Below are positions 1 to 43,247 of a stretch of DNA of 43,247 nt, in pieces; positions within the stretch are counted from its first letter, which is position 1, and each line of letters begins with the position of its first letter. The notes beneath the pieces are model-generated. The model saw only the letters and a program-made list of their open reading frames with translations, was not told where the DNA came from and did no database searches. The translations under genes were made by a program, and so were the position numbers. Origin of the DNA: Flavobacteriaceae bacterium (GTDB lineage: Bacteria > Bacteroidota > Bacteroidia > Flavobacteriales > Flavobacteriaceae); assembly GCA_002723075.1 (NCBI GenBank), contig PBNJ01000009.1, positions 37,558 to 80,804 of the forward strand, in the 5' to 3' direction.

Positions 1-108
1 ACAACACGATTTGGAGGAGTAGCCAGGGTTTATGGAAACCCATTAAAGACGGTTCATAACAAAACACTAGGAGGATCTATTCTTTTTTCAAAACTTCCCG
101 AAGAGTAA
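1..108 (+). CDS. 3' end of an unidentified protein (partial)
   Basis: Frame 1 is open from the window edge for 35 codons and ends in TAA at 106-108. The last A of this stop is the first base of the ATG of the LysE-type gene (TAATG overlap), a usual arrangement for translationally coupled genes, so this is probably the tail of a real upstream gene in the same operon. The visible tail is short, contains two Gly-Gly pairs and ends in Pro-Glu-Glu. I do not recognise the family from so short a fragment. Confidence 0.5.
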   Translation, partial: TTRFGGVARVYGNPLKTVHNKTLGGSILFSKLPEE

Positions 109-779
109 TGAATGATATTCTTTCAGCACTACCGTTTTCGGTCCTGTTGATTTTTGCTACAGGCCCTCTGTTTTTTCTGATATTAGAAACAAGTATCAGC
201 AAAGGAATCAAACCCGCTTTCTTAATAGACCTTGGCGCAGTCTTTGCGGACGCAGTTTTTGTTCTTGTTGCCTTTCTAGGAACAAAATCACTCTTAGCAG
301 ACATCAAGGATAACCCAAATCTATATATACTTGGCGGAGTATTGCTGATGGTTTATGCAATAATTAGTGCAATCACTACAATTCGAAAAAAAGAGGAAAT
401 CATCGAAAATGAACCAATAGAACCGAAAGGTTTTCGTTTGTTTTCATACTTCATCAAAGGCTTCTTTTTAAACATCATCAATGTTGGAACCTTTTTGTTT
501 TGGTTAGGTTTGCTTGTCTCAATCGCACCCACATTGGAACTAGAAACCAGTCGTATTATTGTTTTCTTTTCAACCGTTATGCTAGGTTATCTGATCTTAG
601 GGTTTATAAAAATTGTCCTTGCCAAACAGTTGAGCAAAACGCTTACCCCCACTGTCATCTATAAAATCAGACTATCGGTGTGTGTTCTGTTGGTTGTCTT
701 TGGAATCTATTTTATTTATCAAGGTGTTTATGCCCCAGAGCCAGACGTTTTATTGCCCTCTATAAATCAATGGAAGTAA
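108..779 (+). CDS. LysE/RhtB-family membrane exporter
   Basis: A 223-residue, very hydrophobic protein with about six membrane helices. The N-terminal helix carries the Gly-Pro (residues about 19-20) typical of LysE/RhtB amino-acid exporters, followed by a Lys-Gly-rich turn and an acidic second helix (FADAVF). The length fits the family (about 200-230). The predicted role is efflux of amino acids or related small molecules across the inner membrane; the substrate cannot be read from sequence. The charged loop around residues 95-110 (KKEEIIENEPIEPK) is probably cytoplasmic. The ATG overlaps the stop of the preceding partial gene, which suggests co-transcription with it. Confidence 0.8.
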   Translation: MNDILSALPFSVLLIFATGPLFFLILETSISKGIKPAFLIDLGAVFADAVFVLVAFLGTKSLLADIKDNPNLYILGGVLLMVYAIISAITTIRKKEEIIENEPIEPKGFRLFSYFIKGFFLNIINVGTFLFWLGLLVSIAPTLELETSRIIVFFSTVMLGYLILGFIKIVLAKQLSKTLTPTVIYKIRLSVCVLLVVFGIYFIYQGVYAPEPDVLLPSINQWK

Positions 780-785
780 ATAAAG

Positions 786-856
786 AGGCACCGAGCGGAT
801 TCGAACCGCTGTACAAGCTTTTGCAGAGCTCTGCCTAGCCACTCGGCCACGGTGCC
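786..856 (-). tRNA. tRNA-Cys (GCA)
   Basis: Read on the - strand, the 7-bp acceptor stem GGCACCG pairs with CGGTGCC. The T arm contains GGTTCGAATCC. The anticodon stem GAGCT/AGCTT encloses loop CTGCAAA, giving anticodon GCA. The base after the acceptor stem (discriminator) is U, the known identity base for cysteine tRNA. CCA is not encoded. A TActTTTG promoter box lies 12 bases upstream of the 5' end. Confidence 0.97.
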
Positions 857-867
857 AAATTCAATGG

Positions 868-875
868 CAAAAGTA
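868..875 (-). promoter_or_regulatory. -7 promoter box for tRNA-Cys
   Basis: On the - strand the sequence reads TACTTTTG, matching the Bacteroidetes TAnnTTTG element. It lies between the folB stop and the tRNA 5' end at 856, so the tRNA has its own promoter. Confidence 0.6.
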
Positions 876-902
876 AGCTATTTTAAACAACCAGGGAAGA
901 CA

Positions 903-1253
903 TCATTCTTCCAACAAAACGGAAACCGACTGTACATCACCCCCAATAGGCGGATTGATTTTCGATACACGAACCCGAATATGCTCCAAACCAGCAACGG
1001 AAGATTTGATACGATTAATAATTCGTTGTGCTACATGTTCCAACAACCGAGAAGGTACTTTCATTTCTTCTACAACAATTCGATGAAGGACAACATAATC
1101 TGGCGTGTCATTTAAATCATCTGACGAAGAAGCAACCGTCAAATCTGCATCCACCCATAAGTCAACCCGGTATTCACTTCCGATAACGGTCTCCTCTTTC
1201 ATACAACCATGGTGGCTATATGTTCGGATGTTTTCTAGATAAATTTGGCCCAT
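903..1253 (-). CDS. folB: Dihydroneopterin aldolase
   Basis: A 116-residue protein of the FolB/tunnelling-fold family. It converts 7,8-dihydroneopterin to 6-hydroxymethyl-dihydropterin and glycolaldehyde in cytosolic folate synthesis. Family signatures are the N-terminal Tyr-Ser-His-His-Gly-Cys segment (residues about 12-17, usually a short-helix HGxxxxE), the Leu-Leu-Glu-His-Val-Ala segment with the conserved active-site region, and a C-terminal Lys-Ile-Asn-Pro-Pro-Ile-Gly-Gly strand. I place the start at ATG 1251-1253, not at the in-frame ATG eight codons upstream, because a TATCTTTG promoter box lies between them. Length matches the family (about 115-125). Confidence 0.93.
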   Translation of the reverse strand: MGQIYLENIRTYSHHGCMKEETVIGSEYRVDLWVDADLTVASSSDDLNDTPDYVVLHRIVVEEMKVPSRLLEHVAQRIINRIKSSVAGLEHIRVRVSKINPPIGGDVQSVSVLLEE

Positions 1254-1265
1254 ATTTATTTTTTG

Positions 1266-1273
1266 CAAAGATA
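1266..1273 (-). promoter_or_regulatory. -7 promoter box for folB
   Basis: TATCTTTG on the - strand, with 12 bases between the box and ATG 1253. It excludes the upstream in-frame ATG as the start and predicts a leader of only a few bases. Confidence 0.6.
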
Positions 1274-1306
1274 ACAAACAAAGCAGCTCTTCCTGTGTGA
1301 ATTAAT

Positions 1307-1314
1307 TACCTTTG
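1307..1314 (+). promoter_or_regulatory. -7 promoter box for glnS
   Basis: TACCTTTG on the + strand, 17 bases before the GTG start of glnS and divergent from the folB promoter about 35 bases away. Confidence 0.6.
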
Positions 1315-1331
1315 CCATAAATAAACACAGC

Positions 1332-2993
1332 GTGAACCCTTCGAAAAACTTTATTGAACACATTATTGATGAAGATCTAAAGCAAGGCCTACCTAAAGAG
1401 TCTTTACGATTTCGTTTCCCACCCGAACCGAATGGATTTTTACATATCGGACATGTAAAAGCAATTTGCATCAATTTCGGTTTAGGCATGTCATATAATG
1501 CACCAGTAAATCTTCGGTTCGACGACACGAACCCCGCAGCTGAAGAACAACTTTATGTAGACGCCATCAAAAAAGACATTCGGTGGTTGGGCTTTCGCTG
1601 GGATAAAGAATGCTATGCGTCCGACTATTTTCAAACACTCTATGACTGGGCACTTGACCTAATCAAGTCGGAAAAGGCCTATGTTGATTCGCAAACATCA
1701 GAGGAAATTGCAAAGCAAAAAGGCACACCAACCCAAGCAGGTAAAGACAGCCCCTATCGAACAAGAACAGCAGAAGAAAACCTCCTTCTTTTTATCGAAA
1801 TGAAAGCGGGGAAACACAAAGAAGGAAGTCATGTTTTGCGATTTAAGGGCGACATGAGCTCCCCAAACATGTTGCTGCGTGACCCTGTCATGTACCGAAT
1901 TTTATTTCAAACCCATCACCGAACAGGCGATCAATGGTGTATCTATCCAATGTATGATTGGACACACGGACAGTCGGATTACATCGAAAAAATATCACAC
2001 TCATTGTGCTCTTTAGAATTTAAACCACATCGCGATCTTTATGAGGCTTTCTTAACCGAAATATACACTTCCGGCCTCGCACCAAAACAAAGAGAGTTTG
2101 CACGCATGAACCTCAATTACACCGTCACGAGTAAGCGCAAATTGATGCAGCTGGTTCAAAACAAAACCGTTTCAGGATGGGATGATCCAAGAATGCCAAC
2201 GATTAGCGGTCTCCGCAGAAGAGGATACACGGCAACTTCACTACAAAACTTTATTCAGGCAGTGGGGGTAGCAAAACGAGACAACCTTATTGACGCTTCT
2301 TTATTAGAGTTCTGTATCCGAGAAGACTTAAATAGAATTGCCCCTCGGATTATGGCCGTACTCAATCCTTTACGTGTTGTCATCACAAATTATCCAGACG
2401 GAAAGGAGGAGTGGTTAACCGCCGAAAATAACCCTGAAGATCCAGCAGCAGGAACTCGCGAATTGCCTTTTTCGAAAGCCATTTTGATTGAGCAAGAAGA
2501 TTTTCGTGAAGAAGCAAACAGAAAATTTTTCCGTCTAAAACTCGGTAAAGAAGTACGCTTAAAAAACGCCTATATTATCAAAGCGGAATCGGTTGAAAAG
2601 GACAATAATGGAAAGATTAAAACCGTCTATTGTACTTATGATCCACTGAGTAAAAGTGGAAGCGGAACAGAAGAAAGCCAACGCAAGGTGAAAGGAACCC
2701 TTCATTGGGTTTCGGAACTACACGCCCACCAGGTTCAGGTTAGAAATTACGATCGATTGTTTTCAGATCCTAATCCAGACGGCCACAAAGATGTAGACTT
2801 TACAAGTTTTCTAAATCAAAACTCCTTGACCGAACAGCAGGCTTTTATCGAACCAAACATTGGTAAACCACATCACGGAAAGAACTACCAATTCCAGCGC
2901 CAAGGATACTATGTGGTTGATCCAGACAGCACGGAAACAAACACCATATTTAATCGGACTGTTGGATTACGAGACAATTGGTCCAAAAAATAA
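1332..2993 (+). CDS. glnS: Glutaminyl-tRNA synthetase
   Basis: A 553-residue class I aminoacyl-tRNA synthetase that charges tRNA-Gln with glutamine. The N-terminal catalytic core has the HIGH motif (His-Ile-Gly-His, residues 38-41) within PEPNGFLHIGH, a GlnRS hallmark. The second signature is Thr-Ser-Lys-Arg-Lys at 266-270, in place of the more usual Met-Ser-Lys-Arg. The C-terminal half is the beta-barrel anticodon-binding region (from about 340). The length matches bacterial GlnRS (about 550). The start is GTG at 1332; the TACCTTTG box upstream leaves little room for an earlier start. Presence of GlnRS together with gltX implies that glutaminylation does not need the Glu-tRNA-Gln amidotransferase route. 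Confidence 0.97.
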   Translation: MNPSKNFIEHIIDEDLKQGLPKESLRFRFPPEPNGFLHIGHVKAICINFGLGMSYNAPVNLRFDDTNPAAEEQLYVDAIKKDIRWLGFRWDKECYASDYFQTLYDWALDLIKSEKAYVDSQTSEEIAKQKGTPTQAGKDSPYRTRTAEENLLLFIEMKAGKHKEGSHVLRFKGDMSSPNMLLRDPVMYRILFQTHHRTGDQWCIYPMYDWTHGQSDYIEKISHSLCSLEFKPHRDLYEAFLTEIYTSGLAPKQREFARMNLNYTVTSKRKLMQLVQNKTVSGWDDPRMPTISGLRRRGYTATSLQNFIQAVGVAKRDNLIDASLLEFCIREDLNRIAPRIMAVLNPLRVVITNYPDGKEEWLTAENNPEDPAAGTRELPFSKAILIEQEDFREEANRKFFRLKLGKEVRLKNAYIIKAESVEKDNNGKIKTVYCTYDPLSKSGSGTEESQRKVKGTLHWVSELHAHQVQVRNYDRLFSDPNPDGHKDVDFTSFLNQNSLTEQQAFIEPNIGKPHHGKNYQFQRQGYYVVDPDSTETNTIFNRTVGLRDNWSKK

Positions 2994-3003
2994 AAACATC
3001 GTT

Positions 3004-3945
3004 TTATTTATCTTTTTTCGAACGCCCCTCTTCTTCTCGTTGCCTTTTCATTGCCTCTCCAATTTGATTACTTGCTGTAAACGAAGCAACCATATTGTTT
3101 AGCATTTCCGAGCCTGCTTGTGGCGAATTGGGCATCAAAATCAAGTTGCTATTGCTTGCAGAACCAACAGACTGAAGGGTGTCATAGTGCTGGGTGACAA
3201 CAATAAGCGCAGAGGCCTCCTGTGAGTTGATGTTAACCCCATTCAGCACTTTGACAGAGTCCTCTAGCCCACGTGCAATTTCGCGCCTTTGATCAGCAAT
3301 CCCTTGGCCTTGTAGTCGTTTGGATTCAGCCTCAGCTTTTGCTCGTTCTACGATTAAAATGCGCTGCGCATCCCCCTCAAATTGCGCAGCAACCTTTTCT
3401 CTTTCTGAAGCATTAATCCGATTCATGGAGTCCTTGACCTGTGCATCGGGATCAATATCAGTTACGAGGGTTTTGATGATATCAAACCCATAATTTATCA
3501 TTGCATCGTTGAGTTCTGTTTTGACTGCAATTGCAACATCATCTTTTTTTTCAAAAACGTCATCCAAAATCATTTTAGGGACCTCTGCACGAACAACGTC
3601 AAATACATAAGAGGTGATTTGGTCTTGGGGAAAGTCAAGCTTGTAGAATGCATCATAAACTTTGTCTTTAATCACCTTGTATTGTACAGAAACTTTGATC
3701 TTAACAAACACATCGTCTTTCGTTTTTGTTTCGACCACAACATCGAGTTGTTGAATACGTAAGCTCAGGCGGCCAGCTACGCGATCGATAATTGGAATCT
3801 TGAGTTGCAGGCCAGAATGACGAACCCCAACAAACTTTCCAAAACGCTCAACAATTGCAGCAGACTGTTGCTTGACGATAAAGAATGTTCCAAAGAGTAA
3901 AACAAAGGCCAGAAAGCCCAACAAAGAATATGTTATTATAGACAT
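3004..3945 (-). CDS. SPFH/band-7 domain protein (paraslipin/stomatin-like)
   Basis: A 313-residue protein with one N-terminal membrane helix (about residues 5-25), then a band-7/SPFH domain (about 27-200: KQQSAAIVERFGKF, later KIPIIDRV) and an Ala/Glu/Lys/Arg-rich coiled-coil helix (about 180-230). It ends in a short polar tail. It resembles the QmcA/paraslipin group, membrane scaffold proteins that form oligomers in lipid microdomains. NfeD, the frequent partner, is not adjacent. It follows gltX on the same strand but has its own TATCTTTA box. It converges with glnS, leaving only 10 bases between the stops. Confidence 0.9.
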   Translation of the reverse strand: MSIITYSLLGFLAFVLLFGTFFIVKQQSAAIVERFGKFVGVRHSGLQLKIPIIDRVAGRLSLRIQQLDVVVETKTKDDVFVKIKVSVQYKVIKDKVYDAFYKLDFPQDQITSYVFDVVRAEVPKMILDDVFEKKDDVAIAVKTELNDAMINYGFDIIKTLVTDIDPDAQVKDSMNRINASEREKVAAQFEGDAQRILIVERAKAEAESKRLQGQGIADQRREIARGLEDSVKVLNGVNINSQEASALIVVTQHYDTLQSVGSASNSNLILMPNSPQAGSEMLNNMVASFTASNQIGEAMKRQREEEGRSKKDK

Positions 3946-3969
3946 GATTAATGCATTTTAGATTTCCAC

Positions 3970-3977
3970 TAAAGATA
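3970..3977 (-). promoter_or_regulatory. -7 promoter box for the SPFH gene
   Basis: TATCTTTA on the - strand, 24 bases before ATG 3945, lying just downstream of the gltX stop. Confidence 0.5.
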
Positions 3978-3989
3978 ATCAAAAAACGA

Positions 3990-5504
3990 CTATTTTATCG
4001 CTCTTAAAGCGAATTGAATACGCTTAATTACCTCTCTCGTACCCAAAGTCTTAATTAGCAAGAATAAGTCAGGCCCAGAAAGAGACCCCACAATTACTAC
4101 ACGCAGCGGCCCCATTAATGCACCAAGACTCAAACCCGAATCTTCGGCGATCTTCTTCATGGCGTTTTTTAGCAGATCTATTGACACTTCACTTTCTTGA
4201 GGAAGAATGTCAACCACGGAAAGTAAAAGACTTTTCGTTTTTCCTTTCCACACTTTTTTAAGTGCTTTTTCATCGTAGCTTTTCGGCCTCTCAAAAAAGA
4301 TGACAAGCTCTCGCCAAAGCCCTGTGGTTAGGACAATTCGTGGCTGAATCATCATCGCGATAGAGTTTAGTTTGTTTTCATCATGAACGACAAACCCATG
4401 ACTTTCGATAACAGCATTACACAGACGACTAAAATCAGAAACGGATAAGCGTTGGACGTGCTGCTGGTTAAACCATTTGTTTTTCTCGGGATCAAAGCGC
4501 GCGCCCGCATGATGAACCCTTTTCAAATCGAATAACGAAATCAGCTCCTCTAATGAGAATATCTCGTTTTCGCCACCATCGTTCCAACCGAGTAACGCAA
4601 GAAAATTCAATACCGCCTCTGGTAAATAACCCTCTTCTTTATAACCTGTTATGCCACCTTCCCACTGTATTGGAAAAACAGGAAAACCGAGTTTGTCGCC
4701 ATCCCGTTTAGAAAGCTTTCCTTTACCGCTTGGTTTGAGAATCAAAGGTAAATGTGCAAAATCAGGGGGTGTCCAACCAAACGCATTATACAACTTTAAA
4801 TGCAGCGCCAACGAAGGCAACCATTCTTCTCCACGAATAACATGAGAAATTTCCATGAGGTGATCATCTACAACATTTGCAAAATGATAAGTTGGCATAC
4901 CATCGCTTTTATAGAGTATTTTATCATCCAACAACTTGCAATCAATCGCTACGTTACCCCGAACGGAATCCGGACAATTGTAGATGGAAGATCCTTTTTC
5001 ATCCCACATCAAAAAACGAACAACATAAGGGTGTTCGTCGTCCAACTTCTCCTTTGTTTTCTTCTCCCCCAAAACTAAACTGTTGTTTAGCTTCATTCGG
5101 TTGTGCCAATTATAGATAAATGTTTTACCATTCTTTTCATGGTTTTTGCGATGTTTTTCTAAGCTCTCAGCAGTATCAAACGCATAATACGCAAGTCCGC
5201 TTTTAACGAGTTTAAGTATATATTTTTGATATACATCGCGCCTTTCACTTTGTCGGTATGGACCAAAATTTCCAGGGTGGGTTGGGCTCTCGTCGGGCTC
5301 AATACCAAGCCACGCTAAGCAAGATTGGATATATTCTTCTGCACGATCAACAGAGCGTTTCTGGTCGGTGTCCTCAATACGCAACACAAATTTTCCATTG
5401 TGTTTTCTCGCATACAAATAGTTGTAAAGCGCTGTTCGCACCCCACCGATGTGTAGAGGTCCTGTTGGGCTTGGGGCGAAGCGGACGCGTACTGAATTGG
5501 CCAT
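3990..5504 (-). CDS. gltX: Glutamyl-tRNA synthetase
   Basis: A 504-residue class I synthetase that charges tRNA-Glu. It starts MANSVRVRFAPSPTGPLHIG: the HIGH-type motif is His-Ile-Gly-Gly at 18-21 and the KMSKS-type motif is Lys-Leu-Ser-Lys-Arg at 263-267, followed by Asp-Gly. The C-terminal anticodon-binding helical domain runs to the end. The length is normal. I chose ATG 5502-5504 because the in-frame upstream ATG (5537) lies upstream of a TATCTTTA promoter box and the family begins with this short N-terminus. The product also serves tetrapyrrole synthesis where GluTR is present. Confidence 0.96.
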   Translation of the reverse strand: MANSVRVRFAPSPTGPLHIGGVRTALYNYLYARKHNGKFVLRIEDTDQKRSVDRAEEYIQSCLAWLGIEPDESPTHPGNFGPYRQSERRDVYQKYILKLVKSGLAYYAFDTAESLEKHRKNHEKNGKTFIYNWHNRMKLNNSLVLGEKKTKEKLDDEHPYVVRFLMWDEKGSSIYNCPDSVRGNVAIDCKLLDDKILYKSDGMPTYHFANVVDDHLMEISHVIRGEEWLPSLALHLKLYNAFGWTPPDFAHLPLILKPSGKGKLSKRDGDKLGFPVFPIQWEGGITGYKEEGYLPEAVLNFLALLGWNDGGENEIFSLEELISLFDLKRVHHAGARFDPEKNKWFNQQHVQRLSVSDFSRLCNAVIESHGFVVHDENKLNSIAMMIQPRIVLTTGLWRELVIFFERPKSYDEKALKKVWKGKTKSLLLSVVDILPQESEVSIDLLKNAMKKIAEDSGLSLGALMGPLRVVIVGSLSGPDLFLLIKTLGTREVIKRIQFALRAIK

Positions 5505-5517
5505 GCAAAATTTTTTG

Positions 5518-5525
5518 TAAAGATA
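5518..5525 (-). promoter_or_regulatory. -7 promoter box for gltX
   Basis: TATCTTTA on the - strand with 13 bases to ATG 5504. It supports the downstream start codon. Confidence 0.55.
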
Positions 5526-5637
5526 TCGTCTATTCATGATAACACGAAACCAGAGAAATAATAATGTAAAACACTGAAAAACAGCTAGTTGTGGTTTTTA
5601 GCTGTTTTCTATATTGGCTTACAACACAGGAAACACC

Positions 5638-5645
5638 TACCTTTG
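5638..5645 (+). promoter_or_regulatory. -7 promoter box for ybeY
   Basis: TACCTTTG on the + strand with a TTG (5614-5616) 21 bases upstream as a candidate -33 element. Only 4 bases separate the box from the GTG at 5650, so the mRNA is probably leaderless. Confidence 0.6.
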
Positions 5646-5649
5646 TCCT

Positions 5650-6084
5650 GTGAAAAAGATTACGTTACAAGTACAAAATCAATTTTCGGTTCTAAACCAA
5701 GAACAGCTTTTGAGTTGGATGTCGGATTGTGTTTTGCTGTTGGGTAAGCAAATTGGGGATATTCATATCGCACTGATGGATGATGATGCCCTGTTGGAGC
5801 TCAACCAAAAACACTTAGACCACAATGATTATACAGATGTGATTACATTTGATTACTCTACTCCTAAAGCAGTTAATTGTGATATTGCGGTATCGACAGA
5901 TCGTGTGTCAGAAAACGCTACTCACGAAGGCGTGACCGTAGAAAATGAACTCGCAAGGGTACTCATTCACGGCATACTTCATTGTGTAGGCTATTCAGAC
6001 AAAACCCACAATGACAAACAGATCATGCGGAAGAAAGAAGAAGAAATGTTAAAACGGTTCCACGTGGAACACAAATCCCTATAG
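5650..6084 (+). CDS. ybeY: Endoribonuclease YbeY (16S rRNA maturation)
   Basis: About 144 residues of the UPF0054/YbeY metallo-RNase family, which acts in 16S rRNA 3'-end maturation and ribosome quality control. The signature HGxLHxxGY is present as His107-Gly-Ile-Leu-His111-Cys-Val-Gly-Tyr. At the position of the usual third metal ligand (His) there is Asp117 in Gly-Tyr-Ser-Asp. The preceding Thr-Asp-Val-Ile-Thr-Phe-Asp strand is also typical. I favour GTG 5650 over a TTG at 5614: the TTG coincides with a likely -33 element, and the family starts near MKKITLQ. The C-terminal codons contain a perfect parS-like palindrome, and the next gene, mnmG, follows after 3 bases. Confidence 0.92.
   Translation: MKKITLQVQNQFSVLNQEQLLSWMSDCVLLLGKQIGDIHIALMDDDALLELNQKHLDHNDYTDVITFDYSTPKAVNCDIAVSTDRVSENATHEGVTVENELARVLIHGILHCVGYSDKTHNDKQIMRKKEEEMLKRFHVEHKSL
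6057..6070. promoter_or_regulatory. parS: parS-like ParB-binding palindrome, site 1
   Basis: GTTCCACGTGGAAC, a perfect 14-bp palindrome matching the well-conserved bacterial parS core (TGTTnCACGTGnAACA type). It lies inside the ybeY coding region, where it encodes Phe-His-Val-Glu-His close to the C-terminus. Confidence 0.85.
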
Positions 6085-6087
6085 GAA

Positions 6088-7959
6088 ATGTTTGCAAAAG
6101 AATATGACGTCATTGTTGTTGGTGCAGGACACGCGGGGTCTGAGGCCGCCGCCGCCGCCGCAAACATGGGGAGTCAAACCCTTTTGATTACTATGAATTT
6201 GCAAAACATAGCACAAATGTCTTGCAATCCTGCTATGGGGGGTATAGCAAAAGGTCAAATTCTTCGCGAAATCGATGCGCTTGGCGGATATAGCGGAATT
6301 GTTACCGATAATACAGCGATTCAATTCAAGATGCTGAACAAATCTAAAGGTCCAGCAATGTGGAGTCCAAGGGCACAGTCTGACCGCATGCGTTTTGCAG
6401 AGGCGTGGCGACTGCGCTTGGAAGAAACACAGAATGTAGATTTTTATCAAGAAATGGTCACCGACTTACTCTTCGACAAAGATCGGGTTTGTGGCGTTAA
6501 AACATCTTTGGGGTTAGAGGTTTATGCCAAGTCTGTGGTGCTAACAAGCGGGACCTTTCTCAATGGTTTGATTCATATTGGTGAAAAACAATTTGGTGGA
6601 GGACGCGCTGGGGAAAGCGCCTCTTTTGGAATTACTGAAAGACTTATCGAAAGAGGTTTTTCTGCTGGGAGAATGAAAACAGGGACACCACCACGAGTTG
6701 ATGGGCGATCTTTAGACTATACCAAAATGATTGAGCAACCAGGCGATGTCCAACCAAGCACCTTTTCTTTTTTACCATCAGCTAAACCCCTTAAAACACA
6801 ACGGTCATGTTATATGACCTACACCAATCCAGAAGTACACGACTTATTGCGCGAGGGCTTTAATCGTTCACCGATGTTTAATGGACGAATTCAAAGTATT
6901 GGACCCCGCTATTGCCCCTCTGTTGAGGACAAAATTAATCGTTTTGCTGATAAAGACCGACATCAAATTTTTGTCGAACCAGAGGGTTGGAACACTGTAG
7001 AAGTTTATGTAAATGGATTCTCAACATCCTTACCAGAAGATGTTCAGTATCGTGCCTTAACAGCAGTTTCGGGTTTTGAAAACGTAAAGTTCTTTCGCCC
7101 CGGTTATGCCATAGAGTATGATTATTTTCCACCAACACAACTCAAACACAGTCTAGAAACTAAGCCGATTGCGGGTTTGTTTTTTGCGGGCCAAATCAAT
7201 GGAACTACAGGCTACGAGGAAGCAGCAGCCCAGGGACTAATGGCTGGAATTAACGCGCACCAATATCACACAGACCAAGAGCCCTTTTCCCTTCGTAGAG
7301 ATCAAGCTTATATCGGCGTGTTGATCGATGATCTGATCACAAAGGGAACAGAGGAGCCCTACCGAATGTTTACGTCTCGTGCAGAATATCGAACACTGTT
7401 GCGCCAAGATAATGCGGACACCCGCCTCACCCCATTGTCACACAAAATCGGGCTAGCTTCTGACGCACGACTCAAAGAAATGGAAAAATCTCAACACCAA
7501 GCCGACAGCCTAATCCGATATATGAAGAAAACAAGCATACAACCAAAGGATATTAATCCCATCTTACAAGACAGAGAAACGGCAGAAATTAAACAATCCA
7601 CGAAGCTTTCAAAGATACTAACACGCCCCCAACTCAAAATGAAAGATTTATTGGGATTAACCCCACTCGATCAGTATTTTCAAACAAACCAGACCACCCA
7701 AACAACTATAGAACAAGCAGAAATACAGATAAAATACGCAGGCTACATAGAAAAAGAAGAGGCGCAAGCCCAAAAACTAGATCGGCTAGAATCGATTAAA
7801 ATACCTCAGGGTTTTGATTATCTTGCGATCCAATCCATATCGACAGAGGCTAGACAAAAGCTGACCGAAATTCAACCACAAACCCTATCCCAAGCGTCTC
7901 GAATCAGCGGTGTTTCACCAAGCGACATCAGTGTTTTATTAGTCCATATGGGGCGCTAG
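6088..7959 (+). CDS. mnmG: tRNA uridine-5-carboxymethylaminomethyl modification enzyme MnmG
   Basis: A 623-residue FAD-dependent enzyme that, with MnmE, makes cmnm5U34 in the wobble position of several tRNAs. The N-terminal Rossmann motif is Gly-Ala-Gly-His-Ala-Gly (12-17), followed by an alanine-rich helix encoded by (GCC)5. Further family marks are Asn-Pro-Ala-Met-Gly-Gly-Ile-Ala-Lys-Gly (about 48-57), Gly-Thr-Phe-Leu-Asn-Gly and a Lys-Thr-Gly-Thr-Pro-Pro-Arg segment. The second conserved block is Gly-Tyr-Glu-Glu-Ala-Ala-Ala-Gln-Gly, and a C-terminal helical tRNA/MnmE-binding domain follows. Length is standard. It is flanked on both sides by parS-like sites, agreeing with the frequent origin-proximal position of gidA/mnmG in bacteria. 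Confidence 0.98.
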   Translation: MFAKEYDVIVVGAGHAGSEAAAAAANMGSQTLLITMNLQNIAQMSCNPAMGGIAKGQILREIDALGGYSGIVTDNTAIQFKMLNKSKGPAMWSPRAQSDRMRFAEAWRLRLEETQNVDFYQEMVTDLLFDKDRVCGVKTSLGLEVYAKSVVLTSGTFLNGLIHIGEKQFGGGRAGESASFGITERLIERGFSAGRMKTGTPPRVDGRSLDYTKMIEQPGDVQPSTFSFLPSAKPLKTQRSCYMTYTNPEVHDLLREGFNRSPMFNGRIQSIGPRYCPSVEDKINRFADKDRHQIFVEPEGWNTVEVYVNGFSTSLPEDVQYRALTAVSGFENVKFFRPGYAIEYDYFPPTQLKHSLETKPIAGLFFAGQINGTTGYEEAAAQGLMAGINAHQYHTDQEPFSLRRDQAYIGVLIDDLITKGTEEPYRMFTSRAEYRTLLRQDNADTRLTPLSHKIGLASDARLKEMEKSQHQADSLIRYMKKTSIQPKDINPILQDRETAEIKQSTKLSKILTRPQLKMKDLLGLTPLDQYFQTNQTTQTTIEQAEIQIKYAGYIEKEEAQAQKLDRLESIKIPQGFDYLAIQSISTEARQKLTEIQPQTLSQASRISGVSPSDISVLLVHMGR

Positions 7960-7973
7960 GTTCCACGTGGAAC
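7960..7973. promoter_or_regulatory. parS: parS-like ParB-binding palindrome, site 2
   Basis: GTTCCACGTGGAAC, identical in all 14 bases to the site at 6057-6070. It starts immediately after the mnmG TAG stop and ends 14 bases before the ATG of the methyltransferase gene. Confidence 0.85.
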
Positions 7974-7987
7974 AATATGATTTTGCA

Positions 7988-8797
7988 ATGAACAAAACAG
8001 TTTGTATAGACCACTTAGTTACTGGAGAACCTTTTGTCTTAGCACCCCACGAACACTTCGATATTTTACAAACAAGCCCTCAACCCAAAGAGCTTGAGAA
8101 GTATTATGATCATCCTAACTATATATCGCACAAAACAAAAGGCAAGTCTTTGTTTTTTGTTTTTTACACATTGTTGAGACGCTGGAATCACAATTACAAA
8201 TTAAAACAGATTCATAAACATGTTTCAGAAAAAGGGCGGTTATTGGATTTTGGAGCCGGTACAGGGTCTTTTGTTGAATTTTCGAATAAGCATAATTGGC
8301 AGTCTGAGGGATACGAACCCAACACCAATGCTCATGGATTAAAAACAAAATTTATTACTTCATGGAACAACCCAAAGGCATATAAAGCGATTACGGCTTG
8401 GCATGTTGTAGAACACCTACCAAATCCAAGCGATTTTCTAAAACGCGCTCACAACTCTTTACAGGATTCCGGAAGGCTTTTTGTTGCTTTGCCAAACTAC
8501 AAATCCTGGGACGCCAACCACTATGGTACAATGTGGGCCGGTTTTGATGTGCCTAGACATCTTTGGCACTTTTCACCAAAGGGGTTTATGGGTTTAGCGG
8601 AAGAATGCGGATTCGAAACGGAAAAAACCTATCCTCTGTATTTAGATGCATATTATGTGTCATTGCTTTCCGAAAAAAATCGTAAATCCAGATTTCCGTG
8701 GCTCAAGGCTTTATGGTCAGGATGGCGATCAAATCGCGCCGCAAAACATCTGAAAAACTACTCTTCGCTAATTTATGTTTTACAAAAACGAAAATAA
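7988..8797 (+). CDS. Class I SAM-dependent methyltransferase
   Basis: A 269-residue protein with a Rossmann-like methyltransferase fold (Methyltransf_23 type). SAM-binding motif I is Leu-Leu-Asp-Phe-Gly-Ala-Gly-Thr-Gly at residues 85-93. A Trp-His-Val-Val-Glu-His segment corresponds to the post-motif II region. The N-terminus (cysteine and histidine near the start, then Thr-Ser-Pro-Gln-Pro and a Tyr-Tyr segment) is the extended N-terminal part often seen in this Bacteroidetes group. The start could be the GTG at 7967 inside the parS palindrome, but ATG 7988 fits the family better. The substrate is unknown. Confidence 0.85.
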   Translation: MNKTVCIDHLVTGEPFVLAPHEHFDILQTSPQPKELEKYYDHPNYISHKTKGKSLFFVFYTLLRRWNHNYKLKQIHKHVSEKGRLLDFGAGTGSFVEFSNKHNWQSEGYEPNTNAHGLKTKFITSWNNPKAYKAITAWHVVEHLPNPSDFLKRAHNSLQDSGRLFVALPNYKSWDANHYGTMWAGFDVPRHLWHFSPKGFMGLAEECGFETEKTYPLYLDAYYVSLLSEKNRKSRFPWLKALWSGWRSNRAAKHLKNYSSLIYVLQKRK

Positions 8798-8816
8798 GCG
8801 CTTCTAAGCGCGTTTT
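8798..8816 (+). terminator. Possible weak terminator hairpin after the methyltransferase gene
   Basis: GCGCTT-CT-AAGCGC followed by GTTTTA, directly behind the methyltransferase stop and in the 60-base gap to the convergent holB. The stem is only 6 bp with a tight loop, so the call is tentative. Confidence 0.35.
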
Positions 8817-8857
8817 ATGATGTTGATGTATCACAAGATCAAAAAAACAAGCAAAAT

Positions 8858-9994
8858 TTAAGACAAAACAGGCGGGGTGTGAATGTGCTTTGTGAGTTTT
8901 AACGATAAATCAGAGAAGATCATTTTGGCGCTACCATTACGCTCAACATGAAGGTAAGCAGACTCTAACTCACTGATAATCAGATGAATATTTCCATTAT
9001 GGACATAATTTGAAAAGCGAGAAAATTCAAAATTACCTTTTGGTCTATAGCTTGTAAGTTCAGAAACACCATACTTAATCAGTAATGCTTGACGAAACAA
9101 ATCGATGCTAAACAACAAGAACTGTTTTTGTGTTTCCCGACCAACACCCGCAATTTGTTGACTCCAATTTAGTAGTTCAACAACAGACCCTTTGTTTCGC
9201 TTTGCTTTAAAAGCGGTGCGCACCCAACTCACAAACCAATCTTCAAAGGGTGCCCCCTCGACTCTCATCAAGTGTAAAGCACGACTCAACTGTCCATTGG
9301 CTTGTGAGCTAACACTCTCAGCCACTTCGCGAGCTGTCCCATAAGAGATCAATGCCTTTGAAATGGCATTTTCCGGCAGCAGCGAAAAGCGGACACCCTG
9401 ACATCGCGAGCGCAGTGTTTCAAGAACTTGATCCTCGTGATTAGAAATGAATATAAGAAGTGTCTTTTCTGGGGGTTCTTCTACAAGCTTGAGCAACTTG
9501 TTGGCCGCAGCGAGGTTGAGTTTATCGGCCTGCCATACCACAACACCTTTCCACCCGCCCTCATAAGCAGTTAAGGATAGTTTTTTTGTGATTTCTTCTG
9601 AATCTAAAACACCGATTTGACCCTGTTTGTTTTCGATTTCGAGTTGTTGGTACCAATCAAACAGAGTACCGAAACGGTTGTTTTCGACAAATAAACGCCA
9701 GTCTTGTAAAAAATGATCTGATGTCGGTTTGGTTTTCACTTTAGTGTTGGCCGCCACCGGAAAAATAAAATGAAGATCAGGGTGGGTCAGCCGATCAAAT
9801 TTCAAATCACAAGAAGACTTGTCGGCATTTGGTTCTTGACAAAACACAGCCCGCATAAACGCGATGGCAATCGCAAGCATTCCAACACCCTCAGGGCCAG
9901 TAAACAGTTGGGCATGAGGAACCCGCCCCAAAGAAATACTTTCACGAAGAGCCTTAATTTGAGACTCATGGCCGTAGATTTGATCAAACCGCAT
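8858..9994 (-). CDS. holB: DNA polymerase III delta' subunit-like clamp-loader protein
   Basis: About 378 residues with the RFC/clamp-loader fold. It opens MRFDQIYGHESQIKAL, the usual N-terminus of delta'. The P-loop position reads Gly-Pro-Glu-Gly-Val-Gly-Met, with Met where Lys is needed, so ATP binding is probably lost, as is known for other delta' subunits. Lys-Leu-Val-Glu-Glu-Pro-Pro-Glu (sensor/DEAD-like region) and the Arg-Ser-Arg-Cys-Gln segment are conserved. It would load the sliding clamp with DnaX and HolA. A longer frame upstream exists, but the TATATTTG box lies three bases before this ATG, so the longer reading is rejected. Confidence 0.9.
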   Translation of the reverse strand: MRFDQIYGHESQIKALRESISLGRVPHAQLFTGPEGVGMLAIAIAFMRAVFCQEPNADKSSCDLKFDRLTHPDLHFIFPVAANTKVKTKPTSDHFLQDWRLFVENNRFGTLFDWYQQLEIENKQGQIGVLDSEEITKKLSLTAYEGGWKGVVVWQADKLNLAAANKLLKLVEEPPEKTLLIFISNHEDQVLETLRSRCQGVRFSLLPENAISKALISYGTAREVAESVSSQANGQLSRALHLMRVEGAPFEDWFVSWVRTAFKAKRNKGSVVELLNWSQQIAGVGRETQKQFLLFSIDLFRQALLIKYGVSELTSYRPKGNFEFSRFSNYVHNGNIHLIISELESAYLHVERNGSAKMIFSDLSLKLTKHIHTPPVLS

Positions 9995-9997
9995 AGA

Positions 9998-10005
9998 CAA
10001 ATATA
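9998..10005 (-). promoter_or_regulatory. -7 promoter box for holB (leaderless?)
   Basis: TATATTTG on the - strand, only 3 bases from ATG 9994. Transcription should begin at or next to the start codon. Confidence 0.6.
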
Positions 10006-10064
10006 CGCATCCAACAACGAAATAAATAGCAAACAAGACAAACGTAAACGGAGAAGAAAAACGT

Positions 10065-10072
10065 ACATTTGC
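10065..10072 (+). promoter_or_regulatory. -7 promoter box for pgk
   Basis: TACATTTG on the + strand, 16 bases before the pgk ATG and divergent from the holB promoter. Confidence 0.6.
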
Positions 10073-10088
10073 TCGCAAAATTCACAAA

Positions 10089-11276
10089 ATGCGAACCTTA
10101 GACACTGCCAATTTTTCAAACAAAAAGGTACTTATTCGGGTTGACTTCAATGTCCCCCTCGACGAGAATAAACGAGTGACAGATCACACGAGGATAAAAG
10201 CAGCCAAGCCAACAATTGATAAGGTCTTGGCAGAGGGTGGAAGCTGTGTGCTGATGACCCATTTGGGGCGACCAAAAGGGGTAGATGACAAGCTGTCCTT
10301 GCGCCACATTGTTTCTGAAACACAAAAGGTGTTGGGTGTTGATGTTCAGTTTTCAAAAGACACGATTGGCCCTGGAGCTGAAGCGAAGGCCCAAGCATTA
10401 CAACCAGGCCAAGTTATGTTGTTGGAAAACCTCAGGTTTTATGACGAAGAAACCAAAGGCGATGAACAGTTTGCAAATGCACTCTCAACCTTGGCGGATT
10501 GCTATATTAATGACGCGTTTGGAACAGCACACCGTGCACACGCCTCAACAACCATAGTTGCTCAATTTTTTCCAAAAGCAAAGTATTTTGGTTACCTATT
10601 GGCACAAGAAATCGATGCGATAGATCGCGTGATGTCAACGGGCGAAAAGCCCGTGTTGGCAGTGCTTGGAGGCGCAAAAGTATCTTCCAAGATTACGATT
10701 ATCGAAAACATATTGGACAAGGTAGACCATCTGATTATTGGAGGCGGGATGTCGTTTACGTTTGCCAAAGCGATGGGCGGACAAATTGGAAATTCCATTT
10801 GCGAAGACGACAAACAAGAATTAGCCCTTTCAATTCTGTCAAGCGCAAAAGAGAAAGGCGTTCAAATCCACTTACCAACAGATGTGGTTGCGGGAGACCA
10901 GTTTTCAAATGAGGCAAATCAACAAATTTTCCCAATCGACCAAATTCCAGACGGTTGGGAAGGTATGGATGCTGGCCCAGAAAGTTTGGCAGCGTTTCGT
11001 GAGGTGGTGTTGAAGAGTAGAACCATACTCTGGAATGGCCCATTAGGTGTCTTTGAATTCTCTCGCTTTTCACAAGGAACGATCGCTTTGGGCGAAGCCA
11101 TATCAGCAAGTACAAAAAATGGCGCATTTTCACTAGTCGGTGGAGGAGACTCGGTAGCAGCAGTAAAACAGTTTAATATGGAAAACGAAGTCAGTTATGT
11201 ATCCACAGGTGGAGGGGCAATGCTTGAAAGTTTGGAGGGGAAAACCCTCCCAGGAATCGCAGCAATTATGGCTTAG
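10089..11276 (+). CDS. pgk: Phosphoglycerate kinase
   Basis: A 395-residue glycolytic enzyme that transfers phosphate between 1,3-bisphosphoglycerate and ADP. The N-terminal signature Lys-Val-Leu-Ile-Arg-Val-Asp-Phe-Asn-Val-Pro (about 13-23), the Thr-His-Leu-Gly-Arg-Pro-Lys-Gly substrate segment, Leu-Glu-Asn-Leu-Arg-Phe and the C-terminal Gly-Gly-Gly-Asp-Ser-Val-Ala-Ala loop are all present. Length matches the family (about 390-400). The start is the first ATG after the TACATTTG box. A lipoprotein gene follows after 19 bases on the same strand. Confidence 0.98.
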   Translation: MRTLDTANFSNKKVLIRVDFNVPLDENKRVTDHTRIKAAKPTIDKVLAEGGSCVLMTHLGRPKGVDDKLSLRHIVSETQKVLGVDVQFSKDTIGPGAEAKAQALQPGQVMLLENLRFYDEETKGDEQFANALSTLADCYINDAFGTAHRAHASTTIVAQFFPKAKYFGYLLAQEIDAIDRVMSTGEKPVLAVLGGAKVSSKITIIENILDKVDHLIIGGGMSFTFAKAMGGQIGNSICEDDKQELALSILSSAKEKGVQIHLPTDVVAGDQFSNEANQQIFPIDQIPDGWEGMDAGPESLAAFREVVLKSRTILWNGPLGVFEFSRFSQGTIALGEAISASTKNGAFSLVGGGDSVAAVKQFNMENEVSYVSTGGGAMLESLEGKTLPGIAAIMA

Positions 11277-11295
11277 TTTTTGATAAAGGAAGACC

Positions 11296-12270
11296 ATGAA
11301 AAGCTATCTCATCCCCCTTGTTCTTCTACTGATTACGATCTCTTGTCAGAACAAAAATAGCGCGCCTCTTGTTTTGTCCTCCAACGGTAACATTAACACA
11401 ATCACGGTGGTGATGACCGATCAATTGTGGGCAGGAACCATTGGCCAAGCGGTTAGAGATATGTATGCCTATCCTGCTGAGGGCTTGCCCCAACAAGAGC
11501 CATTATTTGATCTTAAGCAAATTCCACCGGAGGTATTTACGGGGTTCGCACAGTCAAGCCGAAGCGTACTATGGGTTGGAATTCGTGATCAAACGAACAT
11601 CCGCATTGACAAAAACACCTATGCGCAACCGCAGACTGTGGCGGTTTTTACCGCACCAACCCCCACGGCACTTACAGAAATCATTATTTCTCAATCTGAT
11701 GAAGTAATCAAAACCCTTCGCACACAGGAGCGTGCCGAACGTTTGCGCAGAATTCGCAAGTCGACCTACGCCAATCATGGTCTCGACAAAAAATTTGGGT
11801 TTACGTTGACGATGCCGTCTGCTTATAAAACACTTAAGGAAAATGAAACCACGTCATGGTTTCAACGAGAAATTCAAAAAGGACACATTAACCTACTTGT
11901 AACAACAACCCCTTATGACGAGGACATTGTCTTTAATCAAAATCTAGAAAAAATCATTGCTCAACACGATTCTATCGGAAAGGCATTTATTCCGGGACGC
12001 TTACCCAATAGCCATTTAATCACAGAAAAAGCATACGAACCATATATCTACAACACTACATTTGGAAAGAAACCCGCATTAGAAATTCGCGGAACATGGG
12101 AGGTGCAGGGCGACTTTATGGCTGGTCCGTTTTTACAGTATATCATCAATGACAAACCGAACAACAGAAATATTTTATTGGAAGGATTTGTGTTTGCACC
12201 TTCTACAGCTAAGCGAGATTATGTATTTGAAATCGAAACGGTACTTCGGTCTTTACAAGAAAGCCGCTAA
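11296..12270 (+). CDS. DUF4837-family lipoprotein
   Basis: A 324-residue protein with a lipoprotein signal: a hydrophobic stretch of 12 residues, then Ile-Ser-Cys17 as the lipobox, so the mature protein should be anchored through Cys17. The rest resembles DUF4837, a Bacteroidetes-restricted family without known function; this assignment is from memory of the family pattern (Asp-Gln-Leu-Trp near residue 45, Phe-Thr-Gly-Phe, C-terminal Gly-Phe-Val-Phe-Ala-Pro). It may be co-transcribed with pgk. Confidence 0.75.
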   Translation: MKSYLIPLVLLLITISCQNKNSAPLVLSSNGNINTITVVMTDQLWAGTIGQAVRDMYAYPAEGLPQQEPLFDLKQIPPEVFTGFAQSSRSVLWVGIRDQTNIRIDKNTYAQPQTVAVFTAPTPTALTEIIISQSDEVIKTLRTQERAERLRRIRKSTYANHGLDKKFGFTLTMPSAYKTLKENETTSWFQREIQKGHINLLVTTTPYDEDIVFNQNLEKIIAQHDSIGKAFIPGRLPNSHLITEKAYEPYIYNTTFGKKPALEIRGTWEVQGDFMAGPFLQYIINDKPNNRNILLEGFVFAPSTAKRDYVFEIETVLRSLQESR

Positions 12271-12274
12271 AGAA

Positions 12275-12448
12275 TTATTTCTTTTCAGCGTCGTCTTCCT
12301 TGGAAGCGTCTTTAAACTCTTTGATACCAGTACCTAGTCCGCGCATGAGCTCTGGTATCTTACGCCCCCCAAACAAGAGTACAACCAAAACAACAAGAAG
12401 GACAATTTGCCAAGGGCCGATTGCTAAAGGAACAAAAATTGCGGACAT
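12275..12448 (-). CDS. tatA: Sec-independent protein translocase subunit TatA
   Basis: A 57-residue protein. It has one membrane helix (about residues 6-26) preceded by Gly-Pro-Trp-Gln-Ile, then the hinge Leu-Leu-Phe-Gly-Gly-Arg-Lys-Ile-Pro-Glu-Leu (24-34), the TatA/B signature. An amphipathic helix (Met-Arg-Gly-Leu-Gly-Thr-Gly-Ile-Lys-Glu-Phe-Lys) and a charged Asp/Glu/Lys tail follow. It forms the pore-like oligomer of the twin-arginine pathway. It is convergent with the DUF4837 gene (4 bases between stops) and divergent from the M23 peptidase gene. tatC is not in the window. Confidence 0.93.
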   Translation of the reverse strand: MSAIFVPLAIGPWQIVLLVVLVVLLFGGRKIPELMRGLGTGIKEFKDASKEDDAEKK

Positions 12449-12464
12449 AAGAGATTATTTTAAA

Positions 12465-12472
12465 CAAATGTA
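12465..12472 (-). promoter_or_regulatory. -7 promoter box for tatA
   Basis: TACATTTG on the - strand, 16 bases before the tatA ATG. Confidence 0.55.
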
Positions 12473-12515
12473 ATAAAGTTTTTCGAACTCTCAGACACCT
12501 CAAAACAGAGTTGGT

Positions 12516-12523
12516 TATATTTG
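12516..12523 (+). promoter_or_regulatory. -7 promoter box for the M23-GH3-export operon
   Basis: TATATTTG on the + strand, 6 bases before ATG 12530. It is the only box of this type I see for the five genes that follow. Confidence 0.6.
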
Positions 12524-12529
12524 CAAATA

Positions 12530-13399
12530 ATGGCCAAATCAAATCACAAAGACAAGAAATCATTACGCGCCAGATTTTTGGCAAAATATCGTTTTGTTGT
12601 TCTCAACGAGAACACGTTCGAGGAGATACTATCTTATAAACTCAGCCGGCTTAATGTTTTTATGATTGTGAGCATTTCTGCGATTATTTTAATAGGAGCA
12701 ACCTATATGATTATTGCCTTAACCCCCCTCAAAGAATACATCCCGGGATATGACTCTACCGCCATGCGGCGACAAGCAATCAACAACACCTATGTTATAG
12801 ACTCTTTGCAGCAACAACTGCTTTTAAACCGACGTTATATTTCCTCTATTACGAACGCTTTGACTGGGAATGTCGATTTGGAGGACATCCCCTCGAGGAA
12901 CGTTCAGTCAGATATTGACTTGATAGAAGAGCTTGATTTTAGTACAAACCAACAAGACTCTATCCTACGCGCAGAAGTTGCACAAGAAGACCGCTTCAAT
13001 TTATTTGAAACAGCTGGAACAGAAAGTAATTTTACTTTGTTTCCCCCGCTAACCGGGGTGATTACCCAAGGCTATGATCCTTCAGAAAACCATTTTGCAG
13101 TTGATATCGGGGTTCCAGAAAAAACCCCAATCAAAGCAGTCTCTGACGGAACTGTGATTTTGGCCGAATGGACAACAGAGACAGGATATGTTGTTATTAT
13201 TAAGCACGAACAGAACCTGATATCAGTTTACAAACACAACGAATCCTTAGCAGTAAATCAAGGTGATCTAGTGGTTTCAGGGGAAGTTATTGGTTTTGCA
13301 GGAAGCACAGGCATCTTGTCAACAGGCCCTCATTTGCACCTTGAATTATGGAGTGACGGTTATCCGATCAACCCTACGGAATTAATCGAATTTGAGTAA
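12530..13399 (+). CDS. Membrane-anchored M23 (LytM) family peptidase
   Basis: About 289 residues: a basic cytoplasmic N-terminus, one membrane helix (about 45-65), a periplasmic linker with helical character, and a C-terminal M23 domain. The zinc-binding residues of an active enzyme are visible: His188-x3-Asp192 and His268-x-His270. It should cleave peptidoglycan cross-bridges or activate other hydrolases, in the periplasm. The ATG at 12530 follows the promoter box by 6 bases. It is the first gene of a run with GH3, DUF6909-like, SLBB and Wzz genes; the GH3 ATG lies one base beyond its stop. Confidence 0.9.
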   Translation: MAKSNHKDKKSLRARFLAKYRFVVLNENTFEEILSYKLSRLNVFMIVSISAIILIGATYMIIALTPLKEYIPGYDSTAMRRQAINNTYVIDSLQQQLLLNRRYISSITNALTGNVDLEDIPSRNVQSDIDLIEELDFSTNQQDSILRAEVAQEDRFNLFETAGTESNFTLFPPLTGVITQGYDPSENHFAVDIGVPEKTPIKAVSDGTVILAEWTTETGYVVIIKHEQNLISVYKHNESLAVNQGDLVVSGEVIGFAGSTGILSTGPHLHLELWSDGYPINPTELIEFE

Positions 13400-13400
13400 G

Positions 13401-14894
13401 ATGTCATTGCGAAAAACTGTAGCCAAGCAGCTCGCAAGACGAGCACGTAAAAGAATAAATAAGTGGGCAGAAAACCCAATTGAAACCCAACAAAGAGTTT
13501 TTGAGCAGCTCATCCAAAAAGCAAAACACACGGACTTTGGCAAAGCCCATGGTTTTGATCAAATTCAAAATCATAAAGATTTTATCAAACGGGTTCCAAT
13601 TGCGGATTACGAGGGCTTACGACCCTACGTTGATCGGGTTGTTGCAGGCGAAGCAGATGTATTATGGCCAGGTAAACCACTGTATTTTGCAAAGACTTCA
13701 GGAACCACTTCAGGCACCAAACACATTCCTTTGACCAAAGAGTCAATGCCCACTCATATCGATGCGGCAAAAAACGCTTTGTTTTGTCATATTGAAGCAA
13801 CAGGAGACGCTTCATTTGTTGATGGCAAAATGATTTTTTTACAAGGGAGCCCAATTCTTGAGGAGAAAAACGGGATAGCACATGGGCGCCTTTCAGGAAT
13901 TGTAGCACATTATGTACCGAAATACCTCCAAAAAAACCGCTTACCATCATGGAAAACGAATTGTATTGAAGATTGGGAAACCAAAGTGGATGCCATTGTT
14001 GAAGAAACTCACGGAGAAGATATGCGTTTGATAAGCGGCATACCACCTTGGGTAAGCATGTACTATGAAAAACTAAAAGCAAAAACAGGGAAGAAAGCGG
14101 GCGACCTTTTTCCAAACTTCAATCTATTCGTGTACGGTGGGGTAAACTTTGAGCCATATCGAACGAAGTTAGAAAGTTTGGTTGGGCGTCGTGTTCCGAG
14201 TGTGGAGCTTTATCCAGCATCAGAGGGCTTTTTTGCATTCCAAGACCAGCCAGATAGCAACGGGATGTTGCTGCAGCTTGATTCTGGAATTTTTTATGAG
14301 TTTGTTCCTGCAGATCAGTTTTTTGATGAATCGCCACCCCGCTTCGGACTATCCGAAGTAGAAGTAGGGGTTAACTATGTGATCATCATCTCTACAAGCG
14401 CTGGATTATGGGGTTATAATATCGGTGACACAGTGATGTTTACGTCCACATCTCCATATCGAGTTGTGGTTTCGGGCCGGATCAAGCATTTTATATCTGC
14501 TTTTGGCGAACACGTCATCGGCAAAGAAGTTGAAGAAGCCCTATTACTAACGACCGAGAATACAGAGGTCGAAATCAGTGAGTTTACGGTTGCCCCACAG
14601 GTAAATCCTAAAAATGGATTACCATATCACGAATGGTTTATTGAGTTTACCACACCCCCAAAGGACATGGCTCAGTTTTGCTCAGATCTCGACCAGCAGC
14701 TGTGTATTCAAAACAGTTATTATCAAGACCTCATCAAAGGAAAAGTATTGCGCCCCTTGGAGATTCAAGCCATTGAGAAAGGTGGTTTTTCTCGCTATAT
14801 GAAAAGAATCGGTAAATTGGGTGGACAAAACAAGGTTCCTCGTCTGACCAATGACCGTAAAATAGCAGACGAGTTAATCATAGAATGCCGATGA
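13401..14894 (+). CDS. GH3-family acyl-adenylating/amido synthetase-like protein
   Basis: About 497 residues of the GH3 fold (plant GH3 enzymes join auxin or jasmonate to amino acids through an acyl-adenylate). The nucleotide-binding motif is Phe-Ala-Lys-Thr-Ser-Gly-Thr-Thr-Ser-Gly-Thr at 96-106. Leu-Tyr-Pro-Ala-Ser-Glu-Gly-Phe-Phe and Gly-Tyr-Asn-Ile-Gly-Asp-Thr follow in the expected order, with Gly-Arg-Ile-Lys-His-Phe-Ile-Ser before a C-terminal lid domain. Bacterial GH3 substrates are not established. It starts one base after the peptidase stop and its TGA overlaps the start region of the next gene, so translation is probably coupled. Confidence 0.88.
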   Translation: MSLRKTVAKQLARRARKRINKWAENPIETQQRVFEQLIQKAKHTDFGKAHGFDQIQNHKDFIKRVPIADYEGLRPYVDRVVAGEADVLWPGKPLYFAKTSGTTSGTKHIPLTKESMPTHIDAAKNALFCHIEATGDASFVDGKMIFLQGSPILEEKNGIAHGRLSGIVAHYVPKYLQKNRLPSWKTNCIEDWETKVDAIVEETHGEDMRLISGIPPWVSMYYEKLKAKTGKKAGDLFPNFNLFVYGGVNFEPYRTKLESLVGRRVPSVELYPASEGFFAFQDQPDSNGMLLQLDSGIFYEFVPADQFFDESPPRFGLSEVEVGVNYVIIISTSAGLWGYNIGDTVMFTSTSPYRVVVSGRIKHFISAFGEHVIGKEVEEALLLTTENTEVEISEFTVAPQVNPKNGLPYHEWFIEFTTPPKDMAQFCSDLDQQLCIQNSYYQDLIKGKVLRPLEIQAIEKGGFSRYMKRIGKLGGQNKVPRLTNDRKIADELIIECR

Positions 14895-16534
14895 CACAAC
14901 AAGCAACAGTATCACCCTCAATAAGGAAGCGTGCGCAAGAATCCTCTAATGCGATTGCCCGAATGTATATTAGCATGCGTCATTTGCTCAACCGCGGCTT
15001 TTACAAGCCCATGGGAATTTCAGGAGCTTCTTTGCGGAACGCCTTGCTGACACTAAAACCAGAAATTTATGGATCAATAGCAGAGACCAAATCAGAGTTG
15101 AACGGCTTGCTTTATGTTATTGATCGCTTACCAGAGGGGATAGCAGAGTGCGTTTCTGTCAACCTGACTGCAGAGGAAGGCCTTTCATCTTCTAGCTTTC
15201 AGCCCATTATTCCAGCCAAAAGAAGAAGAAACTGCTATCGAATTGATAAAGATCAGATGATCATAGAGGTGACTAGGGGACGATCAGAGGTTTATGATAT
15301 TCTGACCCACTTGACATTTTTATATATCGAAGCAGACAAAATTTGTGATCGGGTTTATATTCCGTCCTCTAACCAAACGACCCGGGAATGGCAAAAAATA
15401 GAAGCGACAGCCAAAGCGACTAAAGCCATAGGGAAAAAGGAACTAGAATCCACAATGGCCTATTTAGCCCAATTGCTAGAATGCACATATAATGAAGCAC
15501 TTGAATTTTACGACCGATTCAAAACACCCAAGTTCCCCCACCGGTTTATTCAGTTGATATACCACATGGTTCGTGTTGCGGTCCAAGAACGCAGCAATCG
15601 AGAGAAGCGATCCGTAACTTTTAGCGCAATGTTGGGGGATCAAATCGGGCACCACGTTCATGGTGAACGTTGGGCAAAGCAGTTATACCAAGTCTTGGCG
15701 CAACACAATCTGAGCAATCGCCCAATTCATTTGATTTCCGCAAACCTCCACAGCGTTTTAAACAGTCTTTATGCTGAGGAAGCTTTAGGGAAACCAGCCA
15801 AGGACTTGACTTTCTTTGGGCAGTTTACGAGCGATGAAAACAATCAACAAAAAGTACAGCGCTTTGCAACAAAACACGGTTTTATTGATGTGAGTGATAA
15901 GTCGGGAAGCAATGTGCACGCACAAATTATAGATACGGATAAAATAAAGAGTGAGAAGTATGCGTTTGCCAAAGGAACAGTATTGCTGGTTTTCGATTAT
16001 GCGTTTGGCGAACAAGCTTATGAGTTGATGGATGAATTGTTAAAAACGAATATTGGCCAACAACTTGAATCCATATCGGTTATGGGAAAGGCAGGAATTA
16101 TGAAAGGTAAAAAGGGAGATATTATGGTGCCAACAGCACATATTTTTGAGGGCACTTCCGACAATTATCCCTTTCACAACGACCTGTCAGCGGAAGACTT
16201 TAGTAACACAAAGATTCCAACCCTTGAGGGCACGATGATCACAGTCCTAGGGACTTCGCTTCAAAACAAAGACATTTTAACGTACTTTTGCCGATCCTCA
16301 TGGAAAGTAATCGGAATTGAAATGGAAGGCGTTCACTATCAAAAAGCGATTCAATCAGCGATGCACATCCGAAAAACAGTTCGTCCTACCATTAAGCTAC
16401 GCTATGCGTATTATGCCTCTGATAACCCCCTAGAGACCGGAAGCACATTGGCCTCTGGTTCATTGGGACAAGTGGGGGTGGTACCAACATATACGATTAC
16501 CCAAAAGATTTTAGAAAAAATAAGCACGGAATAA
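14885..16534 (+). CDS. DUF6909-like Bacteroidetes protein with nucleoside-phosphorylase-like C-terminus
   Basis: A 549-residue cytosolic protein without signal or membrane segments. I recall the pattern as DUF6909, a Bacteroidetes family of unknown function. The N-terminal two thirds are helix-rich (Met-Arg-His-Leu-Leu-Asn-Arg-Gly near residue 35). The C-terminal part has Ile-Glu-Met-Glu-Gly (EMEG at 479-482) and a following Tyr-Ala-Ser-Asp segment, resembling the nucleoside phosphorylase/MTA nucleosidase active-site region. Two starts are possible, ATG 14885 or ATG 14891; the second makes an ATGA overlap with the GH3 stop. The stop is directly followed by the ATG of the SLBB gene. Confidence 0.7.
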   Translation: MPMTQQATVSPSIRKRAQESSNAIARMYISMRHLLNRGFYKPMGISGASLRNALLTLKPEIYGSIAETKSELNGLLYVIDRLPEGIAECVSVNLTAEEGLSSSSFQPIIPAKRRRNCYRIDKDQMIIEVTRGRSEVYDILTHLTFLYIEADKICDRVYIPSSNQTTREWQKIEATAKATKAIGKKELESTMAYLAQLLECTYNEALEFYDRFKTPKFPHRFIQLIYHMVRVAVQERSNREKRSVTFSAMLGDQIGHHVHGERWAKQLYQVLAQHNLSNRPIHLISANLHSVLNSLYAEEALGKPAKDLTFFGQFTSDENNQQKVQRFATKHGFIDVSDKSGSNVHAQIIDTDKIKSEKYAFAKGTVLLVFDYAFGEQAYELMDELLKTNIGQQLESISVMGKAGIMKGKKGDIMVPTAHIFEGTSDNYPFHNDLSAEDFSNTKIPTLEGTMITVLGTSLQNKDILTYFCRSSWKVIGIEMEGVHYQKAIQSAMHIRKTVRPTIKLRYAYYASDNPLETGSTLASGSLGQVGVVPTYTITQKILEKISTE

Positions 16535-18916
16535 ATGCAAAAACGACCTTTTAGAACTCCGCTGAGCATGGTGCTCGCAATGTGCGCAACGGCACTGTTT
16601 TTATGTACAACACCCGCTGTTGCACAAGGGACCACACCTTTTTTGACGCAGATTCGAAACTTAACCCCCAAGCAACAAATCAACTATGTTCTTGAAGCGC
16701 GTAAGCGTGGTTATTCATTACCTCAACTAGAGGGCCTTGCCAAAGCGCAAGGGGCTACCCTTGAAGACCTCTCTTTACTGCGCACCGCATGGTCTGATTC
16801 GCAAACAGGCGGAGTAGGTGAAGGTCTGCAAGAGAATCTACAAGACAAAGGAACGCGATCATTTGGCAATGAACCACAGATGTTTGATTTCTTTGAGGAA
16901 GAGTCAGACATTTTTGGAAGCGGCTTTTTTGCAAACAAAAACATTACAGAAACTCCACAGTTTTACGTGGCCACGCCTGCGGGATATCGTTTAGGCCCTT
17001 CCGATGAAATTACCATTGACGTTTGGGGGGCGTCGGAGAATCGCTATGAGGTTACTCTATCGCGACAAGGTGTTGTGCGAATCGATCGCCTAAAGCCGAT
17101 GTATTTATCAGGACTCACTTTAGCAGCAGCAGAACGCAAAATCAGAAACGAATTTTCTTCCATCTACACAGGGCTTTCACCAGACTCCCCCAATGAGTCA
17201 AAGGTGTATTTGGACGTTAACCTCCAAAAAGCAAGAAGTATCGTGGTCAATATTACAGGAAGCGTAGAAGCCCCAGGAACCTATACGATATCCGGATTTT
17301 CATCTGTATTAAACGCACTCTATGCGGCAGGAGGACCAACGGAAAACGGAAGCTATAGGAACATTTCAATTTTACGAAACGGAAAAGAGATTACCTCGAT
17401 AGATTTATATGACTTTTTTGTCAAAGGAAACTACCCTTCTTTTTTTCTAAACGATCAAGATGTAATCGTGGTTGCCCCACATCACAAACGCATTACGGTT
17501 GAGGGAGCTTTCAAGAACACCGGCCGCTTCGAAACCTTAGAAAATGAAACCATCGAAGATCTGTTGTCATACACCGGGGGCTTTTCTTCTACTGCCTATA
17601 AAAAAGCAGTTTATGTCGATCGCGTGGTTGAACTCCAACGCGAAATCATCAAAATCGAACAGAAGGCGTATGTCACCGCTCAACTTTCTGATGGAGATAC
17701 GGTAGAGGCAAAAAATGTCACAGACAAGTATACAAATCGAATCAGTGTTTCAGGAGAAGTCTATCTGCCAGGAAACTATCCATTTAAGGAAACACCAACG
17801 CTTTCAGCGCTTTTGAAAAGCGCAAGCGGGCTAACCCCTAATGCCTACGCAGAAGCGGCAATTCTATATCGGTCAAATCAAGGTTTTGTGAATGAGGTGA
17901 AAACCATTGATTTGGCAGAGATTGTCAACAACACTCAAGATGTACAGTTGCAACCCAATGATAGTTTGGTTGTCATTTCAATGGAAAATATTAACCCCGA
18001 GAAAACGGTTACGATTCAAGGGAAGGTTAACGAGCCAGGTGAAGTGCCCTTTTTCAAGGGGATGACGGCAAGGGATTTAATTTTGATTGCCAATGGCTTT
18101 CAAGACCGCGCAAACACCGATCAAATCGAACTATACACCAATGTCACAGAGGAGCAAACCAACAAACGAGTTGACGCACGATGGTTTTCACTTGCAGAAG
18201 CTAAAGAAGTAGAATTAGCACCTTCTGACCTGATGGTTGTCCGCCTGAAGCCAGGATATCAATCGACGACGTTTGTTCGTTTAGAGGGGCAAGTTACCCG
18301 CCCAGGCACATATCCGATTATCAAGGAAGATTACACAATCTACGATCTTTTCCACGATGCCGGGGGAGTACTGGATGGAGCAAATTTAAAGGGTGTTTCT
18401 ATAGAGCGGTCAATTACAAAAGAAACACAAGAAAACATTGAGGATACGGCAGACTCCTTAAACTTCTTTTTTAAAGATGATACAAAAATTAAAATAGGCG
18501 TTGATTTTGAAAAAGTGCTTTCCAAAAAAGGGGACCATCCAGATAACATATTGCTAAAATCAAGCGATTTGGTATTGTTTCCAAAAGAAGACTCTACTAT
18601 TTCTATATTGGGTGAGGTGCAACGAGAGACAGCAACCCCGTACGACAACAGCATCAGCCTTCGGGAAGCCGTAATTCGAGCGGGAGGAGTTAAACGGTCC
18701 TCTGACTATAAAAACGCTTATGTGGTTTACCAAAACGGAGACGTAAGAGGAACTAAAAACTTTTTATTTTTCCGCATCAGGCCCAAACTAGAACCAGGAG
18801 CCATTGTTGTTGTTCCTTTAAAAGAACAAAGAGAGAGAATTTCTATACAAGAGACAATCGGACTTACTTCAGCAATCGCCTCTTTAACTCTCTTGGTGAG
18901 ATCTTTAACTCAATAA
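16535..18916 (+). CDS. Polysaccharide export protein with multiple SLBB domains (Wza-like)
   Basis: A 793-residue protein with a signal peptide (cleavage near Ala-Val-Ala-Gln-Gly, about residue 30). The Poly_export domain (about 150-215) begins Gly-Tyr-Arg-Leu-Gly-Pro-Ser-Asp-Glu-Ile. Then come about six SLBB-type repeats, recognisable by recurring Gly-x-Val-x-x-Pro-Gly-x-Tyr strands. A short hydrophobic stretch near the C-terminus (Ile-Ala-Ser-Leu-Thr-Leu-Leu-Val) may be a membrane anchor. It should form the outer-membrane exit for capsule or O-antigen-type polymer. It lies directly after the DUF6909-like gene and 11 bases before the Wzz-like gene. Confidence 0.9.
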   Translation: MQKRPFRTPLSMVLAMCATALFLCTTPAVAQGTTPFLTQIRNLTPKQQINYVLEARKRGYSLPQLEGLAKAQGATLEDLSLLRTAWSDSQTGGVGEGLQENLQDKGTRSFGNEPQMFDFFEEESDIFGSGFFANKNITETPQFYVATPAGYRLGPSDEITIDVWGASENRYEVTLSRQGVVRIDRLKPMYLSGLTLAAAERKIRNEFSSIYTGLSPDSPNESKVYLDVNLQKARSIVVNITGSVEAPGTYTISGFSSVLNALYAAGGPTENGSYRNISILRNGKEITSIDLYDFFVKGNYPSFFLNDQDVIVVAPHHKRITVEGAFKNTGRFETLENETIEDLLSYTGGFSSTAYKKAVYVDRVVELQREIIKIEQKAYVTAQLSDGDTVEAKNVTDKYTNRISVSGEVYLPGNYPFKETPTLSALLKSASGLTPNAYAEAAILYRSNQGFVNEVKTIDLAEIVNNTQDVQLQPNDSLVVISMENINPEKTVTIQGKVNEPGEVPFFKGMTARDLILIANGFQDRANTDQIELYTNVTEEQTNKRVDARWFSLAEAKEVELAPSDLMVVRLKPGYQSTTFVRLEGQVTRPGTYPIIKEDYTIYDLFHDAGGVLDGANLKGVSIERSITKETQENIEDTADSLNFFFKDDTKIKIGVDFEKVLSKKGDHPDNILLKSSDLVLFPKEDSTISILGEVQRETATPYDNSISLREAVIRAGGVKRSSDYKNAYVVYQNGDVRGTKNFLFFRIRPKLEPGAIVVVPLKEQRERISIQETIGLTSAIASLTLLVRSLTQ

Positions 18917-18927
18917 AAGCATGATAA

Positions 18928-19998
18928 ATGAACACAAATAAAGAGGATGAAATCGACCTGATTGCTCTATTAAAAACCGTTTTTATCGCAAGGCGTTTTG
19001 TTGTTAAAACTACTATATTGTTTGCCGTTCTAGGGGTGATTTCGGCACTAATTTCCCCCATAAAATATACAGCGTCTACCACATTTGTACCTCAGCTGTC
19101 TGAAGGACCAACAAACTCATCTTTAGGCGGCTTAGCATCTCTAGCGGGCATTAACCTTTCTGCCATAATGGGCAGCCAGCCCCAAGAGATACCCCCATCG
19201 TTATACCCGCAAATTGCAGAAAGTGTTCCCTACCGATTAGCACTTTTAGAGGCTAAAGTGGGTTCAAACGATATTAGCTTTCGAAATTATATCCTTGATG
19301 AAAGTAGCGGTGTGGCAATATTGCCTTTACTAAAAAAATACACCATAGGGCTACCAGGATTGTTGTTAAATACTCAAGGCGAGGAAAACGGCACCCAAGA
19401 CAGCCTTCTTTTTCAGGTTAGTGAAGAAGACAGGGACCTTTTCGAGTTTTTAGAACAGGTCGTTTCAATTGAAGTGGACGATCTAGAAGGGCTGGTCTCC
19501 ATCAGTGTGGAGTTGGGGGACCGTGTGGTGGCCGCTCAACTGGCGCAAGCCGCCACCGATTTATTACAGAAAAAAATCATCGCGTTTAAAAGCCAAAGCG
19601 CGAGAAACAACTTAGACTTTATCGAGAGGCAGTACGAATCAAAACGCCAAGAGTTTGAAAATATTCAGGATTCGATCGCGATTTTTAAAGACCAAAACCT
19701 TAACATAACATCCTCACTTTACCAAAATCAACTTTCTCGTTTGGAGTCACAGTTTACAGTGACCTCCTCTGTTTTTCAGGAACTTGCGGGACAAGTTGAG
19801 CAAGCCAAAATCCAAGTCAACAAAGACACACCCATTTTTACAATTATTGAACCTGTAAGTGTCCCACTAAAGCGATCTAAACCTAGACGAACCATTGTGG
19901 TGATGATATGGACGTTCTTAGGCGGGGTGTTTTCAGTAGGGTGGATCCTTGTAAAGTCACCAGCACAACATGTTATAAATGAGCTTCTTGGGAGCTAG
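18928..19998 (+). CDS. Wzz-type polysaccharide chain-length determinant / co-polymerase
   Basis: A 356-residue inner-membrane protein with the Wzz layout: an acidic N-terminus with Asp-Leu-Ile-Ala-Leu-Leu, TM1 (about 26-48), a Pro-rich Ser-Pro-Ile-Lys-Tyr-Thr-Ala after it, a large periplasmic region with coiled-coil (about 210-300), and TM2 near the C-terminus preceded by Pro-Val-Ser-Val-Pro-Leu-Lys. No tyrosine autokinase domain is attached, so it is not a Wzc. It should set chain length and link polymerase to the SLBB exporter. Its TAG stop shares bases with the stop of the convergent transferase gene (CTAG at 19995-19998). Confidence 0.9.
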   Translation: MNTNKEDEIDLIALLKTVFIARRFVVKTTILFAVLGVISALISPIKYTASTTFVPQLSEGPTNSSLGGLASLAGINLSAIMGSQPQEIPPSLYPQIAESVPYRLALLEAKVGSNDISFRNYILDESSGVAILPLLKKYTIGLPGLLLNTQGEENGTQDSLLFQVSEEDRDLFEFLEQVVSIEVDDLEGLVSISVELGDRVVAAQLAQAATDLLQKKIIAFKSQSARNNLDFIERQYESKRQEFENIQDSIAIFKDQNLNITSSLYQNQLSRLESQFTVTSSVFQELAGQVEQAKIQVNKDTPIFTIIEPVSVPLKRSKPRRTIVVMIWTFLGGVFSVGWILVKSPAQHVINELLGS

Positions 19999-21065
19999 CG
20001 AGAGATTTCTTTTTGTACTCTTCGCCTAATAAAAAAGAGCACGACATACCAAACAAACAGGTATATTAAAAAGATGGTTGTTGTAACTTCATGGGCCAAA
20101 TTAAAGGAAAGTTGAGAAAACAACATCAGCGTCGCAGTTAAGCTTGCAACGATTATTAATGAAGCCATCACATGATTTTTGGTAAAATGTAAAACGAGGT
20201 GGTGAACGTGGTTGTTGTCCGGCTTAAAAGGGCTCTTTTTATGCCAAACTCGACTAAAAAATACACTGCCAGAATCGAGTATGGGAACAATAAAAATGCA
20301 AAGAGCAGCCAAAGAGACAAGGGACTTATGGGGAATAAAAATCGATAAAATGACAGACTCATTGGTCACAAAATACATGGTAAAGAGGTAAAACATAAAT
20401 CCTAAAAACAAAGAGCCAGTATCTCCCATGAAAACTTTCTTTTTGTGTGAAAGATTAAAACGCAAAAAAGCGAACAAACACCCAATTAGAATGACACAAA
20501 AAGACAAGAACAGATAGTCCCCGACAATATAAAAGATTGACCCATAGCACACGGACATCACAATGCCTAACATAGCTGCTAGACCATCAATGCCATCACA
20601 AAGATTAAAGGCATTGATCATAAACACTCCGATAAAAAAGGTGAGAAAATAATCGACTCCAATGGGGAGGTCATAAACATTTAAAAACCCATAAAGATTG
20701 CGAACAACAAGGTCGTCCCCAAAAGCAAAAAAGGAAATCGCGACTAACTGAAGGATAAGTTTAATAATCGGCCGAAGCTGATAAATGTCGTCGCGAATTC
20801 CGACATAAACGATAATTGCACCCGCACCCAAAACGAGAATAAGCCGCTGCACATCGACAAAAGGAACAAAAGCAAAAGCGACCACCAAGAGTGCAACATA
20901 AAAGGACAGACCAGTGAGCTTGGGAACAAAACGCCAATGCAGATCTCGATCACTTGGCTTTCGAAAAATTTTATACTTTCTAACGACTTCCGCCACACGA
21001 GGAATGGTTAACCACGTAAAGACAAAACCATAGATTAGCAAAACCAATAAAGAGCTGATGGCCAT
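19995..21065 (-). CDS. WecA/TagO-type undecaprenyl-phosphate sugar-1-phosphate transferase
   Basis: A 356-residue polytopic enzyme of the MraY/WecA family with about ten membrane helices. Diagnostic cytoplasmic motifs are Asn-Leu-Cys-Asp-Gly-Ile-Asp-Gly-Leu-Ala, Met-Gly-Asp-Thr-Gly-Ser-Leu-Phe-Leu-Gly and, near the C-terminus, Asn-Asn-His-Val-His-His. The last is the His-rich loop that marks the UDP-GlcNAc-using WecA/TagO branch and not MraY. It would load GlcNAc-1-P (or a related sugar) on undecaprenyl phosphate to start a lipid-linked glycan. Two upstream in-frame ATGs (21101, 21080) are rejected because a TATTTTTG box lies 4 bases before ATG 21065. Confidence 0.9.
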   Translation of the reverse strand: MAISSLLVLLIYGFVFTWLTIPRVAEVVRKYKIFRKPSDRDLHWRFVPKLTGLSFYVALLVVAFAFVPFVDVQRLILVLGAGAIIVYVGIRDDIYQLRPIIKLILQLVAISFFAFGDDLVVRNLYGFLNVYDLPIGVDYFLTFFIGVFMINAFNLCDGIDGLAAMLGIVMSVCYGSIFYIVGDYLFLSFCVILIGCLFAFLRFNLSHKKKVFMGDTGSLFLGFMFYLFTMYFVTNESVILSIFIPHKSLVSLAALCIFIVPILDSGSVFFSRVWHKKSPFKPDNNHVHHLVLHFTKNHVMASLIIVASLTATLMLFSQLSFNLAHEVTTTIFLIYLFVWYVVLFFIRRRVQKEISR

Positions 21066-21069
21066 AGGG

Positions 21070-21077
21070 CAAAAATA
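21070..21077 (-). promoter_or_regulatory. -7 promoter box for the WecA/TagO-like gene (leaderless?)
   Basis: TATTTTTG on the - strand, 4 bases before ATG 21065. TTTG at 21101-21104 on the same strand is a possible -33 element. It lies back to back with the kelch-gene promoter. Confidence 0.55.
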
Positions 21078-21079
21078 CA

Positions 21080-21087
21080 TATCTTTG
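21080..21087 (+). promoter_or_regulatory. -7 promoter box for the 15-gene polysaccharide operon
   Basis: TATCTTTG on the + strand, 30 bases before ATG 21118. It is the only clear box I see before the gene run that ends at 35674, and it is only 2 bases from the divergent promoter box for the transferase gene. Confidence 0.6.
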
Positions 21088-21117
21088 TAAAAACATATCA
21101 CAAATAGTCTTATTTTT

Positions 21118-22410
21118 ATGCGACTATTATTTTTTATTCTTTTTAGCGCTCAGATTTTCGCGCAATCTCAAGAAGCGATCAAAACTTGGTACGATCAAAT
21201 CAACCAAACAACCTACACCTTTTATGAGGATCAAGTTGTTAAAGAACGGTTTTTCAACAACAAAAAAGACACGATTTATTTCAACCCCATACCTGCAGAT
21301 TACCCAGATTACAGTTCGATTTGGTACAACGATGCGCTTCATTTGACCAGTAACCAGGGGGGCTTAATTTATCGGGTTGAAAAAGACACGACAATTCGTA
21401 TCGATCGCTCCTATCAACATCGGAAACAGAGCAAAGCCAGCCAGTTTGTTTATCGTGATACCCTATTTCGCTATGGCGGCTATGGGTTTTGGAGGGCGAA
21501 TAATTTCTTCACGTATTTCGACAAGACGACAAAAGAGTGGGGATACTACCCGATTGAGGGATTTCAATTTCCACCCGAAGCTTATGGAGATCCTTGTTTT
21601 TTATTGGGGGACACCTTTTACAGCTTTGGCGGAATGGAGGTTGACAAATTCACAGGCCTCGAGGGTCAAAAAAACAATGATATCTGGACGTTTGACTTTA
21701 TAACTCGAAGGTGGACGAACCTTGGCAAAACAGCGGTCAATTTGTCTCCATATAAAGCAGTTCAAAAAGATAGCTTGTTTTATTTGTTTGGTCAACCCCA
21801 AAACACGGATCACAACCTATTGGTAGATTTAAGGAATAATCAAGCACGATTTTATAAACAGTCATTAATCTCAGCCAACATCAATAAAAATGAACCAGCT
21901 TTTTTTCGTGGCGACTCACTTTACTATTACAAAAACAACACTCTTTACAGTGCGATTCTTTCTGAGAACATCTTCAACAGCCCACAACAAGTAGAACGCC
22001 TGTTCTTTGATCAAAGCGCGCTGTTTACAAACCTGACCTATATCGCCCTATTTGCCTTTGTGATGCTTGTAGCGACCTATCTATGGATCACGTATCAACA
22101 CATGAAAGCACCTCGCTTGGTACGCGGAGGAATCAGAAATAATTTTGACTTTTATCCGCTTCGGGAAGAAGAAGAGTTGATTTTAGGGCTTTTGCAATCC
22201 AAATTAACCGCAACAACTGAAGACATTCTTCGCGTGATCGGCCGAGAGGATTTGAGCAGTTCGCAAAACAACAAACGTAAAGCAGATGCAATTGAAGAGA
22301 TTAATAAACTGATGAAACAGCTCGTTGGTAAAACGATTATCAAAACCAAAAAAGACCCCAACGACAAGCGTCAGCTGATTTATTATTACAAACGAAACCT
22401 ACTGAGCTAA
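21118..22410 (+). CDS. Kelch-like periplasmic protein with one TM helix and a predicted cytoplasmic winged helix
   Basis: A 430-residue protein not matching a named family that I recognise. Visible parts are a signal peptide (residues 1-15, ending Ala-Gln), a beta-rich region with two kelch-like blocks (about 118-145 and 168-202, with Gly-Gly pairs and spaced Trp/Tyr), one membrane helix (about 306-326) and a basic segment. A C-terminal domain (about 350-427) has alternating helices and ends Lys-Lys-Asp-Pro-Asn-Asp-Lys-Arg-Gln-Leu, which resembles the wing of MarR-type winged helices. Topology predicts kelch outside and the winged helix in the cytoplasm. As first gene of the polysaccharide operon it could be a membrane-bound regulator. 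A structural role is also possible. Confidence 0.65.
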   Translation: MRLLFFILFSAQIFAQSQEAIKTWYDQINQTTYTFYEDQVVKERFFNNKKDTIYFNPIPADYPDYSSIWYNDALHLTSNQGGLIYRVEKDTTIRIDRSYQHRKQSKASQFVYRDTLFRYGGYGFWRANNFFTYFDKTTKEWGYYPIEGFQFPPEAYGDPCFLLGDTFYSFGGMEVDKFTGLEGQKNNDIWTFDFITRRWTNLGKTAVNLSPYKAVQKDSLFYLFGQPQNTDHNLLVDLRNNQARFYKQSLISANINKNEPAFFRGDSLYYYKNNTLYSAILSENIFNSPQQVERLFFDQSALFTNLTYIALFAFVMLVATYLWITYQHMKAPRLVRGGIRNNFDFYPLREEEELILGLLQSKLTATTEDILRVIGREDLSSSQNNKRKADAIEEINKLMKQLVGKTIIKTKKDPNDKRQLIYYYKRNLLS

Positions 22411-23106
22411 ATGACAACACAAGCGATTTTACAAAGCATTCCTTTTCCTAAACAGCTTTTGACGTTTTCCTTTTTCGTCGTGAGTGTACCTATTATTGCA
22501 CAAACGGAAGCCAAAGTCAATCTCGCAACACTCCCATTTTTGATACCAAACTTTGGCTTGGAAGTTCCCTTAGGTGAGAAACAATCTTTTCAGCTTGATG
22601 TACTTGGGTCGTTTTGGGACGAACAGCCACTTCTCGATGACACCCCTTTTCATGTGAATCAAGTGTTTTTGGAGTATCGATGGTATCAGCAAAGCGATAC
22701 CCAAAAATGGTTTATTGGCCCTCACATTGGCTTTGGAATGTTTACCCTACAAAAGCCCGATTTTGCTATTATTTACGACTATTGGGAAGAGAAATCAGGT
22801 GCGGAAAAACGTTTAGATGTCCCGGATGACGAATATCAGTCGGGTAGAGCGGCCTTTTATGGCCTTACGGTTGGCTACAAAAAACGACTCAAAAAGGGCT
22901 TTGGTCTGGAATTTTTTATCGGAGCAGGGCTAACACAGTCTTGGTACAAGGGCTATAAGGGATTACGCCGAGTAGATTTAGATTACCCAGATGAAACTGA
23001 TTATCGACCGTTTAATGGGTCAGGAGAGGTCGTGGCTTACCGTGGCGGACTGATGCTCACCTATAAAATCCCTACTTTTGAAACCAAAAATAACCTGGAT
23101 GAATAA
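22411..23106 (+). CDS. DUF3575-like outer-membrane beta-barrel protein
   Basis: A 231-residue protein with an extended N-terminal signal region (hydrophobic to about residue 31, ending Ile-Ile-Ala-Gln). It is followed by Lys-Val-Asn-Leu-Ala-Thr-Leu-Pro-Phe and Pro-Asn-Phe-Gly-Leu-Glu-Val, the opening pattern I associate with DUF3575, then alternating amphipathic strands with many aromatic residues. It is predicted to be a small outer-membrane barrel of unknown function. Its ATG directly follows the stop of the kelch gene and its stop overlaps the start of ugd by 8 bases, so it belongs to the same transcript. Confidence 0.65.
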
Positions 23107-24514
23107 AATCTGTTGTATTGGAGCGGGCTATGTAGGCGGACCCACCATGGCGGTCATTGCAAGGCAGTGTCCAAATATCACAGTGACCGTGGTTGATATT
23201 AGCGAAGAGCGTATTGCAGCCTGGAACGACCGTGATGTAGACAATCTCCCGATTTATGAGCCAGGGTTGGCTGAAGTTGTGGCCAAAGCAAGAAACAAAA
23301 ACCTCTTTTTTTCTACGGAAGTTGATAAGGCAATTCAAGAAGCAGACATCGTTTTTATTGCGGTCAATACGCCTACTAAAACCTATGGAAAAGGGAAGGG
23401 CATGGCTGCAGACCTGACCTATGTTGAGCAATGTGCCAGGCGTATTGCAGAGGTCGCAACGAGTGATAAAATCGTGGTTGAAAAAAGCACACTTCCTGTT
23501 CGCACAGCAGAAGCGATTCAAACCATATTGGAACAATCTCCCCATGGCGCACAGTTTGAGGTCTTATCCAATCCCGAGTTTTTGGCAGAAGGCACGGCGA
23601 TTGAAGATCTATTTAAATCAGACCGGGTGCTTATCGGGGGCCGCAGAACACCTAAAGGTGAACAAGCCGTTCAGGCGCTAGTTGATATTTATGCCAATTG
23701 GATTCCACGTGAAAAAATCGTGACTACTAACGTCTGGTCTTCTGAGCTGTCAAAGCTCGTCTCCAATGCCTTTTTGGCACAACGAATAAGCTCCATAAAC
23801 AGCATTTCAGCACTTTGTGAAGCCACAGGCGCCGATGTGGAAGAAGTCGCCGCCGCAGTTGGAAAGGACAGTCGGATTGGACCCAAATTTTTAAAAGCAT
23901 CCGTTGGATTTGGGGGGAGCTGCTTTCAAAAAGACATTTTAAATCTAGTTTATCTGTGTCAGCAATATGGTCTAGATGAAGTAGCCGACTATTGGAAGGG
24001 AGTTATTACCATAAATGATTACCAGAAAAATCGCTTTGCCAATCGGATTCAACAGGCCTTGTTCAATACGGTGAATGGCAAAAAAATTGCCTTTTGGGGC
24101 TGGGCCTTTAAAAAGGACACCAATGACACAAGAGAATCCGCAGCGATTTATGTGGCCGATCAATTACTTTCTGAGGGCGCAGAGATTGTTGTGTATGATC
24201 CCAAAGTGTCTTTAGCTCGGATGCAGATGGATTTGCAAACCCTATTGGAATACCGCGGAGAAACAGAAACAGACATTAACGGAAAGCTAGCTAAGCTTTA
24301 CAGTGTCGATTCGGCGGCGGCCGCATGTACGAAAGCCCATGCTTTGGCCGTTATTACAGAGTGGGATGTGTTTCAAACCCAAGACTTTGAAACCATTTAT
24401 ACCCAAATGGAAAAGCCGGCTTTTGTTTTTGACGGCAGAAAAATTTTAAATCACAACCAATTGCAATCGATTGGCTTCACGGCCTATGAGATTGGAAAAG
24501 CAACAGAAAGCTAA
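23099..24514 (+). CDS. ugd: UDP-glucose 6-dehydrogenase (eukaryote-like type)
   Basis: About 471 residues. It oxidises UDP-glucose to UDP-glucuronate with two NAD+. It starts [19 protein letters not shown], with the Rossmann Gly-x-Gly-x-x-Gly, and has Asn-Thr-Pro-Thr-Lys-Thr-Tyr-Gly, [10 protein letters not shown] and the catalytic Cys275 in Phe-Gly-Gly-Ser-Cys-Phe-Gln-Lys-Asp. These and the length are much closer to animal UGDH (catalytic Cys276 in human) than to short bacterial Ugd/TuaD enzymes. The ATG at 23099 lies within the end of the DUF3575 gene; an upstream in-frame ATG (23078) is less likely. It supplies GlcA for the polysaccharide. Confidence 0.93.
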
Positions 24515-24515
24515 T

Positions 24516-26357
24516 ATGTGTGGAATTGTAGGTTATGTCGGAAATCGCGCTGCATACCCCATCATTATTCAAGGGTTAAAACGCTTGGAATATCGCGGTT
24601 ATGACAGCGCAGGGATTGCCTTACTCAATAGCGAGTTACAGCTAACGAAAACCAAAGGTAAGGTTGCAGATTTGGAAGCCAAGGCGCAACAAAATAAACG
24701 ATCAGGGACACTTGGTGTTGGACATACGCGTTGGGCAACACATGGGGTTCCAAATGATGTGAATGCCCACCCGCACACCTCTAATTCCGGACGTTTGGTA
24801 TTGGTTCATAACGGCATCATTGAAAACTACGAATCCCTACGTGCCTATTTGACCAAAAAAGGGTTTTCGTTCTCGTCCGACACCGATACCGAGGTTTTGG
24901 TCAACTTGATCGAGCATATCCAAACCACGCAAGGCTTGAAGACGGGAAAAGCGGTACAAATCGCCTTAAACCAAGTGGTTGGCGCCTATGCCATTGCGGT
25001 TTTTGATAAGGAGCGACCCAAAGAAATCGTGGTTGCTAAACTCGGTAGCCCCCTTGCGATAGGCCTTGGAAAAGACGAATATTTTGTGGCTTCTGATGCC
25101 TCACCATTTATTGAATACACCAACCGTTCGATTTATTTGGAAGACAATGAAATGGCAGTTATCAACCAAGACAAAGGATTAAGAATGTACACAATTCCAG
25201 ACAACAGTCGGGTTGACCCTCAAATCCAAGAATTGCAACTGAGCTTAGAAAAAATTGAAAAAGGCGGCTATGACCATTTTATGCTCAAAGAGATTTACGA
25301 GCAACCCGACGCCATTATTGATACCTTTCGCGGAAGACTTCACAGGGATCAACAACAGATTTTGTTGTCTGGTTTGGAAGAACACAAAGAAGTGTTTCAA
25401 AACGCCAAACGAATTATTATCATTGCTTGTGGCACTTCTTGGCATGCAGGCCTAGTGGGTGAATATCTGTTTGAGGATGCGGCACGAATCCCTGTTGAAG
25501 TGGAATACGCTTCGGAGTTTCGTTACCGCAATCCCGTAATTTCCAAAGAGGATGTGGTCATTGCGATATCCCAATCCGGAGAAACGGCGGACACCTTAGC
25601 GGCGATTAAGCTTGCCAAAGAAGCACGTGCTTTTGTCTTTGGAATTTGTAACGTGGTGGGAAGCTCGATTGCACGTGCTGCCGACACTGGCGCATACACG
25701 CATGCAGGCCCAGAAATTGGAGTAGCATCAACCAAGGCCTTTACCACACAAATCACCTTGTTGATGTTGATTGGATTGCGTTTGGGGCAATTGCGAGGCA
25801 CTTTATCTAAGGATGATTTTAGTCGTGTTGCAGAGGAACTGGAAGCCCTGCCCAAAGCCGTACAAACCGTATTGAAAAGCGAAAAGGAGATTGAACAGAT
25901 TGCAAAAAGTTATAAGGATGCTGCTAACTTTTTGTATCTAGGACGCGGGTATAATTTCCCAGTGGCTTTAGAAGGGGCGTTGAAGCTTAAAGAAATCTCC
26001 TATATTCACGCAGAGGGCTATCCCGCAGCAGAAATGAAGCATGGCCCCATTGCGCTGATTGACAAAAACATGCCTGTTGTGGTGATTGCCACCAACAAAG
26101 GGCATTATGAAAAGGTGGTGAGCAATATTCAAGAAATCAAATCTAGAGACGGGAAAATTATTGCCGTTGTGACCAAGGGCGATAAGTCGGTCAAAGCGCT
26201 GGCTGATCACGTGATTGAAATTCCAGAAGTCACAGAGTCTTTAACACCCATTTTGGCATCTGTTCCCCTGCAGTTACTTGCCTATCATATTGCTGTGATG
26301 CGGGGTTGTAATGTGGATCAGCCCAGAAACCTCGCAAAATCGGTAACGGTGGAATAA
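24516..26357 (+). CDS. glmS: Glutamine-fructose-6-phosphate aminotransferase
   Basis: About 613 residues. It makes glucosamine-6-phosphate from fructose-6-phosphate and glutamine, the first step to UDP-GlcNAc. After the initiator Met the catalytic Cys2 opens the N-terminal glutaminase domain (MCGIVGYVGNRAAYPI), followed by Gly-His-Thr-Arg-Trp-Ala-Thr-His-Gly. Two SIS domains follow (Ala-Cys-Gly-Thr-Ser-Trp-His-Ala; Ser-Gln-Ser-Gly-Glu-Thr), and the C-terminus ends Ala-Lys-Ser-Val-Thr-Val-Glu. A longer reading frame upstream would bury Cys2, so ATG 24516 is certain. It follows ugd by one base, and its stop overlaps the next ATG (TAATG). I see no glmS ribozyme upstream; there is no space for one. 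Confidence 0.97.
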   Translation: MCGIVGYVGNRAAYPIIIQGLKRLEYRGYDSAGIALLNSELQLTKTKGKVADLEAKAQQNKRSGTLGVGHTRWATHGVPNDVNAHPHTSNSGRLVLVHNGIIENYESLRAYLTKKGFSFSSDTDTEVLVNLIEHIQTTQGLKTGKAVQIALNQVVGAYAIAVFDKERPKEIVVAKLGSPLAIGLGKDEYFVASDASPFIEYTNRSIYLEDNEMAVINQDKGLRMYTIPDNSRVDPQIQELQLSLEKIEKGGYDHFMLKEIYEQPDAIIDTFRGRLHRDQQQILLSGLEEHKEVFQNAKRIIIIACGTSWHAGLVGEYLFEDAARIPVEVEYASEFRYRNPVISKEDVVIAISQSGETADTLAAIKLAKEARAFVFGICNVVGSSIARAADTGAYTHAGPEIGVASTKAFTTQITLLMLIGLRLGQLRGTLSKDDFSRVAEELEALPKAVQTVLKSEKEIEQIAKSYKDAANFLYLGRGYNFPVALEGALKLKEISYIHAEGYPAAEMKHGPIALIDKNMPVVVIATNKGHYEKVVSNIQEIKSRDGKIIAVVTKGDKSVKALADHVIEIPEVTESLTPILASVPLQLLAYHIAVMRGCNVDQPRNLAKSVTVE

Positions 26358-26782
26358 TGAAGAAAATGGCAATCATCGTATCAGGCTATTTTAATCCTTT
26401 ACACAAAGGGCATTTGGAATATTTTAACAATGCCAAGGCGCTATGCGATGAGCTCTTTGTGATTGTCAACAATGATCATCAGAGGGAACTCAAAGGAAGT
26501 AAGCCCTTTCAAGATGAACAGGAGCGTTTACTGATTGTCAGCAATATCAAGGCAGTAGACAAAGTGATTTTGTCCATTGACAAAGATCGTACGGTTTGTG
26601 CGAGTATTAGCAAAATAACAGAACAGTATGGCGCCGACTATGACTTAGCTTTTGCCAATGGGGGCGATCAGAACAACGAGACCATTCCTGAAATACCTGT
26701 ATGTAAGGAGTTAGGGGTAGCGCTGATAGACGGCTTAGGAGATAAAATACAAAGTAGTAGTTGGTTGTTAAGGAACGATTAG
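26357..26782 (+). CDS. Cytidylyl/adenylyltransferase-family protein
   Basis: A 141-residue nucleotidyltransferase-fold protein. The HxGH motif is His17-Lys-Gly-His20 in a Gly-Tyr-Phe-Asn-Pro-Leu-His-Lys-Gly-His context. The second family motif, normally ISSTxxR-like, is only loosely visible as Ser-Ser-Ser-Trp-Leu-Leu-Arg at the end. Related enzymes activate glycerol-3-phosphate, heptose phosphate or phosphocholine. Its location between glmS and wecB suggests activation of a precursor or decoration of the polysaccharide, but the substrate is unresolved. Confidence 0.7.
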   Translation: MKKMAIIVSGYFNPLHKGHLEYFNNAKALCDELFVIVNNDHQRELKGSKPFQDEQERLLIVSNIKAVDKVILSIDKDRTVCASISKITEQYGADYDLAFANGGDQNNETIPEIPVCKELGVALIDGLGDKIQSSSWLLRND

Positions 26783-26788
26783 ATTAAA

Positions 26789-27904
26789 ATGAAGAAAATA
26801 TTACTGGTTTTTGGAACTAGACCTGAAGCCATTAAAATGGCACCTTTGGTAAAAGAACTCCAAAAACACTGTAACGATTTTGAAACGAAAGTTTGTTTAA
26901 CGGCTCAGCACCGAGAAATGCTTGATCAGGTTCTTGATTTTTTCGAGATTAATTCAGATTACGATTTAGACCTAATGAAGCCAGGTCAAAACCTTTATTC
27001 GCTTACTGCGACCATCATAGTTTCTTTAAAACCCATTTTAGAAGAATTTGCGCCAGATTACGTTTTTGTTCACGGAGACACCACGACGACCATGGCGGCA
27101 TCAATTGCTTCTTTTTATGCCGGGGCAAAAGTTTGTCATGTAGAAGCAGGGCTACGCACACACAACAAGCTTTCACCCTTTCCCGAAGAAATCAATAGGC
27201 AAGTAACAGGGCGCATTTGTGATTTACATTTTGCGCCCACGGAAGCCTCAAAAAAGAACTTATTGGCCGAGAATATTTCTGAAAACAGCATTCTTGTTAC
27301 TGGCAACACTGTGATTGATGCGCTTTTTGAAAGTATAACACGTGTTAAAAATTTAAGCACAGAAAACATAGAGAACATAAAAAAATCCCTTTTGCCAGAC
27401 CAGGAAGTGATTCTTGTGACTGGACACAGAAGAGAGAATCACGGTGAAGGTTTTGAACGCATTTGCCAAGCGTTAAAAGAGATTTCGAAATCAAAACCCG
27501 AGGTCAAAATCATTTACCCAGTTCATTTGAACCCCATGGTTCAAGAGCCTGTAAATAGACATTTAAAAGATTCAAAAAATATACTATTGATATCCCCCGT
27601 TTCTTACCCTGAGTTTATTTGGTTAATGAATCGCTCAAAAATTATCATTACAGATAGCGGCGGGGTTCAAGAAGAAGCACCTAGCCTTGGAAAGCCTGTT
27701 TTGGTGATGCGAGACAATACGGAACGCCCAGAGGCCGTAGAAGCAGGAACGGTTATCCTTGTTGGCACAAATAAAGAAAGGATTGTAAATGAAGCATTAG
27801 ACCTGCTAGAAAACAAAGAACGCTTTCAAGTGATGAGTGAGCTTCACAACCCATATGGCGATGGTAAAGCATGTAGTCGAATTATAGATTTTTTAAAAAC
27901 TTGA
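26789..27904 (+). CDS. wecB: UDP-N-acetylglucosamine 2-epimerase (non-hydrolysing)
   Basis: A 371-residue GT-B-fold epimerase that interconverts UDP-GlcNAc and UDP-ManNAc. Conserved elements are Phe-Gly-Thr-Arg-Pro-Glu-Ala-Ile-Lys-Met-Ala-Pro (9-20), Val-His-Gly-Asp-Thr-Thr-Thr-Thr (about 94-101), Glu-Ala-Gly-Leu-Arg-Thr and Gly-His-Arg-Arg-Glu-Asn-His-Gly, plus Asp-Ser-Gly-Gly-Val-Gln-Glu-Glu-Ala in the C-terminal half. It works with the following WecC to give UDP-ManNAcA. Six bases separate it from the upstream gene and five from wecC. Confidence 0.97.
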   Translation: MKKILLVFGTRPEAIKMAPLVKELQKHCNDFETKVCLTAQHREMLDQVLDFFEINSDYDLDLMKPGQNLYSLTATIIVSLKPILEEFAPDYVFVHGDTTTTMAASIASFYAGAKVCHVEAGLRTHNKLSPFPEEINRQVTGRICDLHFAPTEASKKNLLAENISENSILVTGNTVIDALFESITRVKNLSTENIENIKKSLLPDQEVILVTGHRRENHGEGFERICQALKEISKSKPEVKIIYPVHLNPMVQEPVNRHLKDSKNILLISPVSYPEFIWLMNRSKIIITDSGGVQEEAPSLGKPVLVMRDNTERPEAVEAGTVILVGTNKERIVNEALDLLENKERFQVMSELHNPYGDGKACSRIIDFLKT

Positions 27905-27909
27905 ATAGT

Positions 27910-29106
27910 ATGATTGATGTAGTTACCATAGGACTTGGATATATCGGGCTGCCAACATCTGTACTTATGGCATCAAAGGGCAAAAAAGTATTAGGTGTAG
28001 ATATTGACCAAGATGTAGTAAATACAATCAACAAAGGAAATATCCATATCGTAGAACCAGAACTAGATGTTGCTGTTAAAAAAGCAGTAGATCAAGGAAA
28101 TCTTATTGCTTCTTCTAAGGCTGAGGAGGCCCAAGCATACTTAGTTGTAGTTCCTACACCCTTTAAGGGAGATCATGAGCCAGATATTTCCTATGTTGAA
28201 ATGGCAACTCAAGGGATTATTCCATTGTTAAAAGAGGGAGATTTATACATTTTGGAATCAACCTCACCTGTTGGAACTACTGAGAAAATGCAAGAGATGA
28301 TTTTCGCTCAAAGACCCGAGTTGAAAAATAAAATTTTTATGGCCTATTGTCCTGAGCGCGTACTCCCTGGAAACGTAATGCATGAGTTGGTGCATAACGA
28401 CAGGGTAATAGGAGGCGTTGATGAAAAGTCTACTCGAAAAGCGATTTCATTTTATTCAAGTTTTGTTAATGGAGCCCTACATGCCACCAATGCCAAAACA
28501 GCAGAAATGTGTAAGCTTGTAGAAAACGCTTCTAGAGATGTGCAAATCGCTTTTGCCAACGAACTTTCATTGATTTGTGATAAAGCAGGAATTGATGTTT
28601 GGGAGCTCATAAAGTTGGCTAACAAACACCCCAGAGTTAACATTCTGCAACCTGGGTGTGGGGTTGGAGGTCATTGTATAGCCGTAGATCCTTATTTCAT
28701 AAAAGCACATTTTCCTCTTGAATCGAAACTAATAGGAACAGCTCGCGAAATAAACAACTACAAGGCTTTTTGGTGTATTGAGAAAATTCAGAATGAAATT
28801 TTAAAATTTGAGTTGCAACATAAAAGAAAACCTGTTGTTGCTTTATGTGGGCTTGCTTTTAAACCCAACATTGATGATCTTCGGGAGTCACCAGCAAGTT
28901 TTATTGTTGAAAAGATCATTAACAGCAATGACCCATCATATTTTAACATTGTAGAACCCAACATTTCTTTTCATAATAAGTTTGAGATAGTTAAGCTTGA
29001 ACACGCGGTCTCAAACTCAGATATAATAGCTCTACTTGTTAGACATGACGAGTTTGTAAAACAAGACTACAAGGACTTGATTGTTTTAAACTTTTGTAAT
29101 GCTTAA
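27910..29106 (+). CDS. wecC: UDP-N-acetyl-D-mannosamine dehydrogenase
   Basis: About 398 residues of the UDP-sugar dehydrogenase family. The Rossmann motif is Gly-Leu-Gly-Tyr-Ile-Gly-Leu-Pro; the catalytic Cys is in Gly-Gly-His-Cys-Ile-Ala-Val-Asp-Pro-Tyr-Phe, the sequence typical of ManNAc and related dehydrogenases, unlike the Gly-Gly-Ser-Cys of the ugd product in the same operon. Glu-Ser-Thr-Ser-Pro-Val-Gly-Thr-Thr and Lys-Pro-Asn-Ile-Asp-Asp-Leu-Arg-Glu-Ser-Pro are also present. Preferred start is ATG 27910; an in-frame TTG at 27901 overlaps the wecB stop. Its last 8 bases overlap the start of the flippase gene. Confidence 0.93.
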   Translation: MIDVVTIGLGYIGLPTSVLMASKGKKVLGVDIDQDVVNTINKGNIHIVEPELDVAVKKAVDQGNLIASSKAEEAQAYLVVVPTPFKGDHEPDISYVEMATQGIIPLLKEGDLYILESTSPVGTTEKMQEMIFAQRPELKNKIFMAYCPERVLPGNVMHELVHNDRVIGGVDEKSTRKAISFYSSFVNGALHATNAKTAEMCKLVENASRDVQIAFANELSLICDKAGIDVWELIKLANKHPRVNILQPGCGVGGHCIAVDPYFIKAHFPLESKLIGTAREINNYKAFWCIEKIQNEILKFELQHKRKPVVALCGLAFKPNIDDLRESPASFIVEKIINSNDPSYFNIVEPNISFHNKFEIVKLEHAVSNSDIIALLVRHDEFVKQDYKDLIVLNFCNA

Positions 29107-30277
29107 GCTTAAAGACTTAAACAAACTTAAACTTTTAGTTTTTGGCTATTTAAACTGGACCACAATTTTTCTTGTTGTTCCATCGGCTCTTTTGTTTTTT
29201 GCAAACATTTATTTATTTGATTATTTAGATGAAAAAATTTACTTTCTGTTTGGTCAGATTATGATTTTTATCTCTATTCAAAACTCAATTGGCGCGCTTG
29301 CGTTTGAACAGTTGATTATTAGGAATTCTGGAGGAGAAAAACGAATTACCCTATATTTTAACATTATCAGTTATTCCTTTGGGGCAATAGCCTTAACATC
29401 TTTTATTCTTTCAAGTGTTATAAATATAAACGTAAGTTTTGTTGTTCTTTTTTTGGTTTTTTTTACTACAGGACTTAACATGACAATTTCAAAAGTATTT
29501 AAGCTCCTAAAAAAAACAGAATTAACAACGGCAATCACAAATTTTTGGAAGATTTTTCCTGTCTTTTTTTTGTTGTATAAAGATTTTGAAGCTGTATTAT
29601 GGGGGCTTGTATTCATTAATGCATTAGCAACCATATATTCTTTTTGTGTTCTTTTTTACATGAAGGACTCTGTTCTTTTCAAAAGGAAAGTCCCATTTAA
29701 TACATTATTTAACCAGCAAACAGGTTTTTTGTTGAGTTTAACCACTATGACTGTAATTTCTTTTTTCGATAAAATATTAGTTTATAAAAACTTTAGCGTT
29801 GAGGTTGCTAATGAATATTTTTTCTTGTTTACCCTATTCACTCCGATATCGATATTCCACAATTTAAATAACATTAAATACGTTGCATTATTTAGGGAAC
29901 GAATCGACATCAAACTGATGAGAAAGGAAACAGCAAGACAAACATCCCTTTTTGTCATTTTGATAATCCCTATTTTGACATCTATTCCATTTCTCTTAGA
30001 CCTAGACCTGAACATATTGTTCATAGTTATTTCCTTTTCTTTAATCTCATTAATTCGGTTGAAGTATTCTGTATTTTCAAGCATACTAAGTTTAAACCTT
30101 GGTAAAAAAGAGTTGAATACGATTAGAATATATTCCATTATGGTATTGGCGAGCTATTTTGTTTTGTACAATATTAAAATAGGCTTTATAACGTTGCTTT
30201 TATGTTTTACATCCTTTTGGGTTATTAGGCTTTTATTATATAAAAAAATGTCAAAAAATCTTTTATGGAAGCCTTAA
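29099..30277 (+). CDS. Wzx-like polysaccharide flippase (putative)
   Basis: A 392-residue, strongly hydrophobic protein with about ten to twelve membrane helices separated by short basic loops. No specific motif can be named; the size, topology and position inside a glycosyltransferase/polymerase block are those of a Wzx-type lipid-linked oligosaccharide flippase. The base composition is clearly more AT-rich than in ugd or glmS upstream: for example 29161-29220 has 17 G/C of 60, against 34 of 60 at 25681-25740. It overlaps both neighbours (8 and 13 bases). Confidence 0.6.
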   Translation: MLKLKDLNKLKLLVFGYLNWTTIFLVVPSALLFFANIYLFDYLDEKIYFLFGQIMIFISIQNSIGALAFEQLIIRNSGGEKRITLYFNIISYSFGAIALTSFILSSVININVSFVVLFLVFFTTGLNMTISKVFKLLKKTELTTAITNFWKIFPVFFLLYKDFEAVLWGLVFINALATIYSFCVLFYMKDSVLFKRKVPFNTLFNQQTGFLLSLTTMTVISFFDKILVYKNFSVEVANEYFFLFTLFTPISIFHNLNNIKYVALFRERIDIKLMRKETARQTSLFVILIIPILTSIPFLLDLDLNILFIVISFSLISLIRLKYSVFSSILSLNLGKKELNTIRIYSIMVLASYFVLYNIKIGFITLLLCFTSFWVIRLLLYKKMSKNLLWKP

Positions 30278-30756
30278 AGCATCAACCTGGCACTTTAGAC
30301 CGACTGCTCTTGAAAAAAAATTCAAATCAAATAATTACTTTCGTTAGAAGACGATCTCAATTTTATGCAATTAAAAGAATCTATAACCTGAAAAGCATTA
30401 TAAATTTAACTTATCAATTCGTTGTTGGATTTTACATGGGTATTAAAAAAAACTGTATTTTGAATTGTGGAGGGGCGATAGAAATTGGAAAAAACGTTCT
30501 TATAGGCCCCAATGTTGTCATATACAGTCAAAACCACAACTTTTCTGACAAGTCTAAGCCCATTAAAGATCAGGGATATAGTTACAGTAAAGTTGTCATT
30601 GAGGACAATGTCTGGATTGATTCTGGCACAACTATATTGCCCGGGTCTTATATTGAAAAAGGGTCTGTGATTGGAGCAAGTTCTGTTTTCGGCGGGAAGG
30701 CCGGTAAATATGGAATATATTATGGCGATAAAGCAAAGCGAAGAAATCATTATTAA
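30265..30756 (+). CDS. Left-handed beta-helix (hexapeptide) acyltransferase
   Basis: A 163-residue protein. After a short N-terminal helical part come hexapeptide repeats (Ile-Glu-Ile-Gly-Lys-Asn-Val-Leu-Ile-Gly-Pro-Asn, Val-Val-Ile-Glu-Asp-Asn-Val-Trp-Ile-Asp, Gly-Ser-Val-Ile-Gly-Ala-Ser-Ser-Val). The Tyr-Ser-Gln-Asn-His-Asn segment in between carries the His typical of the catalytic loop in maltose/galactoside-type acetyltransferases. It would acetylate a sugar of the repeat unit. Its start lies in the end of the flippase gene, and its stop is directly followed by the ATG of the polymerase-like gene. Confidence 0.85.
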   Translation: MEALKHQPGTLDRLLLKKNSNQIITFVRRRSQFYAIKRIYNLKSIINLTYQFVVGFYMGIKKNCILNCGGAIEIGKNVLIGPNVVIYSQNHNFSDKSKPIKDQGYSYSKVVIEDNVWIDSGTTILPGSYIEKGSVIGASSVFGGKAGKYGIYYGDKAKRRNHY

Positions 30757-31962
30757 ATGGAAGCAAAGACTTATTTTTTATTGTCAAGCTTATTTCTTCT
30801 GCTTGGGATATTGTCAATTAATAAGAACAATTACATAAAGTGGTTTCTTTTTTTGGTAATCATTTTACCGTCTGCAGATTTTTTAAAAGATTACTTTTTT
30901 CGTTATCAAAATCACGCTTCACATTTCTTTTTTTATCCTTTCATTGTAGTTTTTTTTAAACACATTTCAAAAAAAGCTCTTTTTTTACCTTTAGTAGGTT
31001 TTACAATAATTGTTGTGTTTTCATTCTTGGTTTCCGCCATGAATAATAGAATAAGCACTTACTTTATTTTTCTAGACATCAAACCTCTTTTGCTCTTTCT
31101 AGTATTGGTAGCGTTTGTAATTCATAAAGGGCATAAAATTTCAGGATTATTTGAAACAAGGTTTTTTAAAAGGCTACTTGGGCTGAACTTTTTTATTGAT
31201 GCTTTTTTGTTTGCTGGGGTGCTGTTTTTTGATTTAAACACTCTATTTTCTGAAGACAAATTCTTTTCAATTAACTCTTACAGATACTCGGATATTGGCG
31301 TTGTGATTTTGTTTATATACGTGCTTGACAGATTTTCAAAAAAAAGCTTTATTATCGATAAAAGTCTTCTTTTTGCGCTATTTCCAATATTGTTTTCTTT
31401 CAATAGGTCTATGATATTCATATTAGTCCTAATTTTTTTATTCAAAGCCCTCAAAAGGCTTGTTATAAAACCCCTTAACCCCTCGATTAACCAGGTGATT
31501 TTTTTGTCATGTATTGTTGTTGCTATAACTACTGCATTTATTTCTCTACAAAACTCAAGGTTAACAGTTTTTTTAAATGTTGATTTACTTTCAGAATTTT
31601 TCCAAAATAGATTTTCCCCTTTTTATGAGACATTAAAAACCAGTTCAAATGCTGTTTCATCCTTATTGGGACATGGCTTGGGTTTTGCCTACGAAATTCC
31701 TTGGTTTCAATATAGAGACAACATCAATAACAAAAATATTTATTTAGACAATCTGATATTAACATTGTGGGGAAAATACGGGCTGATTTCTTTTGTACTA
31801 CTGGCGTTAATTTTATTTTTTATGTTAAGAGAAATTAACAATAAGAAACTTAGAAATCATATGCTTATATCCCTCCTTTTTATATCCCTTACAAATGCTT
31901 GGCTATATCAGGTTACACTCCCTTTATACTTCATATCCCCATATTTAACACAAAATAGATGA
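30757..31962 (+). CDS. Wzy-like O-antigen/capsule polymerase (putative)
   Basis: A 401-residue polytopic protein with about ten to twelve helices. In the C-terminal third a hydrophilic loop carries Leu-Leu-Gly-His-Gly-Leu-Gly-Phe (around 303-310), followed by Tyr-Leu-Asp-Asn-Leu and Gly-Lys-Tyr-Gly-Leu-Ile-Ser-Phe, the usual layout of the Wzy/O-antigen-ligase loop. Its coding sequence is among the most AT-rich of the window. Polymerase and ligase cannot be separated by sequence alone, but the operon context favours Wzy. Overlap with the next GT gene is 4 bases. Confidence 0.65.
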   Translation: MEAKTYFLLSSLFLLLGILSINKNNYIKWFLFLVIILPSADFLKDYFFRYQNHASHFFFYPFIVVFFKHISKKALFLPLVGFTIIVVFSFLVSAMNNRISTYFIFLDIKPLLLFLVLVAFVIHKGHKISGLFETRFFKRLLGLNFFIDAFLFAGVLFFDLNTLFSEDKFFSINSYRYSDIGVVILFIYVLDRFSKKSFIIDKSLLFALFPILFSFNRSMIFILVLIFLFKALKRLVIKPLNPSINQVIFLSCIVVAITTAFISLQNSRLTVFLNVDLLSEFFQNRFSPFYETLKTSSNAVSSLLGHGLGFAYEIPWFQYRDNINNKNIYLDNLILTLWGKYGLISFVLLALILFFMLREINNKKLRNHMLISLLFISLTNAWLYQVTLPLYFISPYLTQNR

Positions 31963-33167
31963 CTAAGGTATTACATCTTCTATACACAAGTCTACCTGAA
32001 AAATCAGGGTCTAGTATTAGAAGCCATGCACTTATTAAAGCCCAGCAAGAAAATAAGACTGACCCCTATGTATTGGTTGCCCCGTTTATTGAAGGGGTTT
32101 CCAAAGACTCAGAAGTTATATCGGAAGGAGTAACATATAATCTCACCAAAAGCTCAAAGTTTCATAAAAGCGAAAATATTTCGAGCTTTAAAGAGCTAAT
32201 CATAAAAGGGTTTTCTTTATATCGTTTTCTTTCAAAAGCTTTTTCTACAATAAAGAAAAATAAAATAGAAGCTATACATAGTCACAGCATGTTTTACTGC
32301 GCAATTACGGGGGCTATATGCTCTTTGGTTTTTCGAATTCCTCACCTTTATGAAGTACGATCTTTTTGGGAGCTCAGATCAAAGACAAAGGCACCATTAA
32401 GATATCGTTTATATAGATTTTTAGAAAACATTTCAATTCTTCTGGCAGATGAAATTGTTGTCATTTCAAATTCGATGAAGCAAGACATCCAAAGCAGAGG
32501 TAGGCGGTTTAGGAACAAGCCTATAACAATTGTATATAACGGACTTGATGAAAAAGAAATTAGAAAAAACCAAGAGCAGTCTGAAGTAAAAAAAATTAAC
32601 AAAAACACCCCCATTGTTTTAGGATATGTTGGAAACATTAGCCCCATTGAGGGGCTTGCAGAATTGATTTATTATATAAATAAACAGCCCCACCATAAAT
32701 TAGAATTGCACCTTTACGGATCGGGGAATGATGAAGACCGCTTGAAGCAAATAGTCCAAAAACACAATTATTCTAATATTGTTTTTCATGGTAAATTTGA
32801 GAGGAGTGAATTATCAGAAATATACAGTAATATTGATGTTGTTGTTATACCAAGAACACCTATTGAAATATGTGAAAAAGTAACACCCTTAAAACCCCTA
32901 GAAGCAATTTCTTTTTCAAAACCGGTCATTTGTAGTGATGTAGGGGGGCTATTAGAGCTCTTCGAAAATGATAAAAGCCTCCAATATTTTTATAATAAAA
33001 ACGACATAAGTTCAATCTCAAGAATATTTGATGAACTCCTAAACAAATCACAAGAGGACCTAGAAAAAAACATTGCCAAATCCATCGATTTTATTGTTAA
33101 TAATCGCAGTTGGCAGAAAAACACGAAACAATATCATAACTTGTACAAAAAATTAATTAATCATTGA
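31959..33167 (+). CDS. Glycosyltransferase family 4-type protein
   Basis: A 402-residue GT-B glycosyltransferase. The N-terminal half opens Met-Thr-Lys-Val-Leu-His-Leu-Leu-Tyr and has Ser-Gly-Ser-Ser-Ile-Arg-Ser. The C-terminal domain begins near Leu-Gly-Tyr-Val-Gly-Asn-Ile (about 220). The retaining-GT E-x7-E region is visible in Glu-Ile-Cys-Glu-Lys-Val-Thr-Pro-Leu-Lys-Pro-Leu-Glu, followed by Pro-Val-Ile-Cys-Ser-Asp-Val-Gly-Gly. Donor and linkage cannot be deduced. Confidence 0.88.
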   Translation: MTKVLHLLYTSLPEKSGSSIRSHALIKAQQENKTDPYVLVAPFIEGVSKDSEVISEGVTYNLTKSSKFHKSENISSFKELIIKGFSLYRFLSKAFSTIKKNKIEAIHSHSMFYCAITGAICSLVFRIPHLYEVRSFWELRSKTKAPLRYRLYRFLENISILLADEIVVISNSMKQDIQSRGRRFRNKPITIVYNGLDEKEIRKNQEQSEVKKINKNTPIVLGYVGNISPIEGLAELIYYINKQPHHKLELHLYGSGNDEDRLKQIVQKHNYSNIVFHGKFERSELSEIYSNIDVVVIPRTPIEICEKVTPLKPLEAISFSKPVICSDVGGLLELFENDKSLQYFYNKNDISSISRIFDELLNKSQEDLEKNIAKSIDFIVNNRSWQKNTKQYHNLYKKLINH

Positions 33168-33631
33168 AAACAATACTATTTGTATATGGTTTTGGAGGAC
33201 ACAGAGAACAGTCAAAGAGGTTGCTGTCTTACAACACGAACAATGATAAAATCATTGAAATCACAGAATTTGGCGTAGATCAAATTAACAAACAAAATAA
33301 ATGTTACAAAACGCTACCTTTTAAAACAAAGAAAAGAATTGATCCAATAAATATAACATTAGCGACACTTTATCTCACACCATTAGCCCTTTTCATTTTG
33401 ATTAAACATCGCCCTTCTAAGGTAATCACTACAGGGCCCATAGTTGGAGTTATACCAATTTTTCTTTCCAAGTTATTAGGAATAGAAACCATCTTTATAG
33501 AAACTTGGAGCCGTTTCTATAGTTGTTCGTCAACAGGAAAAATTCTAAGAAAAGCTGTAAGTAAGGTCTTAATTCAAAATGAGGAACTAAAGAGAATATA
33601 TCCAAACTCAATTTATTGTGGTCGTTTATGA
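33164..33631 (+). CDS. Alg14/PssD-like glycosyltransferase membrane subunit
   Basis: A 155-residue protein resembling the N-terminal half of a GT28-type enzyme (Alg14 in yeast, PssD/CpsF-type in bacteria). Seen are Tyr-Gly-Phe-Gly-Gly-His near residue 10, a hydrophobic helix (Thr-Leu-Ala-Thr-Leu-Tyr-Leu-Thr-Pro-Leu, about 65-80) that would anchor it, and Ile-Thr-Thr-Gly-Pro with Phe-Ile-Glu-Thr-Trp-Ser-Arg. The start is TTG overlapping the GT4 stop (TTGA). The partner subunit is the next gene (ATGA overlap). Confidence 0.8.
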   Translation: MKTILFVYGFGGHREQSKRLLSYNTNNDKIIEITEFGVDQINKQNKCYKTLPFKTKKRIDPINITLATLYLTPLALFILIKHRPSKVITTGPIVGVIPIFLSKLLGIETIFIETWSRFYSCSSTGKILRKAVSKVLIQNEELKRIYPNSIYCGRL

Positions 33632-34068
33632 AAAAATTATTTTTTACCGTTGGGACAACAGACTTTCCAGCCTTAACCAGGAAGGCAAACGAACTACATA
33701 AATCAAAAAAATTTAAGGTGGTTGCTCAAAGCCCAACAAGACTGAAAGACACATCATTAGAACAATTCAACTTTAAAGAGAACGTAATTGACTATTTTTT
33801 ATCTTCAGATTTAGTAATAACTCATGCTGGTGCAGGCTCGTGCTATAAACTAATTGAACTAGGCGTGCCGATTATTGTAGTTCCCAATTTAAATCGCAGA
33901 GATAAACATCAAAAAGAGATTGCATTATATTTTGAGAAAAATAATTATTGTAGTGTTTGCTGGGATTTAAATAAATTAGAAAACATTATTGAAAAACAAG
34001 ATTCTGTTAGATTTACCCCATATAGAAAAACCCCCTTTTTTTTAGCAAAGCTTATATTTTCACAATGA
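33628..34068 (+). CDS. Alg13/PssE-like glycosyltransferase catalytic subunit
   Basis: About 146 residues equal to the C-terminal, UDP-sugar-binding half of GT28 enzymes. It begins MKKLFFTVGTTDFPAL, like Alg13/PssE, and carries His-Ala-Gly-Ala-Gly-Ser (about 65-70) and a Pro-Asn-Leu-Asn-Arg-Arg-Asp-Lys-His-Gln segment near residue 90-100 for nucleotide-sugar binding. With the preceding subunit it should form a functional heterodimeric transferase. ATG 33628 (ATGA with the upstream stop) is preferred over an upstream TTG. Confidence 0.85.
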   Translation: MKKLFFTVGTTDFPALTRKANELHKSKKFKVVAQSPTRLKDTSLEQFNFKENVIDYFLSSDLVITHAGAGSCYKLIELGVPIIVVPNLNRRDKHQKEIALYFEKNNYCSVCWDLNKLENIIEKQDSVRFTPYRKTPFFLAKLIFSQ

Positions 34069-34826
34069 AAATCATAATTATCACCCAAAACGAACCTTTT
34101 TACCTTAGTCAGAACTTAAAGTATCTGTTTGGGGTTTTACCCAAGGATGTTAAGGTAGTGGGTTGCGTGGTTAACAGCGTTTCTCCCTTTGGAGAAAAAG
34201 AAAGCTTTTTCCGTAAATCCATAAAAACACTTAATATTTTTGGGTCTGTTTTTTTTATGTATTACTTCATGAAGTTTGTTTTCTCCAAGCTTTTTAAACC
34301 ACCCTTAAAAAAACTTTTAAAAGACAATCGAATTCCTGAAATTCACCTCGAAGGCAACATCAACTCTCAAACCAATTTAGCAATCATCCGCTCTTATAGC
34401 CCCGACTTGTTAGTTTCTATTCTTGGTAATCAAATTTTTAAAAAACCCCTTATTGACCTTGCCCCTCAAGGCTGTATCAACCTACATACGGCTTTATTAC
34501 CAAAATACAGGGGGCTGATGCCGACATTCTGGGTGCTTAAAAATAATGAAACCCACACAGGGGTGTCTGTGTTTTTTGTGGACGAAGGCATTGACAGCGG
34601 CCCTATCATCGTACAACAGAAAGTTGAAATTGGAAACCGCACACAAGCCGGTCTCATAAAACACACCAAAAAGATAGGCATGGAGTTGATTGCAGAGGCA
34701 ATCACTACAATTAAAAAAGGCAATTTGGAACTAATCCCCAACCCCAACAGCCAAATGTCTTACTATTCGTTTCCAACAAGAAAAGATGTGCAAGAATTTA
34801 AAAGAGCCGGAAAAAAGTTTTTTTGA
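34065..34826 (+). CDS. Sugar N-formyltransferase-like protein (Fmt fold)
   Basis: A 253-residue protein with a formyltransferase domain related to Fmt and PurN. The catalytic triad is visible as Asn139-x-His141 in Ile-Asn-Leu-His-Thr-Ala-Leu-Leu-Pro-Lys-Tyr-Arg-Gly and Asp177 in Glu-Gly-Ile-Asp-Ser-Gly-Pro. The Asn-Asp spacing (38) equals that of E. coli Fmt as I recall it (108, 110, 146). Sugar formyltransferases move the formyl group of N10-formyl-tetrahydrofolate to an amino sugar. The C-terminal OB fold of Fmt is missing, so it is not the tRNA enzyme. It overlaps its neighbours by 4 bases upstream and 1 base downstream. Confidence 0.83.
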   Translation: MKIIIITQNEPFYLSQNLKYLFGVLPKDVKVVGCVVNSVSPFGEKESFFRKSIKTLNIFGSVFFMYYFMKFVFSKLFKPPLKKLLKDNRIPEIHLEGNINSQTNLAIIRSYSPDLLVSILGNQIFKKPLIDLAPQGCINLHTALLPKYRGLMPTFWVLKNNETHTGVSVFFVDEGIDSGPIIVQQKVEIGNRTQAGLIKHTKKIGMELIAEAITTIKKGNLELIPNPNSQMSYYSFPTRKDVQEFKRAGKKFF

Positions 34827-35674
34827 TGAATATCCTCACATTTGATATTGAAGAATGGTTTCACATTCTAGACAACCGGTCCACAAAAACAGAAACAGAG
34901 TGGTTCAAATATGAAGCTCGCATTCATCAAAACATGGAGCGGATTTTTAAATTCCTTACAAAACACAATCTTTCAGCCACCTTCTTTGTGGTGGGGTGGA
35001 TCGCTAAAAAGTACCCAGAAGTGGTAAAAAAAATAGACAAATTAGGCTTTGAAATAGGCTCTCATACATACATGCATCAACTGATGTACGAACAATCTCC
35101 ACGGGAGGTAGAGGAAGACCTAAAGCAGTCGATATATGTTTTAGAGGATTTGACAGGAAAAAAAGTGAGATCTTTTCGTGCACCGGGATTTTCAATCACC
35201 AAAAAAAACAAATGGGCTTTTGAGGTTTTGGCCAGTCAAGGTATTACACATGATTGCTCGGTATTCCCAGCAGGCAGAGCGCATGGCGGCCTTCCAAGCT
35301 ATAAAGAAGCAGTTCCGTCAAGACTCATCTGTAATGGAGTTGAATTAAAAGAGTTTCCGATAAACACGACGTGTGTTTTTGGGAATTCATGGATTTTTTC
35401 AGGCGGAGGCTACTTCAGGCTGTCACCCTATCCCTTTGTCAAAAAATGGTCAAAGAAATCGGACTATATCATGACATATTTTCATCCAAGAGATTTTGAC
35501 CCTGATCAACCTATAATCAAAGAATTATCATTAACTAGAAAGTTTAAATCTTATGTGGGTTTAAAATCTTGTATGCCCAAACTCAACAAATGGGTTGGGG
35601 ACTTTGATTTTATTGATCTAAAAACAGCAGATATGTTGATTGATTGGGATCAAGTGCCAATAATCAAAATCTAA
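34826..35674 (+). CDS. Polysaccharide deacetylase (NodB/CE4 family)
   Basis: About 282 residues. Catalytic motifs are Thr-Phe-Asp7-Ile-Glu-Glu-Trp-Phe (MT1), His80-x3-His84 (MT2, Ser-His-Thr-Tyr-Met-His) and Arg118-Ala-Pro-Gly-Phe (MT3), all intact. The C-terminal extension with Thr-Tyr-Phe-His-Pro-Arg-Asp-Phe-Asp is like that of deacetylases in exopolysaccharide loci. It removes N-acetyl groups from GlcNAc-like residues. No signal peptide is seen, so it may act on lipid- or nucleotide-linked intermediates in the cytoplasm. ATG 34826 shares one base with the stop of the formyltransferase gene. Its TAA overlaps the stop of the convergent gene. Confidence 0.9.
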   Translation: MNILTFDIEEWFHILDNRSTKTETEWFKYEARIHQNMERIFKFLTKHNLSATFFVVGWIAKKYPEVVKKIDKLGFEIGSHTYMHQLMYEQSPREVEEDLKQSIYVLEDLTGKKVRSFRAPGFSITKKNKWAFEVLASQGITHDCSVFPAGRAHGGLPSYKEAVPSRLICNGVELKEFPINTTCVFGNSWIFSGGGYFRLSPYPFVKKWSKKSDYIMTYFHPRDFDPDQPIIKELSLTRKFKSYVGLKSCMPKLNKWVGDFDFIDLKTADMLIDWDQVPIIKI

Positions 35675-36858
35675 ATCTGTTCTTTCACCGAAAAAGAGCT
35701 TATCCACACAAAAAAGACCAACATAGCAGGAATTATATCATATAATTGCCCCCCAAAAGAAGCCACAACAACTGGAATGGCATACGTGAATTTTGGAATC
35801 CATCTGGCATAAAAGATAACTGTAGCTATCAAGCCGACAGCTCCAAAATAAAAAAACACATCAATTGGATACATTTCAACACGATCTGGAAATGTTGCAA
35901 ATCCACCAAACAAAAATTTAGATATTATATTTTCATTTGTAAACTGCTGACTCAAGATATTTTCTATGTTCTCATTCCTTAGTGATAAAAAAACACCCAA
36001 AGCACCATGCTTTTCGTAAACACTGTTCCAGAAAGAGTCAAAGGAACTAAAAAAAGATATAATCCTATTAAAATGAACAATTAACAATAATATGGAAGCT
36101 AGAAAAATTTTTTTTATAATAACCCTTTTATTTACAACAAAAATGATAATTAATAAAAGGTATAGTAAAGCTGACTTTTGCCCCATCAAAATCAGGCTGC
36201 TAGAAAGCACAAAAAACTCCCAGTCCAATTTTTTTAAAGTTGACCAGTGGTGAATTAAACAAATAGCATACATGATATTGTTCATTCCCCCAGACCAAAG
36301 AATACCACTATATCCCCAACGGCCACTTAAAGGGTAGGATTCAAACAGCGACAAAGAAAAAACTGCCCCTACATAAATTAAGCACGCATTAAAAACAAGC
36401 AACTTTTTTAAATAGAAAAAGAATGAAAACCCATAACGCTCACTTTTATTCAACTCCATCCATATACTAAGGAAAAGAAATGGAAATAAATATTTTAACA
36501 AATAAAATCCGTTGTTATTGATAAAAAAATCCGAAAAATACCACCAATCAAAAGTTGTAGTAAGTATTAACGATTGAATCAAGATCACAAAGGCCAGTAA
36601 ACCCATGTAAAAAACAAGGTCTTTTCTTATAACTTTTAAAAGCATTAAAAAGCTTATAATTAAAGCAGCTCCGGTTAGTGAGTATATTATCACCCCAGCT
36701 GGATTAGGCGGATATTGTTTATCAAACATTACCCACAAAAACTTTCTTGTACTTTGATTTAATATGCTATATCCAACAACAGTCCACAACACCCAATAAT
36801 AAAACCGAGCACTCTCAAACACATTCACTCGGGCATTATGGATCAATCGTTGTAGCAT
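35671..36858 (-). CDS. Second Wzy-like polytopic membrane protein
   Basis: A 395-residue protein with about ten to twelve membrane helices. A C-terminal loop reads Phe-Leu-Phe-Gly-Gly-Phe-Ala-Thr-Phe-Pro-Asp-Arg, followed by Pro-Ile-Asp-Val-Phe-Phe-Tyr-Phe-Gly-Ala-Val-Gly-Leu, comparable to the loop of O-antigen polymerases and ligases. It is strongly AT-rich. It is the last gene of the rml operon, 14 bases after the rmlD stop, and converges with the deacetylase gene, their stops sharing bases (35671-35674). It may be the true polymerase, a ligase, or act on another glycan. Confidence 0.6.
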   Translation of the reverse strand: MLQRLIHNARVNVFESARFYYWVLWTVVGYSILNQSTRKFLWVMFDKQYPPNPAGVIIYSLTGAALIISFLMLLKVIRKDLVFYMGLLAFVILIQSLILTTTFDWWYFSDFFINNNGFYLLKYLFPFLFLSIWMELNKSERYGFSFFFYLKKLLVFNACLIYVGAVFSLSLFESYPLSGRWGYSGILWSGGMNNIMYAICLIHHWSTLKKLDWEFFVLSSSLILMGQKSALLYLLLIIIFVVNKRVIIKKIFLASILLLIVHFNRIISFFSSFDSFWNSVYEKHGALGVFLSLRNENIENILSQQFTNENIISKFLFGGFATFPDRVEMYPIDVFFYFGAVGLIATVIFYARWIPKFTYAIPVVVASFGGQLYDIIPAMLVFFVWISSFSVKEQI

Positions 36859-36872
36859 CTATTGTAAAACGT

Positions 36873-37646
36873 TTAAACAGTTGAACTATTGTTGTTTTTT
36901 AGGACAACCTTTTTGGGTCTAATAGCAAGAGAACTTGCACCACTCCACTCCGAAACCTTTTGGTTTGGAAACAACCGCCTTGCCAAATCCAGCCATGTCA
37001 TTACCTCGCCACCGCAATAATGCGAAATCCCTTTTGCGAGCTGTTGGTTAGCAATTCCAGTTAGCAAATGGGCAGCCAAATCTTCTGCTCGTGTCGGACA
37101 ACCTTCTTGGTCTGCTGTGACTTGTAGTGTTTTTCCAGCATCGAGCTGGGCTTGCAGTTTGGTGTAAAAGTTATTCCCATATTGAGAATACAACCAAGAT
37201 GTGCGCACAACTGAATAGTTACCACCTACAGCCTGTATGGCCTGTTCACCAGCTAGTTTACTTGCGCCATAGACGTTCAGTGGATTGGGGGTGTCTGGTG
37301 GAGTGTAGGACCTGTCCAACGTACCGTCAAATACATAGTCGGTTGAAATATGTATGAGCCAGCAGCCAGTTTGTTTGCAGGTTTTGGCAAGGGTTTCAAC
37401 CGTCATGCCATTAATTGCATAGGCGAGCTCTTTATTGGACTCTGCACCATCTACATCAGTATAGGCAGCAGTATTGACACAGACATCAAAGGATTGTGTG
37501 GAAAACACCTCTTTCACCGCATTGGCGTTGGTTATATTAAGCGTGTTTTTGTCCATAAAAACAAGGTCTAAAGGAAAGTCTTTCGCGGCACCTTGTAATG
37601 CAAGCCCTAACTGACCATTGGCGCCAGTTACCAGCACCCGCTTCAT
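36873..37646 (-). CDS. rmlD: dTDP-4-dehydrorhamnose reductase, C-terminally shortened
   Basis: A 257-residue short-chain dehydrogenase fold enzyme for the last step of dTDP-L-rhamnose synthesis. Motifs are Gly-Ala-Asn-Gly-Gln-Leu-Gly (8-14), Ser-Thr-Asp-Tyr-Val-Phe-Asp-Gly and the catalytic Tyr-Gly-Ala-Ser-Lys. Family members are normally about 285-300 long. This one stops about 13 residues after the conserved Arg-Pro (Ile-Arg-Pro-Lys), with a polar, Asn/Ser-rich ending, so the last ~20-25 residues that usually carry a Trp and a C-terminal helix are missing. The Wzy-like gene starts immediately after. Catalytic residues are intact, so it may still work. It starts with ATGA overlap with rmlC. 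Confidence 0.88.
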   Translation of the reverse strand: MKRVLVTGANGQLGLALQGAAKDFPLDLVFMDKNTLNITNANAVKEVFSTQSFDVCVNTAAYTDVDGAESNKELAYAINGMTVETLAKTCKQTGCWLIHISTDYVFDGTLDRSYTPPDTPNPLNVYGASKLAGEQAIQAVGGNYSVVRTSWLYSQYGNNFYTKLQAQLDAGKTLQVTADQEGCPTRAEDLAAHLLTGIANQQLAKGISHYCGGEVMTWLDLARRLFPNQKVSEWSGASSLAIRPKKVVLKNNNSSTV

Positions 37647-38182
37647 GAGTTGAGGTCTTTAAGAAAGGGAAGTTTTTGATCTTTTTCAGAAAGCATGGGA
37701 TTGTCCACTTGCCAGTTAATGCCCAAGTCAGGGTCGTTGTAGCGAATGCCACTTTCGGCTTGTGGGTGGTAGGGCTCGTCAACCTTGTATTGGATAATCG
37801 CTATCTCACTCAGAACGCTATACCCATGAGCAAAGCCCTTTGGTAAAAACAATTGAGTTTGGTTTTCTGCAGAAAGCTCCACACCAAACCATTCTCCATA
37901 ACTTGGAGAGTCTGCGCGGAGGTCCACTGCCACATCGTAGATTTGCCCTAACACCACTCGAACCAGTTTGGCTTGTCCATACGGGTCGTTTTGCAGGTGG
38001 AGCCCCCGAACAACACCCTGACGAGAAACCACTTCATTGTCTTGGATAAAATCGATTGAAAGGCCAGTTTGTTCTGCAAAAACACCCTTTTGAAAACTCT
38101 CGACAAAATGCCCGCGCGAATCCGCATGCACTTTGGGCGTGAGCAACCAACTTCCTGCGATGGGTCCTGGCTTACTGTTCAT
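37643..38182 (-). CDS. rmlC: dTDP-4-dehydrorhamnose 3,5-epimerase
   Basis: A 179-residue cupin-fold epimerase. Conserved are Asp-Ser-Arg-Gly-His-Phe (about 21-26), Gly-Val-Val-Arg-Gly-Leu-His with the catalytic His, Gly-Gln-Ile-Tyr-Asp-Val-Ala-Val-Asp and Gly-Phe-Ala-His-Gly-Tyr. The length matches (about 180). Its start overlaps rmlA by 11 bases and its end overlaps rmlD by 4. Confidence 0.96.
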   Translation of the reverse strand: MNSKPGPIAGSWLLTPKVHADSRGHFVESFQKGVFAEQTGLSIDFIQDNEVVSRQGVVRGLHLQNDPYGQAKLVRVVLGQIYDVAVDLRADSPSYGEWFGVELSAENQTQLFLPKGFAHGYSVLSEIAIIQYKVDEPYHPQAESGIRYNDPDLGINWQVDNPMLSEKDQKLPFLKDLNS

Positions 38183-39035
38183 CGATCCACTGTTTTAGAT
38201 ATCTGCTGTATTCTGCTTCTTTGTAGGTTGAGGCGAGTGCTTTGAGTTGGGGGAGATCGACAAACCCTTGTTTGTAAGCTGCTAGTTCCGGAGAACCCAC
38301 CAACACCCCTTGTCGGCTTTGAATGGCCTCAACAAAGGCATGGGCTTTGGACAAGCTTTGTACAGTTCCGGTATCTAACCAAGCGGTGCCTTGTTCCAAG
38401 ATCGAAACACGCAGGGAACCTTCTTTCCAATACGCATTGTGAATGTCTGTGATTTCAAGTTCGCCTCTGGCACTCGGTTTGACATGTTTTGCCTTTTCTA
38501 CCACGCTATGGTCAAAGAAATAAAGACCAGGAATCGCGAGGTTGGATTTTGGGCTTTTGGGCTTTTCTTCAATGGACTTTACGTTTCCCTGGGTATCGAG
38601 CTCCACGATTCCATAACGCTCAGGGTTTTGTACATGCGTACCAAAAATTAGACCCCCGGTAAAATCAGCAGATGGACTTTGCTTTTGAATGGCATTGCCG
38701 TAAAACAGATTGTCCCCTAAGATAAGCGCAACAGAGTCTATTCCAATAAAATCAGCCCCAATCAAAAATGCCTCTGCTAGCCCGTTGGGTTTTGGCTGAA
38801 CAGCATAGGAAAATGAACATCCCAACGAACACCCGTCACCCAAAAGGGCCTGAAATGCAGACTGGTCTCTGGGCGTGGTGATAATCAAAACTTCAGATAT
38901 CCCTAAAGAAAGTAATGTGGACAAGGGATAGTACACCATCGGCTTGTCATACACAGGTAACAGTTGTTTACTCACTGTTTTTGTCATCGGGTATAAGCGT
39001 GAGCCCGTTCCACCAGCAAGGAGTATTCCTTTCAT
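38172..39035 (-). CDS. rmlA: Glucose-1-phosphate thymidylyltransferase
   Basis: A 287-residue sugar-nucleotide transferase that makes dTDP-glucose. It begins MKGILLAGGTGSRLYPMT (nucleotide-binding Gly-Gly-x-Gly-x-Arg) and has Lys-Gln-Leu-Leu-Pro-Val-Tyr-Asp-Lys-Pro-Met, Leu-Gly-Asp-Asn, Glu-Lys-Pro and Ala-Trp-Leu-Asp-Thr-Gly-Thr. The length is normal. It is translationally coupled with rmlB by ATGA overlap. Confidence 0.97.
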   Translation of the reverse strand: MKGILLAGGTGSRLYPMTKTVSKQLLPVYDKPMVYYPLSTLLSLGISEVLIITTPRDQSAFQALLGDGCSLGCSFSYAVQPKPNGLAEAFLIGADFIGIDSVALILGDNLFYGNAIQKQSPSADFTGGLIFGTHVQNPERYGIVELDTQGNVKSIEEKPKSPKSNLAIPGLYFFDHSVVEKAKHVKPSARGELEITDIHNAYWKEGSLRVSILEQGTAWLDTGTVQSLSKAHAFVEAIQSRQGVLVGSPELAAYKQGFVDLPQLKALASTYKEAEYSRYLKQWIDEQ

Positions 39036-40012
39036 TTGTTATCTAAATATGCGGCGATGGTTTTTTCAATTCCTTCGTCCCAATTTGTTTTTGGAGACCA
39101 CCCCAATGTTGACTCCAATTTGCTTGGGTCAATTGCATAGCGAAAGTCATGCCCTGGGCGGTCGGTCACAAAAGTAATCAACTTTTCGGCAGTGCCCAGA
39201 TCCTGACCAAGCCGTCGATCATAAGCCTGACATAGTGTTTTGGCCACCTTGAGGTTTGATCGTTCACAACGCCCCCCGACAAGGTAAGTTTCCCCCAATT
39301 TACCGTGATGAAAAATGACATCCATGGCCGAAACATGATCTTCCACGTATAGCCAGTCTCTCACATTTAATCCGTCTCCATAAATAGGAAGGGCTTTGTT
39401 TTGTTGTAAACTGTGAATCAGTGTTGGGATAAGTTTTTCGCTGTGTTGATCAGGACCATAGTTGTTGCTGCAATTGGAAATCACATAAGGCAAGTTATAG
39501 GTCTCTCCATAAGCTCGCACCATATGGTCTGCACTTGCTTTAGAAGCCGCATAAGGAGATCGGGGCTGATAAGGGCTTTCTTCCGTAAACACACCCTTTT
39601 TCCCCAAAGACCCATAGACTTCATCGGTACTGATGTGATAGAACCGATGGTTGTTTTCTTTTTTCCAATGTGTACGACAGGCATTGAGCAGATTCATCGT
39701 GCCAACGACATTGGTTTCGGCAAAAGGCATTGGTCCCTCAATAGATCGATCAACATGTGACTCAGCGGCAAGATGAATAACCGCTTCAATGTGGTGCGTA
39801 GAAAATAAACTGTCAAGTAGAGATGAGTCATTGATGTTTCCCTCCACAAACTGATAATTTGGGACATTGTTTACATCATCCAAACGCGACAAATCAGCAG
39901 CATAAGTCAGCGCATCCAGATTGATAAGAGTGTAATCGGGATATCTTTTGACAAGATGTCGAACCAAATGAGAACCGATAAATCCCGCTCCACCTGTAAC
40001 TAATATAGTCAT
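39032..40012 (-). CDS. rmlB: dTDP-glucose 4,6-dehydratase
   Basis: About 326 residues of the extended SDR family. Motifs are Gly-Gly-Ala-Gly-Phe-Ile-Gly-Ser-His (7-15), Ser-Thr-Asp-Glu-Val-Tyr-Gly and the catalytic Tyr-Ala-Ala-Ser-Lys, then Asn-Asn-Tyr-Gly-Pro-Asp-Gln. The start is ATG 40012 (MTILVTGG); the longer frame upstream is excluded because it extends through a promoter box. It is the first gene of the - strand rmlBACD operon. Confidence 0.95.
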   Translation of the reverse strand: MTILVTGGAGFIGSHLVRHLVKRYPDYTLINLDALTYAADLSRLDDVNNVPNYQFVEGNINDSSLLDSLFSTHHIEAVIHLAAESHVDRSIEGPMPFAETNVVGTMNLLNACRTHWKKENNHRFYHISTDEVYGSLGKKGVFTEESPYQPRSPYAASKASADHMVRAYGETYNLPYVISNCSNNYGPDQHSEKLIPTLIHSLQQNKALPIYGDGLNVRDWLYVEDHVSAMDVIFHHGKLGETYLVGGRCERSNLKVAKTLCQAYDRRLGQDLGTAEKLITFVTDRPGHDFRYAIDPSKLESTLGWSPKTNWDEGIEKTIAAYLDNK

Positions 40013-40041
40013 ACGTTCAATAGATAACGAAAGAGTTGCTT

Positions 40042-40049
40042 CAAAAGTA
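40042..40049 (-). promoter_or_regulatory. -7 promoter box for the rml operon
   Basis: TACTTTTG on the - strand, 29 bases before the rmlB ATG at 40012. It is divergent from the sugar-transferase gene. Confidence 0.5.
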
Positions 40050-40084
40050 CAAATCATTTTTTGAGCAGGTCGTATGCAATTTTT

Positions 40085-40092
40085 TACTTTTA
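40085..40092 (+). promoter_or_regulatory. Possible -7 box for the sugar-transferase gene
   Basis: TACTTTTA on the + strand, 39 bases before the TTG start at 40132. The last base departs from the TAnnTTTG consensus. Confidence 0.35.
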
Positions 40093-40131
40093 CCAGCGTT
40101 TAAACATTGAATAACACCAACCATACCCGAT

Positions 40132-40734
40132 TTGGAATTTCTACTCAAACGGAGTTTTGACGTATTGTTTGCCTTGACACTTCTGTTTTTGGTCATGTCA
40201 TGGCTGGTTCCCGTATTGTGGATATTGAATCTTTTTGTCGGCGGAGGACCATTGTTTTTTAGCCATCAGCGTGAAGGGAAAGACCGCAAATTGTTTTGGT
40301 GTTATAAGTTTAGAACATTTCCCAAAAATGCCGCTCACCCAAAGCCAGGAGATTCGATGACCACGCCAATTCCTTGGTTGGGTACTTTGCTTCGCAATTC
40401 GGGAATCGATGAACTTCCGCAAGTCTTGAATATCATAAAAGGGGAAATGTCTGTTGTTGGTCCCCGACCACATTTACCTGAATATAACGCCTATTATCAG
40501 AATGTAGTCGGGCAAGAAGAAATGGATAAGCGTCACAACACCCGTCCAGGGCTGACAGGACTGGCCCAAATCCGAGGATACCGCGGGGACACCCCCAACA
40601 GTGCTTCCATATATAACCGAATCAATAGCGACATTGAATATATCAATAGGCAATCTTTCCTTTTAGATCTTGAAATTATTACCATTTCATTATGGATGCT
40701 GATTCGCGCCGCAGTTCGGCGAATTTTTAATTAG
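40132..40734 (+). CDS. Undecaprenyl-phosphate sugar phosphotransferase (Bac_transf family)
   Basis: A 200-residue monotopic PGT of the PglC/WcaJ-catalytic-domain type. An N-terminal Lys-Arg-Ser-Phe-Asp-Val-Leu-Phe-Ala leads into a hydrophobic re-entrant helix (about 12-38). Then come Gln-Arg-Glu-Gly, Lys-Phe-Arg-Thr, the Asp-Glu-Leu-Pro-Gln catalytic pair, Gly-Glu-Met-Ser-Val-Val-Gly-Pro-Arg-Pro, and Arg-Pro-Gly-Leu-Thr-Gly. It loads the first sugar phosphate of a repeat unit on undecaprenyl phosphate. The start is uncertain; a TTG at 40132 fits the family N-terminus and no in-frame ATG lies before it. Confidence 0.9.
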   Translation: MEFLLKRSFDVLFALTLLFLVMSWLVPVLWILNLFVGGGPLFFSHQREGKDRKLFWCYKFRTFPKNAAHPKPGDSMTTPIPWLGTLLRNSGIDELPQVLNIIKGEMSVVGPRPHLPEYNAYYQNVVGQEEMDKRHNTRPGLTGLAQIRGYRGDTPNSASIYNRINSDIEYINRQSFLLDLEIITISLWMLIRAAVRRIFN

Positions 40735-40764
40735 TCAACCGCCAATCTGCAAGCGACAAATTCC

Positions 40765-40772
40765 TATTTTTG
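40765..40772 (+). promoter_or_regulatory. -7 promoter box for purD
   Basis: TATTTTTG on the + strand, 12 bases before ATG 40785. It overlaps the in-frame TTG at 40770, which is therefore unlikely to be the start. Confidence 0.55.
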
Positions 40773-40784
40773 CCAAAAACAAGC

Positions 40785-42050
40785 ATGAAGGTACTTCTAT
40801 TGGGAAGCGGTGGCCGGGAATACACATTCTGTCACCAACTGGCAAAAAGCCCACATCACCCACAATTGTTTATTGCACCTGGTAATGCAGGAACTGCACA
40901 GTTTGGCACAAATATCGAGGTGTCACCCACAGACTTTGAAGGGCTTAAACAAGCGGTGTTTGCTCACAAGATCGAAATGGTTATTGTTGGTCCAGAAGTG
41001 CCATTGGTGGAAGGGGTGGTTGATTTTTTTGCTGCAGATCAAGAGCTTTCACATATCCCCGTGATTGGACCGTCCAAGCAAGGCGCAGAACTCGAAGGCA
41101 GTAAAGAGTTTGCCAAGGCCTTTATGCAACGTCATAACATTCCCACTGCTGCTTATGAAAGTTTTACCAAAGACACCCTTTCGGAAGGTCTTGCCTACCT
41201 TGAAACGGTAACACCTCCCTATGTCCTGAAAGCCGATGGCTTGGCAGCTGGAAAGGGTGTGGTGATTCTCAACGATCTTGCCGAGGCCAAAGCGGAACTA
41301 ACCGCCATGCTTGCAGATGCCAAGTTTGGAGAAGCCAGTCAGAAGGTGGTGATTGAAGAGTTTTTGGATGGGATGGAGTTATCGTGCTTTGTGCTCACCG
41401 ATGGTAAGTCCTATAAAATCCTCCCCATGGCCAAGGATTACAAACGCATCGGCGAAGGAGACAGAGGGCTCAACACAGGAGGTATGGGTGCCGTTTCACC
41501 GGTTCCGTTTGCCGATGAGGCCTTTGTGCAAAAGATCAAAGAGCAGGTTGTAACGCCAACAATGCAGGGACTCCAGCAGGACGGGATTCCCTATGTGGGC
41601 TTTGTTTTTGTTGGGCTGATTAAAGTTGGAGAAAATCCCAAAGTGATCGAGTACAATGTGCGTATGGGTGACCCCGAGACCCAAGTGGTCTTACCGCGTA
41701 TCCAAAACGATTTGTTTGAATTGCTACAAGCCACAGCCTCTGGAACGCTCGATAGCGTAAAACTGTCGATAGACAAGCGCTCTGTTTCTACCATCGTTGC
41801 GGTTTCAGGGGGTTACCCTGAAAGCTATGAAAAAGGGAAGGCGATACGTGGGATTGACCCAAGTGATTTTGTGGTCCATGCGGGAACAGCAATGGTTGAT
41901 GAGGAATTGGTTACGAGTGGTGGACGAGTCTTATCCGCAACGGGCGTTGGCGCTGATCACAACCAAGCCATCGCGCAGAGCTATCAGGCTTTAGCCAAGA
42001 TTGATTTTGAAGGCATATACTACCGAAAAGACATCGGCTTCGACTTATAG
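40785..42050 (+). CDS. purD: Phosphoribosylamine-glycine ligase
   Basis: About 421 residues of the ATP-grasp family, second step of purine synthesis (glycinamide ribonucleotide formation). The N-terminus is MKVLLLGSGGREYTF with the Gly-Ser-Gly-Gly-Arg-Glu motif. Also seen are Ile-Val-Gly-Pro-Glu-Val-Pro-Leu, Lys-Ala-Asp-Gly-Leu-Ala-Ala-Gly-Lys-Gly and Arg-Met-Gly-Asp-Pro-Glu-Thr-Gln. Length is normal. Its stop overlaps the stop of the small convergent membrane-protein gene (42045-42050). Confidence 0.97.
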   Translation: MKVLLLGSGGREYTFCHQLAKSPHHPQLFIAPGNAGTAQFGTNIEVSPTDFEGLKQAVFAHKIEMVIVGPEVPLVEGVVDFFAADQELSHIPVIGPSKQGAELEGSKEFAKAFMQRHNIPTAAYESFTKDTLSEGLAYLETVTPPYVLKADGLAAGKGVVILNDLAEAKAELTAMLADAKFGEASQKVVIEEFLDGMELSCFVLTDGKSYKILPMAKDYKRIGEGDRGLNTGGMGAVSPVPFADEAFVQKIKEQVVTPTMQGLQQDGIPYVGFVFVGLIKVGENPKVIEYNVRMGDPETQVVLPRIQNDLFELLQATASGTLDSVKLSIDKRSVSTIVAVSGGYPESYEKGKAIRGIDPSDFVVHAGTAMVDEELVTSGGRVLSATGVGADHNQAIAQSYQALAKIDFEGIYYRKDIGFDL

Positions 42051-42272
42051 AAAGGAATGGGAAGTGGAGTCCGTATCCTCTTCGCCACTGTCATTGAATT
42101 TTTTGAGCTGGCCAATCCAATAGGTCGTTGCGGCAAACCCAATCCCCAAAAACACCCAGTTGATGCCATTGGCCAAAAACCAACTTGTGAGTTCGAGCTC
42201 ACGCAATAGGTCGAGGGGGATAAATAAGATTTCTTGAAAGATATAAGCAATCGCTTCGAAAAAGGCTTTCAT
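42045..42272 (-). CDS. Small membrane protein (DUF6341-like)
   Basis: A 75-residue protein with one or two membrane segments (about 4-22 and 30-50) and a polar acidic tail (Gly-Glu-Glu-Asp-Thr-Asp-Ser-Thr-Ser-His-Ser-Phe-Leu). I recall similar proteins as DUF6341, found next to purD in Flavobacteria; function is unknown. An upstream in-frame ATG (42311) is rejected because it precedes a TATTTTTG box (42294-42301). Confidence 0.7.
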   Translation of the reverse strand: MKAFFEAIAYIFQEILFIPLDLLRELELTSWFLANGINWVFLGIGFAATTYWIGQLKKFNDSGEEDTDSTSHSFL

Positions 42273-42293
42273 TTTTTCAGTGTTTTGTGGGGA

Positions 42294-42301
42294 CAAAAAT
42301 A
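42294..42301 (-). promoter_or_regulatory. -7 promoter box for the DUF6341-like gene
   Basis: TATTTTTG on the - strand, 21 bases before ATG 42272; it decides between the two possible starts. Confidence 0.55.
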
Positions 42302-42335
42302 AGGCACCCATGGATTAGATACAACTCAGACCTAG

Positions 42336-42343
42336 TATATTTG
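42336..42343 (+). promoter_or_regulatory. -7 promoter box for the GT9 gene
   Basis: TATATTTG on the + strand, 73 bases before ATG 42417. This leaves the longest leader among the genes here. Confidence 0.5.
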
Positions 42344-42358
42344 ATTAAAAATCAGATG

Positions 42359-42398
42359 ATAAAGTACAATGACTAGAGTAAAAACTACAGTACTTTAT
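42359..42398. repeat. Inverted repeat in the leader of the GT9 gene
   Basis: ATAAAGTAC (42359-42367) and GTACTTTAT (42390-42398) are perfect 9-bp inverted arms, 22 bases apart, between the promoter box and ATG 42417. They could be an operator or an RNA stem. The AT-rich surroundings make a chance match possible. Confidence 0.4.
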
Positions 42399-42416
42399 AA
42401 TTTATATTCTAATTAA

Positions 42417-43247
42417 ATGGGCAAGCCAAAACATTTGATAATTTTTCGTCTCTCAGCGATGGGAGATGTGGCGATGTTGGTACCTGTGCTGCGCTGTTTA
42501 TACGCTCAAAACCAGAACATACAGATTACATTGGTTACACCAAAACGCTTTGTCCCTATTTTTAAGGAGTTCAACGAACTACAAATCATTTCGCCAGACT
42601 TTATCGGAAAACACAAAGGGCTTAAAGGACTTTACCGCTTGTACAAAGAGCTCAAACAGATTAAACCGAATCGCATTGCCGATATCCATCATAATTTGCG
42701 CACTCGTATCCTCCGGTTGTTTTTTAGACTGTCTTTCACACGGGTGAAAGTGATTGACAAAGGCTATGCCGAGCGCAAGCGACTGACCCACCCGACCAAA
42801 AAAACTATGAAACCCCTAACTCCACAGCTCTACCGATATGTGGAAGTGTTTTCCCGTTTGGGCTTTGCACTCGATCTCGATAAGCACGAATTTCCAATCA
42901 AACCAGGCCTTCCAAAATCGAGTTTGCAGATTCACCTTCCAGCCGACAGAAAATGGATTGGGATTGCGCCCTTTGCCGCACACTCTGGCAAAATATACCC
43001 CCTCGACTTGATGCAAAAGGTAATGGGTTATCTTCAACAGCAGCACACGGTCTTTCTGTTTGGCCATGGTCCCAAGGAAGCTGACCAAATCCATGTTTGG
43101 GCCAAGGCCTATCCCCATGTGATTCCGCACGCTTTGGAGATGCCTTTTGCGGATCAGCTCGACTTGATTGCAAATCTCGATGCCATGATTTCGATGGACT
43201 CGGCCAATGGCCATTTGGCAGCCAATTTTGGGGTGCCAGTCATTACA
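42417..43247 (+). CDS. Glycosyltransferase family 9 (LPS heptosyltransferase-like), 3' end outside window
   Basis: An open frame of 277 codons from ATG 42417 to the window edge without a stop; only the N-terminal and most of the central part are visible. Family marks are Leu-Ile-Ile-Phe-Arg-Leu-Ser-Ala-Met-Gly-Asp-Val near the N-terminus and Ile-Gly-Ile-Ala-Pro-Phe-Ala-Ala-His-Ser-Gly-Lys in the middle. At the end is Ser-Met-Asp-Ser-Ala-Asn-Gly-His-Leu-Ala-Ala, the ADP-heptose-binding region of WaaC/WaaF-type enzymes. Likely it adds heptose or another sugar to lipid A-core in the inner membrane. Confidence 0.88.
   Translation, partial: MGKPKHLIIFRLSAMGDVAMLVPVLRCLYAQNQNIQITLVTPKRFVPIFKEFNELQIISPDFIGKHKGLKGLYRLYKELKQIKPNRIADIHHNLRTRILRLFFRLSFTRVKVIDKGYAERKRLTHPTKKTMKPLTPQLYRYVEVFSRLGFALDLDKHEFPIKPGLPKSSLQIHLPADRKWIGIAPFAAHSGKIYPLDLMQKVMGYLQQQHTVFLFGHGPKEADQIHVWAKAYPHVIPHALEMPFADQLDLIANLDAMISMDSANGHLAANFGVPVIT

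Follow-up and report, generated by a model that had tools for sequence, protein, structure and literature searches.

To our knowledge, the regulation of surface polysaccharide synthesis, as distinct from polysaccharide use, is poorly known in Bacteroidota. Transmembrane transcription regulators (TTRs) are an established class that is enriched in this phylum, and the census that described this relied on Pfam DNA-binding models (PMC10269533). Among described proteins, SusR resides in the membrane and joins a sensor in the periplasm to a DNA-binding domain at its C-terminus (PMC3878776). Here we describe a protein, encoded in a 43,247-nucleotide stretch of the genome of a marine Flavobacteriaceae bacterium (hereafter the window), that is probably a transmembrane one-component transcription regulator, with putative DNA binding, and belongs to an unnamed Bacteroidota-wide family. 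The initial annotation knew of no named family with its layout; indeed, the combination is named nowhere in Pfam or NCBIfam, and no description of membrane regulators that join a kelch part to a winged helix was found in the literature.

The protein encoded at 21118-22410 consists, in order, of a signal peptide, a kelch-type propeller, one transmembrane (TM) helix and a C-terminal winged-helix (wHTH) domain:
21118..22410, + strand: the whole kelch gene, with an ATG start and an intact reading frame of 430 aa.
21118..21165, + strand: signal peptide MRLLFFILFSAQIFAQ (aa 1-16), assigned from sequence, with the cleavage site placed by eye.
21175..22017, + strand: periplasmic kelch-type β-propeller (aa about 20-300), assigned from Pfam, PDB profile, Foldseek and invariant residues.
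22033..22089, + strand: single TM helix (aa 306-324), hydropathy 2.14.
22108..22407, + strand: cytoplasmic winged-helix domain (aa 331-430), assigned from the AF2 model and similarity to MarR and OmpR.
22258..22326, + strand: presumed recognition helix (aa 381-403), with conserved K/R386, K/R388 and N396.
22363..22371, + strand: wing signature D416-K-R418, its D and R invariant in 65/65 sequences.

A hydrophobic N-terminus is common among family members. In the AF2 model the TM region forms a helix from residue 299 to 330, and the C-terminal end of the chain is ...KTKKDPNDKRQLIYYYKRNLLS. Counting charges, K and R are more numerous after the TM helix than before it in 59 of 67 proteins, with seven ties and one opposite case, and the median pI of the family proteins is 9.1 for the C-domain and 6.1 for the N-domain. 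Judged by these sequence properties, the topology of the family is N-out/C-in; the bias of K and R toward the C-terminal side and the basic C-domain fit a cytoplasmic, nucleic-acid-binding domain. A single chain thus holds the sensor, TM helix and DNA-binding domain that define a TTR, the last recognised by its fold only.

The exported kelch part and the one TM helix proposed in the initial annotation are borne out by kelch matches in Pfam and the PDB, by the signal peptide and by hydropathy. Pfam kelch models match residues 108-242 (PF24681, E=2.9e-11; PF24981, 7.6e-9; both under curated cut-offs), and a Pfam kelch model is also matched by 25 of 36 diverse homologues. Compared with the PDB, the family profile finds the kelch domain of LZTR1 at 1.3e-17, along with numerous further kelch chains, and GGxG at aa 120-123 is invariant across the family. 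The AF2 propeller, built from a shallow alignment, is of low confidence (pLDDT often <50); despite this, the model matches kelch and propeller structures in 3Di (Foldseek, best E 2e-5). The GG...W repeat of kelch proteins is present with profile significance, the low pLDDT fixing no blade number.

In the full-length AF2 model the C-terminal domain has the order β-β-β-α1-β-α2-α3-β-β, with a two-stranded wing and a pLDDT of about 85. Folded alone, the domain gave a weaker model (pLDDT 69.5) with no significant Foldseek match (best E 0.19); the non-significant matches were to the OmpR-type ArlR, SaeR, ToxR and CadC and the MarR-type ZitR and MepR. The structure prediction called for by the initial annotation returned a winged helix, whose presumed recognition helix and wing are basic rather than acidic. 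Within the domain D416 and R418 rank first in conservation, followed by Y422, N396, I392 and the basic residues 386 and 388.

The resemblance of the C-terminus to a MarR wing, from which the winged helix was first suspected, is real: AdcR is the best single-sequence match of the kelch protein (phmmer, E=8.5e-4), the family profile matches the MarR protein Lin2960 at 1.2e-4, and the two outer residues of the wing signature do not vary. Matches in the PDB to MarR are marginal, and Pfam MarR is matched weakly by 5 of 36 members. A specifically MarR domain is not what the comparisons describe. With a 66-sequence alignment, a calibrated hhalign comparison gave 73% for OmpR and 57% for MarR, versus 0.1-0.3% for 12 non-wHTH control families; with the smaller A3 alignment the same comparison gave 8% or less for OmpR and 31% for MarR, an ordering that shifts between the two alignments and so makes no choice between these classes. 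Moreover, the dimerisation helices of MarR are absent, as the chain ends just past the wing and the TM helix and short strands precede the domain. Membership of MarR was rejected, with the AdcR model scoring 27 bits versus a cut-off of 175 and OmpR equally similar. Trans_reg_C had no match at Pfam E 1 in the kelch protein, nor does it appear in the list of families matched by the C-domains. The most fitting description is a separate kind of winged helix, similar to MarR and OmpR and a member of neither.

Homologues are present in 16 of the 199 family genomes searched (including L015 and L016, which lack the layout), in 37 of 396 order genomes and in 8 of 13 incomplete genus genomes; seven close relatives with a homologue are in named assemblies. 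The strongest test of the family searched 395 Bacteroidota genomes with a profile of only the C-terminal domain. Once one OmpR protein and three spurious matches were set aside, it had recovered 19 further proteins, every one of which has an extracytoplasmic part of ~270-440 aa, a TM helix and a wHTH domain, and a separate N-terminal profile matches 19/19 of them (E 2e-51 to 9e-9). The kelch and wHTH halves were never found separately in this sample. Conservation of the layout over genus and phylum rules out chance, and gene switches anchored in the membrane probably form an unrecognised family that extends across the phylum Bacteroidota.

The sensor of SusR carries Reg_prop and Y_Y_Y; Pfam matched neither of these in the kelch protein, nor HisKA or AraC. 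This result, and the recovery of only kelch-type proteins by the C-terminal profile across the phylum sample, make it very improbable that we are dealing with a degenerate regulator of the SusR/HTCS type that has retained only a propeller and a DNA-binding domain, a reading favored by the identical topology of SusR (PMC3878776) and by the propeller of the HTCS sensor BT4663 among the Foldseek matches of the kelch-part model.

The kelch gene had been described as promoter-proximal in a 15-gene polysaccharide operon, and this holds: 15 consecutive, almost gapless genes run uninterrupted on one strand from 21118 to 35674, the kelch gene first. The locus around it contains:
19995..21065, − strand: divergent WecA-like GT4 (Glycos_transf_4; Pfam PF00953, E 2.9e-32), a candidate co-regulated gene.
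21070..21077, − strand: TATTTTTG, a back-to-back −7 box for the divergent GT4 (ATG at 21065), largely conserved in the genus.
21080..21087, + strand: TATCTTTG, a −7 box of the Bacteroidota type (TAnnTTTG) assigned to the kelch gene and its operon, kept in 7/7 genus members.
21104..21113, + strand: ATAGTCTTAT, a conserved block ahead of the kelch ATG, nearly kept in seven genus members.
22411..23106, + strand: the next gene, a DUF3575 protein and probable outer-membrane barrel (Pfam, 56 bits).
23099..35674, + strand: the remaining polysaccharide operon genes, with a conserved head and a strain-variable tail.

Encoded in the operon are two UDP-sugar dehydrogenases, GlmS, a cytidylyltransferase, WecB (2-epimerase), an acetyltransferase, glycosyltransferases, a PssD/PssE pair, a formyltransferase and a deacetylase. 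The split glycosyltransferase pair PssD/PssE (window 33164-34068) scores above the NCBIfam cut-offs for both members, and the deacetylase (34823-35674) and a glycosyltransferase (31959-33167) are nearest to the XrtA/PEP-CTERM-type exopolysaccharide models TIGR03006 and TIGR04063, both under cut-off. Upstream of the kelch gene lie Wza- and Wzz-like genes and the divergent WecA-like GT4; the large Wza-like export protein (window 16535-18916, 793 aa) is matched by export-protein models in four stretches. The order Wza-Wzz-<GT4-KELCH>-DUF3575-UGD-GlmS-cytidylyltransferase does not vary within the genus wherever a contig shows the region, and the kelch gene heads a polysaccharide operon in every genus member with flanks seen. 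In L027 and L038, too, a DUF3575 gene adjoins the kelch gene. In genus g254 (L164-L167) a conserved probable outer-membrane barrel of ~195 aa is encoded immediately after the kelch gene, which recalls the DUF3575 protein of the window.

The two −7 boxes lie back to back between the divergent genes, and both the GT4 and the kelch directions could be under one regulator. By count, TAnnTTTG is not above chance within the window, and it is informative only through its conserved position; a sigma-70 promoter scan of the region is uninformative in this phylum. Nothing convincing as a palindromic operator was found in 20990-21180, nor was a conserved one found. As a genome-wide element TAGTCTTAT found no support; the pattern searched for across the genome had a 5-base spacer, and the window has one of 4. 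More speculatively, ATAGTCTTAT might be an operator or leader element.

The initial annotation had asked whether homologues always head polysaccharide operons; beyond the genus they do not. In the neighbor survey the GT4 link is found in a minority of lineages, all in one clade. Direct adjacency of GT4 and kelch genes was seen in seven lineages, and outside the genus in G067, G004 (between two paralogues), G055, G167, G529 and G616, the last two belonging to other families; in G123 a GT4 is near one of two kelch paralogues. Of 77 adjacent genes 6 were GT4, whereas none of the 234 genes at a distance of at least four places was (Fisher p=2e-4). On the tree, which has many long branches, every GT4-linked protein belongs to a single group of 19 rows, at scattered positions; an ancient link with repeated loss or regain would give such a pattern (neither is proven). 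Other homologues adjoin unrelated genes (phenylacetate, nitroreductase, PCMT, ECH, lipase and others), and the survey found no downstream partner gene common to all homologues. As a rule for homologues the lead position in polysaccharide operons fails, but the GT4 link is real in one clade. In L034 (G004:C12, 8009-11850) a WecA-like GT4 is flanked by two kelch-TM-wHTH paralogues beside Wza/Wzz, and L178 has a tandem kelch-TM-wHTH pair near a cytidylyltransferase and sugar genes.

Many wHTH domains have protein binding as their role. The varied contexts of the homologues, and the fact that the most consistent neighbor, GT4, is an inner-membrane enzyme, would suit an envelope sensor whose winged helix binds protein (or RNA) and controls the polysaccharide machinery (GT4, exporter) post-translationally rather than at transcription. 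We regard this as unlikely: conservation is strongest in the recognition helix and wing, the C-domain is basic, and the family persists where the genome has no adjacent GT4.

The operon head (kelch, DUF3575, UGD, GlmS, cytidylyltransferase) is conserved and the tail is strain-variable (window 26789-35674; L020-L024). In three loci (L021, L022 and L023) the kelch proteins are 91-93% identical and the tails, as far as the loci reach, have zero genes in common; L023 and L024 have a common tail, with 4/4 genes at 75-88%, and kelch proteins that are 70% identical. This decoupling weakens the proposal of the initial annotation that the sensor reads the glycan, since the kelch protein does not co-vary with the glycan-specific tail. 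It also weighs against a glycan-specific sensor tuned to the precise capsule or O-antigen that the downstream genes produce, a reading we consider improbable even with the kelch gene heading the operon and with sugar enzymes among kelch propellers (NANM is weakly matched by 5 of 36 members). A strain-specific glycan is thus probably not what the sensor would read. The lack of tracking favors a conserved signal and narrows the candidate cues: a shared one is more likely, such as a lipid-linked precursor, export machinery or flux, the DUF3575 protein or the general envelope state. The common tail of L023 and L024, despite diverged heads, suggests exchange of glycan cassettes.

Our preferred reading remains that of a transcription regulator. 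The signal peptide would export the kelch propeller to the periplasm, the TM helix would anchor the protein in the inner membrane, and the cytoplasmic winged helix, with its basic recognition helix and D-x-R wing, would bind DNA from the membrane. In this genus the protein, at a divergent promoter, would most likely control its own polysaccharide operon and the WecA-like initiating transferase, and the signal would be a shared envelope or export cue rather than a strain-specific glycan. Independent methods each found the kelch part, the TM helix and the wHTH domain, and the divergent promoter is kept in seven species. Against this reading stand the moderate confidence of the isolated C-domain, the many homologues away from polysaccharide genes, the scatter of the GT4 label in its clade and the failure to find a conserved palindromic operator. 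Architecture, topology bias, conservation, fold class and neighborhood are established; DNA binding, operator, ligand and sign of regulation are putative, and a regulatory function of the protein is likely but unproven. A broader reading is possible and more tentative, namely a phylum-wide family of kelch-propeller TTRs with its own winged-helix class, of which one clade would control GT4 initiation and polysaccharide assembly from the membrane through a conserved envelope or export signal and not through glycan structure.

As the product of the first gene of a capsule-type operon, the kelch protein offers a defined candidate regulator for testing and a diagnostic layout (kelch, one TM helix, C-terminal DxR wing). 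With its DNA-binding domain under every curated cut-off, the family is an example of transmembrane regulators expected to be missed by Pfam-based counts (PMC10269533).

Compared with MarR proteins (AdcR, Lin2960, ZitR), the kelch protein likewise has a winged helix with a D-x-R wing, but it is TM-anchored, is without the dimerisation helices and falls under all MarR cut-offs. With the OmpR/PhoB type (Trans_reg_C) it shares N-terminal strands before α1, the hhalign score of 73% and the Foldseek similarity to ArlR, SaeR and ToxR, whereas it is without a receiver and differs in its wing (D-x-R). ToxR and CadC are, like it, one-component proteins with a single TM helix and a winged helix, and they regulate from the membrane, as it would; their wHTH domain is N-terminal and cytoplasmic and their sensor C-terminal and periplasmic, the opposite order. 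HTCS proteins (BT4663) also fuse a periplasmic propeller across the membrane to DNA binding, but the kelch protein is much smaller and has no kinase or receiver in Pfam. The nearest functional analogue is SusR, which by its described topology likewise combines a periplasmic sensor, a TM segment and a C-terminal cytoplasmic DNA-binding domain in a Bacteroidota-specific, polysaccharide-linked protein. SusR governs polysaccharide uptake and use, whereas the protein described here has a kelch propeller and a recognisable winged helix.
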